A stretch of 46,099 bases of DNA from Rhizobium sp. (GCA_020621905.1 JAHRYZ010000003.1:1-46099); one strand, 5' to 3'. Numbered from the stretch's first letter, positions 1 to 46,099 are shown. Program-made: numbers and translations. The notes: generated by a model from the sequence alone, not told the origin.

Positions 1-2
1 CG

Positions 3-164
3 CTGAAGACGATGGCCGAGGGGCGATGCCCGCTGCCACCGGAAACCGTCCGCTACATGCTGCGGGGATTCCTCGAAGGCCTGCGCCGGCACGTGTCTTC
101 CGAGAGGCTGATGATCGAGACGCTGCTTGCCGCCAAGGCGGAGGGGCGGGAAGTCTTCGCCTGA
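3..164 (+). CDS. 3' end of partial CDS (LKTMAEGRCPLPPETVRYMLRGFLEGLRRHVSSERLMIETLLAAKAEGREVFA*), possibly hemerythrin-like
   Basis: Open frame from window edge to TGA at 162-164; 'RGFLEGLRRHV' resembles C-terminal helix of hemerythrin-like proteins; family assignment weak. Confidence 0.5.
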   Translation: MKTMAEGRCPLPPETVRYMLRGFLEGLRRHVSSERLMIETLLAAKAEGREVFA

Positions 165-188
165 ATCGCAACAGGCCGCCGAGGTTGT

Positions 189-202
189 TTGTCCTGGCAC
201 AA
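189..202. promoter_or_regulatory. Candidate FNR/NnrR-type box TTGTCctggCACAA
   Basis: TTG-N8-CAA dyad, 65 nt upstream of ATG at 267. Confidence 0.45.
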
Positions 203-266
203 AGAAGAGCGATGCGGCACGCCCTATTACATGACTAATCTAATCATGTTTATGCGAGACGCCCCG

Positions 267-1229
267 ATGAATCCGAACAGCAGTCATGCACGCGAAACCG
301 CAGGGGCCGACATCAACACGGCGGCGTCGCCGATCATGTTTTCGCGTCGCGCGGTCTGCGCCGGTCTGGCAGGCACTCTCTCCCTGCCCTGGATCCGACG
401 CGCCGAGGCGGCCGCCCTCGGCGAACTCATCCTCTACGGCCCGCCGGCCGGGCCCTCGATTACGCTCGCCTATGCCGTCGGCGCCGGCCTGTTGCGCGGG
501 GTTGCAGACAAGGCTTCGTTCAAGGTCTGGCGCACACCGGACGAAATGCGCGCCGGCCTGACGTCAGGCACGATGCAGGCCGTGGTCATGCCCGTCACGG
601 CGGCGGCCAATCTGCACACCCGCGGGCTCGGCGTGAAGCTTGCCAATGTCATGACCGACGGCCTTCTCTACGTCATCTCAACCGACGCAGCGGTCACCCG
701 GATCGCCGATCTTAAAGGCCGCCGGATCACGGTCCCCTTCCCCAACGACACGCCGGAACTCGTCTTCGACGCCGTTCTGGCGCATCAAGGACTCGGCACT
801 GCCGATGTCGAGGTGGACAGGGCCGGCACGCCGATCGAAGCGATCCAGATGCTGCTTGCCGGGCGCATCGACATCGCGCTGGTGCCGGAACCGGCGGCAA
901 GCGCCGCCATGGTCAAGGCGGCAACCTCGGGAAAGACCGTCTATCGTGCCATCGACATGCAGATCGAATGGGGCAAGGTGACCGGGCTCGGGCCCTCCAT
1001 GCCGCAGGCCGGCCTCGCGTTCAGCCAATCCTTCCTCGCCGAACATGCGGACAGGGCCGCCCCGCTGCTGGCGGCCCTCGAGAAAGCGACGGCCGCCGTG
1101 ATCGCCAATCCGGCGGACGCCGCCAGCCATGCTGCCTCCGCGCTGGAACTGCCCTGGCCGGTGATCGAGAAGGCAATCCCCCATTCCAATCTGGTGGCCA
1201 CGCCGGCCAGGGCCGCGCGGCCGCCATAG
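267..1229 (+). CDS. ABC transporter substrate-binding protein (SsuA/TauA/NrtA-like), twin-arginine-like signal; C-terminus apparently frameshifted
   Basis: 'MFSRRAVCAGLAGTLSLPW' signal; type-2 periplasmic binding protein features (IADLKGRRITVPFPNDTPELVFDAVLAHQGL); the natural tail (AAIDA..LTAIAKVN..MIGGRMPDETLYL*) is spread over other frames up to about 1307. Confidence 0.75.
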   Translation: MNPNSSHARETAGADINTAASPIMFSRRAVCAGLAGTLSLPWIRRAEAAALGELILYGPPAGPSITLAYAVGAGLLRGVADKASFKVWRTPDEMRAGLTSGTMQAVVMPVTAAANLHTRGLGVKLANVMTDGLLYVISTDAAVTRIADLKGRRITVPFPNDTPELVFDAVLAHQGLGTADVEVDRAGTPIEAIQMLLAGRIDIALVPEPAASAAMVKAATSGKTVYRAIDMQIEWGKVTGLGPSMPQAGLAFSQSFLAEHADRAAPLLAALEKATAAVIANPADAASHAASALELPWPVIEKAIPHSNLVATPARAARPP

Positions 1230-1315
1230 ACGCCTGCTGACCGCGATCGCCAAGGTCAACCGCAGATGATCGGCGGCAGGATGCCGGACGAGACACTTTA
1301 CCTTTAGGAACGCCG

Positions 1316-2126
1316 ATGATGCCGATTGCCGATCGCGCCGGCCGGGCCGGACGATACCTCTGGTCTGCCTGGGCAGGCCTTGCGGGACTGTCGGTCTTTG
1401 CCGCCGCCTGGCAGCTCGGTCATGAAGCCTATGGCAGCTTCATTCTGCCATCGCCGGCGGAGACCCTCGCCAGCCTGGCCGGATTGCTCAAGGACGAGGC
1501 GAACTGGGCGCTGGTCGGCGCAACCGCCGGGCGCGCACTGCTCGGCTTTTCCGCTGCCGCCGGGATCGGAACGCTGGTCGGCGTCCTGGCCGGCTATCAT
1601 CCGGCGCTGATGCGGCTCGCGCGGCCGCAGGTCACGCTGCTCCTCGGCGTGCCGCCGATCGCTTGGATCGTCCTCCTGATGATCTGGTTCGGCAATGGCG
1701 CCGGCACGGTCGTCGCGACAGCCGCAATTGCCTGTCTGCCGATCGCCTTCATCGGCGCGGCCGAGGGCGTTGCCACCCACGACCGCGGCCTCGACGAGAT
1801 GGCCTCTGAGCCGCCGGCGCGGGGCCTTTACCCGCCTTTTCCGCGTCGCTCTGCGGCAGATGCTCCACGCGCTGTTTCCCGTCCTGGTAATGGCGCTCGG
1901 CACCGCCTTCAAGGCGGCCGTCATGGCGGAGCTGCTGGCCAATGCCGGTGGCGTCGGCGAGGCGCTGGCCGTTGCCCGCGCCAATCTCGACGTCGCCGCG
2001 GCGCTCGCGTGGATCCTGCTGTCGGTCGCCGCACTGATCGGCGTGGAATACGGACTGCTCCAGCCCCTGCGCGCGGAATTCGAAACCTGGCGCGAGGCGG
2101 CAAGGCCCTGGGGTGTCAAGAGATGA
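1316..2126 (+). pseudogene. ABC transporter permease (SsuC/TauC-like), interrupted by frameshift near 1800
   Basis: N-terminal half in frame of ORF 1316..2872, C-terminal half (LRQMLHALFPVLVMALGTAFKAAVMAELLANAGGVGEALAVARANLD...) in frame of ORF 1695..2126. Confidence 0.75.
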
Positions 2127-2872
2127 CGATGCTCAAGCTCGACCGCGTCGGTCACGCCTTTCTCGGGCGCACGGTGCTGGACGGCATCGATCTCGAGATC
2201 GCGGCCGGAGAACTGGTGGCCCTGGTCGGACCCTCCGGCTCGGGCAAGAGCACGCTCGCCCATATCGCCGCGGGCCTCGTCGACCCCCGCCTCGGCCGGG
2301 TTACACGCGCCTATCGCGAGCACGCGGTCATCTTCCAGGAGCCGCGGCTGATGCCCTGGGCCACGGCTGCCGACAATATCGCCCTTGGGCTCAGCCGGCA
2401 CCGGCTCTCGTGTGCCGAGCGGCGCAAAAGGGTCGAAGCCGTTGCCGCCCGTGTCGCTCTCGAACCGGCCGATCTGTCGAAATATCCGGCGCAGCTCTCC
2501 GGTGGCATGCGCCAGCGCACAGCGATCGCCCGCGCACTCGCGGCGGAGCCGGATTTCCTGTTCTTCGACGAACCCTTCACCGCCCTCGATGTGGCCCTGA
2601 AACGCCGCATGCAGGACATCGTCATCGATACGGTGGCCGCCTCCGGACGCTGTGGCCTGTTCATCACACACGACCTTGCCGAGGCGGTGCGCATCGCCCA
2701 CCGCATCCTCGTCCTTGACCGCCACGGACACGGCATTCTCGGCAGCCGTACGGTGCCCCTTGTACCGGGGGTACGCAACGACGCCATGATCTTCGAGACC
2801 GTGCAAGCCATGCTTGGGAACGACCCGCTGTTTGCCCATGTCAACGACTGCGACGAGCGGAGCGTGGCATGA
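2123..2872 (+). CDS. ABC transporter ATP-binding protein (SsuB/TauB-like)
   Basis: Walker A GPSGSGKST, signature LSGGMRQR, Walker B FLFFDEP; starts at internal ATG 2123 of the long fused ORF. Confidence 0.88.
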   Translation: MTMLKLDRVGHAFLGRTVLDGIDLEIAAGELVALVGPSGSGKSTLAHIAAGLVDPRLGRVTRAYREHAVIFQEPRLMPWATAADNIALGLSRHRLSCAERRKRVEAVAARVALEPADLSKYPAQLSGGMRQRTAIARALAAEPDFLFFDEPFTALDVALKRRMQDIVIDTVAASGRCGLFITHDLAEAVRIAHRILVLDRHGHGILGSRTVPLVPGVRNDAMIFETVQAMLGNDPLFAHVNDCDERSVA

Positions 2873-4089
2873 TCGCGGTCCGTATCGCTCCCCCCGTTGC
2901 CCGAAACCGTCTCTTCGACGCCATGACCGGCGAGGGGCTTCGGCTGTTCTTCCCCCTGGCCGCCCTGCATGCCGCGCTCTGGCCGCTGCTTTGGGTCTTC
3001 CTCTGGAGCTTCGGCCTGCCGCTTGTGAGCGCCACGGCGCCGGGGCAATGGCATGCGCAGGAGATGATAATCGGTTCCTTCGGTGCCGCACTCATCGGCT
3101 TCCTCACCTCCGCCCTGCCCGAGTGGACCGACACGCCACGGCTGAGCGGCCGTCCGCTGCCGGTCCTGGCGGGGCTTTGGGGGCTGGCGCGCTTTGCCGG
3201 CCTCGTCGGCTTCGAGCCGCTGATCCTCGTGGCGGCTCTGGCCGACCAGGCCTGGCTGCTCTTCTTGCTGGCCTATGTGCTGTTCCTGTCCTGGCGCCTC
3301 CGGACGACCGGCCTGCTCGGCTTTGCCGCCCTGCTGGCGGCGCTGGCGCTTTCCGCCGGCGGTCTGCGGCTCGCCATGCTGCAGGGCGATTTCGACGTCG
3401 GTGAGAGGGCGATCCGGTTCGGGGCCATCGCCTTTCTCGGCCTTCTCGGCCTCGCCATCGCGCGCATCACCGTGCCGGTGACCAATCTGGTACTCGATCC
3501 GAGCGAGGCGACCTCGCCCTACCGCCCCCATCCAGGTCGCATCAACCTGGCGCCTGCTCTCGTCGGCCTCCTGCTGGTCGCCGAGGCAACGGGTCAATCC
3601 GATGCCTTGCGCGGCTATCTGATGATCGCCGCCGGCGCGGCCTTCCTCGATCGGGTCGCCGAAGGATTTGTCGGGCGGGAGGCATTCAGGGCCGAACTCG
3701 CGGGGCTCTGGCTGTCAAGCGCCCTTGCCGGCGCCGGGCTCGTGCTCGGCGGGCTGTCCCTGACCGGGCTGCCCCTGCCCTTCGTCGGCGCCCTACATCT
3801 CATGCTGATGAGTGGCCTTGGCATCGGCGTGCTCGCCGTGCTGTCGATCGCCGGCCTTCTCCACACGGGCCAGCCGCTCGTCTTCGCTCCGTCGACCCGC
3901 ATCGCCATGCTCCTGATGCTGGGGGCTGTGCTCCTGCGTATCGCACCGGAATTCCTGCCCGGGCTCCCGCTCCCGGGCGGCCCGCATGGCCTTTCCGCGG
4001 TTTTCTGGGGTCTGTCCCTGGCGCTCTGGCTGAAGACCTATCTCCCCCTGCTCTGGTCGAGCGCAACCCTTGCTTCCGAAAGCTGCTGA
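2869..4089 (+). CDS. nnrS: NnrS family protein (heme/copper membrane protein linked to NO response)
   Basis: 12-TM-like hydrophobic protein; 'LFFPLAALHAALWPLLW', 'WHAQEMIIGSFGAALIGFLTSALPEWT'; overlaps upstream ATPase by ATGA. Confidence 0.85.
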   Translation: MIAVRIAPPVARNRLFDAMTGEGLRLFFPLAALHAALWPLLWVFLWSFGLPLVSATAPGQWHAQEMIIGSFGAALIGFLTSALPEWTDTPRLSGRPLPVLAGLWGLARFAGLVGFEPLILVAALADQAWLLFLLAYVLFLSWRLRTTGLLGFAALLAALALSAGGLRLAMLQGDFDVGERAIRFGAIAFLGLLGLAIARITVPVTNLVLDPSEATSPYRPHPGRINLAPALVGLLLVAEATGQSDALRGYLMIAAGAAFLDRVAEGFVGREAFRAELAGLWLSSALAGAGLVLGGLSLTGLPLPFVGALHLMLMSGLGIGVLAVLSIAGLLHTGQPLVFAPSTRIAMLLMLGAVLLRIAPEFLPGLPLPGGPHGLSAVFWGLSLALWLKTYLPLLWSSATLASESC

Positions 4090-4091
4090 GA

Positions 4092-5294
4092 ATGTCCCAT
4101 CGTGCCGCCAATCGTTTACCCTCAGTGATCGCCCATTTCTTCTCGGGTGGTTTCCGCCCCTTCTTCATCGCCGCGGCCCTGCATGCCGCGCTGATGATCG
4201 CGCTCTGGGTGCCGTGGTTCCTCGGTTTCATCCACGTGCCCACGGCGCTGTCGCCGGTCGCCTGGCACCAGCACGAGCTGCTGTTCGGTTTCGTGCCTGC
4301 CGTCATTGCCGGCTTCCTGCTCACCGCCGTGCCCAACTGGACCGGCCGAAAGGCATTTTCCGGCTGGCCGCTCGGGCTGCTGTTCGGGCTGTGGCTTGCG
4401 GGGCGCCTGGCGATCGCCAGCTCGGAGACGATCGGTCGTTATACCGCCTTGACCGTGGCCGGCGCCTTCCTTCCGGTGCTGGCAGGTCTGATCCTGAGAG
4501 AACTCGCCGCCGCCCGCAACAGCCGCAACTACAAGGTCGTCGCCGTCATCGGCGTACTTTTTGCCGCGCAGTTGGCCTTCTTCCACGAATTCGATCGCTA
4601 CGGGCGCATCGATATGGCCGACCGGATGGCGATCGCCACGATCATTTTCCTGATCGCGCTCATCGGTGGCCGGATCATCCCGAGCTTTACCGGAAACTGG
4701 CTGCGCCAGAACAATCCGGGCCCGATCCCGCCGGGCTTCGAACGCTTCGACCTCGCCGTCATGGTGCTGTCCGGGCTGGCGCTTGCCGCCTGGCCCGTTT
4801 CCTCAGCCGTCCCTGTCCTTGCTCCTCTCGCCGGCCTGGCCTTGCTTGGCGCGGGGATCGCCCAATTCGTCCGGCAGCTCCGCTGGAGGCCGGAACGCAC
4901 GCTGGCCGAGCCGCTGGTGACGATCCTGCACGTCGCCTTCTTCTTCGTTCCGCTGGGCTTCCTGCTGAGCGGCGCTGCCCTTCTGCTGGACGATGCGGGC
5001 CTGCGCACCGCCGGCATCCATGCCTGGACCTCGGGGGCGATCGGTGCCATGACGCTTGCCGTGATGACCCGGGCAACACGCGGCCATTCGGGTCAGGCGC
5101 TGCGCTCGCCCGCCACGACCACCTTCGGCATCTATGTCCCGATCGCGCTCGCCGCCGCGCTTCGCATCGGCGCAGCCCTCGCCCCGGAATTCACCATGAT
5201 CCTTCTGCCGCTCGCAGGGCTCCTGTGGATCCTTGCCTTCCTCGGCTTCGTGGTCTTCTACGGCCCGCTTGTTGTGTGCAGGAAGATTGCGTAA
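4092..5294 (+). CDS. nnrS: NnrS family protein, second tandem copy
   Basis: 'FFSGGFRPFFIAAALHAALMIALW', 'WHQHELLFGFVPAVIAGFLLTAVPNWTG', 'MTRATRGHSGQAL'. Confidence 0.93.
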   Translation: MSHRAANRLPSVIAHFFSGGFRPFFIAAALHAALMIALWVPWFLGFIHVPTALSPVAWHQHELLFGFVPAVIAGFLLTAVPNWTGRKAFSGWPLGLLFGLWLAGRLAIASSETIGRYTALTVAGAFLPVLAGLILRELAAARNSRNYKVVAVIGVLFAAQLAFFHEFDRYGRIDMADRMAIATIIFLIALIGGRIIPSFTGNWLRQNNPGPIPPGFERFDLAVMVLSGLALAAWPVSSAVPVLAPLAGLALLGAGIAQFVRQLRWRPERTLAEPLVTILHVAFFFVPLGFLLSGAALLLDDAGLRTAGIHAWTSGAIGAMTLAVMTRATRGHSGQALRSPATTTFGIYVPIALAAALRIGAALAPEFTMILLPLAGLLWILAFLGFVVFYGPLVVCRKIA

Positions 5295-5304
5295 GCCCAG
5301 CCGC

Positions 5305-5425
5305 CTAGGTCTGAGTTCTCATGAGGTTGTTCACTTCGGCGAAGGCCGTTCGGCCGTTGAGTGCCAAGTGTGGTCTTGATCGGTTGAACCCGTCAAGCCA
5401 TCTGATGAGGTCGGCGTCGCGTGCT
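5305..5425 (-). mobile_element. Remnant of transposase/integrase-core C-terminus (IS481/IS3-like)
   Basis: Translation '..LIRWLDGFNRSRPHLALNGRTAFAEVNNLMRTQT*' resembles the C-terminal FNxxRPHxxLxGxTP motif; fused in frame to hutX-like sequence. Confidence 0.5.
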
Positions 5426-5730
5426 CGGACGACGGGTGCGAGCGGCCATAGGCCCATTCGCCCCGTTGGAAACAGACCGCAGAATTCGACGACGGCATCC
5501 TTCGAATGGCAGATGAAGGTGATGTCGCCCCAGTCGGCGACATCACTCAGGACGTCGACGAAACGAGCGCAGGTTGCCGCCGTGGCGCTATCGTCAGGCA
5601 GGCAATCAATGACCGCCCTGAGCGAAACGCCATGTTCCTCGGCCAGATGCTCCAGAATCCCGTCAGGCTTTGCCAGGATCGCATTCCTTATGGTTTCCGT
5701 CGCATCCGTTGTGTGTTGTGTCAGGTTCAT
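5425..5730 (-). pseudogene. hutX: Truncated HutX/HuvX-like heme utilization protein
   Basis: 'ILAKPDGILEHLAEEHGVSLRAVIDCLP..SDVADWGDITFICHSKDAVVEFCGLFPTG' is HutX-like N-terminus; C-terminal half replaced by transposase-like sequence. Confidence 0.6.
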
Positions 5731-5756
5731 GTCGAATCCTCTCCTTGTTGGGACGA

Positions 5757-7111
5757 GCGTCAGGCCGCTGCGCTTTCTGGCAGCACCCTTGCTTCGATGA
5801 AGTTGTGAAGTGCGGTGATAAGATTGGCGTAGCAGAAGCGTCCGGCGACGGTGAGATCGATCACCGGTCCCGATAGGGTCAGCAGCCCGGCGGAGGACCA
5901 CCGCTCCAGTAATGGGCGCAGCTTCAGGCTCAACGCCTGCCCTGCCGTTTGATCAAGGGCCGGCAGGTCGTGCCTGCCTATCTCAGGTCCCCAATGACCA
6001 AATCACTCAGGGGGCGCAGGCTATCCGTCGAGGCAAGCATGCCGATAGGCTTTTGACCCGCCAGGACCGCTTCCGAAAACTCCGATAACTCCCCCGTAAG
6101 TCCGAAACTCAGATTGCCCAGCGTTCCACCAGCACCCGCGCCTTAAGCCAGGCAATCCGCCCCCTCCTTGATCATCCGGTTGTAGCGATTGCGCTCCAAC
6201 GGCGTTCGTGCCCAGTGATTGTTGCTGACCTGCCGCCATGATCGCTCGTTCAGGAAATCGCTGCCGATGCGGTAATATCGTCCGAGGTCGGCAAGGCTGG
6301 GCGCGGTTGCAAGCTGCCACCCTGGATCGCGGTGAAGAGCGGCGTGCCGGGAATGAGGTTGAGACCATAGAGATCGATTCCGTCCGGCGCGATGGCTGCT
6401 GCGGTAGCGAGGTCACGTTGCCAGACATCGAGCGGCTGGCCGGGCAGGCCATACATTAGGTCGATCACAATCGCCGCGCCGTTATACCGCTTCAGCCGCT
6501 CAAGGAAGGTGATCGCTTCCTCCCGGCTCGCGCACCGCCCCTGACGGCGGCGAACCTCGGTGTCGAAGCTTTGTACGCCAATGGAGAAGCGGTTCGCCCC
6601 CGCCTCCAGGCACGCAACAACCTTCTCGTCGTCGAGATGACTTATCCGGCCCTCGACCGTTATCTCGCAGTCGGCAGCAACAGCAGATGGCGACGCAGGG
6701 TCAGCAACAGTCCTGACAATTCGGCCGCAGTCAGCGCACTCGGGGTGCCTCCACCGAGATAGATCGCCGTGATCTCCTCGCTCTTCGCCGCGGCATACTC
6801 CGCTTCGCGCTCGATGTCGCGGATCAGGAGCTCCACATATTCGCCCGCTGCACGTGATGTATAAGCATTGCGAAAGAAGCCGCAGAACAGACAGTGATTG
6901 GCACAGAAGGGTATGTGGACATAGGCGAGCCTGCCGCTTCGAGATTGCCTGCAACAGGATTTGCGAACATCTCCTGCCAACGTGACGACACCTTATCTGC
7001 TTCCACCCGCTTCCTGCCACGAAACGGCATTGCCGCCCTTCTCGCTGTGAATGCCCTCGACAGCGTGTCATCGGAGATGTGGGCAAAATACGGTGCGAAG
7101 TCTATTGCCAT
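5757..7111 (-). pseudogene. hutW: HutW-like radical SAM heme utilization protein (HemN/HemW superfamily), multiple frameshifts
   Basis: CX3CX2C motif 'YVHIPFCANHCLFCGFFRNAY', 'AIYLGGGTPSALTAAELSGLL', 'GANRFSIGVQSFDTEVRR', 'DLMYGLPGQPLDVWQRDL' found across different minus-strand frames. Confidence 0.75.
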
Positions 7112-7445
7112 GAACCGATAGGCCCAGCTTGGCTGCCAGGAGGATAAGTGCATAAGTGCCTGTTGTGTTTATCGGCTCAATAAGTTGACTACTGCTCAAG
7201 ATCAAACATGAATCATTTATCAACTCCCATCTCCTTATAGTCATTCTAATAAATGGATTTCGCCATCCCTGCGCGGCCGTCCAGTAGAATGATCATCAAC
7301 GGTTCCCCGTAACAGGTGAACTAGCTAAACCGGCTGCCCCGCCTTTCACGGCTTCCACCAAAGGGAGATAGTCGTCGAAGGGATTTCCCGGGCAACGAAT
7401 GTCGCGCTCGCGCACTGACCGTCGTCGATCCACACACTGCTGGTG

Positions 7446-7492
7446 CCGTCTGGTCGTTGCGACGTGTTTGCGACAGCGCAACGACCAGACGG
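7446..7492. repeat. Perfect 16-bp inverted repeat CCGTCTGGTCGTTGCG/CGCAACGACCAGACGG with 15-nt loop
   Basis: Arms 7446-7461 and 7477-7492 are exact reverse complements. Confidence 0.9.
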
Positions 7493-7563
7493 GGAAACGC
7501 CTGCAAGCTCACCGATATGATCGAGCCTGAAGGCTCGATAGGTCCATGAATGAAGGAACGGCC

Positions 7564-8220
7564 ATGACGGATATCGATTTCAGCCAGCCAGTCGGAAAGG
7601 TCGCAACGACCGTGCCAGGAGCAGCCGACCTGTTCCGTCGCCACGGGATTAGCTTCTGCTGCGGCGGCTCTGAACGGATCGACAAGGCCGCGGAAAAAGC
7701 CGGCCTTTCGCCAGACGTGCTACTGACGGAGTTGCAGACGCTAATGCTTGCCAGCCACCGGGAGGCTCCGGAGAGAACGGCGGAACTGATCGACCACCTG
7801 CGCAGCCGCTACCACGAAACACACCGCAGTGAACTGGCATGGCTGATTCCACTCGCACAGAAAGTCGAGCGTGTGCATAGCGCCCATCCTCAAGCCCCTG
7901 TCGGCCTCGCCAATCTCCTGGAGTGCATCCAGGCCGATCTCGAAGGCCACATGAGCCGGGAGGAGGCCATTCTATTCCCGTTGATGGAGCAGAACGACGA
8001 GGTCGTACTGGCCCACCCGATCGCGCAGATGCGCCATGAGCACGACGTGGAGGCACGGCATCTGGCCGCACTCGAACATGTCACCGGTGGCTTCACTTTG
8101 CCGGATGGTGCTTGCAACTCGTGGCGTGCCCTCTACACCAGCGCGAAGAAGTTTTCGGAAGACCTCGTTGAGCATATGCATCTGGAGAACAACGTGCTTT
8201 TCCCTCGCTTCGCCGGCTGA
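7564..8220 (+). CDS. ric: Iron-sulfur cluster repair di-iron protein (YtfE/ScdA/RIC/DnrN)
   Basis: ScdA_N motif 'DLFRRHGISFCCGGSERIDKAAEKAGL' and hemerythrin His/Glu motifs 'HMSREEAILFPLM', 'HEHDVEA', 'HMHLENNVLFPR'. Confidence 0.95.
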   Translation: MTDIDFSQPVGKVATTVPGAADLFRRHGISFCCGGSERIDKAAEKAGLSPDVLLTELQTLMLASHREAPERTAELIDHLRSRYHETHRSELAWLIPLAQKVERVHSAHPQAPVGLANLLECIQADLEGHMSREEAILFPLMEQNDEVVLAHPIAQMRHEHDVEARHLAALEHVTGGFTLPDGACNSWRALYTSAKKFSEDLVEHMHLENNVLFPRFAG

Positions 8221-8251
8221 CGCCGACCACGTCGTTCAAAGGAGAAAAACC

Positions 8252-8519
8252 GTGACGAGCAACGGCGAATACAAGCCCTCCGTCGGGGGGGCTGTTACGA
8301 ACCGGGATGGACAGTCTGCGTCCATCTACTGGACGTATCCCCGATTGCCGAGCGAACGACCCGGACTGTAACTGGATGTGTGACGCCTACGAATGCATGG
8401 CAGCGTGCTGCGACAATGACATTGTCGGCTATGTTATGGACCGCTTTTCTACCATAGGTGACGCGCGACACGAAGGCCGCACCAAGGGTAACCACGGGCA
8501 AGCCTCCGCGTCAGGCTGA
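8252..8519 (+). other. Small Cys-rich ORF, apparently frameshifted at a 7-G homopolymer (8285-8291)
   Basis: GTG start after GGAG; MTSNGEYKPSVGG then, after -1/+2 shift, LLRTGMDSLRPSTGRIPDCRANDPDCNWMCDAYECMAACCDNDIVGYVMDRFSTIGDARHEGRTKGNHGQASASG*. Confidence 0.4.
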
Positions 8520-8559
8520 TCTGTCGAATTGCGCCGACCAATTGTGTCCGTCACATGAC

Positions 8560-9222
8560 CTAGATCGCCATCGCCCTCCCAGTGCACCGGTCGACACCAT
8601 CGGCAATGAGGGAAAGCGCTTGCCAGTTTTTGACGCAAAGGCGGCGATTCGTATCAAGGGAAATAGCCCTCTGCTGGACTAACTGACTGAAGACGCGAGA
8701 GACTGTCTCACCTCTCAAGCCGAGCCAATCGCCGATCTCGGTCCGCGTGAGCGGGAGACTCAGCGTCCCGCATGAAACTGGGTCAACACCGAATTGCAGG
8801 GCGAGATCCATAAGGACCGTGGCGATTCTTTGAACGGCCGTCTTGCCGCACAAGAGCGCGACATGCCGGTGGGAACGATCAAGGTTTTCGACGAGAGATT
8901 CGTGAATCATGCGGGCGTGCTTGCGAAGGTTGAGCACCTCGTACCGGCATTCTATGCGCACTTCGGATAAGCTAGGCCTACTGGGATGGACGAAGATACG
9001 GCCGGGACCATAGACGTCAACGACCTGCGCAATGCCGTTGGCCGTAAGCCGGCTATGCACAATGCATCCCTCGTGGATATGATAGACTGGTCCATCGGCG
9101 CGATCAGAAGCCGTGAGGATCGTGCCGATTGGGAAGATTTCCAATGCTGTCGCGGTTTTCCGCCGATTGTCCTCGATTGGCCGGGATACCACACGGCGTT
9201 CTGGGGATACCATCGAGTTCAT
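8560..9222 (-). CDS. Crp/Fnr family transcriptional regulator
   Basis: C-terminal HTH 'LPLTRTEIGDWLGLRGETVSRVFSQLVQQRAI' typical of FNR/FixK; effector domain upstream. Confidence 0.88.
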   Translation of the reverse strand: MNSMVSPERRVVSRPIEDNRRKTATALEIFPIGTILTASDRADGPVYHIHEGCIVHSRLTANGIAQVVDVYGPGRIFVHPSRPSLSEVRIECRYEVLNLRKHARMIHESLVENLDRSHRHVALLCGKTAVQRIATVLMDLALQFGVDPVSCGTLSLPLTRTEIGDWLGLRGETVSRVFSQLVQQRAISLDTNRRLCVKNWQALSLIADGVDRCTGRAMAI

Positions 9223-9404
9223 CGTCGAAGACCTTCAGTGACAGCAAAGCCGCATTTGTTCCCAGGAAGCTGGAAACACCAGTCGGGCGAGTGGCGCCGA
9301 TCTTCAAACATAGGAAGTGGACACGACGCCCGCTTCTTTGAGCCAGCGCAAGCACTCCCGAGTTTTCGCCGGAAAAGGTCATCTGCCGCCTGATTGAAGT
9401 CGCC

Positions 9405-9600
9405 TTTCAGATTGTCGGTCGGGAGTGCATGCCTTACGGAACCTGTTGCAACTAACGGAACCCGGTGAAATTCCGGGACGGTCCCGCCGCTGTAACCAGA
9501 TACGTGTGTGAGGAGGCATTGGCCGCCACTGTCCGCTTGCCGGATGGGAAGGTGCCTGCACCCGGTCAAGCTGGAAGTCAGAAGACGCGTTGCCACATCC
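9405..9600 (+). ncRNA. Cobalamin (B12) riboswitch
   Basis: Conserved core GGAACCCGGTGAAATTCCGGGACGGTCCCGCCGCTGTAACC ... GGAAGTCAGAAGACGC, immediately upstream of cobT. Confidence 0.95.
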
Positions 9601-9669
9601 TGAAACCGCCCGATGGCAAAGGGCGGGGCGATTGCTCATGCGAGCTTCGGTGTCACGTGGAGGACCCGT

Positions 9670-10731
9670 ATGTCTGACCTAAGCAGCCTTTCGACAAGGC
9701 AACAATCCCTTGCACCCATAAAAGACCTCTCAGCCCTGCGCCGAATACTGCAGGACCTGCCGCCCGGAAACGAACACGCAGCTGGCGCGGCCGCGGCGCG
9801 AGAGGAGATATTGACCAAGCCACCGGGAAGTCTCGGCAGGCTCGAAGAGGTCGTCGCGTGGCTGGCCTGCTGGCAAGGACGCTATCCCCCGGTCATGGAT
9901 GATCCGCAAGTGTGCGTATTCGCGGGCAATCACGGCGTGGCGGAAACCGGTGTGTCGGCCTATCCTCCGATAGTCACCGAGCAGATGGTGCAGAACTTCG
10001 AGCGCGGCGGAGCGGCTATCAATCAGTTGAGTGCCGAGCTGGGCGCCAAGGTGACCGTCGTGCCGCTCGATCTGGCTCGCCCCGTCAACAACTTCCTAAA
10101 TGCCCCTGCCATGACCGAGGGCGAGTTCCTCGATGCATTCCAGTCCGGGATGCATGCGGTTCGACCGGGCGCCAGCGTGCTTTGCCCCGGCGAGATGGGC
10201 ATCGGCAACACGACTGCTGCCTCGGCCATATGCTTCGCCCTTCTGGGCGGCGACCCGGCGAACTGGTGCGGGCGAGGATCCGGGATCTCGATCGGAACGG
10301 TAGAGCGCAAGGTCGAAGTCGTCTCTAAGGCCGTTAGACTGCATGGAAACGCCATAAGCGATGGGCTCGACGCCTTGCGCTTCCTGGGCGGACGCGAAAT
10401 CGCCGCGATGGCCGGATCGATTGTCGCGGCGCGCCTGCTTGCCATACCCGTCATGCTCGATGGTTTCATCTGCTCGGCAGCCGCCCTCGCGCTTCACTGC
10501 AGCGGACCAGGAAGCCTGGCGCACTGCATGGTCGGTCACAGCTCGATGGAGCCCGGGCATCGGCGGCTTCTCGCCCATCTCGGATTGCGGCCGCTTCTCG
10601 ATCTTGATTTGCGATTGGGCGAAGGAACCGGGGCAGTCTTGGCCACTCTCTTGGCAAGAGCGGCGCTGAGATGCCACCTCGGCATGGCTACATTCACCGA
10701 AGCCGGCGTGCATAACGGCATCGAGCGGTAA
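9670..10731 (+). CDS. cobT: Nicotinate-nucleotide--dimethylbenzimidazole phosphoribosyltransferase
   Basis: 'TKPPGSLGRLEEV', 'VFAGNHGVAETGVSAYPPIVTEQMVQNF', 'GEMGIGNTTAASAI'. Confidence 0.96.
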   Translation: MSDLSSLSTRQQSLAPIKDLSALRRILQDLPPGNEHAAGAAAAREEILTKPPGSLGRLEEVVAWLACWQGRYPPVMDDPQVCVFAGNHGVAETGVSAYPPIVTEQMVQNFERGGAAINQLSAELGAKVTVVPLDLARPVNNFLNAPAMTEGEFLDAFQSGMHAVRPGASVLCPGEMGIGNTTAASAICFALLGGDPANWCGRGSGISIGTVERKVEVVSKAVRLHGNAISDGLDALRFLGGREIAAMAGSIVAARLLAIPVMLDGFICSAAALALHCSGPGSLAHCMVGHSSMEPGHRRLLAHLGLRPLLDLDLRLGEGTGAVLATLLARAALRCHLGMATFTEAGVHNGIER

Positions 10732-10893
10732 CAGAACCCCTGCGGGACGCGAGAGCAATCGGGTAGCCGTCTCGCGTCCCCGTTTCGGATCAGCGGTGCC
10801 GAGGTTCGGGGCCAGCACTTCCGAGAACCCGAGGTGCGCTCGGCGTCATGGCTCCCCCTCCGACGATTCCTATCTGCTCTTCCCCACATACCC

Positions 10894-12090
10894 TTATCGG
10901 TCGATCTGCAGGGAGACCGAGGCGAAGCCGCTTGCGGGATAGACCGCACGCAATGGCTCCGTGCCCGTCAGGAGCGAAAACGGCCTGATCCTGCTCAGCA
11001 GTTCATCGATCATCACTCTCAACTGCATTCTCGCCAGGGCAGCACCCGGACAAATGTGGATGCCCGCGCCGTAAAGCAGGTTTGGCCCCTGGTCGCGCAT
11101 GGGGCAATACCGGTCAGCAGCCTCGAAGGCCCGGGCGTCGCGATTGGCCGAAGTCCAGATCACCGTTATCCGTTCGCCGGCTTCGATCCGACTCCCACCG
11201 ATCATCACGGGCCGCAGTGCCGTTCGCCGATTCGAAACCAACGGCCCGTGCAAGCGCAGGATTTCCTCGATTGCCGGTGAAAGGCCCGATCGGTCGAGGC
11301 GCAGCCCGGTCTGGATCTCGGGGGTCTCGGCAAGAAAATGCACGATGATGCCGACGCAGGCCGCAATCGTACCCAGTTCCCCCACCGTCCAGTTGCGCAG
11401 GATGCTGACGATTTCGCCGTGATCGAGCCGCTTGCCGTCTACCGTCTGGCGGACGAGGCTGGTGGTGATGTCGTCCGGCGCGGCGTCGCCGGCCTCTTCT
11501 CGCCATTTGAGCTGGGAGCGGATATGCCCGTCGAATTCGAGGGCGATGGCTGCCATGGCATCGGTATCGCGCGCAAGCGTGGCTTGGCGATTCTTGCGCA
11601 CCCATTGAAGCAATGGCTCATGCAGCGACGCGGGCCAGCCGAGAAAACCGCACTGGATTCCGACGGCATACGGCTCGGCGAGACAGGTCATCGCTTCGAA
11701 GGAGGGGGCAGTCCCGAGCGCCTCGAGAAGATCGCCGGCGACCCGTCGACATTCAGGCTCGAAGGTTTCGACCCGTTCCCGGGTGAAATAGGGATCGATC
11801 ATCCGTCGATAGACTGTATGTTGTGGAGGATCCATGCCGTTGGGCACCGATGGGTGCCGTGAAACGACATTGCTGAACGTTTCGTGATCGGTGAGCACCT
11901 GCAGAATATCGGCATGGCGGAAAAGGGACCAACCAAGATAGTCGCTGTAGGCGACCGGACAGGTTTCGCGCATGTGATCATACGCACGGATCTGGTCGAT
12001 CTGGACCTCAGCGCTGCGGGGATCCCAGTCAGGGCAGCGCTCGCCCGAAGATGCGTCCACGACCGATTTCTTTCCATTTGCCGATATCAT
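10894..12090 (-). CDS. Cytochrome P450
   Basis: Heme-Cys loop 'LLYGAGIHICPGAALARMQLRV', ExxR-like 'EEILRLHGPLVSNRRTALRPVMIGG'. Confidence 0.93.
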   Translation of the reverse strand: MISANGKKSVVDASSGERCPDWDPRSAEVQIDQIRAYDHMRETCPVAYSDYLGWSLFRHADILQVLTDHETFSNVVSRHPSVPNGMDPPQHTVYRRMIDPYFTRERVETFEPECRRVAGDLLEALGTAPSFEAMTCLAEPYAVGIQCGFLGWPASLHEPLLQWVRKNRQATLARDTDAMAAIALEFDGHIRSQLKWREEAGDAAPDDITTSLVRQTVDGKRLDHGEIVSILRNWTVGELGTIAACVGIIVHFLAETPEIQTGLRLDRSGLSPAIEEILRLHGPLVSNRRTALRPVMIGGSRIEAGERITVIWTSANRDARAFEAADRYCPMRDQGPNLLYGAGIHICPGAALARMQLRVMIDELLSRIRPFSLLTGTEPLRAVYPASGFASVSLQIDR

Positions 12091-12150
12091 ATGCTTTGGT
12101 TTCCCTTCCACGGATCAGCAGCTACAATGCGGCAGTTGAGAGCGGGGTCT

Positions 12151-12164
12151 TTGTCTCCACGCAA
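12151..12164. promoter_or_regulatory. Candidate NnrR/FNR-type box TTGTCtccaCGCAA in divergent P450/MOSC promoter region
   Basis: TTG-N8-CAA dyad similar in layout to the box at 189-202. Confidence 0.4.
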
Positions 12165-12221
12165 AGAACTCAAATCCCCGTTTCTGCAAAACCGACTGTC
12201 AGATTGACCGGAGAGACGGAA

Positions 12222-12935
12222 TTGCCCAGCCAGATAAGACAGTTTGCGATCGCTGAAGTTAGAATAGGTCGAGCGAAGCCCTTTGGACCGGGAACAGCAC
12301 GGTCGGCGATTGACAAACACCCGGTCACGGTTCCACTTCTGGCAACAGCACTGGGTCTAGTGGGTGACGAACAGGCGGATCTTCGCCACCACGGCGGCGC
12401 CGACAAGGCAATCCATGCCTATAGCGCGGCGCACTATCCCCAATGGGTGCGGGACCTTCCGGATGCCGCGGATCAATTCCGAACCGGCGGCTTCGGAGAA
12501 AACCTGGTGGTCGACGGCGCGACCGAGGCCGACCTATGTCTGGGAGATCGGTGGCGAGTTGGACAAGCACTGCTGGAAGTCTCCCAAGGCAGGCAGCCCT
12601 GCTGGAAGCTGAATATCCGCTTTGCGGTGCGCGACATGGCGCGTCGGGTGCAGGCAACCGGCCGCTCCGGTTGGTATTTCCGCGTGATAGAACCGGGCCA
12701 GATCAAAGCGCACGACCATGCTTCACTTGAGGAACGTTCCGCGCCCGACTGGCCTCTGACGCGGGTCAACGATTTATTCTACAAGGACAAGCTCAATCGC
12801 CCGGCCCTGGCCGCCTTCGCGGCCCTTTCCGGCCTCCCGGATAGCTGGCGCAATCTGGCAGAGCGCCGTCTGCAAAACGGTGAGGTGGAAGACTGGGGTT
12901 CCCGCCTGAATGGGCCGAAGGAAGCGATCTCCTGA
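12222..12935 (+). CDS. MOSC domain protein with YiiM-like 3-alpha C-terminal domain
   Basis: 'DLRHHGGADKAIHAYSAAHYPQW', 'FGENLVVDGATEADLCLGDRWRVG', 'QGRQPCWKL'; TTG start preceded by GGAGAG. Confidence 0.9.
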   Translation: MPSQIRQFAIAEVRIGRAKPFGPGTARSAIDKHPVTVPLLATALGLVGDEQADLRHHGGADKAIHAYSAAHYPQWVRDLPDAADQFRTGGFGENLVVDGATEADLCLGDRWRVGQALLEVSQGRQPCWKLNIRFAVRDMARRVQATGRSGWYFRVIEPGQIKAHDHASLEERSAPDWPLTRVNDLFYKDKLNRPALAAFAALSGLPDSWRNLAERRLQNGEVEDWGSRLNGPKEAIS

Positions 12936-13067
12936 ACTCGAGAGACATGTTCCGAGAGGCGCATCGGTCTAGCGGTCACGGGCGAAGGAAGCTTACAGCG
13001 CAGGTGGCGCGAGTACCGTCGATGAAGCGGGGTGACGTGCGGGACCACCGTTTCCGCGGAACTGGCC

Positions 13068-13511
13068 CTATTGGTAACCAACACCCATCACGTAGTCCTG
13101 AAGCAATTTTTCCTCATGTTCAACGTCCTCAAGGAGAGACTGAAGCACGTCTCGCGCATTGGCCACGCCTATCGGCGCCAAGCGGTCATCCACGATCGGG
13201 ACGTTCTTCAGACCACGCTTCCTGATCGCAAACCATACATCACTCAGAACGTCGTTCGATCGGCAAGACACGATCTCCGTCGACATCACCCTTGAGGCCG
13301 GCATCGAGCAACTGCATCCCGTGCAATGGCTGATGCGGTTGACAATGTCTGTCTTTGTAATGACGCCGATCGCCTTTCCGCCGTCATCGCAGACGACAAC
13401 GAGATTGCAGCCAGGACTGCTCAGCAATTTTGCCGCGTCCATCAGCAATGCGTCTTCGGCCACGGTGGCGAGCCGTTCCCGCGCCACTCCAAGTATGTCC
13501 TCTACTCTCAA
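13068..13511 (-). CDS. CBS domain-containing protein
   Basis: Two CBS repeats: 'CNLVVVCDDGGKAIGVITKTDIVNRI' and 'LKNVPIVDDRLAPIGVANARDVLQSLL'. Confidence 0.9.
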   Translation of the reverse strand: MRVEDILGVARERLATVAEDALLMDAAKLLSSPGCNLVVVCDDGGKAIGVITKTDIVNRISHCTGCSCSMPASRVMSTEIVSCRSNDVLSDVWFAIRKRGLKNVPIVDDRLAPIGVANARDVLQSLLEDVEHEEKLLQDYVMGVGYQ

Positions 13512-13580
13512 GACACCCTCCTTTCCGATAGCTTCCGCTTCTCCCTCAGGAAGCTCACGATATGGCCGGTTTATCCTTCC

Positions 13581-13949
13581 CTATCCCCGGGCGAAGCGCA
13601 TCAGCAGATCGACCTGGAGGAAAAGAAGGATGAATGCAGTGTTCAGGCTCCAGGCCACGGTGAGCCACCTGACCATGGTGGCCCAGAAGGGAGACGCGTT
13701 GTCCGCGCAGCGCCAGATGGCGACGAGAATCCCCGGCGTATAGAGCGCAAAGGCAAGGATAACGGCTTGCTGAACCCAGATTTGGTCCAGGTACAGGGCA
13801 ATCACATGCAGCATCGCGAGTTCGGCGCTGACGAAAACACCATAGATCCAGAAGACGGCGGCCAGGGACATCTCTCCCCGCCAGGCTCTAAGCTCGGGAA
13901 CGAGATGGCGTTCAATGAAGAGTTCGCTGGCGGGTCCCAATCTCGGCAT
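13581..13949 (-). CDS. Small integral membrane protein of unknown function
   Basis: About 122 aa with 3 predicted hydrophobic segments. Confidence 0.6.
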   Translation of the reverse strand: MPRLGPASELFIERHLVPELRAWRGEMSLAAVFWIYGVFVSAELAMLHVIALYLDQIWVQQAVILAFALYTPGILVAIWRCADNASPFWATMVRWLTVAWSLNTAFILLFLQVDLLMRFARG

Positions 13950-13973
13950 CTCTCTTGCTCAAACCTTATCTCG

Positions 13974-13990
13974 CCGAACCAGTGGTTCGG
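13974..13990. repeat. Inverted repeat CCGAACCA-G-TGGTTCGG upstream of the 13581..13949 gene
   Basis: 8-bp perfect arms, 25 nt upstream of the minus-strand start. Confidence 0.7.
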
Positions 13991-14104
13991 ATGTTGTTGT
14001 CTGGCCCGGGCGACTTGATGACCATCGACCGGACCGGCGATCCGCCCCATCAGGCGTCTTACTTGTCACGCGCCCGGCTGGTATGGCCCGATCAGTAACG
14101 ACCG

Positions 14105-14776
14105 CTAGCGGCGCGCTGTTCCGGCCTCTGTCACGACCAGATCCATCGGGATGTCATGCTTTTGCGGGTGAATTGTCGAAAGCTTCGCCGCACTATAGCT
14201 GACGCCGATGACCTTGGGCCTGGCCTGCATGGCAGCAAGCGTCCTGTCGAAGAAGCCGCCGCCATAGCCGAGCCTGTAACATCCATGATCGAAGCCAACG
14301 ACCGGCGCGATCACCACATCCGGAATGCAGGATCGCTTTTCAGCCGGAAAGGGTATCCCCCAGACCCCTCGCGTCAGTGGCTGCCCGGCCTGCCACAAAT
14401 GGAATTCCAAAGGCAGTCCTTTTTCCACCACGACGGGTAAAGCGGTACGGCCACCCCGTCTCATGACCTCCTGCATCAACGAACGAAGGTCAGGCTCCCC
14501 ACGGAACGGCCAATAGGCGCTGACGACACGACCCTCGACATCTCCGATCTCGGCCAGGACACGGGCGGCGATCGCTTCTCCGGCTGCAGTGCGAACCTCG
14601 ACGGGAACGGCAAGACGCTCCGCGATCAAGCGCTGACGCTCGCTCGTGCGCCAGCGCTTGATATTCGCCCAGGCCGTCATGTCCCGTGGATCGGCCAAGC
14701 CCGCGTAAACGGGGTCGATCTCGTGCAGAAAGCAGGCCGGTGAGGCGAAGGAGCGTGGATCATCGTCGTCGATCAT
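14105..14776 (-). CDS. 5-formyltetrahydrofolate cyclo-ligase
   Basis: 'YWPFRGEPDLRSLM', 'VVIAPVVGFDHGCYRLGYGGGFFDRTLA'. Confidence 0.93.
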   Translation of the reverse strand: MIDDDDPRSFASPACFLHEIDPVYAGLADPRDMTAWANIKRWRTSERQRLIAERLAVPVEVRTAAGEAIAARVLAEIGDVEGRVVSAYWPFRGEPDLRSLMQEVMRRGGRTALPVVVEKGLPLEFHLWQAGQPLTRGVWGIPFPAEKRSCIPDVVIAPVVGFDHGCYRLGYGGGFFDRTLAAMQARPKVIGVSYSAAKLSTIHPQKHDIPMDLVVTEAGTARR

Positions 14777-15960
14777 TATGCGACCTCTGACAGGCTCTCT
14801 GCCGCCTGCAGGCCGACCTCGAGGCCCGCCAGAAGGTCATCGATGTGTTCCAGGCCGACCGAGAGCCGCAGGAGCCCGTCGCTGATGCCGGCGTTTGCCC
14901 GCGCCTCCGGCCCCATGTCGGCATGGGTCATGGTCGCCGGATGGGCGACCAGGCTCTCGACGCCGCCCAGAGATTCGGCCAGCGTAAAACCGCGCACCAC
15001 GCCTACGAAGCGCTGCACGGCGGGGATCCCGCCGACAAGCTCGAAGCTCATCATCGCGCCGAAACCCGTCTGCTGACGGCTGGCGAGCACATGGTCCGGG
15101 TGATCGGCAAGTCCCGGATAGTGCACTCGGGCGACCGCGCGATGGCCTCGCAGCCGTTCTGCGACCGCCATGGCGTTGCGTTCCTGACCCGCCATTCGCG
15201 CAAAGAGGGTTCGAAGGCCCCGCAGCGTCAACCAGGAATCAAACGGTGACGCGATCGCACCGGTGACATTGGCCCAATGCTTGAGCTTCTTCGCCTCCTC
15301 CGGGTCGGCGGCGATGACGGCACCAGCAATCACGTCGAATGGCGTTGGGAATTTCGTCGTCGAATGCAGCACATAATCGGCGCCGAGTGACAAGGGTTGC
15401 TGCAAGGCGGGAGACAGGAAGGTGTTGTCGACAGCCACCCGGGCGCCTGCATTTCTCGCGAGCGTCGACAGCGCCGCGATATCGACAACCCGCAAGAGGG
15501 GGTTGCTGGGTGTCTCGATCAGCACCAGTGCCGGGTGGTCGCGGAGTTGCTGCCCGAAGACCTCCATGTCGGACTGGTTGACCAGCGCGAGCCGGATCTG
15601 GCCAAGCTCGGCCCGTGCCTTGAGGAGCCGCATCGTTCCGCCATAGCAGTCGTGCGGAGCGACAACCAGGCTGCCGACCGGGAGACGGCCAATGAGAAGA
15701 TCAAGCGCCGCCATGCCGCTCGGTGTCATCACTGCACCCGCGCCACCTTCCAGTCTGGCGATCGCCTCCGCCACGAGGTCACGGGTGGGATTGCCGACCC
15801 GGCCATAATCGTAAGCGCGGGGCGCATCGAAACCGGCAAACTCGTAGGTGCTGGAAAGGTAGAGTGGCGGCGCGACCGCGCCAAAGGCGGTATCGCTGGC
15901 AACGCCATATGCCGCAGCGACGGTTTCCGGATGGAACTCAGCCGGCGTGCGCTCGGACAT
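14776..15960 (-). CDS. Trans-sulfuration PLP enzyme (cystathionine gamma/beta-lyase or gamma-synthase type)
   Basis: 'YDYGRVGNPTRDLVAEAIARLEGGAGAVMTPSGMAA', PLP-Lys region 'DYVLHSTTKF'. Confidence 0.93.
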   Translation of the reverse strand: MSERTPAEFHPETVAAAYGVASDTAFGAVAPPLYLSSTYEFAGFDAPRAYDYGRVGNPTRDLVAEAIARLEGGAGAVMTPSGMAALDLLIGRLPVGSLVVAPHDCYGGTMRLLKARAELGQIRLALVNQSDMEVFGQQLRDHPALVLIETPSNPLLRVVDIAALSTLARNAGARVAVDNTFLSPALQQPLSLGADYVLHSTTKFPTPFDVIAGAVIAADPEEAKKLKHWANVTGAIASPFDSWLTLRGLRTLFARMAGQERNAMAVAERLRGHRAVARVHYPGLADHPDHVLASRQQTGFGAMMSFELVGGIPAVQRFVGVVRGFTLAESLGGVESLVAHPATMTHADMGPEARANAGISDGLLRLSVGLEHIDDLLAGLEVGLQAAESLSEVA

Positions 15961-16039
15961 TCTTGCTGCTCCTCATGTTGCAGTCTCAAAAATGGCCGGA
16001 TTGATTACCCGTGACAAATGAATTCTATTGCTGTTTATG

Positions 16040-16054
16040 CGCAATTTTATTGCG
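16040..16054. promoter_or_regulatory. Inverted repeat CGCAAT-TTT-ATTGCG, candidate LysR operator
   Basis: Perfect 6-bp arms between divergent PLP lyase and LysR genes. Confidence 0.5.
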
Positions 16055-16078
16055 GTTATTTTCGCTGGACGGAAAAGC

Positions 16079-16918
16079 TTGGACCACGCGATCGCTCGAA
16101 CATTCCTGGAAGTGGTGAAAGCCGGCAGCTTCGTCGGCGCCGCGGAGGCACTCAACATTTCGCAGACGGCGGTGAGTGCGCGCATCCGCGTCCTGGAGGA
16201 ACAACTGGAGCGTCCCGTATTCGTGCGCAACAAGGCCGGTGCCAGGTTAACCCCGGCCGGCGAGAAATTCCTTCCCTTCGCCTCGAGCCTGGTTCGGGTC
16301 TGGGAAACGGCTCGCAATGTCGTGGCGCTTCCGCCCGGCCGATCCGTGCTGGTGAGCCTGGGCGCAGAACTCAGCCTGTGGAGCCCCCTGCTCTCCCGGT
16401 GGCTGCTCTGGATGCACCGCGAATGCCCGGAGATTGCGGTGCGCACCACGATCGACACCGGCGAACATCTGCTGGCGCTGATGCAGGAAGGCGGGCTCGA
16501 CGCCGCCGTCATCTACGGCGCCCAGCGACGGCCTGGACTGGTCGCCGAACTTCTGTTCGAAGAGCGCCTGGTGCTCGCCCGAACGCCGGGGCAAACGGGC
16601 GCCAATGAAATCATCGGGATTGACTGGGGCGCCGATTTCGCCGCGAGCCTACGCACTGCCTATCCTGAAAGCGCAAGTCCGGCGGTCTCGATCGGCTATG
16701 GCCCCCTCGCCCTCGACTACGTCCTTGCAGTCGGCGGCGCCGGATACTTCCGGGAGGGCTTCATCCGGCCTTACCTGGAGGATGGCCGCTTGCAGATCGT
16801 GCCCAACAGCCCAACCTTCGCTTACCCCGCCTATCTGGTCTTGTCCGAGAAGACGGATCCGGCCCTTGTTCTGCGCCTGCGGGAAAGCTTGCGCGCGGCC
16901 GCAGCTGGATCACGTTAG
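16079..16918 (+). CDS. LysR family transcriptional regulator (TTG start proposed; ORF extends upstream to 16028)
   Basis: N-terminal HTH 'TFLEVVKAGSFVGAAEALNISQTAVSARIRVLEEQLERPVFVR'. Confidence 0.9.
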   Translation: MDHAIARTFLEVVKAGSFVGAAEALNISQTAVSARIRVLEEQLERPVFVRNKAGARLTPAGEKFLPFASSLVRVWETARNVVALPPGRSVLVSLGAELSLWSPLLSRWLLWMHRECPEIAVRTTIDTGEHLLALMQEGGLDAAVIYGAQRRPGLVAELLFEERLVLARTPGQTGANEIIGIDWGADFAASLRTAYPESASPAVSIGYGPLALDYVLAVGGAGYFREGFIRPYLEDGRLQIVPNSPTFAYPAYLVLSEKTDPALVLRLRESLRAAAAGSR

Positions 16919-17262
16919 GACGGATCGGACAACAGCTCGGCAAGAACGACAGCCTGGTTGAGCTTCCGGTCTCGCGCGCCGTAGAGCAAGGTGACGGTTC
17001 TGGTTGCGCTCCGTTCTCTCAGGTCGTTGACGGCCGCGTTGCCTTTCAGCTCCAGAAGGTAGCGCTCCCTGAACTGCGCCCATCGCTCTGGCTTGTGGGC
17101 GAACCATCGGCGCAGTTCCGTCGACGGAGCGACATCCTTCATCCATTCATCCAATCTGGCCTGCTCTTTCGTACAGCCGCGCGGCCAGACGCGATCGACG
17201 AGAATGCGGTCGCCATCGTCCGCTTGGGGATCGTCATAGATACGCTTGATCCGCACAGGCAT
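16915..17262 (-). CDS. DUF488 family protein (YeaO-like)
   Basis: 'VRIKRIYDDPQADDGDRILVDRVWPRG', 'LLYGARDRKLNQAVVL'. Confidence 0.93.
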   Translation of the reverse strand: MPVRIKRIYDDPQADDGDRILVDRVWPRGCTKEQARLDEWMKDVAPSTELRRWFAHKPERWAQFRERYLLELKGNAAVNDLRERSATRTVTLLYGARDRKLNQAVVLAELLSDPS

Positions 17263-17265
17263 TGT

Positions 17266-17856
17266 CTAGCCTCCCTGGCTTACCGTGCAACCGAGGTTCG
17301 AAAGTAACCCGTCCTGCAGGCCGTAGATCCAGCCGTGAATGGACACCTCCTTGCCCGAGGCCCAGGCCGCCTGCAAAGTCGGGGTTCGGGCAAGGCGCTC
17401 CACCTGTGCGGCAACCGATGCCTCGCAGAGACGATCGAGTTCCGGCTCGCTCCAGCATTCGCGGCACTCAAACCGACTGCGCGCCAATTCACGGATTGGT
17501 TGCAGCCAATGGTCTATCAGCCCGAAGGACCGACCGCTGACCGCAGCCCGAATACCGCCGCAGCCATAGTGCCCGCACACGATGATGTGCTTCACGCCCA
17601 GCTGGTGCACCGCATATTCGACCACGGAAAGCATGTTGAGATCAGTCGGGTGAACGAGGTTGGCAACGTTGCGATGCACGAACACTTCCCCCGGCTCCAG
17701 CCCCGCGATCACATTGGCCGGCACACGGCTGTCGGAGCAGCCGATCCAAAGATATTCGGGCTCCTGCAAGGTTGCCAGGCGCTCGAAATAGTCTGCTTTT
17801 TCGGCCTTGCGCTCGCTGGACCAGGCCTTGTTCCGGGTGAAAAGCTCCTCGATCAT
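17266..17856 (-). CDS. Beta-class carbonic anhydrase
   Basis: 'YLWIGCSDSRVPANVIAGLEPGEVFVHRNVANLV', 'HIIVCGHYGCGGIRAA'. Confidence 0.96.
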   Translation of the reverse strand: MIEELFTRNKAWSSERKAEKADYFERLATLQEPEYLWIGCSDSRVPANVIAGLEPGEVFVHRNVANLVHPTDLNMLSVVEYAVHQLGVKHIIVCGHYGCGGIRAAVSGRSFGLIDHWLQPIRELARSRFECRECWSEPELDRLCEASVAAQVERLARTPTLQAAWASGKEVSIHGWIYGLQDGLLSNLGCTVSQGG

Positions 17857-17901
17857 GGCTATCTCCGCTTCCTGGGGTTCTGCAGGCCTCTCGATCAATA
17901 G

Positions 17902-17915
17902 TTGGCTGTTGTCAA
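17902..17915. promoter_or_regulatory. Candidate FNR/FixK-type box TTGGCtgttGTCAA
   Basis: TTG-N8-CAA dyad in the intergenic region between carbonic anhydrase (-) and nsrR-cco (+). Confidence 0.4.
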
Positions 17916-18036
17916 CTCAACGGTCTGTCACAGCACCGGCAATGAGCCCTCGCCGGACGCCTTCTCCCGGCAATTTGGCCCTCGGTGAGGGCCTGCGACA
18001 TTTTTGCATCTTCACGCACTGCAATCGTCGGCGCAA

Positions 18037-18057
18037 AGTGGTATTCAGAATACCTCT
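18037..18057. promoter_or_regulatory. Candidate NsrR operator AGTGGTATTC-A-GAATACCTCT
   Basis: 9/10-bp dyad with odd centre, 34 nt upstream of nsrR start; resembles the AT-rich NsrR dyad layout. Confidence 0.55.
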
Positions 18058-18090
18058 TTGATAGAGGCCAGTCCCATTTGCAAGGATTCC

Positions 18091-18560
18091 ATGCGAATGA
18101 CGCTTCACACCGACTATGCGTTGCGAATGCTGTCTACACGGCAACGCGACCGGACGGGGTTTGCACGGTCAGCGACGTCGCTGAGGCTTATCAGTTGCCT
18201 CGCAATCACCTTCTCAAGGTGGCCCAGACCTTGCGTGACCTCGGCTTCGTCGAAACGACCCGCGGCCGGGCGGGCGGTATCCGATTGGCGAAGTCACCAG
18301 AGGCGATTGGCGTGGGCGCACTGGTCCGCGCGACCGAGGAGGAGTTCTCGCTCGCCGAATGCATGCAGGCTCAAGGTCGGCCCTGCGCCATTTCGCCGGC
18401 CTGCCATCTCAAGGGCATGCTGCACGAGGCACTCGCTGCCTTCCTGGCGGTCCTCGACAAATACACGCTCGCCGACCTCGTGAAGAACCGCGCCGTCCTC
18501 GGCTCGTTTCTCGGGATCGGCGCTACCGCCAAGCTGGAAGAAGGGACACAACCATGGTGA
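18091..18560 (+). CDS. nsrR: Rrf2 family NO-responsive regulator NsrR, with apparent 1-bp deletion near 18132
   Basis: MRMTLHTDYALRML|(v)YTATRPDGVCTVSDVAEAYQLPRNHLLKVAQTLRDLGFVETTRGRAGG; Fe-S Cys pattern C-x7-C-x5-C 'ECMQAQGRPCAISPAC'. Confidence 0.85.
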
Positions 18561-20212
18561 CAGGATTGACCCTGGCCGAGCGTCAGCTAGCGCTCGTTGT
18601 ATTGGGCGTACTGGCGGTGGCCGGGCTTGCGATGGCGGTTGCCGGCCGCGGCGATCCGCTGGCCGTACACGGCTACATCGTGTTTTTCTTCAGCCTGGGG
18701 CTCGGCTTTTTCGTGCTTTCGGCCGTCTTTGCACCGGAACCGCCGGAAAGTCGCCATTCCGAATACTATGACGACCCGACGCGCGTCGGTATCATCCTGG
18801 CGCTCGCATGGGCTGTCGTCGGCATGTTTGTCGGGGTGTGGGTGGCATCATTGCTGGCCTGGCCGGAACTGACCTTCGTGGACTCGGCCTGGGCAAGCTT
18901 CGGACGGCTCCGGCCGGTCCACACCAGTGGAGTGATCTTCGGCTTCGGCGGCAATGCACTGATCGCTACGTCGTTCCATGTTCTCCAGCGCACCTGTCGC
19001 GCCCGGCTTCCGGATCAGTTCAGTCCATGGTTCGTGCTGATCGGCTACAACCTCTTCTGCCTCGTCGCCGCCACCGGCTACCTGATGGGCATGACGCAGT
19101 CCAAGGAGTATGCCGAGCCGGAATGGTATGCCGACATCTGGCTGGTGGTCGTGTGGGTGGTCTATTTCGTAACCTACATCCGCACGCTCCAGCGGCGCAA
19201 GGAGCCGCATATATACGTCGCCAACTGGTACTATCTGGCCTTCATTCTCGTTGTTGCCGTGCTTCACATCGTCAACAACCTTGCCATGCCCGTTACACTG
19301 GGTCACGCCAAGAGCTACTCGCTGTTTGCCGGCGTTCAGGATGCCATGACGCAGTGGTGGTATGGCCACAATGCCGTCGCCTTCTTCCTGACGGCAGGTT
19401 TCCTCGGCATGATGTACTACTACCTGCCAAAGCGCGCCGAGCGGCCGATCTTTTCCTATCGCCTCTCCATCATCAGCTTCTGGGGCATCACATTCATGTA
19501 CATGTGGGCCGGTGCGCACCACCTGCACTACACTGCCCTGCCACAATGGGTGCAGACACTCGGAATGACCTTCTCCATCGTGTTGCTGGTTCCCTCCTGG
19601 GCATCAGCCGGGAATGCGCTCGCCACCCTCAACGGCGCCTGGCACCGGGTGCGCGACGACGCGACACTGCGCTTCATGATGGTCGCCGCCGTGTTCTACG
19701 GGCTTTCCACCTTCGAGGGCTCGTTCATGGCGATCCGTGCCGTCAACTCCCTCTCCCACTATACCGACTGGACCGTCGGCCACGTCCATGCCGGAGCCCT
19801 CGGCTGGGTCGCCATGATCACCTTCGGCTCGTTCTACGCCCTGGTGCCGTGGATGTGGAAACAGGAGCGCATGTATTCGCCCAAGCTCGTCGAGCTGCAC
19901 TTCTGGCTCGCACTGGCCGGGACCGTCGTCTATGTCTTCGCCATGTGGAATTCCGGCGTCATCCAGGGTCTCATGTGGCGCACCTATAACGACAGCGGAA
20001 CACTCGCCTATTCGTTCATCGACAGCCTGGTCGCCATGCACCCCTACTACATCGCCCGCGCTTTCGGAGGTCTGCTTTTCCTCACAGGCGCGGTCGTCTG
20101 CTCCTTCAATGTCGCCATGACAATCCGCATGGCCCGCAAGGCGCGCAAGGCAGAAATCGGTGACGATGTGCCTCTCGCTGGCCGGGCCGGCGCGGTTCAG
20201 GCAGGAGAGTGA
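18554..20212 (+). CDS. ccoN: cbb3-type cytochrome c oxidase subunit I
   Basis: 'RPVHTSGVIFGFGGNALIATSFHVLQRTCRARL', 'QWWYGHNAVAFFLTAGFLGMMYYYLPK', 'WAGAHHLHYTALPQW'. Confidence 0.97.
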   Translation: MVTGLTLAERQLALVVLGVLAVAGLAMAVAGRGDPLAVHGYIVFFFSLGLGFFVLSAVFAPEPPESRHSEYYDDPTRVGIILALAWAVVGMFVGVWVASLLAWPELTFVDSAWASFGRLRPVHTSGVIFGFGGNALIATSFHVLQRTCRARLPDQFSPWFVLIGYNLFCLVAATGYLMGMTQSKEYAEPEWYADIWLVVVWVVYFVTYIRTLQRRKEPHIYVANWYYLAFILVVAVLHIVNNLAMPVTLGHAKSYSLFAGVQDAMTQWWYGHNAVAFFLTAGFLGMMYYYLPKRAERPIFSYRLSIISFWGITFMYMWAGAHHLHYTALPQWVQTLGMTFSIVLLVPSWASAGNALATLNGAWHRVRDDATLRFMMVAAVFYGLSTFEGSFMAIRAVNSLSHYTDWTVGHVHAGALGWVAMITFGSFYALVPWMWKQERMYSPKLVELHFWLALAGTVVYVFAMWNSGVIQGLMWRTYNDSGTLAYSFIDSLVAMHPYYIARAFGGLLFLTGAVVCSFNVAMTIRMARKARKAEIGDDVPLAGRAGAVQAGE

Positions 20213-20214
20213 CC

Positions 20215-20949
20215 ATGAAGGAATTCTTCCATCGCAAGATCGAACGCAATGCCATCGGCTTCGTGCTGGCGATCATCGGCGTGGCATCCATCGGCGGCTT
20301 CGTCGAGATCGCGCCTCTGTTCACAATCCACGAGACAGTCGAGGACGCGCCCGACATGCGTCTCTATACGCCGCTGGAGCTGGCCGGTCGCAATCTCTAC
20401 ATCCGCGAGGGTTGCTACGCCTGCCATTCGCAGATGATCCGCACGCTCCGCGACGAGGTCGAGCGCTACGGCCCGTTCTCGCTCGCGGTGGAATCGAAAT
20501 ACGACCACCCGATGCTGTGGGGCTCCAAACGTACGGGACCCGACCTCGCTCGCCTCGGCGGCAAGTATTCCGACGCCTGGCATGTCGCCCATCTCGTCAA
20601 TCCGCGTGACGTCGTGCCGGAATCGGTCATGCCGCGCTATGGATGGCTGAAGAAGAATGCGCTCCGGATCGACGATCTTGGCGAGCACCTCGCGGCGCAA
20701 CGCGCCGTCGGCGTCCCCTATACGGACGTGATGATCGAAAACGCAACCGCTGACGCCCGAGGCCAGGCGGCACCGGACAGCCCCGAATCATCCGGCGTCA
20801 CGGAGCGTTATGGCGAGGCAACCAATGTGCGCGCCTTCGACGGAAATCAGGGTGCGCTGACCGAGATGGACGCGCTGGTTGCCTATCTGCAGGTCGTCGG
20901 CCAGCTGACGCAAGCTGCTCGACAGGAAACCCCAGCGAAGGAGGACTGA
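20215..20949 (+). CDS. ccoO: cbb3-type cytochrome c oxidase subunit II
   Basis: 'LYIREGCYACHSQMIRTLRDEVERYGPFSLAVESKYDHPMLWGSKRTGPDLARLGGKYSDAWH'. Confidence 0.97.
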   Translation: MKEFFHRKIERNAIGFVLAIIGVASIGGFVEIAPLFTIHETVEDAPDMRLYTPLELAGRNLYIREGCYACHSQMIRTLRDEVERYGPFSLAVESKYDHPMLWGSKRTGPDLARLGGKYSDAWHVAHLVNPRDVVPESVMPRYGWLKKNALRIDDLGEHLAAQRAVGVPYTDVMIENATADARGQAAPDSPESSGVTERYGEATNVRAFDGNQGALTEMDALVAYLQVVGQLTQAARQETPAKED

Positions 20950-20950
20950 C

Positions 20951-21121
20951 GTGGAGATCGACCACAACAGTGTCGTCGCCATTGCCAAGAGCTGGGGGCT
21001 GTTCTACCTCGTCGCAATGGCGCTCGGCGTCGTGATCTATGCGCTCTGGCCCGGTAACCGAAAGCGCTTCGACCGCGCAAAGACAAGCATTCTCGACAAA
21101 GATGATCGGCCGGGAGATTGA
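20951..21121 (+). CDS. ccoQ: cbb3-type cytochrome oxidase small subunit
   Basis: GTG-start 56-aa ORF 'VEIDHNSVVAIAKSWGLFYLVAMALGVVIYALWPGNRKRFDRAKTSILDKDDRPGD' between ccoO and ccoP; below the ORF track size cutoff. Confidence 0.93.
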   Translation: MEIDHNSVVAIAKSWGLFYLVAMALGVVIYALWPGNRKRFDRAKTSILDKDDRPGD

Positions 21122-21123
21122 GC

Positions 21124-22002
21124 ATGGCCCAGGAAAGACACGATCCCGCCACAGGACGCAGCACCACCGGACACGAGTGGAACGGCATCGAGGAGCTTGA
21201 AACGCCGATCCCGCGGGTGGTGCTATTCTTCCTTGCCGTCACCACGCTGATTGCGATCGGCTACTGGATCCTCATGCCGGCCTGGCCCATTGGCGTGACC
21301 TATACCAAAGGCCTGCTGGGCATCGACCAGCGCATCATCGTGACGAAACAGGTCGAGGAGGCGGCGGCCGCCCGGGCTTCCTGGACCGACCGCATTGCCG
21401 AGACGAGCCTCGATGAAATCGCCGCCGATCCGGACCTGATGCAGCATGTCCGCGAGGCGGGCCGCACGCTCTTCATAGACAATTGCGCTGCCTGTCACGG
21501 CACGCGAGGCACCGGTGGCCCCAGATTCCCGAACCTTGCAGCCAAGGCCTGGCTTTGGGGCGGAGAGCCCGAAACGATCCTCGAGACGATCCGCGTCGGC
21601 ATCAACTCCACCCATGCGGAGACGCGTGTCTCGCAGATGATGGCCTTCGGCCGGGACGGGACACTCGAGCGCGAGCAGGTCCGCTCCGTCGCGGCTTATG
21701 TCCGCTCTCTTTCCGACCTGCCGATGAGCGCCGACCACGAGGCCCTGATCGAAGCCGGCAAGGAGATCTTTTCGGCCAATTGCGCGGCCTGCCACGGCGA
21801 GGACGCAACCGGCAGCACGGATATGGGCGCACCGAACCTCACCGACGAAACCTGGATCTATGGCAGCGACGCGCAGACCGTCTTCGCCACCATCTATTCC
21901 GGGCGACAAGGCCTGATGCCGAACTGGGAAGGACGACTCTCACAGGTCGATATGAAACTGCTGGCACTTTATGTCGGCACGCTCGGAGAGGACGCCAAGT
22001 GA
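21124..22002 (+). CDS. ccoP: cbb3-type cytochrome c oxidase subunit III, di-heme
   Basis: Two CXXCH motifs 'CAACHGTRGTGGPRFPNL' and 'CAACHGEDATGSTDMGAPNL'. Confidence 0.97.
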   Translation: MAQERHDPATGRSTTGHEWNGIEELETPIPRVVLFFLAVTTLIAIGYWILMPAWPIGVTYTKGLLGIDQRIIVTKQVEEAAAARASWTDRIAETSLDEIAADPDLMQHVREAGRTLFIDNCAACHGTRGTGGPRFPNLAAKAWLWGGEPETILETIRVGINSTHAETRVSQMMAFGRDGTLEREQVRSVAAYVRSLSDLPMSADHEALIEAGKEIFSANCAACHGEDATGSTDMGAPNLTDETWIYGSDAQTVFATIYSGRQGLMPNWEGRLSQVDMKLLALYVGTLGEDAK

Positions 22003-22010
22003 GTACCACG

Positions 22011-22208
22011 ATGGAAAAGACCGACTTGCAGAAACCCCTCAACTGGCGGGTCGTGTCATGGCTGCTTGCCGGCATGGGCCTGCTCGCCGTCATCGGGGCG
22101 AATGTCCATCTCGTTAGCGTCGCGACGGGCAGCCAACCCGAATGCGTGGATCATTTGAAGGCGGAAGGCCGCGACGGCACCTATCGTGCCGCGGCACCGT
22201 CCTGCTGA
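22011..22208 (+). CDS. Small single-TM protein downstream of ccoP
   Basis: MEKTDLQKPLNWRVVSWLLAGMGLLAVIGANVHLVSVATGSQPECVDHLKAEGRDGTYRAAAPSC; tight spacing to ccoP. Confidence 0.65.
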   Translation: MEKTDLQKPLNWRVVSWLLAGMGLLAVIGANVHLVSVATGSQPECVDHLKAEGRDGTYRAAAPSC

Positions 22209-22224
22209 GAGGAGCAAGGTCACA

Positions 22225-23010
22225 ATGAGCACGACCGAGAAATCCGGCGCCCCAGGCATGCCTCTTGCCGAACAGCGTCGACGTCACCTGCCCGCCAGCA
22301 CGGCCTTCGGCTGGCTCTTAGCCGGTTGGCGCGACCTATGGCACAATCCGCTGCCGAGCCTGCTCTACGGGCTTGCCGTCTTCCTGCTCTCGCTCGCCAT
22401 CATCTGGGGCCTCTTTCGCATTCAGCTCGACTATATCCTGTTTCCGGCACTCGCCGGCTTCATGGTGGTGGGCCCGCTGGTCGCCATCGGTCTCTATCGC
22501 AAGAGCCGGGACATAGAAGATGGGGTCCGGCCGAGCCTCTCGCGCATGATCCTAGTGAAGGCTGCATCCGGTCCACAGGTCTGGTACACGGGTGCGATCC
22601 TCTGCCTGCTGATGCTGGTCTGGATGCGTGCAGCGGTGATCATCTATGCGCTTTTTATGGGTTTGAGACCATTTCCAGGGCTGGACCGCATCGTGGCAAT
22701 CCTCTTCACCACGACCGAGGGCTGGGGCATGATCATCGTCGGCACAGCGGTCGGCGGGCTCTTCGCCGCCTTCTCCTTCGCCGTCAGCACGTTTGCCATC
22801 CCGATGCTTCTTGCGGAAAAAACGGACGCCTTCACGGCCATGGGTACCAGTATCTCGCTCGTCTTCCGCAACCTGCGGGTCATGCTGGCCTGGGGTGCGA
22901 TCGTGCTTGCACTGACCGTCATCGGCATCGTGACGGGGTTCCTCGGCCTCATCGTCATCTTCCCGCTGCTCGGCCACGGCACCTGGCACAGCTACAGGAC
23001 GATCCGATGA
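22225..23010 (+). CDS. DUF2189 domain membrane protein
   Basis: 'AFGWLLAGWRDLWHNPLPSLLYGLAVFLLSLAI', 'PLVAIGLYRKSRDIEDG', 'SFAVSTFAIPMLLAEKTDAFTAM'. Confidence 0.88.
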   Translation: MSTTEKSGAPGMPLAEQRRRHLPASTAFGWLLAGWRDLWHNPLPSLLYGLAVFLLSLAIIWGLFRIQLDYILFPALAGFMVVGPLVAIGLYRKSRDIEDGVRPSLSRMILVKAASGPQVWYTGAILCLLMLVWMRAAVIIYALFMGLRPFPGLDRIVAILFTTTEGWGMIIVGTAVGGLFAAFSFAVSTFAIPMLLAEKTDAFTAMGTSISLVFRNLRVMLAWGAIVLALTVIGIVTGFLGLIVIFPLLGHGTWHSYRTIR

Positions 23011-23047
23011 CCGGCGGGGGACGGATCACTCCGGGGTAATGCTCGGA

Positions 23048-24421
23048 TCAAGGATTTGGGTCAGGGCTATTGTGACCGCTTACACCGCGCGCCTTCCACG
23101 ATGGCAGGGAAACGTCGACGATCAGGCCCGGCCCTTCGGCGCGCTCCGAGAGCGCAAGGCTTCCGTGATGGCTTTCGACGATCGCCGCGACGATCGACAA
23201 TCCCAGCCCGCTTCCGGAGGTGGCGCTGCCGCCGGCCCGGACGAAGCGATTCAGCACCCGTGCGCGCAGCTCCGGTGGAATGCCAGGCCCCGAATCCTCG
23301 ACGCGCAGGAGCAAATTCCCCTCGCCCCTTGCGAGGCGAACAGTCACCCAGGCCCCCTCGGGGATGTAACGCAACGCGTTGTCGACGAGGTTGCGCAACA
23401 TCGCCGCGAGGAGATCGGCATTGCCGCCGACCCTTGCATCGAGGCCCGGCTCCACCTCCAGCCCCAGATCGATATTGCGCGCGACCGCCTGCGGCGCCAT
23501 GAGTGCAATCGTCTCGCGTGCGAGCTCCGCCATATCGACCGGCTGGGCCTCTTCTTCTATGGCGTCATGCTCGACCCTTGCCAGCGCCAGGAGTTGTTCG
23601 ACGATGCGGGTGCCACGCTCGACGCCGATAAGGACATCCGAGATCGCCTGATCGCGTTCCGCCGTATCCTTGGCGTGACTTGCCACCTGCGCATGCGCGC
23701 GTATCGCCGCAAGCGGCGTGCGCAGTTCATGCGCGGCGTCCGCGGCAAAGCGGCGGTCCCGTTCGCGGGCAAGCGCGATCCGCTCGAAGAGGCTGTTGAG
23801 CGCGCCCACCAGCGGCAGAACCTCGGTCGGCGCAGATTGCGGACTGAGTGGCGAAAGATCTGCCGGCGACCGCTGCTTCACGCCAGCCGTCAGTCGCTCA
23901 AGAGGTCCAAGCCCCCATCTCACCAGACCCCAGATGAGGGCGGCGAGCAGCGGTGCGGCAATCCATACAGGATGGAGCATATGGGCAGCGACGCGCGCGG
24001 CAAAACTCGTGCGCACCTCCTGTCGGACAGCCACCTCGACCCGGGTGCCGGCACCGTTCGACGCGCCATAGACGCGCCAGCCCTCGCCCCCGTCGATGAC
24101 ATCGCTATATCCGGCCCGCCATTCCGCCACCGAAGGATTGCCCCCCCCTGAGCTTCCGTTTACCGCGGCCGGGGTGAAGATGCGGTAGGAAAGACGCTGA
24201 TCCGGCTGGCGTTCCCGCAACAGGTCGGCAAGCAGCGCATCCGCCGGCAGTTGTCCCACGAGCCCGAGTATTATCTCGGCAGATTGCTGCAGGTGTTCGT
24301 CGGTCACCTCGTCAATCAGGCTTCGCGTATCGAAATAGGTAAAATAGGCTGTCGCGAGCCAGGCCGTAACCATGCTTCCGCAGAGCGACAGGACGAGTCG
24401 GCGGCGCAGCGAACCGGTCAT
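23048..24421 (-). CDS. Two-component sensor histidine kinase (QseC/TctE-like)
   Basis: H-box 'AADAAHELRTPLAAIRAHAQV', N-box 'NLVDNALRY', 'DSGPGIPPELR', 'GSGLGLSIVAAI'. Confidence 0.94.
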   Translation of the reverse strand: MTGSLRRRLVLSLCGSMVTAWLATAYFTYFDTRSLIDEVTDEHLQQSAEIILGLVGQLPADALLADLLRERQPDQRLSYRIFTPAAVNGSSGGGNPSVAEWRAGYSDVIDGGEGWRVYGASNGAGTRVEVAVRQEVRTSFAARVAAHMLHPVWIAAPLLAALIWGLVRWGLGPLERLTAGVKQRSPADLSPLSPQSAPTEVLPLVGALNSLFERIALARERDRRFAADAAHELRTPLAAIRAHAQVASHAKDTAERDQAISDVLIGVERGTRIVEQLLALARVEHDAIEEEAQPVDMAELARETIALMAPQAVARNIDLGLEVEPGLDARVGGNADLLAAMLRNLVDNALRYIPEGAWVTVRLARGEGNLLLRVEDSGPGIPPELRARVLNRFVRAGGSATSGSGLGLSIVAAIVESHHGSLALSERAEGPGLIVDVSLPSWKARGVSGHNSPDPNP

Positions 24422-25077
24422 GGCTGAGCCGGTACGATGTAACCCACACCGCGCAGGGTTCGGATGACATCCGGAAATAGCTTGCGGCGCAGGTTGTGCA
24501 CATGGACTTCGACGGCATTGCTGTCGATTTCCTCACCCCAGCCATAGAGTTGTTCCTCCAACTGGCTTCGGCTCAGCACCCGTCCGGCGTGCATCATCAA
24601 GCCCTGCAGCACGGCGAATTCACGGTTCGAAAGGGTAACAGGCGCTCCGTCCAGCGTTACGCTATGGGCGGCAGGATCAAGGTGACACGACCATGGTGAG
24701 GACCGGTATGGCTCCACCCTGGAACGACGCAGCAGCGCCCGCAGCCGAGCCTGCAATTCCTCCAGATCGAACGGCTTGATCATGTAATCGTCGCTTCCTG
24801 CATCGAGACCCGATACGCGCTCGGCGATCGTGTCACGTGCGGTCAGCACCAGAACCGGCGTCTTGTCTCCCGCGGCACGCCTGTGCTTCAAGAGGCTGAT
24901 CCCGTCCATGCCGGGCAGTCCGAGGTCCAGCACGACCGCATCATAGGTCGTGGTGGCAAGCGCGGAATCGGCATCTTCGCCATCACGCACCCAATCCACC
25001 GCAAAGCCCGACTGGCCAAGTCCCGCAACCAGGCCACGACCCAACAATGTGTCGTCCTCGACCAGCAAAAGTCTCAT
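24418..25077 (-). CDS. Two-component response regulator, OmpR/PhoB family
   Basis: 'MRLLLVEDDTLLGRGL', 'VVLDLGLPGMDG', winged-helix tail; ATGA overlap with kinase. Confidence 0.95.
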   Translation of the reverse strand: MRLLLVEDDTLLGRGLVAGLGQSGFAVDWVRDGEDADSALATTTYDAVVLDLGLPGMDGISLLKHRRAAGDKTPVLVLTARDTIAERVSGLDAGSDDYMIKPFDLEELQARLRALLRRSRVEPYRSSPWSCHLDPAAHSVTLDGAPVTLSNREFAVLQGLMMHAGRVLSRSQLEEQLYGWGEEIDSNAVEVHVHNLRRKLFPDVIRTLRGVGYIVPAQP

Positions 25078-25200
25078 GTCACCCGCCCATCGATATTCTT
25101 GGGAACTCAGCGGATGCCCGCCCGACGAAGTTCGGCGGGCAGGCCTTGTCGCAGTCTGGCATCTCCGGTCAGCGGGAACAATCCCGTGCTCACTGCCGAT

Positions 25201-25683
25201 CTATTCGATCGGCTGCCAGTTGGCGTGTTCGAAATGCGCGCCGTAGGCATTCAGCGCTTCCACGACCAGAACCGCACCCCGGCGCGGATCAGCCTCGCCC
25301 TCGAGTTCCGATACCCCATCGAGCATGTGGCCCAGCACGATGTGGAACTGCTCGTCCACCTCCGGCGTCAGCTTGCAGTTTTCCACCATGAAGTCGACCT
25401 GCGCCTGGATTTCCCCTGCAAGCGCCTTGTAGTCCGCCGAGGGCAGCGTGCCGTCGTGGATCGAGGAAAGCCGCGGGGCGAGCGCGCTGCGGATGGCGTT
25501 CATGCCTTTCAGCATGTTTTCATCGCCTTGCCATTTCGCCTGGCCATTGAGCCTCAGTTCGATTGCGGCACCCTGGTGCCCTTCATGGCTTGTCGTCTCT
25601 GCCCAGGAGACACCGGTCGAGAGACCAAGACCGAGGACGAGAACAGGCAAAATCAGGCTTCTACGGATGTACATTTTCGTCAT
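25201..25683 (-). CDS. Exported helical protein of unknown function
   Basis: Signal peptide 'SLILPVLVLGLGLSTGVSWAE'; mature domain helix-rich. Confidence 0.65.
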   Translation of the reverse strand: MTKMYIRRSLILPVLVLGLGLSTGVSWAETTSHEGHQGAAIELRLNGQAKWQGDENMLKGMNAIRSALAPRLSSIHDGTLPSADYKALAGEIQAQVDFMVENCKLTPEVDEQFHIVLGHMLDGVSELEGEADPRRGAVLVVEALNAYGAHFEHANWQPIE

Positions 25684-25984
25684 TCCCTTTCAAGACGAGA
25701 GGAGTTTCTCTTCGCCAGCTGGGATTAGCCTCCCCAGCTTATGGCTCGCTTAAGTGCCGAAAGAAAATTGAACAGCAAGATCGACGATACGCCCTCGACG
25801 CAGGAGCGTAGACCACAATTGATGCCTCACCCGCTTTGGGCAATCCAAACGCCCAACGATCAATTCGCGATGACCGCACAGGAGTCTCAGGCTTGTGAGC
25901 GTGGTTGCAGCTCTCCTTCGGTCGGTCCATAAGACGCGAAACGTGCCAACAGTGCCACTGCATACTCAATTTGAATTTCGGCAA

Positions 25985-27423
25985 TCACGCCGTGTGGCTA
26001 ATCGAAGGCGGGGGCTGAGTATACTGATTCGCAGACACAGTCCTATTCCGGCCTGCTTCTTTTGCTCTATATAGGGCATCATCGGCAAGCCGAATGCAGC
26101 TCGCTGGTGTGACCGTTTCAGGATCCCGGGCAGACCAATTGAGACGGTAACAAGAACGCGCTCGCTGGCATCCGTTTCGATCGACAAGGACTCAACAATT
26201 GTGCGGATGCGTTCCGCCATCGCCATTGCCCCCGCCCCACTCGTATCGGGTAGGATCGCTGCGAACTCTTCGCCTCCATAACGAGCGATCGTATCGCCGG
26301 GTCGCATAGCGTTGGCTACGGCACCCGCCACCAATTTCAAAACATGATCACCTGCCTGATGACCATAGGTATCGTTGACGGATTTGAAGAAATCGATATC
26401 GATTAACAGTAGCGAGACCGGCGTTTTGTCACGGTCTGCTGATAAGCACACTGCGGACAAACGTTCATCGAATGCCGCGCGGTTCAACACACCGGTCAAT
26501 CCATCATGTGTCGAACGCCGATCTAGTTCTTGATATAACTCCTGCAACTTCTTCGTGGAAGTGTTCAACACCTCGCCAAGCCGCCCCAGCTCGTCGTCCT
26601 TGTTGCGCAGAATGACCCTGTAAGAGAGGTTCTTTCGTCCGATATTATCGGCAGCAACGGTCAATCTTCCTATGGATTCAAGTACCGAGCGGGACAAAAC
26701 AATAATAACTGCAGTTAGCACCAGAAAGCCAAGCAAGGCATAACTTAATATATGATAGAATGCTTTGCCCGCAATTGCCCTTCCAGCGTTTATACGCCAT
26801 TGTAGTTCCAAAATAGACAGTTGACGAAACTGAGCGACTAACGCGTTGACGTTTGCGATGTCAGTATGCGCCAAGGAATAGGCGTCAATCGCGTTCCGTG
26901 TGCCGGCATCTTGCCGGAACAGAGCGTCGAGGGAAGCACGGGATTGGCGCCAAGCAGCAACTAGTTCGTCAGCCAGTCTGTCAGCGGACGGCGTAGCGGG
27001 ATGGTCCTTTGCTTGTGCGTCGAAAAATATCCTGAAGTTCTCGGAAACTTCAGCTATAGTCGGCTCTGGCTTCTCGACCCCCCAGGTATCAAGGCCGAGC
27101 GCGTGTGTAGTCGCAATAGCTTCGATCTGATAAAGCAAATCCTGAGCGACAAAGATCGGCGACATCCTCGCCGTAATCGCTGTTATGCTGCTTTCATAGG
27201 ATTGAACCAAGGTGCGTCCTGAGACGATCGCGATAACACCCATCAGAACCAAGCCGGATATGGCGAAGGCAAATGAAAACCGAAACCGTGTCTTGATTGA
27301 GAAATGAAATGGCGAGCTTATCGCCGGCCACACTTTCCCGAACGACGAAGCTCCAAAAGAACTCGAAGCTACGCGGCACCGAGCCTTATGGATGGCAAAT
27401 ACAAAGCTAGGGATTCTCGTCAA
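25985..27423 (-). CDS. Membrane-anchored diguanylate cyclase (GGDEF), frameshifted near C-terminus
   Basis: 'THDGLTGVLNRAAFDERL', 'DIDFFKSVNDTYGHQAGDHVLK', 'RYGGEEFAAILPDT'; tail 'LADDALYRAKEAGRNR' only in another frame. Confidence 0.85.
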
Positions 27424-27995
27424 TTCGCTCTCGCCGGCTGTTTTTCATCAGGCAAAGCTATAACGATGAGATCCTAAAATTCGCTTTGCATGATTGAATG
27501 ATATCTAATGGATGAGCGCGGTGGATATGCAACCGGGAGCACCAGAGGCTCACTGGATGGCCAGCTTGTCGCCGGCATCGGCGTTAGATTGGCTACCGCC
27601 CTACACTGTCCGACGCGTTCTCGAGGCAATTTCGCCTTTAAAGGCTCCACATTGTCGGGACGAACTGCTTTGGAAGCCGATTCGTGCCGTGTTGCCATTC
27701 AATTCTGCATGATTATCAGTTGCCAGCAGCGTCTTCTTCATATGCAGCCCCCTTTCTGACACGTCCAATGTCCCGCACCTCCACGACCGCCGTGACGAAG
27801 AGGAAACCTACGGGCCGGGCCGTAATGGCAGACCTGCAGGCTCAAGGTTCGATACGTCGACTGAGCACGTGAGCATGCAGTGCCTCCGCGCATTCTGGAC
27901 CCAGATCGGCGCTTCGAAGCGGTCGGATTGGATATTGTTGCAACAATCGGCATTCGCGGGCCTCCGTCCCCTTGAAAAAAGGCGGCAACCAGATT

Positions 27996-28017
27996 AGATA
28001 GTAATTACTCACTATCT
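27996..28017. promoter_or_regulatory. Candidate TetR operator AGATAGTAATTACTCACTATCT
   Basis: Dyad AGATAGT/ACTATCT, 12 nt upstream of the TetR start. Confidence 0.6.
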
Positions 28018-28028
28018 CTCGGAGTCTC

Positions 28029-28640
28029 ATGATGATCTCGCGATCAGCCTATCTTTCAGCAGAGGAGCGACGGGAGGCCACGGTGGAAACCGTCCTCGAT
28101 CTCGCTGCGGAACAGAATCCCACAGACATTACAACTGGGGCAATTGCAAAGCGCATGGGTGTGACGCAAGGGGCCCTGTTTCGGCACTTCCCTTCCAAAG
28201 ACGCCATTCTCCAAGCCGTTATGGAGTGGGTTTCGGAGCGTTTACTTACACGCATAGATCGGGCGATTTCCACGAAAACCTCCCCGCTCGATGCCCTCGA
28301 AGCTGCATTCATGGCGCATATCGAATTCATATCGGAACATCCGGGCGTCCCTCGGATGCTGTTCGGAGAATTGCAGCGCGCCGAACAGACCGTGGCCAAA
28401 CGAATGGCACAGACATTGATCCAGTGCTACGGCGAACGCCTCGGCCGTCTCATTGCGGAGGGCAAAGAAAGCGGTGAGCTCACGCCCTCTTTGGAAGAGA
28501 AAACTGCTGTCACACTGTTTGTCGGCATGACCCAAGGCTTGGTCATGCAATCCCTCCTCGCCGGCGACGTGAAACGCATCCGCACGAGCGCGCCGGCCGT
28601 TTTTGCGCTTTATCGGCGTTCCATCGAGGTGGCAAAATGA
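28029..28640 (+). CDS. TetR/AcrR family regulator
   Basis: HTH 'DITTGAIAKRMGVTQGALFRHFPSKDAILQAVMEWV'. Confidence 0.93.
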   Translation: MMISRSAYLSAEERREATVETVLDLAAEQNPTDITTGAIAKRMGVTQGALFRHFPSKDAILQAVMEWVSERLLTRIDRAISTKTSPLDALEAAFMAHIEFISEHPGVPRMLFGELQRAEQTVAKRMAQTLIQCYGERLGRLIAEGKESGELTPSLEEKTAVTLFVGMTQGLVMQSLLAGDVKRIRTSAPAVFALYRRSIEVAK

Positions 28641-29023
28641 TCCACAGTTCGCCGTCCGACCCATCACCGATGAAATCCCTCGAAGCCATGTTTATGGCTG
28701 ATGTCGCCTATGTCGCGGGCCATCCTAACATTCCCCGCATCTTGCTCGGTACACTGGCGACCAAGGAGAAGTCCGCGCTAAAGCTGATGCTCGAGGCCTT
28801 TGTTCGGCGATACGAGCGGCGTATCTCCTGTTTGATCGAAGAGGCGCAACAATGCGGCGAAGTCCGAGCCACAGTGGACAAGGAAGGTGCTGCCCGCCTG
28901 TTTATTGCAGCAATCCAGCACTTGGTCTTCAGGGCGCTGGTCGCGGATGAATTAAGCAAGATTCGCGAGGCAGCTCCTGCTGCTTTCACATCATATCGCC
29001 GATGCCTGGAGGCAATTCAATGA
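28637..29023 (+). CDS. HTH-less TetR C-terminal-domain-like protein
   Basis: Aligns by eye to C-terminal domain of the upstream TetR (LEAmFMA..HPniPRiLlGtL...); no HTH; ATGA overlap on both sides. Confidence 0.8.
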   Translation: MIHSSPSDPSPMKSLEAMFMADVAYVAGHPNIPRILLGTLATKEKSALKLMLEAFVRRYERRISCLIEEAQQCGEVRATVDKEGAARLFIAAIQHLVFRALVADELSKIREAAPAAFTSYRRCLEAIQ

Positions 29024-30213
29024 AACTTCCTTCTTTACAACGCCGCAGCTTGATGCTGATCGCGATTGTGATCCCGATTGTCGCCCTGTTCGGCTACGTG
29101 GTCCTGCGATCGGGGCCACTGGCGCCAGTCACTGTGATGACTGCTAGCGTCGAAGCCCGGTCCATATCGCCCGCATTGTTTGGTATCGGCACTGTTGAAG
29201 CTCGCTTCTCCTACAAGATTGGCCCGACCATCGCCGGCCGCGTCGGCAAAGTATATGTCGATGTGGGCGACAGGGTGCGCGCTGGTCAGGTTCTGGCGGA
29301 ACTAAACCCTGTAGATCTCGATGATCGCATTGCAGCCTTAGATGCGGCGACTCGCCACGCCGAAGAGTCAATAAAAGCAGCCAAAGCTGAGTTGGAAGAT
29401 GCCTTGGTGCGCAAAGATTACGCCGATGCGCAGGCCAAACGCTATGACCAACTTTGGAAGAATCACACTGTCAGCGAAATGGCCGTGGAAACTAAACGAC
29501 AAGACAGTGAGGTAGCACTTGCCGCAGTCTCTGCCGCACAGTCAAATCTCGCGGCCGCACAACAGAACCTGCAACGCAATCGCGCCGATCGTGACGGCCT
29601 AATCAAGCAGCGGGAGGACTTAGTACTGCACGCGCCGGTCGACGGGGTGATTGCTGCACGCAACGCGGAACCTGGGACAACCGTAGTCGCCGGTGAGGCG
29701 ATCATAGAGATGATCGACCCCAAAGAACTCTGGATCAATGCCCGGTTCGATCAGATAGCATCAAATGGCCTGCGCACAGGGCTTTCCGCTCGCATCTCGC
29801 TCCGGTCGCATGGCGACATATCTGCTCCAGGACAAGTGTCGCGCGTGGAGGTCCTCGCAGATTCCCTGACTGAAGAGAATTTGGCGAAGGTGGGATTCGA
29901 CGCTCTGCCCGAGCCTCTTCCTCCGATCGGAGAGCTGGCCGAAGTAACGATTGCACTGCCAGGGCTTTCCGCAACGCCCACGATCCCGAATGCCGCTATC
30001 CAAAGTGTTGCTGGAAAGACAGGGGTTTGGAAAGTCGAAGAGGGAAAAGCCCGCTTCACCGCCGTTGAATTAGGGGCTTCGGACCTGGACGGGATCGTCC
30101 AAGTTACAAAAGGCCTCCAGACTGGTGATGAAATTGTGGTTCATAGCGCATCCCGACTGACAGGCACGAGTCGTATTCAGATCACGGACAATCCTGCGGA
30201 GCTTATCAAATGA
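29020..30213 (+). CDS. Efflux membrane fusion protein (HlyD/MacA/DevB-like)
   Basis: 'VGKVYVDVGDRVRAGQVLAELNPVDLD', coiled-coil hairpin, 'APVDGVIAARNAEPGTTVVAGEAI'. Confidence 0.93.
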   Translation: MKLPSLQRRSLMLIAIVIPIVALFGYVVLRSGPLAPVTVMTASVEARSISPALFGIGTVEARFSYKIGPTIAGRVGKVYVDVGDRVRAGQVLAELNPVDLDDRIAALDAATRHAEESIKAAKAELEDALVRKDYADAQAKRYDQLWKNHTVSEMAVETKRQDSEVALAAVSAAQSNLAAAQQNLQRNRADRDGLIKQREDLVLHAPVDGVIAARNAEPGTTVVAGEAIIEMIDPKELWINARFDQIASNGLRTGLSARISLRSHGDISAPGQVSRVEVLADSLTEENLAKVGFDALPEPLPPIGELAEVTIALPGLSATPTIPNAAIQSVAGKTGVWKVEEGKARFTAVELGASDLDGIVQVTKGLQTGDEIVVHSASRLTGTSRIQITDNPAELIK

Positions 30214-31412
30214 TTAGCCTAGCAGGACGCGATATCCTCCATTCATGGGGCAAATTTGTCTTCACCGGCGTCGGGCTCGGACTGTTGATCGGTGTCACTT
30301 TCACCATGGCGGGCGTCTATCGGGGCATGGTCGATGACGGCAAGGTGCTGCTCGACAACAGCGGCGCCGACATGTGGGTCGTCCAGCAGAATACGCTGGA
30401 GCCATATGCAGAATCCTCAAGCATCAATGATGATATCTACCGGATGATCCTGACGACTCCCGGCGTCGAACAAGTTGCGAATGTAACCTATCTGACAATG
30501 CAGGTCCGAAAAGGAAACACTGACGTTCGGGCGATGGTGGTCGGTATCGCGCCGGGTAATGTCGTGACACCCGGCTGGCCGCCATTTCTTGCTGCCGGGC
30601 GTCAGATCACGCGCGGCCATTATGAAGCCGTGGCCGATGCCGCAACCGGCTTTGCGCTCGGAGACACCATCGTTATCCGGCGAAATCACTACACCGTCGT
30701 TGGCCTCACCCGACGCGCAGTATCGTCGAGCGGCGATCCAATGGTCTTCATTCCGCTGAAGGACGGGCAGGAAGCGCAGTTCGTCAAGGACAACGATTCC
30801 ATTGTTCGACAGCGTCGTCGCACCGGCGAGAACCCCGAATTCAACCGGCCGGGAGTTCCTGGTCTGTTGGATGCCGTCATCGCCTCACAAAACAGTAATC
30901 CTTATGTGAACGCTGTTCTGGTGCGTATCAAGCCCGGTTACGAACCGGAGCGCATCGCATCCGACATCGCCAAGTGGAAACGACTGACGGTCTATACGCG
31001 CTCGCAGATGGAGGAAATTCTGATCGGCAAGCTGATTGCGACCTCTGCCAAACAAATAGGCATGTTCCTCGCCATCCTGGCCATCGTTAGTGCAGCCATC
31101 GTCGCGTTCATCATCTACACGCTCACGATGGACAAGATACGTGAGATTGCCGTGCTGAAACTGATCGGCACACGCAATCGCACCATCGCCTCCATGATCT
31201 TGCAACAGGCGATTGTGCTCGGGCTAATCGGATTTGTCGTCGGCAAGATCACGGCAACCTTTGCGGCGCCACTGTTCCCGAAGTTCGTTCTGCTTCTGAC
31301 CGAAGATACGATGACTGGGCTTGTTGCAGTTGTGATCATATGCGCGCTGGCGAGCGTGGTGGCTATCCGTGTGGCGCTCAAAATCGACCCCGCTGAAGCG
31401 ATTGGAGGTTGA
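30210..31412 (+). CDS. ABC transporter permease, FtsX/MacB/DevC type
   Basis: Four TM segments with large periplasmic domain; 'DKIREIAVLKLIGTRNRTIASMILQQAIVLGLIG'. Confidence 0.92.
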   Translation: MISLAGRDILHSWGKFVFTGVGLGLLIGVTFTMAGVYRGMVDDGKVLLDNSGADMWVVQQNTLEPYAESSSINDDIYRMILTTPGVEQVANVTYLTMQVRKGNTDVRAMVVGIAPGNVVTPGWPPFLAAGRQITRGHYEAVADAATGFALGDTIVIRRNHYTVVGLTRRAVSSSGDPMVFIPLKDGQEAQFVKDNDSIVRQRRRTGENPEFNRPGVPGLLDAVIASQNSNPYVNAVLVRIKPGYEPERIASDIAKWKRLTVYTRSQMEEILIGKLIATSAKQIGMFLAILAIVSAAIVAFIIYTLTMDKIREIAVLKLIGTRNRTIASMILQQAIVLGLIGFVVGKITATFAAPLFPKFVLLLTEDTMTGLVAVVIICALASVVAIRVALKIDPAEAIGG

Positions 31413-31413
31413 G

Positions 31414-32124
31414 ATGGCTAGTGGTGGAATTCTCATCGAAGGGCTCAGGAAGCGGTATGGTAATGGCGATACCGCAGTCGATGCTCTCAAAGACATCAAT
31501 ATGCGGGTCGCCCCAGGCGAAGTGGTCGGTCTTATCGGCCCATCGGGCTCAGGCAAGAGCACGTTGCTTAAGGCGTTGGGGGCGGTTATTGATCCCAGCG
31601 CAGGACACATGACCCTCGGCGATGGGGTGATCTATCACGATGGCTGGAAGATCCCTGACCTTCGCGCTTTGCGGCGCGACAAGATCGGATTCGTCTTCCA
31701 GGCACCGTACCTCATACCGTTTCTCGATGTGACCGATAACGTAGCATTGCTGCCAATGCTGGCGGGCGTCCCCAACAGCGAATCGCGCCAGCGCGCGCGT
31801 GATCTCCTAAAAGCTCTTGATGTCGAACATCGCGCCGCTGCCATGCCTTCCCAGCTTTCCGGCGGCGAGCAGCAACGCGTTGCAATCGCGCGCGGGCTCA
31901 TCAACCGCCCGCCGGTTATCCTGGCCGACGAACCGACCGCACCGCTCGACAGCGTGCGTGCCCTGAACGTCATCCGCATCCTGAACGACATGGCCGTCAG
32001 GTTCGGAACTGCAATCATCGTCGTTACCCATGATGAGAAGATTATTCCGACCTTCAAGCGCATCTACCACATCAGAGATGGCGTGACTCACGAAGAGGCG
32101 GGAGAGGGTCGTGGTTTTGATTAA
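31414..32124 (+). CDS. ABC transporter ATP-binding protein (DevA/LolD/MacB type)
   Basis: Walker A GPSGSGKST, 'LSGGEQQRVAIARGL', Walker B 'VILADEPTAPLDS'. Confidence 0.95.
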   Translation: MASGGILIEGLRKRYGNGDTAVDALKDINMRVAPGEVVGLIGPSGSGKSTLLKALGAVIDPSAGHMTLGDGVIYHDGWKIPDLRALRRDKIGFVFQAPYLIPFLDVTDNVALLPMLAGVPNSESRQRARDLLKALDVEHRAAAMPSQLSGGEQQRVAIARGLINRPPVILADEPTAPLDSVRALNVIRILNDMAVRFGTAIIVVTHDEKIIPTFKRIYHIRDGVTHEEAGEGRGFD

Positions 32125-32137
32125 TTTCGGTGCAATC

Positions 32138-33165
32138 ATGACGAAACAGGAAGGCGTGTACGTTGTTTCCACGCTGCGATCGTGGTTTTTGCTGTTCGTT
32201 GTAGCAGGATTGGGTGGGTGTGCCGCGCGGCCCGGTGTGGATGCTTTAGTTGTTAGGCAAAGTCCTATTGGATCGTATCAGACCGTCACAGTGGTCACAG
32301 CGACTGATCGTCAGCGCGACATCACCGGCGTGGGATATACCGCCAGGCGGTCAGCAACACTGCAATTCGAGCGCTTCACGGTTGCAGCTCCAGAAAAACC
32401 GAATGATCGAAGAAACGATAGCCGTGAGCTAATGCCAATTAGGCCAAAAAAATACGTAGTAACAAGACGCGAACCGGTTGCTACCAAGGGCATGAACGCA
32501 AACAAGAATACGCTGATATATGTGCATGGATACAACTATACGTTCCAGGAGTCGCTTTTTCAATTATCGAGCGTTGTCGCAGACGGAAGACTGACGGAGG
32601 TGCCGATCCTTTTCAGTTGGCCATCTGACGGCACCGTTACGGGATATATTGCAGATAAAGACGCCGCCACATTTGCCCGTGACGATCTTGTTCAATTGCT
32701 TGAGACTTTGAAGAAACAGAACCCAGAGGGTAATGTTACCCTATTTGGTCACAGTATGGGGGCATGGATTGTTGTCGAGGCGCTACGTCAACTTAAGCTC
32801 TCAAACCGGGATGATGTATTACGTCATGTGGACCAAGTGGTCTTGGCAGCACCGGATATCGACGTTGATCTCTTCAAGCAGCAATCAATACAATTGGACG
32901 CTTGAACAAGCCCATCTCGTGCTCAGCGCTACAGATGATCGTGCACTCACCATTTCAAGTCGTATTGGCGCAAAAGGCCCGAATAGGGATGGTGAACCAA
33001 AATGATCCTGCGGTCCAGGAGTTGATTACTGACGGCGCAATCAAGATTGTTGATTTATCGGCATTGCCAGCTCCCGACAGAACAAATCACAATCGCTTCA
33101 TTCGATTGGTAAATGTTCTTTCCGATACAGAAAGAAAAAGTAGATTTCTATTAGCGCTTAGGTAG
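32138..33165 (+). pseudogene. DUF900-like alpha/beta hydrolase lipoprotein, frameshifted twice (about 32895 and 32985)
   Basis: Lipobox 'VAGLGGCAARP'; 'LIYVHGYNYTFQESLFQLSSV', 'VTLFGHSMGAWIVVEALRQL'; remainder in other frames ('TDDRALTISSRIG', 'IKIVDLSALPAPDRTNHNRFI'). Confidence 0.75.
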
Positions 33166-33359
33166 CGTTACGTTCTTGCATGAAATTTTCCCAATCTAGA
33201 GTTGATCGATATATCGCTGGAAGCATGTTTTGTCTTTTTCAAAACATATTAATCGCTACCCACTGATCACGGCTTAGGATATATGCATGAGGCGTACAGA
33301 AAGTGGTCGTGAAACCTAAACGTTACTTCGACGCCCCGAATACAAACTAGGATTTTACG

Positions 33360-34766
33360 ATGGTATCCATTCGCGTAACCCCCTCGCCGCTCTTTTTGTC
33401 AGGCTGCGTGACCGGTCCCGATCACACGTCACCGCAGATGCCCCTTCCGGATAAATTTGCGGAAGGCGGAAAGAAGAGCAATGGCGAAGTCGCCATGGCC
33501 GCCTGGTGGACCGCCTTCAACGACCGACGCCTTAACGGGCTTGTGGAACAGGGCATTAACCAAAATCTCGACGTCCTGCAAGCGCTTGAGCGCATCGCCG
33601 CTGCCGAGGCGAATGTCGTCGTTGCCGGAGCCGGCGGTTTGCCCTCGTCGAACCTGTCGGGCGACGAATCCCTCACAAAAACGGGCGGCACCGGCGACTA
33701 CGTCACCCGCACCACCGATACGACATCGACAGCGAGTGGCGGCCTGGGCGTATCCTGGCTGCTGGATCTGTTCGGTCAATACCGGCGCGCCAAGGAAGGG
33801 GCCACGGCTTCACTCGGTGCGGCCTATGCCAGCGCCGACGTTGCCAAGTTAACTTATCTCTCGGACCTTGTCACCTCCTACATCAATGCGCGCTACTACC
33901 AGGAACGCATTGCCATCGCCCGCAAGAACCTGGCTTCGCGGCGCGAGACGCTGGATCTGACCAAATTACAGTTGGAGGGAGGTGACGCATCGCGTCTCGA
34001 CGTCGTGCAGTCGGAAGGTCTCGTCAATTCGACGCTCGCTGACCTGCCGGGCCTCGAAACGAGCTTTCGTCAGTCGGCACACCACATCGCAACCCTACTG
34101 GGCCTGCCGGCTTCCGCGCTCATTGCCGACCTGCAGAAGGGAGCCCCCCAACCGATCGCGCGGCGTAGCGTCAATGCCGGTGTTCCAGCCGACCTCATAC
34201 GCAACCGCCCGGACATCCGCAAGGCAGAACGCGAGCTCGCAGCCGCCGTTGCCGAAATTGGCGTCGCCGAGGCACAGCTCTATCCGTCGATCACGCTGGG
34301 CGGCTCGATTTCTCCGTCCTGGATCTCGACGAAATCGCTGGCCGGCAGCGTCACCTCCTGGTCCTTCGGCCCGAGCCTGACCCTGCCGATCCTCGACGGC
34401 GGGCGCCTGAAGGCCAATGTCGACATCGCCGAATCCTCCGCGCGTGGCGCCTATCTCGCTTGGAAGGCGGCCGTGCTGAATGCGGTTGAGGAGGTCGAGA
34501 ACGCACTCGCCGCGGTCAATCGAGACAGCCAGACGGTCAGCGCCCTGACAGCGACTGTCCACTCCTATGAGGAAGCGTTGGCGCTCTCGACGGCAAGCTA
34601 CAAGGAGGGCGCGTCCTCGATACTTGACGTGCTCGACGCGCAGCGTTCGGTCTCGACCTCGCAGGCGAGCCTTGCCCAGGCAGTCCAGCAAATGGCGGCC
34701 GATTACGTTGCGCTCAACGTCGCCATCGGCGGCGGTTACGCCTTCGAGAAGAATGCCGGTCTTTAA
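33360..34766 (+). CDS. Efflux outer membrane lipoprotein, NodT/OprM family
   Basis: Lipobox 'FLSGCVTGPDH'; 'WWTAFNDRRLNGLVEQGINQNLDVLQALERIAAAEANV', 'GVPADLIRNRPDIRKAERELAAAVAEIGVAEAQLYPSITLGGS'. Confidence 0.95.
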   Translation: MVSIRVTPSPLFLSGCVTGPDHTSPQMPLPDKFAEGGKKSNGEVAMAAWWTAFNDRRLNGLVEQGINQNLDVLQALERIAAAEANVVVAGAGGLPSSNLSGDESLTKTGGTGDYVTRTTDTTSTASGGLGVSWLLDLFGQYRRAKEGATASLGAAYASADVAKLTYLSDLVTSYINARYYQERIAIARKNLASRRETLDLTKLQLEGGDASRLDVVQSEGLVNSTLADLPGLETSFRQSAHHIATLLGLPASALIADLQKGAPQPIARRSVNAGVPADLIRNRPDIRKAERELAAAVAEIGVAEAQLYPSITLGGSISPSWISTKSLAGSVTSWSFGPSLTLPILDGGRLKANVDIAESSARGAYLAWKAAVLNAVEEVENALAAVNRDSQTVSALTATVHSYEEALALSTASYKEGASSILDVLDAQRSVSTSQASLAQAVQQMAADYVALNVAIGGGYAFEKNAGL

Positions 34767-34854
34767 CAACAACAGACGTTGAAACGCAAGAAGCCCGGCG
34801 ATCAGAGATGATCCACGAGTTTCCTGCCGATCGGAGTGAACCCTCGGTATTGAT

Positions 34855-35127
34855 TCACAGCCACGCAGAAGCATGGCGTGCAACATCGCCGTTACCGCCA
34901 TCGAGCCCTTCGACGAATTGGAGCGCATCCCAAAGCGGACGGCAAATCGCGGTTTCCACATCCTGCGTCGTTGCGCCACGATAGGCCATGGATATTTCCG
35001 CCTCGATCGGACGAAAACCGGGAAATGTCTCCCGCTTCAAGGCCGGAAAAGAAAACAAGCCAGCGGCGATGAAAAGCAAAAGCAACAGGTTCGAGGCTGT
35101 CGGATGCGCTGTAAACCAGCGGATCAT
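34855..35127 (-). pseudogene. N-terminal fragment of RND efflux transporter (AcrB family)
   Basis: 'MIRWFTAHPTASNLLLLLFIAAGLFSFPALKRETFPGFRPIEAEISMAYRGATTQDVETAICRPLWDAL' then unrelated sequence and stop. Confidence 0.85.
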
Positions 35128-36471
35128 GACTGCACCTCAATCGGCAAAAGATTGGCGTCGGGAATTGCCGGTGTGACGTCATCAAGTACCAGACGGTCAC
35201 CCGCTGCCAGACCTTCGGCAATCACGGCAAGTCCATCCTGCCTGAAAGCTTCGGTGACCGGGCGTAATTCGAGTTGATCATCAGAATTGGCGAGATAGAC
35301 CTGATCGCCGTGCAGCGCAGTTTCCGGCATAACCAGCGAGCCGCGAATTATCTGGCCAGTCAAGGTGACCTCGACGAGCATGTTGGGCAACAGTGGCGTA
35401 CGTAAAGGCGGATTGGATCACCATAAGGATCCTCTACTGTAACCACGACGGGGACCGTCCGTGCCCTTGCATCAAGTGCACCCTCTACGCGGGTCACAGT
35501 TGCAGGCCAGGTTTGCGTTGGGTCGGACACCAACCGCACCTCAGCTGCTATGCGGCTGGACGGGCCGTTGCGAATTGCCGCTAGGGTATCCTCGACCGGC
35601 TCTGTCCGTGAAGAAGTCGCCGAAAGACGTCAAAGGGCAATTGCGCCACGACTTCAACCCGGGCCACGCCGTCCGCCTTCACCAGCGTCTGGCCGACATT
35701 GACATATTGGAACCGCTCTGCAGTCACCGAAGTTATCCGCACATCATAGGGGGTCATGATGGAAGTATGGTCCAGGTCCCGCTGATTGCGGACCAGGGCA
35801 GCTTTGGTGCGGGCGGCCTGCGCCGCCAGCGCGGCGCGGAGCGATCAGAGCCAGTGTGTTTTTCAACTCGACGACATTGCGCTGTGCAAGAAGGGTAGCA
35901 CGCTCGGCCTCATCAACGCGGGTCTGCCCCATCACGCCTTTGTTAGAAGGTCGCGGTTGCGCACAAGTTCGCCTTCCGACAGAGCCAGCCGCGCTTCTTC
36001 CAGAGCCAGGATACGGCGAGTGTTTTCTGCTTCGGCATCGATCTGCGCCGCCTCGGCTTCAAAGGCGGCCAGATCTGCCTCCGCCTGAACTATCGCCAAC
36101 CGATAATCGGCCGGATCGATTTCAAGCACCTTGGTACCGCCGGCGATCAGTTTTCCACTTTCCAGGTCAGAGTGACGCCAGATGACCTGACCCTTTACCT
36201 CAGAAACCGGGGCCCAGGTTTCCGCCGCGTACGCGTTACCCCAGCCACGCGCCACCTGTGCGATATCCACAGGCTCAAGTAAAGAGGTGCGCACTGCACG
36301 CCCAACAATCGGCTCATCGGAGCGTGCCGGTCCTTCGGCCCCGCTGATGAAGATGGCGGCAACTACGATCCCCAGCACAATGGGTAGCAGAAACAAAATA
36401 CGGAACTGCGGCGCAAGATCGGCTTCCTCTTCATCAAGGTCTTGGACACCAAGGGTACAACGGAACAGCAA
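35124..36471 (-). pseudogene. RND membrane fusion protein, multiple frameshifts
   Basis: N-terminal part in ORF 35932..36471, C-terminal part in ORF 35124..35390 ('GSLVMPETALHGDQVYLANSDDQLELRPVTEAFRQDGLAVIAEGLAAGDRLVLDDVTPAIPDANL'). Confidence 0.8.
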
Positions 36472-36510
36472 CCGTGAGATACACAGACAAGCGAAATAGA
36501 GTGTTCCGCT

Positions 36511-36879
36511 TCATCGTTTTGCGGTGCTTGCCCAGGCCGCGAGGCTCCAGAAGCCGAAGCGCACTATCAGCGCACCCAAGGTCCGCGTCTCCCACTCCTG
36601 GCCAGCGGCAATAATTGCAAGAAACAGCGCAAACAGTCCGCCCAACGCCAGGGCCAGTATGATAGCAAGCTTCTTGCCCACATGGTGACCGAGAAAGATG
36701 CCAATACCGGCTGCAATATAGACCGGCCCTGACAGGAAATTGAACCAGAGCACCAAGGGCACGAATTGCCCAGCCGCCACGCGGGCCGCGTCTGGACCAA
36801 AAAGCACCATGCCGCCTGACCAGAGTGTCAACAAGCCAAAGGCAACGGCCAGCACCCCCAATAACCGATTACGTATCAT
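36511..36879 (-). CDS. Small membrane protein of unknown function
   Basis: About 122 aa, 4 hydrophobic segments; start overlaps the upstream ORF tail. Confidence 0.65.
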   Translation of the reverse strand: MIRNRLLGVLAVAFGLLTLWSGGMVLFGPDAARVAAGQFVPLVLWFNFLSGPVYIAAGIGIFLGHHVGKKLAIILALALGGLFALFLAIIAAGQEWETRTLGALIVRFGFWSLAAWASTAKR

Positions 36880-37150
36880 TCACGGTTCCTCCCTTTTTAT
36901 GTCCATCGTAGCAGTCCATAGGTTTCTGGCGCGCCAGCACCAGACCTTGGCGGAACGGCCGCCCCTCCCCGAGCGCTTCCAAGGTCTCTCGACCCCAGAT
37001 ACCTTGACCCGTTCCGCTACGGGACCAAAGCGAACCACTGCTCAGGATCGAGATACGGCACTGCAGGTATCCGCAACGGACGGCGATAAGGATTGTGGTC
37101 GCGATCCGAGTACCCACCAACCTTGCGCCAGGCCTCGTCGGCGGTCATTG
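36869..37150 (-). pseudogene. Small ORF broken by frameshifts: MTADEAWRKVGGYSDRDHNPYRRPLRIPAVPYLDPEQWFALVP|...|LGEGRPFRQGLVLARQKPMDCYDGHKKGGTVNDT*
   Basis: ATGA overlap with the upstream exported-protein gene; coding-like segments in different frames. Confidence 0.4.
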
Positions 37151-37501
37151 CTGCACGCGCAGAATTTGACCTTCAGAGTTGCGGTAGCTGCCATCTTCGA
37201 GCGCCTCGAAACTGGTGCAGGTTTTACCGCGCTTTGGTCCATCAACCATGGTCATGCACAGGCCATCTTCGGCATAGGCCCAAGTGCCAGAGCCGGAAAT
37301 GAAGCCGGCTTTCATGTTGACACTGCCATCAACATTGTAGCGTAGGCGCGCTGTCATGCCGAGACGCACTGTTGTCAGATCCTTGCCAATGATCTGCTGG
37401 GCGATCTGCTCTCTCGATAGAGTTGCAGCAAAGGCCGATTGGCTGATCAGGACGCTAGCTGCGAAAACGGCGGGACGAAGAAATCTAGGAGTGTGACGCA
37501 T
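37145..37501 (-). CDS. Exported small protein of unknown function (DUF995-like?)
   Basis: Signal peptide 'PAVFAASVLISQSAFA'; 'GSGTWAYAEDGLCMTMVDGPKRGKTCTSFEALEDGSYRNSEGQILRV'. Confidence 0.65.
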   Translation of the reverse strand: MRHTPRFLRPAVFAASVLISQSAFAATLSREQIAQQIIGKDLTTVRLGMTARLRYNVDGSVNMKAGFISGSGTWAYAEDGLCMTMVDGPKRGKTCTSFEALEDGSYRNSEGQILRVQQ

Positions 37502-37542
37502 GACGTGTGCCCTTGTTGCGAGGAGTGCGATTCTTCTAAAAT

Positions 37543-37565
37543 GTAATAGATTACTCACTTTGTAA
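37543..37565. promoter_or_regulatory. Candidate TetR half-operator GTAATAGATTACTCACTTTGTAA
   Basis: Reverse strand TTACAAAGTGAGTAATCTATTAC matches the palindrome at 37649 (TTACAAAGTGATCAATCACT) and the ACTCACT core at 28007. Confidence 0.5.
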
Positions 37566-37653
37566 AGCGCTCCGAATGCAATAAATTATGCATTAATATC
37601 AATATCATTTCAGTTTCAGAGAAGACATTTACACCTTACAAAGCGCGTGTTAC

Positions 37654-37671
37654 AAAGTGATCAATCACTTT
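37654..37671. promoter_or_regulatory. Candidate TetR operator AAAGTGAT-CA-ATCACTTT
   Basis: Perfect 8-bp arms, immediately upstream of the TetR-like gene. Confidence 0.65.
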
Positions 37672-37684
37672 TTTTGAGGTTCTA

Positions 37685-38304
37685 ATGATTTTACACACCA
37701 AGCACCTGTCTGCCGAGGACCGGCGTAGTGAGGCTGTCGAGGCGGTGATCGACCATGCCGCCATCACAATCCCGAAAAATCTTCCGCCTGTGCACGTATG
37801 AAGCTAACCCAGAGTGCCTTGTTTCGGCATTTTTCGACCAAAGATGCAATCTGGCTAGGGGTGATGGAGTGGGTATCCGACCGGCTCTTGTCGCGGATCG
37901 ACAAGCTGGCGGGAGCGGAGCCTGATCCGCTGTTGGCACTCGAGGCGATGTTCCTGGGGCACATTGAGTTCGTGGCCGACCACCCTGGTGTGCCGCGCAT
38001 GATGATGGGTCAATTGCAGCGCGCCGGGATGAATCCGGCCAAGCAGATGGCGCAGACCTTGATGCAGAACTATGCCACGCGGTTGCGCCGCCTCCTCGCG
38101 GCGGCCCGCGGCAATGGCGCCCTGCCTTCGGACCTCGATGAAGCAGCCGCAGCAACGCTGTTTCTCGGCATGATCCAAGGTCTGGTAGTGCAATCATTGA
38201 TGCATGGTGACAGCGCGCGGATGCGCGCGGATGCGCCAAGGGTCTTTGCAATCTATCGCGCGGGCCTGTTGCAGGGTCGGGCCAGAATGGAGGAAGGCGC
38301 ATGA
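37685..38304 (+). pseudogene. TetR family regulator with damaged HTH (paralog of 28029..28640)
   Basis: N-term 'MILHTKHLSAEDRRSEAVEAVIDHAA' then deletion/frameshift; 'MKLTQSALFRHFSTKDAIWLGVMEWVSDRLL...' continues in ORF 37798..38304. Confidence 0.75.
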
Positions 38305-39725
38305 AGTTGACCGTTCTTGGGGCGGCGCGCGAAGTGACCGGCTCGTGCTATCTGGTCGAAACCAGCTCAGTGCGGTTCCTGGTTGATTGCGGAATGTTGC
38401 AGGGCGGGCGTGAGGCGGACTCGCGCAACCGCCAGCCTTTTGCTTTCGATCCGGCAACCCTGGATTTCGTACTCCTGACCCATGCACATATCGACCACAG
38501 CGGGATGTTGCCAAAACTCACGAAAGACGGGTTCCGCGGACCGATCCTCACCACCGCAGCCACCGCCAATCTGCTGGAGGTGATGTTGCGCGACAGCGCC
38601 CATATCCAGGAGGCCGACGCGGCACGAGCAGCACGCGGGCAGCACAGTAGGACTCGGGCGCGGCTTGCCCCGACCGCCCCAATTTACGTAATGCACGATG
38701 CAGAAGCCTGCCTGAAGCAAGTGCGCCCGATACCCTATGATAAAAAGATTTTTCCACACCCCGATTTGGCATGCACGTTCCGCGATGCCGGGCATATTCT
38801 CGGATCCGCCATTCTCGAACTCTGGATCAAGGAAGCGGGAAAATCCACGAAGTTGGTCTTCAGCGGCGATCTGGGTCAACCCGGGCGGGCGATCTTGCGC
38901 GACCCGACGCCGATTGGCGATGCCGACATCCTGGTAATGGAATCAACCTATGGGGACCGCATGCATCGCGATCAGACCGCGACGCTCGACGAAATGGTCA
39001 CGATCATCACTGAAACCCGCAGGCGTGGCGGCAATATCATCATGCCTGCCTTTGCGGTCGGCCGCACCCAGGAGGTTCTCTATCACCTGCATTGCTTGGC
39101 GCGGCAGGGAAGATTGCACGACCTGAACATATTTGTCGATTCGCCGATGGCCGATCGCGCTACGCAGATCACCGCAGAGCATCTGGATCTGTTCGACAAA
39201 CAGGCCGCACGCTTGGAATGGCACAATACCGGTGTGGGTCTGCAAATGCATTTTACCGCGAGCGCCGAGGAATCGAAGGCCCTCAACCAGATCCGGTCGG
39301 GTGCGATCATCATTTCAGCCAGTGGCATGTGCAATGCCGGTCGCATCCGACATCATTTGCGCTGGAATCTGCCGCGCCGGGAATGCGCGGTGGTGATCAC
39401 TGGCTTTCAGGCGCAGGGAACACTTGGGCGGCGTCTCGTGGATGGTGCGCGGAAGGTGCGCATCTTTGGCGAGGACATCGCGGTGCGCGCCTCGGTGCAT
39501 ACCCTAAACGGCTTCTCCGCCCATGCCGATCAGCCAGCGCTACTAGGCTGGGCTACAGGGTTTCAAAAACCGCCCGCACAGGTTTACATTACCCATGGTG
39601 AGACTACTGCCGCCGAAGCGCTTGCCAAACGCCTACGTGCGGAACTGGGTTGGAATGTCACAGTTCCCGCAGTTGGCATGATACAGGAATGGGCGCCCGC
39701 CGAATTAGACGAGGCTCGGCAATGA
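38301..39725 (+). CDS. Beta-CASP metallo-beta-lactamase fold RNA exonuclease
   Basis: 'LTHAHIDHSGMLPKL', 'LVMESTYGDRMH', 'MPAFAVGRTQEVLYHL', 'IISASGMCNAGRIRHHL', 'LNGFSAHADQ'. Confidence 0.95.
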   Translation: MKLTVLGAAREVTGSCYLVETSSVRFLVDCGMLQGGREADSRNRQPFAFDPATLDFVLLTHAHIDHSGMLPKLTKDGFRGPILTTAATANLLEVMLRDSAHIQEADAARAARGQHSRTRARLAPTAPIYVMHDAEACLKQVRPIPYDKKIFPHPDLACTFRDAGHILGSAILELWIKEAGKSTKLVFSGDLGQPGRAILRDPTPIGDADILVMESTYGDRMHRDQTATLDEMVTIITETRRRGGNIIMPAFAVGRTQEVLYHLHCLARQGRLHDLNIFVDSPMADRATQITAEHLDLFDKQAARLEWHNTGVGLQMHFTASAEESKALNQIRSGAIIISASGMCNAGRIRHHLRWNLPRRECAVVITGFQAQGTLGRRLVDGARKVRIFGEDIAVRASVHTLNGFSAHADQPALLGWATGFQKPPAQVYITHGETTAAEALAKRLRAELGWNVTVPAVGMIQEWAPAELDEARQ

Positions 39726-40504
39726 GCGGGCCATCAGATCGGGTCACGCTCATTTCAGAGATCCTAGCCAGCCCATCGTACCGGCTGGCCGAGGAAGATG
39801 CCGATTTGCTGGGCGCCGACGACCTGCGCCCCCTGCGCCTGCAGCTTGAGCTGCTCAAGCCCGAACGCGTCCTGCGCCGAAACGGCATCCGTTCGACCGT
39901 GGTGGTGTTCGGCAGCGCTCGCATCGCCCAATGCGAAACCACGCCAGACACGGCACGGGCCCGCCGTCAGGCGCGCTATCTTGATGAGGCGCGGCGCTTT
40001 GCGGCATTGGTCTCACGGCGCTTTCAGCAGGAAGGGCGGTGCGATTTTGTCGTCGTCACAGGCGGCGGCCCCGGCATCATGGAGGCGGCAAATCGTGGCG
40101 CATGGGAGGTCGGCGGTCGCTCTATCGGACTGAACATTACTCTGCCACACGAACAAGCGCCCAATCCATTTATCACCCCCGAACTAGCGTTCCGGTTTCG
40201 CTATTTCGCGATCCGCAAGATGCATTTTGCAGTGAGGGCCAAGGGAATGGTTGCCTTTCCCGGCGGATTTGGCACGCTCGATGAGTTATTCGAGCTATTG
40301 ACCCTGGTACAGACGGGAAAGATGACGCCGATCCCAATCGTGCTGGTCGGGGCCTCTTTCTGGCGACAGGCAATCAATTTTGACTTCCTGATCGAGGAAG
40401 GCATGATTGCTGCGGCTGACGCGGCGCTATTTACGCTTGTCGAAACCGCTGAAGAGGCAGTCGCTGCCTTGCAGGACTTCTACCATGGCAGCCCCCCGGA
40501 CTAA
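39722..40504 (+). CDS. LOG family protein (TIGR00730-type, YgdH/PpnN-like)
   Basis: 'VVFGSARIA', 'VVTGGGPGIMEAANRGAWEVGGRSIGLNITLPHEQAPNPFI', 'MVAFPGGFGTLDELFELLTLVQTGK'. Confidence 0.94.
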   Translation: MSGPSDRVTLISEILASPSYRLAEEDADLLGADDLRPLRLQLELLKPERVLRRNGIRSTVVVFGSARIAQCETTPDTARARRQARYLDEARRFAALVSRRFQQEGRCDFVVVTGGGPGIMEAANRGAWEVGGRSIGLNITLPHEQAPNPFITPELAFRFRYFAIRKMHFAVRAKGMVAFPGGFGTLDELFELLTLVQTGKMTPIPIVLVGASFWRQAINFDFLIEEGMIAAADAALFTLVETAEEAVAALQDFYHGSPPD

Positions 40505-40561
40505 TAGGCCCACTGCATTGGAAATGATCCGCCCCATTCGGGCGACTAGGAGAGAAGACCG

Positions 40562-41587
40562 ATGTCACGCAAGATTTCCATAGCTATTGTCCTCGGCGTA
40601 TTGGTCGGCCTGCTGGGGTTCGGTGCTTGGACGGTGCTGCTCAAGCCTTCGGGCTTACCGCCCGAGGGTTTCGCACGTGGCAACGGCCGGATTGAGGCGG
40701 ATCTTGTCGACATATCGCCGCGGTTAGCCGGACGAGTGGCAGAAATCACAGTGCATGAAGGCGATCTGGTTGCCGCAGGTGATGTATTGGTGGTGATGGA
40801 TACTGCCGAGTTGCGCGCGCAGCTAGCCCGCGCGGATGCAGCGGTGGCCAGCGCCGAGGCGGCCGTTGGGGTCGCTGCCGCGCATGTTGCTGAGGCCCGC
40901 GCTCGGCTGGCGCTCGCACAAAGTCAGCAATCTCGCGCGGAAACGCTAAGCGTTCGCAACGTAGTCTCGCGAGAGGACCTCGATATCCGTCGCACCGAAA
41001 CGCAGCTGGCCGAGGCGGCGCTGACTGCGGCCGAAGCCACGCAGCGTGCGCAGGAGCGCAGCGTCGAGGCCGAATCCGCCGCACGTGCTGAGATTGCTGC
41101 ACGTATCGCCGATTCCACCCTTTACGCAGGTGGCCCCGCGCGGGTGCTCTATCGGTTGGCACAAGGCGGCGAGATCGTCGGCAGCGGGGGTAAGGTTCTT
41201 ACGCTTGTCAGCCTCGAGAATGTCTACATGGAATTCTTCCTGCCCGCCGATGAAGCGCCCCGGTTGCGCGTCGGCGACGATGGACGCAACGTCGCCGAAT
41301 CATCCGTGTCGATTACGGCAAGGTTATCTTCATCACCGCAAGCTCAGTTCACGCCCAAGCAGGTCGAGACCCTGACTGAACGCGAGAGCCTGATGTTCCG
41401 TGTCCGGGTACGCATCCCGCCCGAGCTGGTGGCGGCGCGGATTGATCAGGTCAAGACCGGTGTGCGCGGTGTGGCCTGGGTGCGTTTAGCACTCGACGAC
41501 GGAAGCCTTCCAGAATGGCCTGAAGGACTGACGCCGCCGTTGGCCCCTGTTTCGCCAGCGGCCGGCCCGAACCCGGTCCTGCCATGA
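40562..41587 (+). CDS. yhiI: HlyD family secretion/adaptor protein (YhiI-like)
   Basis: '[46 protein letters not shown]', adjacent to rbbA-like gene. Confidence 0.88.
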
Positions 41588-44342
41588 CCGATACACCCGA
41601 ACCCATCGCCCGCCTTGAGCATGTCCGTCACCGGTTCGGCAAGGTTGCGGCACTGGACGATGTCACACTCTCGCTACCCGCGGGACGGATGATTGGACTG
41701 ATCGGCCCAGACGGGGTCGGCAAATCGACACTCATGGGCCTGGTGGCGGGGGCCAAACGTTTGCAGGAGGGCACGGTTGTGACCCTGGGCGGCAGCATGG
41801 GCGATGCACGTCACCGCGCCTCTGTGGGCGGGCGCATTGCCTATATGCCACAGGGGCTGGGGCGCAACCTCTATCATGACCTGTCGTTGCGCGAGAACCT
41901 GGAGTTCTTCGGCAAGCTTTTCGGGCTCAATCGGTTCGAGCGAGCCGTGCGCATGGTGAGTCTGACCTTCGCGACAGGGCTTCACCCCTTTCTCGACCGA
42001 CTGGCGGGAAAACTGTCGGGCGGCATGAAGCAGAAGCTGGGACTGTGTTCAGCACTGATCCATGACCCGGATTTCCTGCTGTTGGACGAACCCACGACGG
42101 GGGTTGATCCTTTGTCACGCCGCCAGTTCTGGGATCTGATCGACGCGATCCGCAATGATCGACCAGGGATGAGCGTCCTGGTTTCAACAGCATATATGGA
42201 AGAAGCGGCGCGTTTCGATCATCTGGTGGCAATGAACGCCGGGCACGTACTGGCTGAGGCTAGTCCACGTGATCTGATGACGCAAACTGCGACCGACTCG
42301 GTTGGTGCGGCCTTCGTCGCGCTGTTGCGGGCCAATGCAGAAAAGACGAATCCAGTCGAGGCGGCGGTGGAGGCTCCCACCCCGACTGAGGCGATCGCCA
42401 CGCCTCAGACGGAGGCCAGCGAAGACCCGGCCATTCGGGCGCGTGGCCTTACCAAACGCTTTGGTGATTTTACGGCGGTGGAGAATGTCAGTTTTGACAT
42501 CGCGCGCGGCGAAATCTTCGGCTTTCTCGGATCCAACGGCTGCGGCAAGACCACGACGATGAAAATGCTGACCGGCCTTTTGCCGGCCTCCGAGGGTGAG
42601 GCCTGGATCTTCGGTCGCCCGGTTGATGCGCAGAATCCACAAGCACGCCGGCGAGTCGGCTTTATGTCGCAGGCGTTTTCACTATATGGCGAACTGAGCG
42701 TGCGTGAAAACCTGATGCTGCATGCGCGTCTGTTTCATCTAGGGCGGGTGAGGACGGATCAACGCTTGGCCGACCTGGTGCCGCGTTTCGGACTTGAGCC
42801 TATCTCGACCAGCGCGCCGATGCGCTGCCTCTGGGTCTGCGTCAGCGGCTTTCACTGGCTGTGGCGGTAATCCACGCGCCCGAAATCCTGATTCTGGACG
42901 AACCGACCTCAGGCGTTGATCCGCAGGCGCGCGATGACTTCTGGAGGCTGCTGCTGGATTTGTCGCGCCAGGATCGGGTGACGATCTTCATCTCGACCCA
43001 TTTCATGGACGAGGCGATGCGTTGCGACCGAATCTCGTTGATGCACGCAGGCAAGGTTCTGGTCACCGACCGCCCCAGCGACATCATGCTGGCGCGCGAT
43101 GCCGCGACGTTGGAGGAGGCCTTCATTGCGTTTATCTCAGCCGAGATACCGCCCGAACCCGCAAGCGCTGCGGCACTGGTTGTCGCATCGGACAATGTCG
43201 GCGACACCTCCAGCTTCAGCCTTCGCCGCCTTTTCGCCTATACAACGCGGGAGGCAATGCAGGTCCGGCGAGACCCGGTCCGGCTGGCCTTCGCCTTTCT
43301 GGGCAGCGCTCTGCTGCTCTTGATAATGTCCTTCGGCATCTCGCAGGAGGTGCGCAACATCCCCTTTGCCGCCCTTGATCAGGACCGCAGCCCTGAAAGT
43401 CGTGCCTATCTCTCAACCTTCGAGGATTCAATCTGGTTCCAGACCCATGCGCCGATCCTCGATCCGGCGGCGATGGAACAACGCCTGACCAGCGGCGAGT
43501 TGTCACTCGCACTGCAGATACCGCCCGGTTTTGGGGCCGACCTGCGGCGCGGAAGCAAGGTCGAGGTAGCGGCAATGATCGACGGTGCCGATACCTCGCG
43601 CGCGGGCACGGTGGAAAGCTATGTCTCAGGCGCCCATACAACGGCTCTGGGAGATGCAGGGGCTATGCTGGCTCTGGACATGCTGAGCCCCACGACAACG
43701 CCGGTTCAACTAACGCCGCGCTTTCGCTACAATCCAACGATGGCGAGTTTGCCCTCGACCGGCCCTTCGATCCCGCCGCTCCTTCTCTTGTTGTTCCCGG
43801 CGATCTTGATGGCGGTCAGCGTGGCGCGCGAAAAAGAGATCGGCACAATCACCAACTTCTACGTCACTCCTACCGGGCGGACCGAGTTCCTAATCGGAAA
43901 GCAGCTGGTCTACATCGGCATCACGCTGATGAATTTCGCAATTTTAACGGCGCTGGTGGTCCTGGTCCTCGGAGTGCCCTTGCGCGGCGATCCACTGGTG
44001 CTTTTGCTGGCATCCTTTGTCTATGCGGTCGCGGCAACTGGCTTTGGCCTGCTTGTCTCTATGATGTCGGCAACGCAGGTCACGGCGGTCTTTGCCAGCA
44101 CCGTCCTGTCGGTGATGCCGACGCTGCAGTTTTCCGGGATGATGACACCGGTTTCATCTCTGGAAGGCCGGCACGGATATTGGGCAGCTTCTGGCCGACA
44201 ACGGTATATGGCCGTCAGCGTCGGCACATATACCAAGGGACTAGGCCTGATCGATCTTAGCGCAGCGCTGATGCGTCTGGCGGTGTTCGGCCCTGTCTTC
44301 ACCGGTCTTGCGATCCTCACTTTGCGCAAGCAGGAGCGGTGA
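41584..44342 (+). CDS. rbbA: RbbA-like fusion: two ABC ATPase domains plus ABC-2 permease; one frameshift near 42815
   Basis: NBD1 '[33 protein letters not shown]'; NBD2 'GSNGCGKTT' with degenerate signature '[38 protein letters not shown]'; C-terminal ABC-2 permease. Confidence 0.88.
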
Positions 44343-44343
44343 C

Positions 44344-45468
44344 ATGCAGCGAATTGAGAACGTTTTCTGGCTAGTTGGCAAGGAATTGAAAAGCGTGCTG
44401 GGTGACCCGGTGATGGTGATCCTCATTCTGTGGTCCTTTGTCGTCGCCGTGATGCTCGAGGCGAGCGGTGCCGGCGACACGGTGAAGAACGCTGCCATCG
44501 CCATCGTGGACGAAGACCACTCGCCATTGACGCGACAGATTACAGAGGCGCTGATGCCGCCGTGGTTTCAGACGCCCGTCGCTATGGCCCCCGATCAGGC
44601 CGAGGCGGCTTTGGACCGGGGCGAAATCATGTTTGCTCTGGCTTTTCCGCCATATTTCGCCGCCGATACCATTGCGGGAAAGGCGCCGGTCGCCCAGCTT
44701 CTCGTCGATGCCACCGCAGTGTCCCAGGCCCAGCTCGGCACCGATTATATCCGCAGCATCGTGCAGGCCGAAGCTCTTGCTTTTGTGTCGGACAGCACCA
44801 AGGTGCCGGCGCCGCAGTTACAGCTGGAGCTGCGCCGTGCATTCAACCCTAATGGTAACCCGGTCTGGTTCAAGGCGATGTCCTCGCTCTTGAACCAGTT
44901 ATCGCTCTTGACCATCGCGCTGACTGGGGCGGCGATGCTGCGCGAGCGCGAACACGGCACTATTGAGCATTTGATGGTGATGCCACTGACTCCAGTCGAG
45001 GTGGCGTTGTCGAAGGTCCTGGCTACGATGCTGGTTGTATTGGCCGCTTTCATTGGCTCCCTGTTGGTCGTGGTCCAGGGGTTATTGCAGGTACCGGTTG
45101 CGGGATCGGTGCCGCTGCTGGTGGCGGGGGCCGCAGTTTACCTTTGGGCCGCCGCAGCGATCGGGATGCTTCTGGGCACATTGGCGCGCAGCATGGCACA
45201 ATTCGCGCTACTGGTAATCATGGTCATCATCCCGGTTATCATGCTGTCGGGCGGAATGGGGGCCGTCGAAAGCCAGCCCGATCTGGTGCAGAAGCTGACT
45301 TTGGCGCTGCCCTCTCGTCATTTTCTGGCCTTCGCCAAAGCGGTGGCTTTTCGCGGTGCTGGGCTGACCATAGTCTGGCCACAGCTTGCGCTAATGGCGG
45401 GATTGGGGATCGCATTCTTCGGGGCAAGCCTTACCCTGTTTCGTCGCTCGATGAGCCTGAGCGGTTGA
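44344..45468 (+). CDS. yhhJ: ABC-2 type transporter permease (YhhJ-like)
   Basis: 'LVGKELKSVLGDPVMVILILWSF', 'REREHGTIEHLMVMPLTPVEVALSKVLATMLV'. Confidence 0.92.
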   Translation: MQRIENVFWLVGKELKSVLGDPVMVILILWSFVVAVMLEASGAGDTVKNAAIAIVDEDHSPLTRQITEALMPPWFQTPVAMAPDQAEAALDRGEIMFALAFPPYFAADTIAGKAPVAQLLVDATAVSQAQLGTDYIRSIVQAEALAFVSDSTKVPAPQLQLELRRAFNPNGNPVWFKAMSSLLNQLSLLTIALTGAAMLREREHGTIEHLMVMPLTPVEVALSKVLATMLVVLAAFIGSLLVVVQGLLQVPVAGSVPLLVAGAAVYLWAAAAIGMLLGTLARSMAQFALLVIMVIIPVIMLSGGMGAVESQPDLVQKLTLALPSRHFLAFAKAVAFRGAGLTIVWPQLALMAGLGIAFFGASLTLFRRSMSLSG

Positions 45469-45735
45469 AAACCTCTTGTCCCAACAAAAAGGAGATCACT
45501 CGTGAAGAGTATTCCCACAGGTTTCGCGCTTACGCGAACGTCGGCAGCTTCCAAGCATCGACCCATAAGAAACTGCTGGGCGAACATGAGACCAGCTCTG
45601 ACAGATGGAGAAGTCCCAATGTCCCTGAAGAAATCGTAACATGACTGATCCGCGGGGACCGGTGGAAGAGCACGATCGCACTCGGTAGTCGCCGCCATCC
45701 GATGCTGAAAGACACCGGATCAGGCTTGCTGGGCC

Positions 45736-45749
45736 TTGATATACATCAA
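45736..45749. promoter_or_regulatory. FNR/Anr/FixK box TTGATatacATCAA
   Basis: Exact TTGAT-N4-ATCAA consensus, 158 nt upstream of the antiporter ATG. Confidence 0.9.
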
Positions 45750-45906
45750 GCCACTCCTGCAACGTGGCAATTAAGAATATATCAGCCAAAGTCAGACGAC
45801 GGGCTGACGCTGGGACCGCATGATGCTCCATCTTTCATGACGCTTGGTTCTGTCGCGAAAGGCATCGCATACCATCATTAAATTCTTCAACTGAAGGAAC
45901 GCCGAC

Positions 45907-46099
45907 ATGGTTACTGCGAACGTTGCAACTCCCTCTTCCGCGACTGAAAAACGATCCGGCACGCTCGGCCTGTTGCCGCTTGTGGCTCTTGTCGTTGGCT
46001 CGATGATTGGCGGTGGCGTATTTAGCCTGCCGCAGAACATGGCCAAGGGGGCTTCTCCGGGGGCCGTCATCATCGGCTGGCTGATCACAGGCATCGGCA
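45907..46099 (+). CDS. Amino acid/polyamine (arginine:ornithine-type) antiporter, partial at window edge
   Basis: '[47 protein letters not shown]' typical APC basic amino acid antiporter N-terminus; ArcD is likely but not proven. Confidence 0.85.

Follow-up and report, generated by a model that had tools for sequence, protein, structure and literature searches.

Six genes on one strand of a Rhizobium sp. stretch of 46,099 nucleotides (GCA_020621905.1 JAHRYZ010000003.1:1-46099; hereafter the window) join a TetR regulator, a ribonuclease, a LOG-family enzyme and a three-gene exporter that includes RbbA, which raises the question of what holds such a combination together. A sequence-only reading of the same DNA had suggested a dedicated RNA/ribosome stress module rather than plain drug efflux. 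We instead give a probability of about 0.6 to a TetR-repressed export operon, or regulon, that recruited an RNase and a nucleotide phosphoribohydrolase. Co-regulation of the RNase and the exporter is well supported by the comparisons below; the repression itself, the ligand, the in vivo substrates and the benefit to the cell are parts of this reading that we infer, as is the biochemical purpose of the cassette.

Gene content and coupling of the cassette

The features discussed here are listed below by window position.

28000..28013: second operator of the AGTRANNNNTYACT class, AGTAATTACTCACT, upstream of tetR1 (predicted)
28029..28640, + strand: tetR1, intact and paralogous to tetR2, sharing 54% identity with the Hoeflea TetR
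29020..32124, + strand: DevBCA/MacAB-type exporter after tetR1 (HlyD, 29020-30213; MacB/FtsX permease, 30204-31412; ATPase, 31414-32124)
34855..36393, - strand: frame-shifted remains of an RND adaptor and the first 76 aa of an RND pump, syntenic with Hoeflea
36511..36879, - strand: small membrane protein, four long helices predicted, no Pfam match
37145..37501, - strand: divergently oriented gene for a small secreted protein, a conserved companion with a predicted small beta-barrel and no Pfam match
37545..37560: degenerate second operator copy AATAGATTACTCACTT, ahead of the divergent small gene, two mismatches, weak
37654..37671: predicted TetR operator AAAGTGATCAATCACTTT, core AGTRANNNNTYACT at 37656-37669, an exact palindrome about 14 bp 5' of the tetR2 ATG
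37685..38304, + strand: tetR2, putative autoregulatory repressor, TetR C-terminal domain, in-frame body 37798-38304
38301..39725, + strand: MBL/beta-CASP/RMMBL ribonuclease of the TTHA0252 type, 474 aa, every catalytic motif found
39722..40504, + strand: type-II LOG phosphoribohydrolase, TIGR00730, PGGFGT motif
40562..41587, + strand: HlyD/YhiI-like membrane fusion protein, 39% identical to E. coli YhiI versus 27% to YbhG
41584..44342, + strand: rbbA, two ATPase domains and an ABC2 permease, interrupted by the loss of one base at about 42796
44344..45468, + strand: yhhJ-like ABC2 permease, 44% identical to E. coli YhhJ

Reading the DNA directly, we found the six genes at 37685-45468 on the same strand in the order tetR2, MBL, LOG, yhiI-like HlyD, rbbA and yhhJ, and verified the ATGA overlaps reported earlier at 38301-38304 (TetR/MBL), 39722-39725 (MBL/LOG) and 41584-41587 (YhiI/RbbA), together with the 1-nt gap ahead of yhhJ (position 44343). 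The 57-nt LOG-yhiI spacer contains a ribosome-binding-like stretch, and a search of this spacer for a terminator-like site found none. Profile searches bore out the family names given before (TetR C-terminal domain; MBL, beta-CASP and RMMBL; TIGR00730 LOG; HlyD; RbbA NF033858; ABC2 permease), with corrections to the rbbA frame, the tetR start and the term "LOG nucleotidase." On a plasmid of Hoeflea sp. IMCC20628 all six genes recur in this order, their ATGA couplings are retained and rbbA is intact, and the plasmid aligns with the cassette in one alignment covering 98% of the query at 74.8% DNA identity; Ruegeria sp. XHP0148 has TetR-MBL-LOG-HlyD-RbbA-YhhJ in the same order. The coupled, co-directional operon proposed earlier is thus kept in other genera, and the outcome named as fatal to it, a neighborhood confined to one strain, was not obtained. 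One genome from another family of the order (G041) carries the parts split, as TetR-LOG-MBL-phosphoketolase and a divergent HlyD-RbbA-YhhJ. These comparisons support one coupled, conserved candidate transcription unit, beyond what a chance array would give. Control by FNR was rejected because no FNR box was found near the cassette; the sole perfect box (45736) precedes the next gene.

The RNase contains HAHIDH, AGH, SGDLG, ESTYGDR, FSAHAD and ITHGE, its Pfam Beta-Casp and RMMBL matches are above cut-off, and all features of the TTHA0252 type (HxHxDH, the metal ligands, motifs A to C and the RMMBL domain) are found in it. Its closest solved relative is TTHA0252 of Thermus thermophilus (2dkf; E 8e-101), with which all MBL and beta-CASP motifs align; TTHA0252 is a 5'-3' exoRNase, and a mutant lacking it has altered global mRNA levels. 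Cas14 of type VII CRISPR has a beta-CASP nuclease profile strongly similar to the cassette RNase, but we rejected that identity, since it scores 384 bits against NF045584, where family membership requires 800; the aligned part covers model positions 1-440 of 612 and stops about 170 positions short of the profile end.

The LOG protein scores 109.7 bits against TIGR00730 (cut-off, 96.35) and has the roughly 100-residue N-terminal extension and other features of type II. Its best structural match is 5wq3, which we take to be Cg1261, a type-II LOG of Corynebacterium glutamicum, with the N-terminal extension and the PGGFGT loop in common. Cg1261 is a phosphoribohydrolase (PMC5379747), and the structure match and the motif make type-II nucleotide phosphoribohydrolase a better name than nucleotidase, the LOG family assignment itself being sound. 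Cg1261 has different partners, and a cytokinin role is not implied for the cassette enzyme.

The exporter genes correspond to E. coli yhiI-rbbA-yhhJ in content and order (HlyD, 39%; RbbA, 55% for the Hoeflea copy; YhhJ, 44%), although the E. coli set has no TetR, MBL or LOG attached, whereas in the cassette the exporter is the exchangeable part. In its layout, a TetR gene followed by HlyD, a two-domain ATPase and ABC2 permeases, E. coli cecR-ybhGFSR is also similar; it is a TetR-controlled ABC2 exporter associated with tetracyclines and ethidium (PMC7190983), but that stretch lacks an RNase of the cassette family and a LOG. Orthology of the cassette TetR with CecR was rejected, as neither the Hoeflea nor the window TetR matched CecR at E 1e-3.

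Island setting and broken genes

Much of window 1-25.9 kb aligns with sibling Ciceribacter genomes at 84 to 97%, and since parts of it do so with several such genomes, a misbinned contig was rejected. From 25.9 kb to the end, nothing similar was found in the fetched sibling stretches, and the six-gene cassette is absent from the sibling locus; 37.8-45.5 kb aligns with the Hoeflea plasmid instead. The GC content beyond 25.9 kb is mostly 55 to 60%, versus 64.6% in other contigs of the bin. By these sequence comparisons, the cassette lies in an acquired, lower-GC island. Synteny with Hoeflea extends to the two small divergent genes and the RND unit, which is broken in the window. The small membrane protein (36511..36879) recurs beside the RNase in several genera, and for the small secreted protein a search by fold yielded nothing beyond weak matches (best E, 6e-3).

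Two cassette genes are also broken as assembled. The tetR2 ATG (37685) and the TetR body lie in different frames, with a switch at about 37770-37800, and comparison with the intact Hoeflea homologue (208 aa) indicates that about 10 bp are missing within the helix-turn-helix. Because of this frameshift, the TetR_N domain, present in the Hoeflea orthologue and in window tetR1, is absent from tetR2. As for rbbA, both pieces match the family named before, but the single gene is in fact two frames (41584-42870 and 42798-44342): it is one base short at about 42796 relative to the intact Hoeflea gene, and the break separates Walker A from the signature and Walker B of ATPase domain 2, whereas a -1/-2 pair at 44167/44202 is self-compensating. 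All motifs are present in a chain that is broken in the window and unbroken in E. coli and Hoeflea. Owing to the frameshift, the two pieces score separately against NF033858 (N-terminal, 643 bits; C-terminal, 655 bits; full-length cut-off, 1050), whereas the intact orthologues of Hoeflea (1358 bits) and Ruegeria (1354 bits) exceed the cut-off.

The island might therefore be pseudogenizing and without function in this strain, a real but minor possibility that fits whichever reading of the intact relatives is adopted. The frameshifts in tetR2, rbbA and the RND adaptor and the truncation of the RND pump favor decay, whereas MBL, LOG, HlyD and YhhJ are intact, and an otherwise conserved Rrf2 gene outside the island has a one-base deletion of the same kind (at 18133), as an assembly error would give. 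Since single-base deletions also occur outside the island, the window frameshifts may be assembly errors, although the pump truncation cannot be explained as a single-base one. Genome-wide frameshift noise is disfavored by the ORF statistics of other contigs, which match those of a finished sibling, yet in the window one-base deletions occur within the island as well as beyond it.

Exporter exchange beside a conserved RNase

Among 80 RNase relatives in genome contigs, binned by identity (at least 60%, n = 8; 52 to 60%, n = 14; below, n = 58), the proportion with an ABC2 exporter no farther than about 9 kb away was 5/8, 3/14 and 0/58, respectively, and the proportion with a TetR gene nearby was 6/8, 1/14 and 0/58. 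Fisher P values for the first versus the last class, about 6e-6 (exporter) and 3e-7 (TetR), are rough, because the calculation assumes uniform placement and independent genomes. Of 398 phylum genomes, 27 have both RNase and LOG at the thresholds used, and in 8 of these, window included (7/26 others), the two lie no more than 2 kb apart, three of the eight being one genus and so not independent; as a point against the export reading, no LOG was found in some RNase-exporter loci (L032 and L037). The type of exporter differs among the exporter-bearing loci. An RbbA type adjoins the RNase in the window, Hoeflea, Ruegeria, Dechloromonas, a Rhodocyclaceae MAG and G041; a YbhGFSR type or similar does so in Dokdonella, Luteimonas, Parapusillimonas, a Bradyrhizobiaceae MAG and Thiobacillus; and a DevBCA/MacB-like one, read from a partial ATPase match, does so in Piscinibacter. 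The Parapusillimonas set, the one compared directly with E. coli, is 58% (YbhF), 45% (YbhS), 40% (YbhR) and 48% (YbhG) identical. The kind of exporter is not distributed according to the RNase tree, on which each of the two main exporter labels needs at least four changes, so RbbA is exchangeable. Across these loci the parts that persist are TetR, the RNase, frequently LOG and a small membrane protein, while the exporter varies, which shows how a conserved repressor can come to control a different exporter in the course of horizontal transfer.

This variation bears directly on the RNA/ribosome stress module, in which RbbA would work on the ribosome alongside the RNase and LOG, and which we now consider very improbable. 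RbbA-family ATPase domains, 60% identical to E. coli in the N-terminal half, the mRNA phenotype of the TTHA0252 mutant and an effect of truncated E. coli RbbA on in vitro translation (PMC12096078) are in its favor. However, a main RbbA-ribosome paper was retracted in 2025 (PMC12169533), which weakens the ribosome role although the in vitro effect, reported since, remains, and RbbA is accompanied by a membrane fusion protein and a second permease. YbhFSR or DevBCA exporters replace RbbA beside close relatives of the same RNase, and among the 398 genomes searched, just 2 of the 25 others with both have RbbA no farther than 10 kb from the RNase, and there both RNases are distant relatives. Because the exporter varies while TetR and the RNase stay constant, a ribosome role of RbbA cannot be the organizing principle, and a better fit is plain efflux together with RNA and nucleotide enzymes, all controlled by a single TetR. 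The name "ribosome-associated ATPase RbbA" should not be taken as a function.

Alternatively, a general stress or low-oxygen RNase-LOG pair could have been inserted behind a mobile TetR-efflux unit with no functional link to export. LOG-MBL pairs without an adjoining exporter occur in Sulfitobacter and two other genomes (G184 and G197). In 5 of the 44 genomes with both, AckA sits no more than 11 kb from MBL, and in one of them (G181) a phosphoketolase lies between the two; the co-locations of the RNase with LOG, RbbA and AckA were counted by comparing listed coordinates by hand. The cassette, moreover, is found on a plasmid and in islands. We nevertheless regard such a passive insertion as unlikely, since exporters of three types are found repeatedly with the RNase, orthologous TetR genes accompany it, and overlaps keep the Hoeflea genes translationally coupled. 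Dokdonella, with separate operators at its RNase unit and its exporter, also argues against it.

Operator sites and the proposed regulon

The AGTRANNNNTYACT inverted repeat precedes closely related tetR genes in other genera at a similar distance. This core has two matches in the window, each ahead of a tetR, so that by sequence both tetR2 and tetR1 have a putative TetR operator at their own promoters; one half of the degenerate copy AATAGATTACTCACTT is conserved in Hoeflea. The pattern has three matches in the 4.4-Mb bin (tetR1, tetR2 and one inside a transposase-like gene), and a single genome-wide match, before TetR, in each of Piscinibacter (6.9 Mb) and Luteimonas (2.8 Mb). As background, the pattern had no match in 0.82 Mb of Ciceribacter DNA and a single one across the loci that surround distant RNase relatives (1.03 Mb). 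Ruegeria has two sites, both heading TetR-led units: the first belongs to the RNase operon, where a small membrane gene lies between the site and tetR, and the second to a TetR-RND unit with no RNase. The three Dokdonella sites lie ahead of TetR-hyp-MBL, an HlyD-YbhF (YbhGF-type) exporter and another TetR. Counts were lower than those of a reversed-pattern control in Ruegeria and the lower-GC genomes G041 and G059, and barely above it in Parapusillimonas, so that in these genomes position, not count, carries the argument. No operator was found at the more distant TetRs of the G041, G046, L040 and L045 loci. TetR units under a AGTRANNNNTYACT-class site but without RNase carry an RND pump in Ruegeria and DevBCA/MacB in the window. 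This predicted operator distribution, with its restriction to one repressor family, is the best evidence for a repressor common to the RNase and the exporter.

In the export regulon that we favor, a TetR dimer would sit on AGTRANNNNTYACT just 5' of its own start codon and shut off tetR-MBL-LOG-yhiI-rbbA-yhhJ, until released by a ligand that is probably an amphipathic toxic compound or metabolite. The pump, RNase and LOG would then be made together via coupled translation: the pump would remove the compound, the TTHA0252-type RNase (5'-3' exo- and probably endonucleolytic) would turn over transcripts or stable RNA, and LOG would split 5'-NMPs into free base and ribose 5-phosphate. Where tetR2 is broken as assembled, intact TetR1, with the same operator class, might act in trans. 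Such a regulon, with one operator, one TetR family and interchangeable exporters, is specific and testable, and it would tie an RNase of the CPSF-like class, whose bacterial role is poorly known, to efflux.

A search for literature on MBL/LOG/USP/phosphoketolase islands or on fermentation of RNA ribose returned no relevant paper. In other loci acetate kinase and phosphoketolase are repeatedly found close by, which hints at conditions of limited energy and leaves room for a speculative, rather improbable extension in which the route is closed: the RNase would free 5'-NMPs, including modified ones that cannot be salvaged, LOG would strip the base, the exporter would expel the bases and TetR would sense the base, while the freed ribose 5-phosphate would feed ATP-yielding phosphoketolase/acetate kinase chemistry. 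If true, this would be, to our knowledge, the first regulon to combine the breakdown of RNA with nucleotide cleavage and efflux.

Operator at a divergent TetR gene

The inverted-repeat operator of the cassette type was also kept at locus L215 (L215:16187-16746), where it precedes a TetR gene ahead of an RND unit. This TetR shares just 27% identity with the Hoeflea TetR, the intact homologue of the window tetR2, and the presence of the same operator at so distant a regulator suggests that the operator is conserved across divergent TetRs.

Neighbors of the RNase gene in other genomes

A phosphoketolase gene directly follows the gene of the cassette's beta-CASP RNase family (MBL) at L025:9375-13172, and the MBL, phosphoketolase, and acetate kinase genes are consecutive in genome G181.

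Other genes and sites in the window

A perfect FNR/FixK box, TTGATATACATCAA, was found at 45736-45749; the gene downstream of it, which begins at 45907 and continues past the contig end, resembles arginine-ornithine antiporter genes. A RIC/YtfE-type iron-sulphur repair protein (7564-8217) and a Crp-type regulator (8563-9213), of which Pfam matched the HTH half only, are encoded near each other, a pair with a nitric oxide or low-oxygen theme.

The Rrf2-family (NsrR/RirA-like) regulator gene adjoining ccoNO lacks one base compared with three related Ciceribacter genomes (siblings), and this deletion causes an N-terminal frameshift (18074-18133). Positions 5763-7111, which hold five fragments where the sibling counterpart is a gene of ~450 aa, look like a true pseudogene. 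A HAMP-GGDEF diguanylate cyclase gene (25969-27444, minus strand) lies near the edge of the acquired island.
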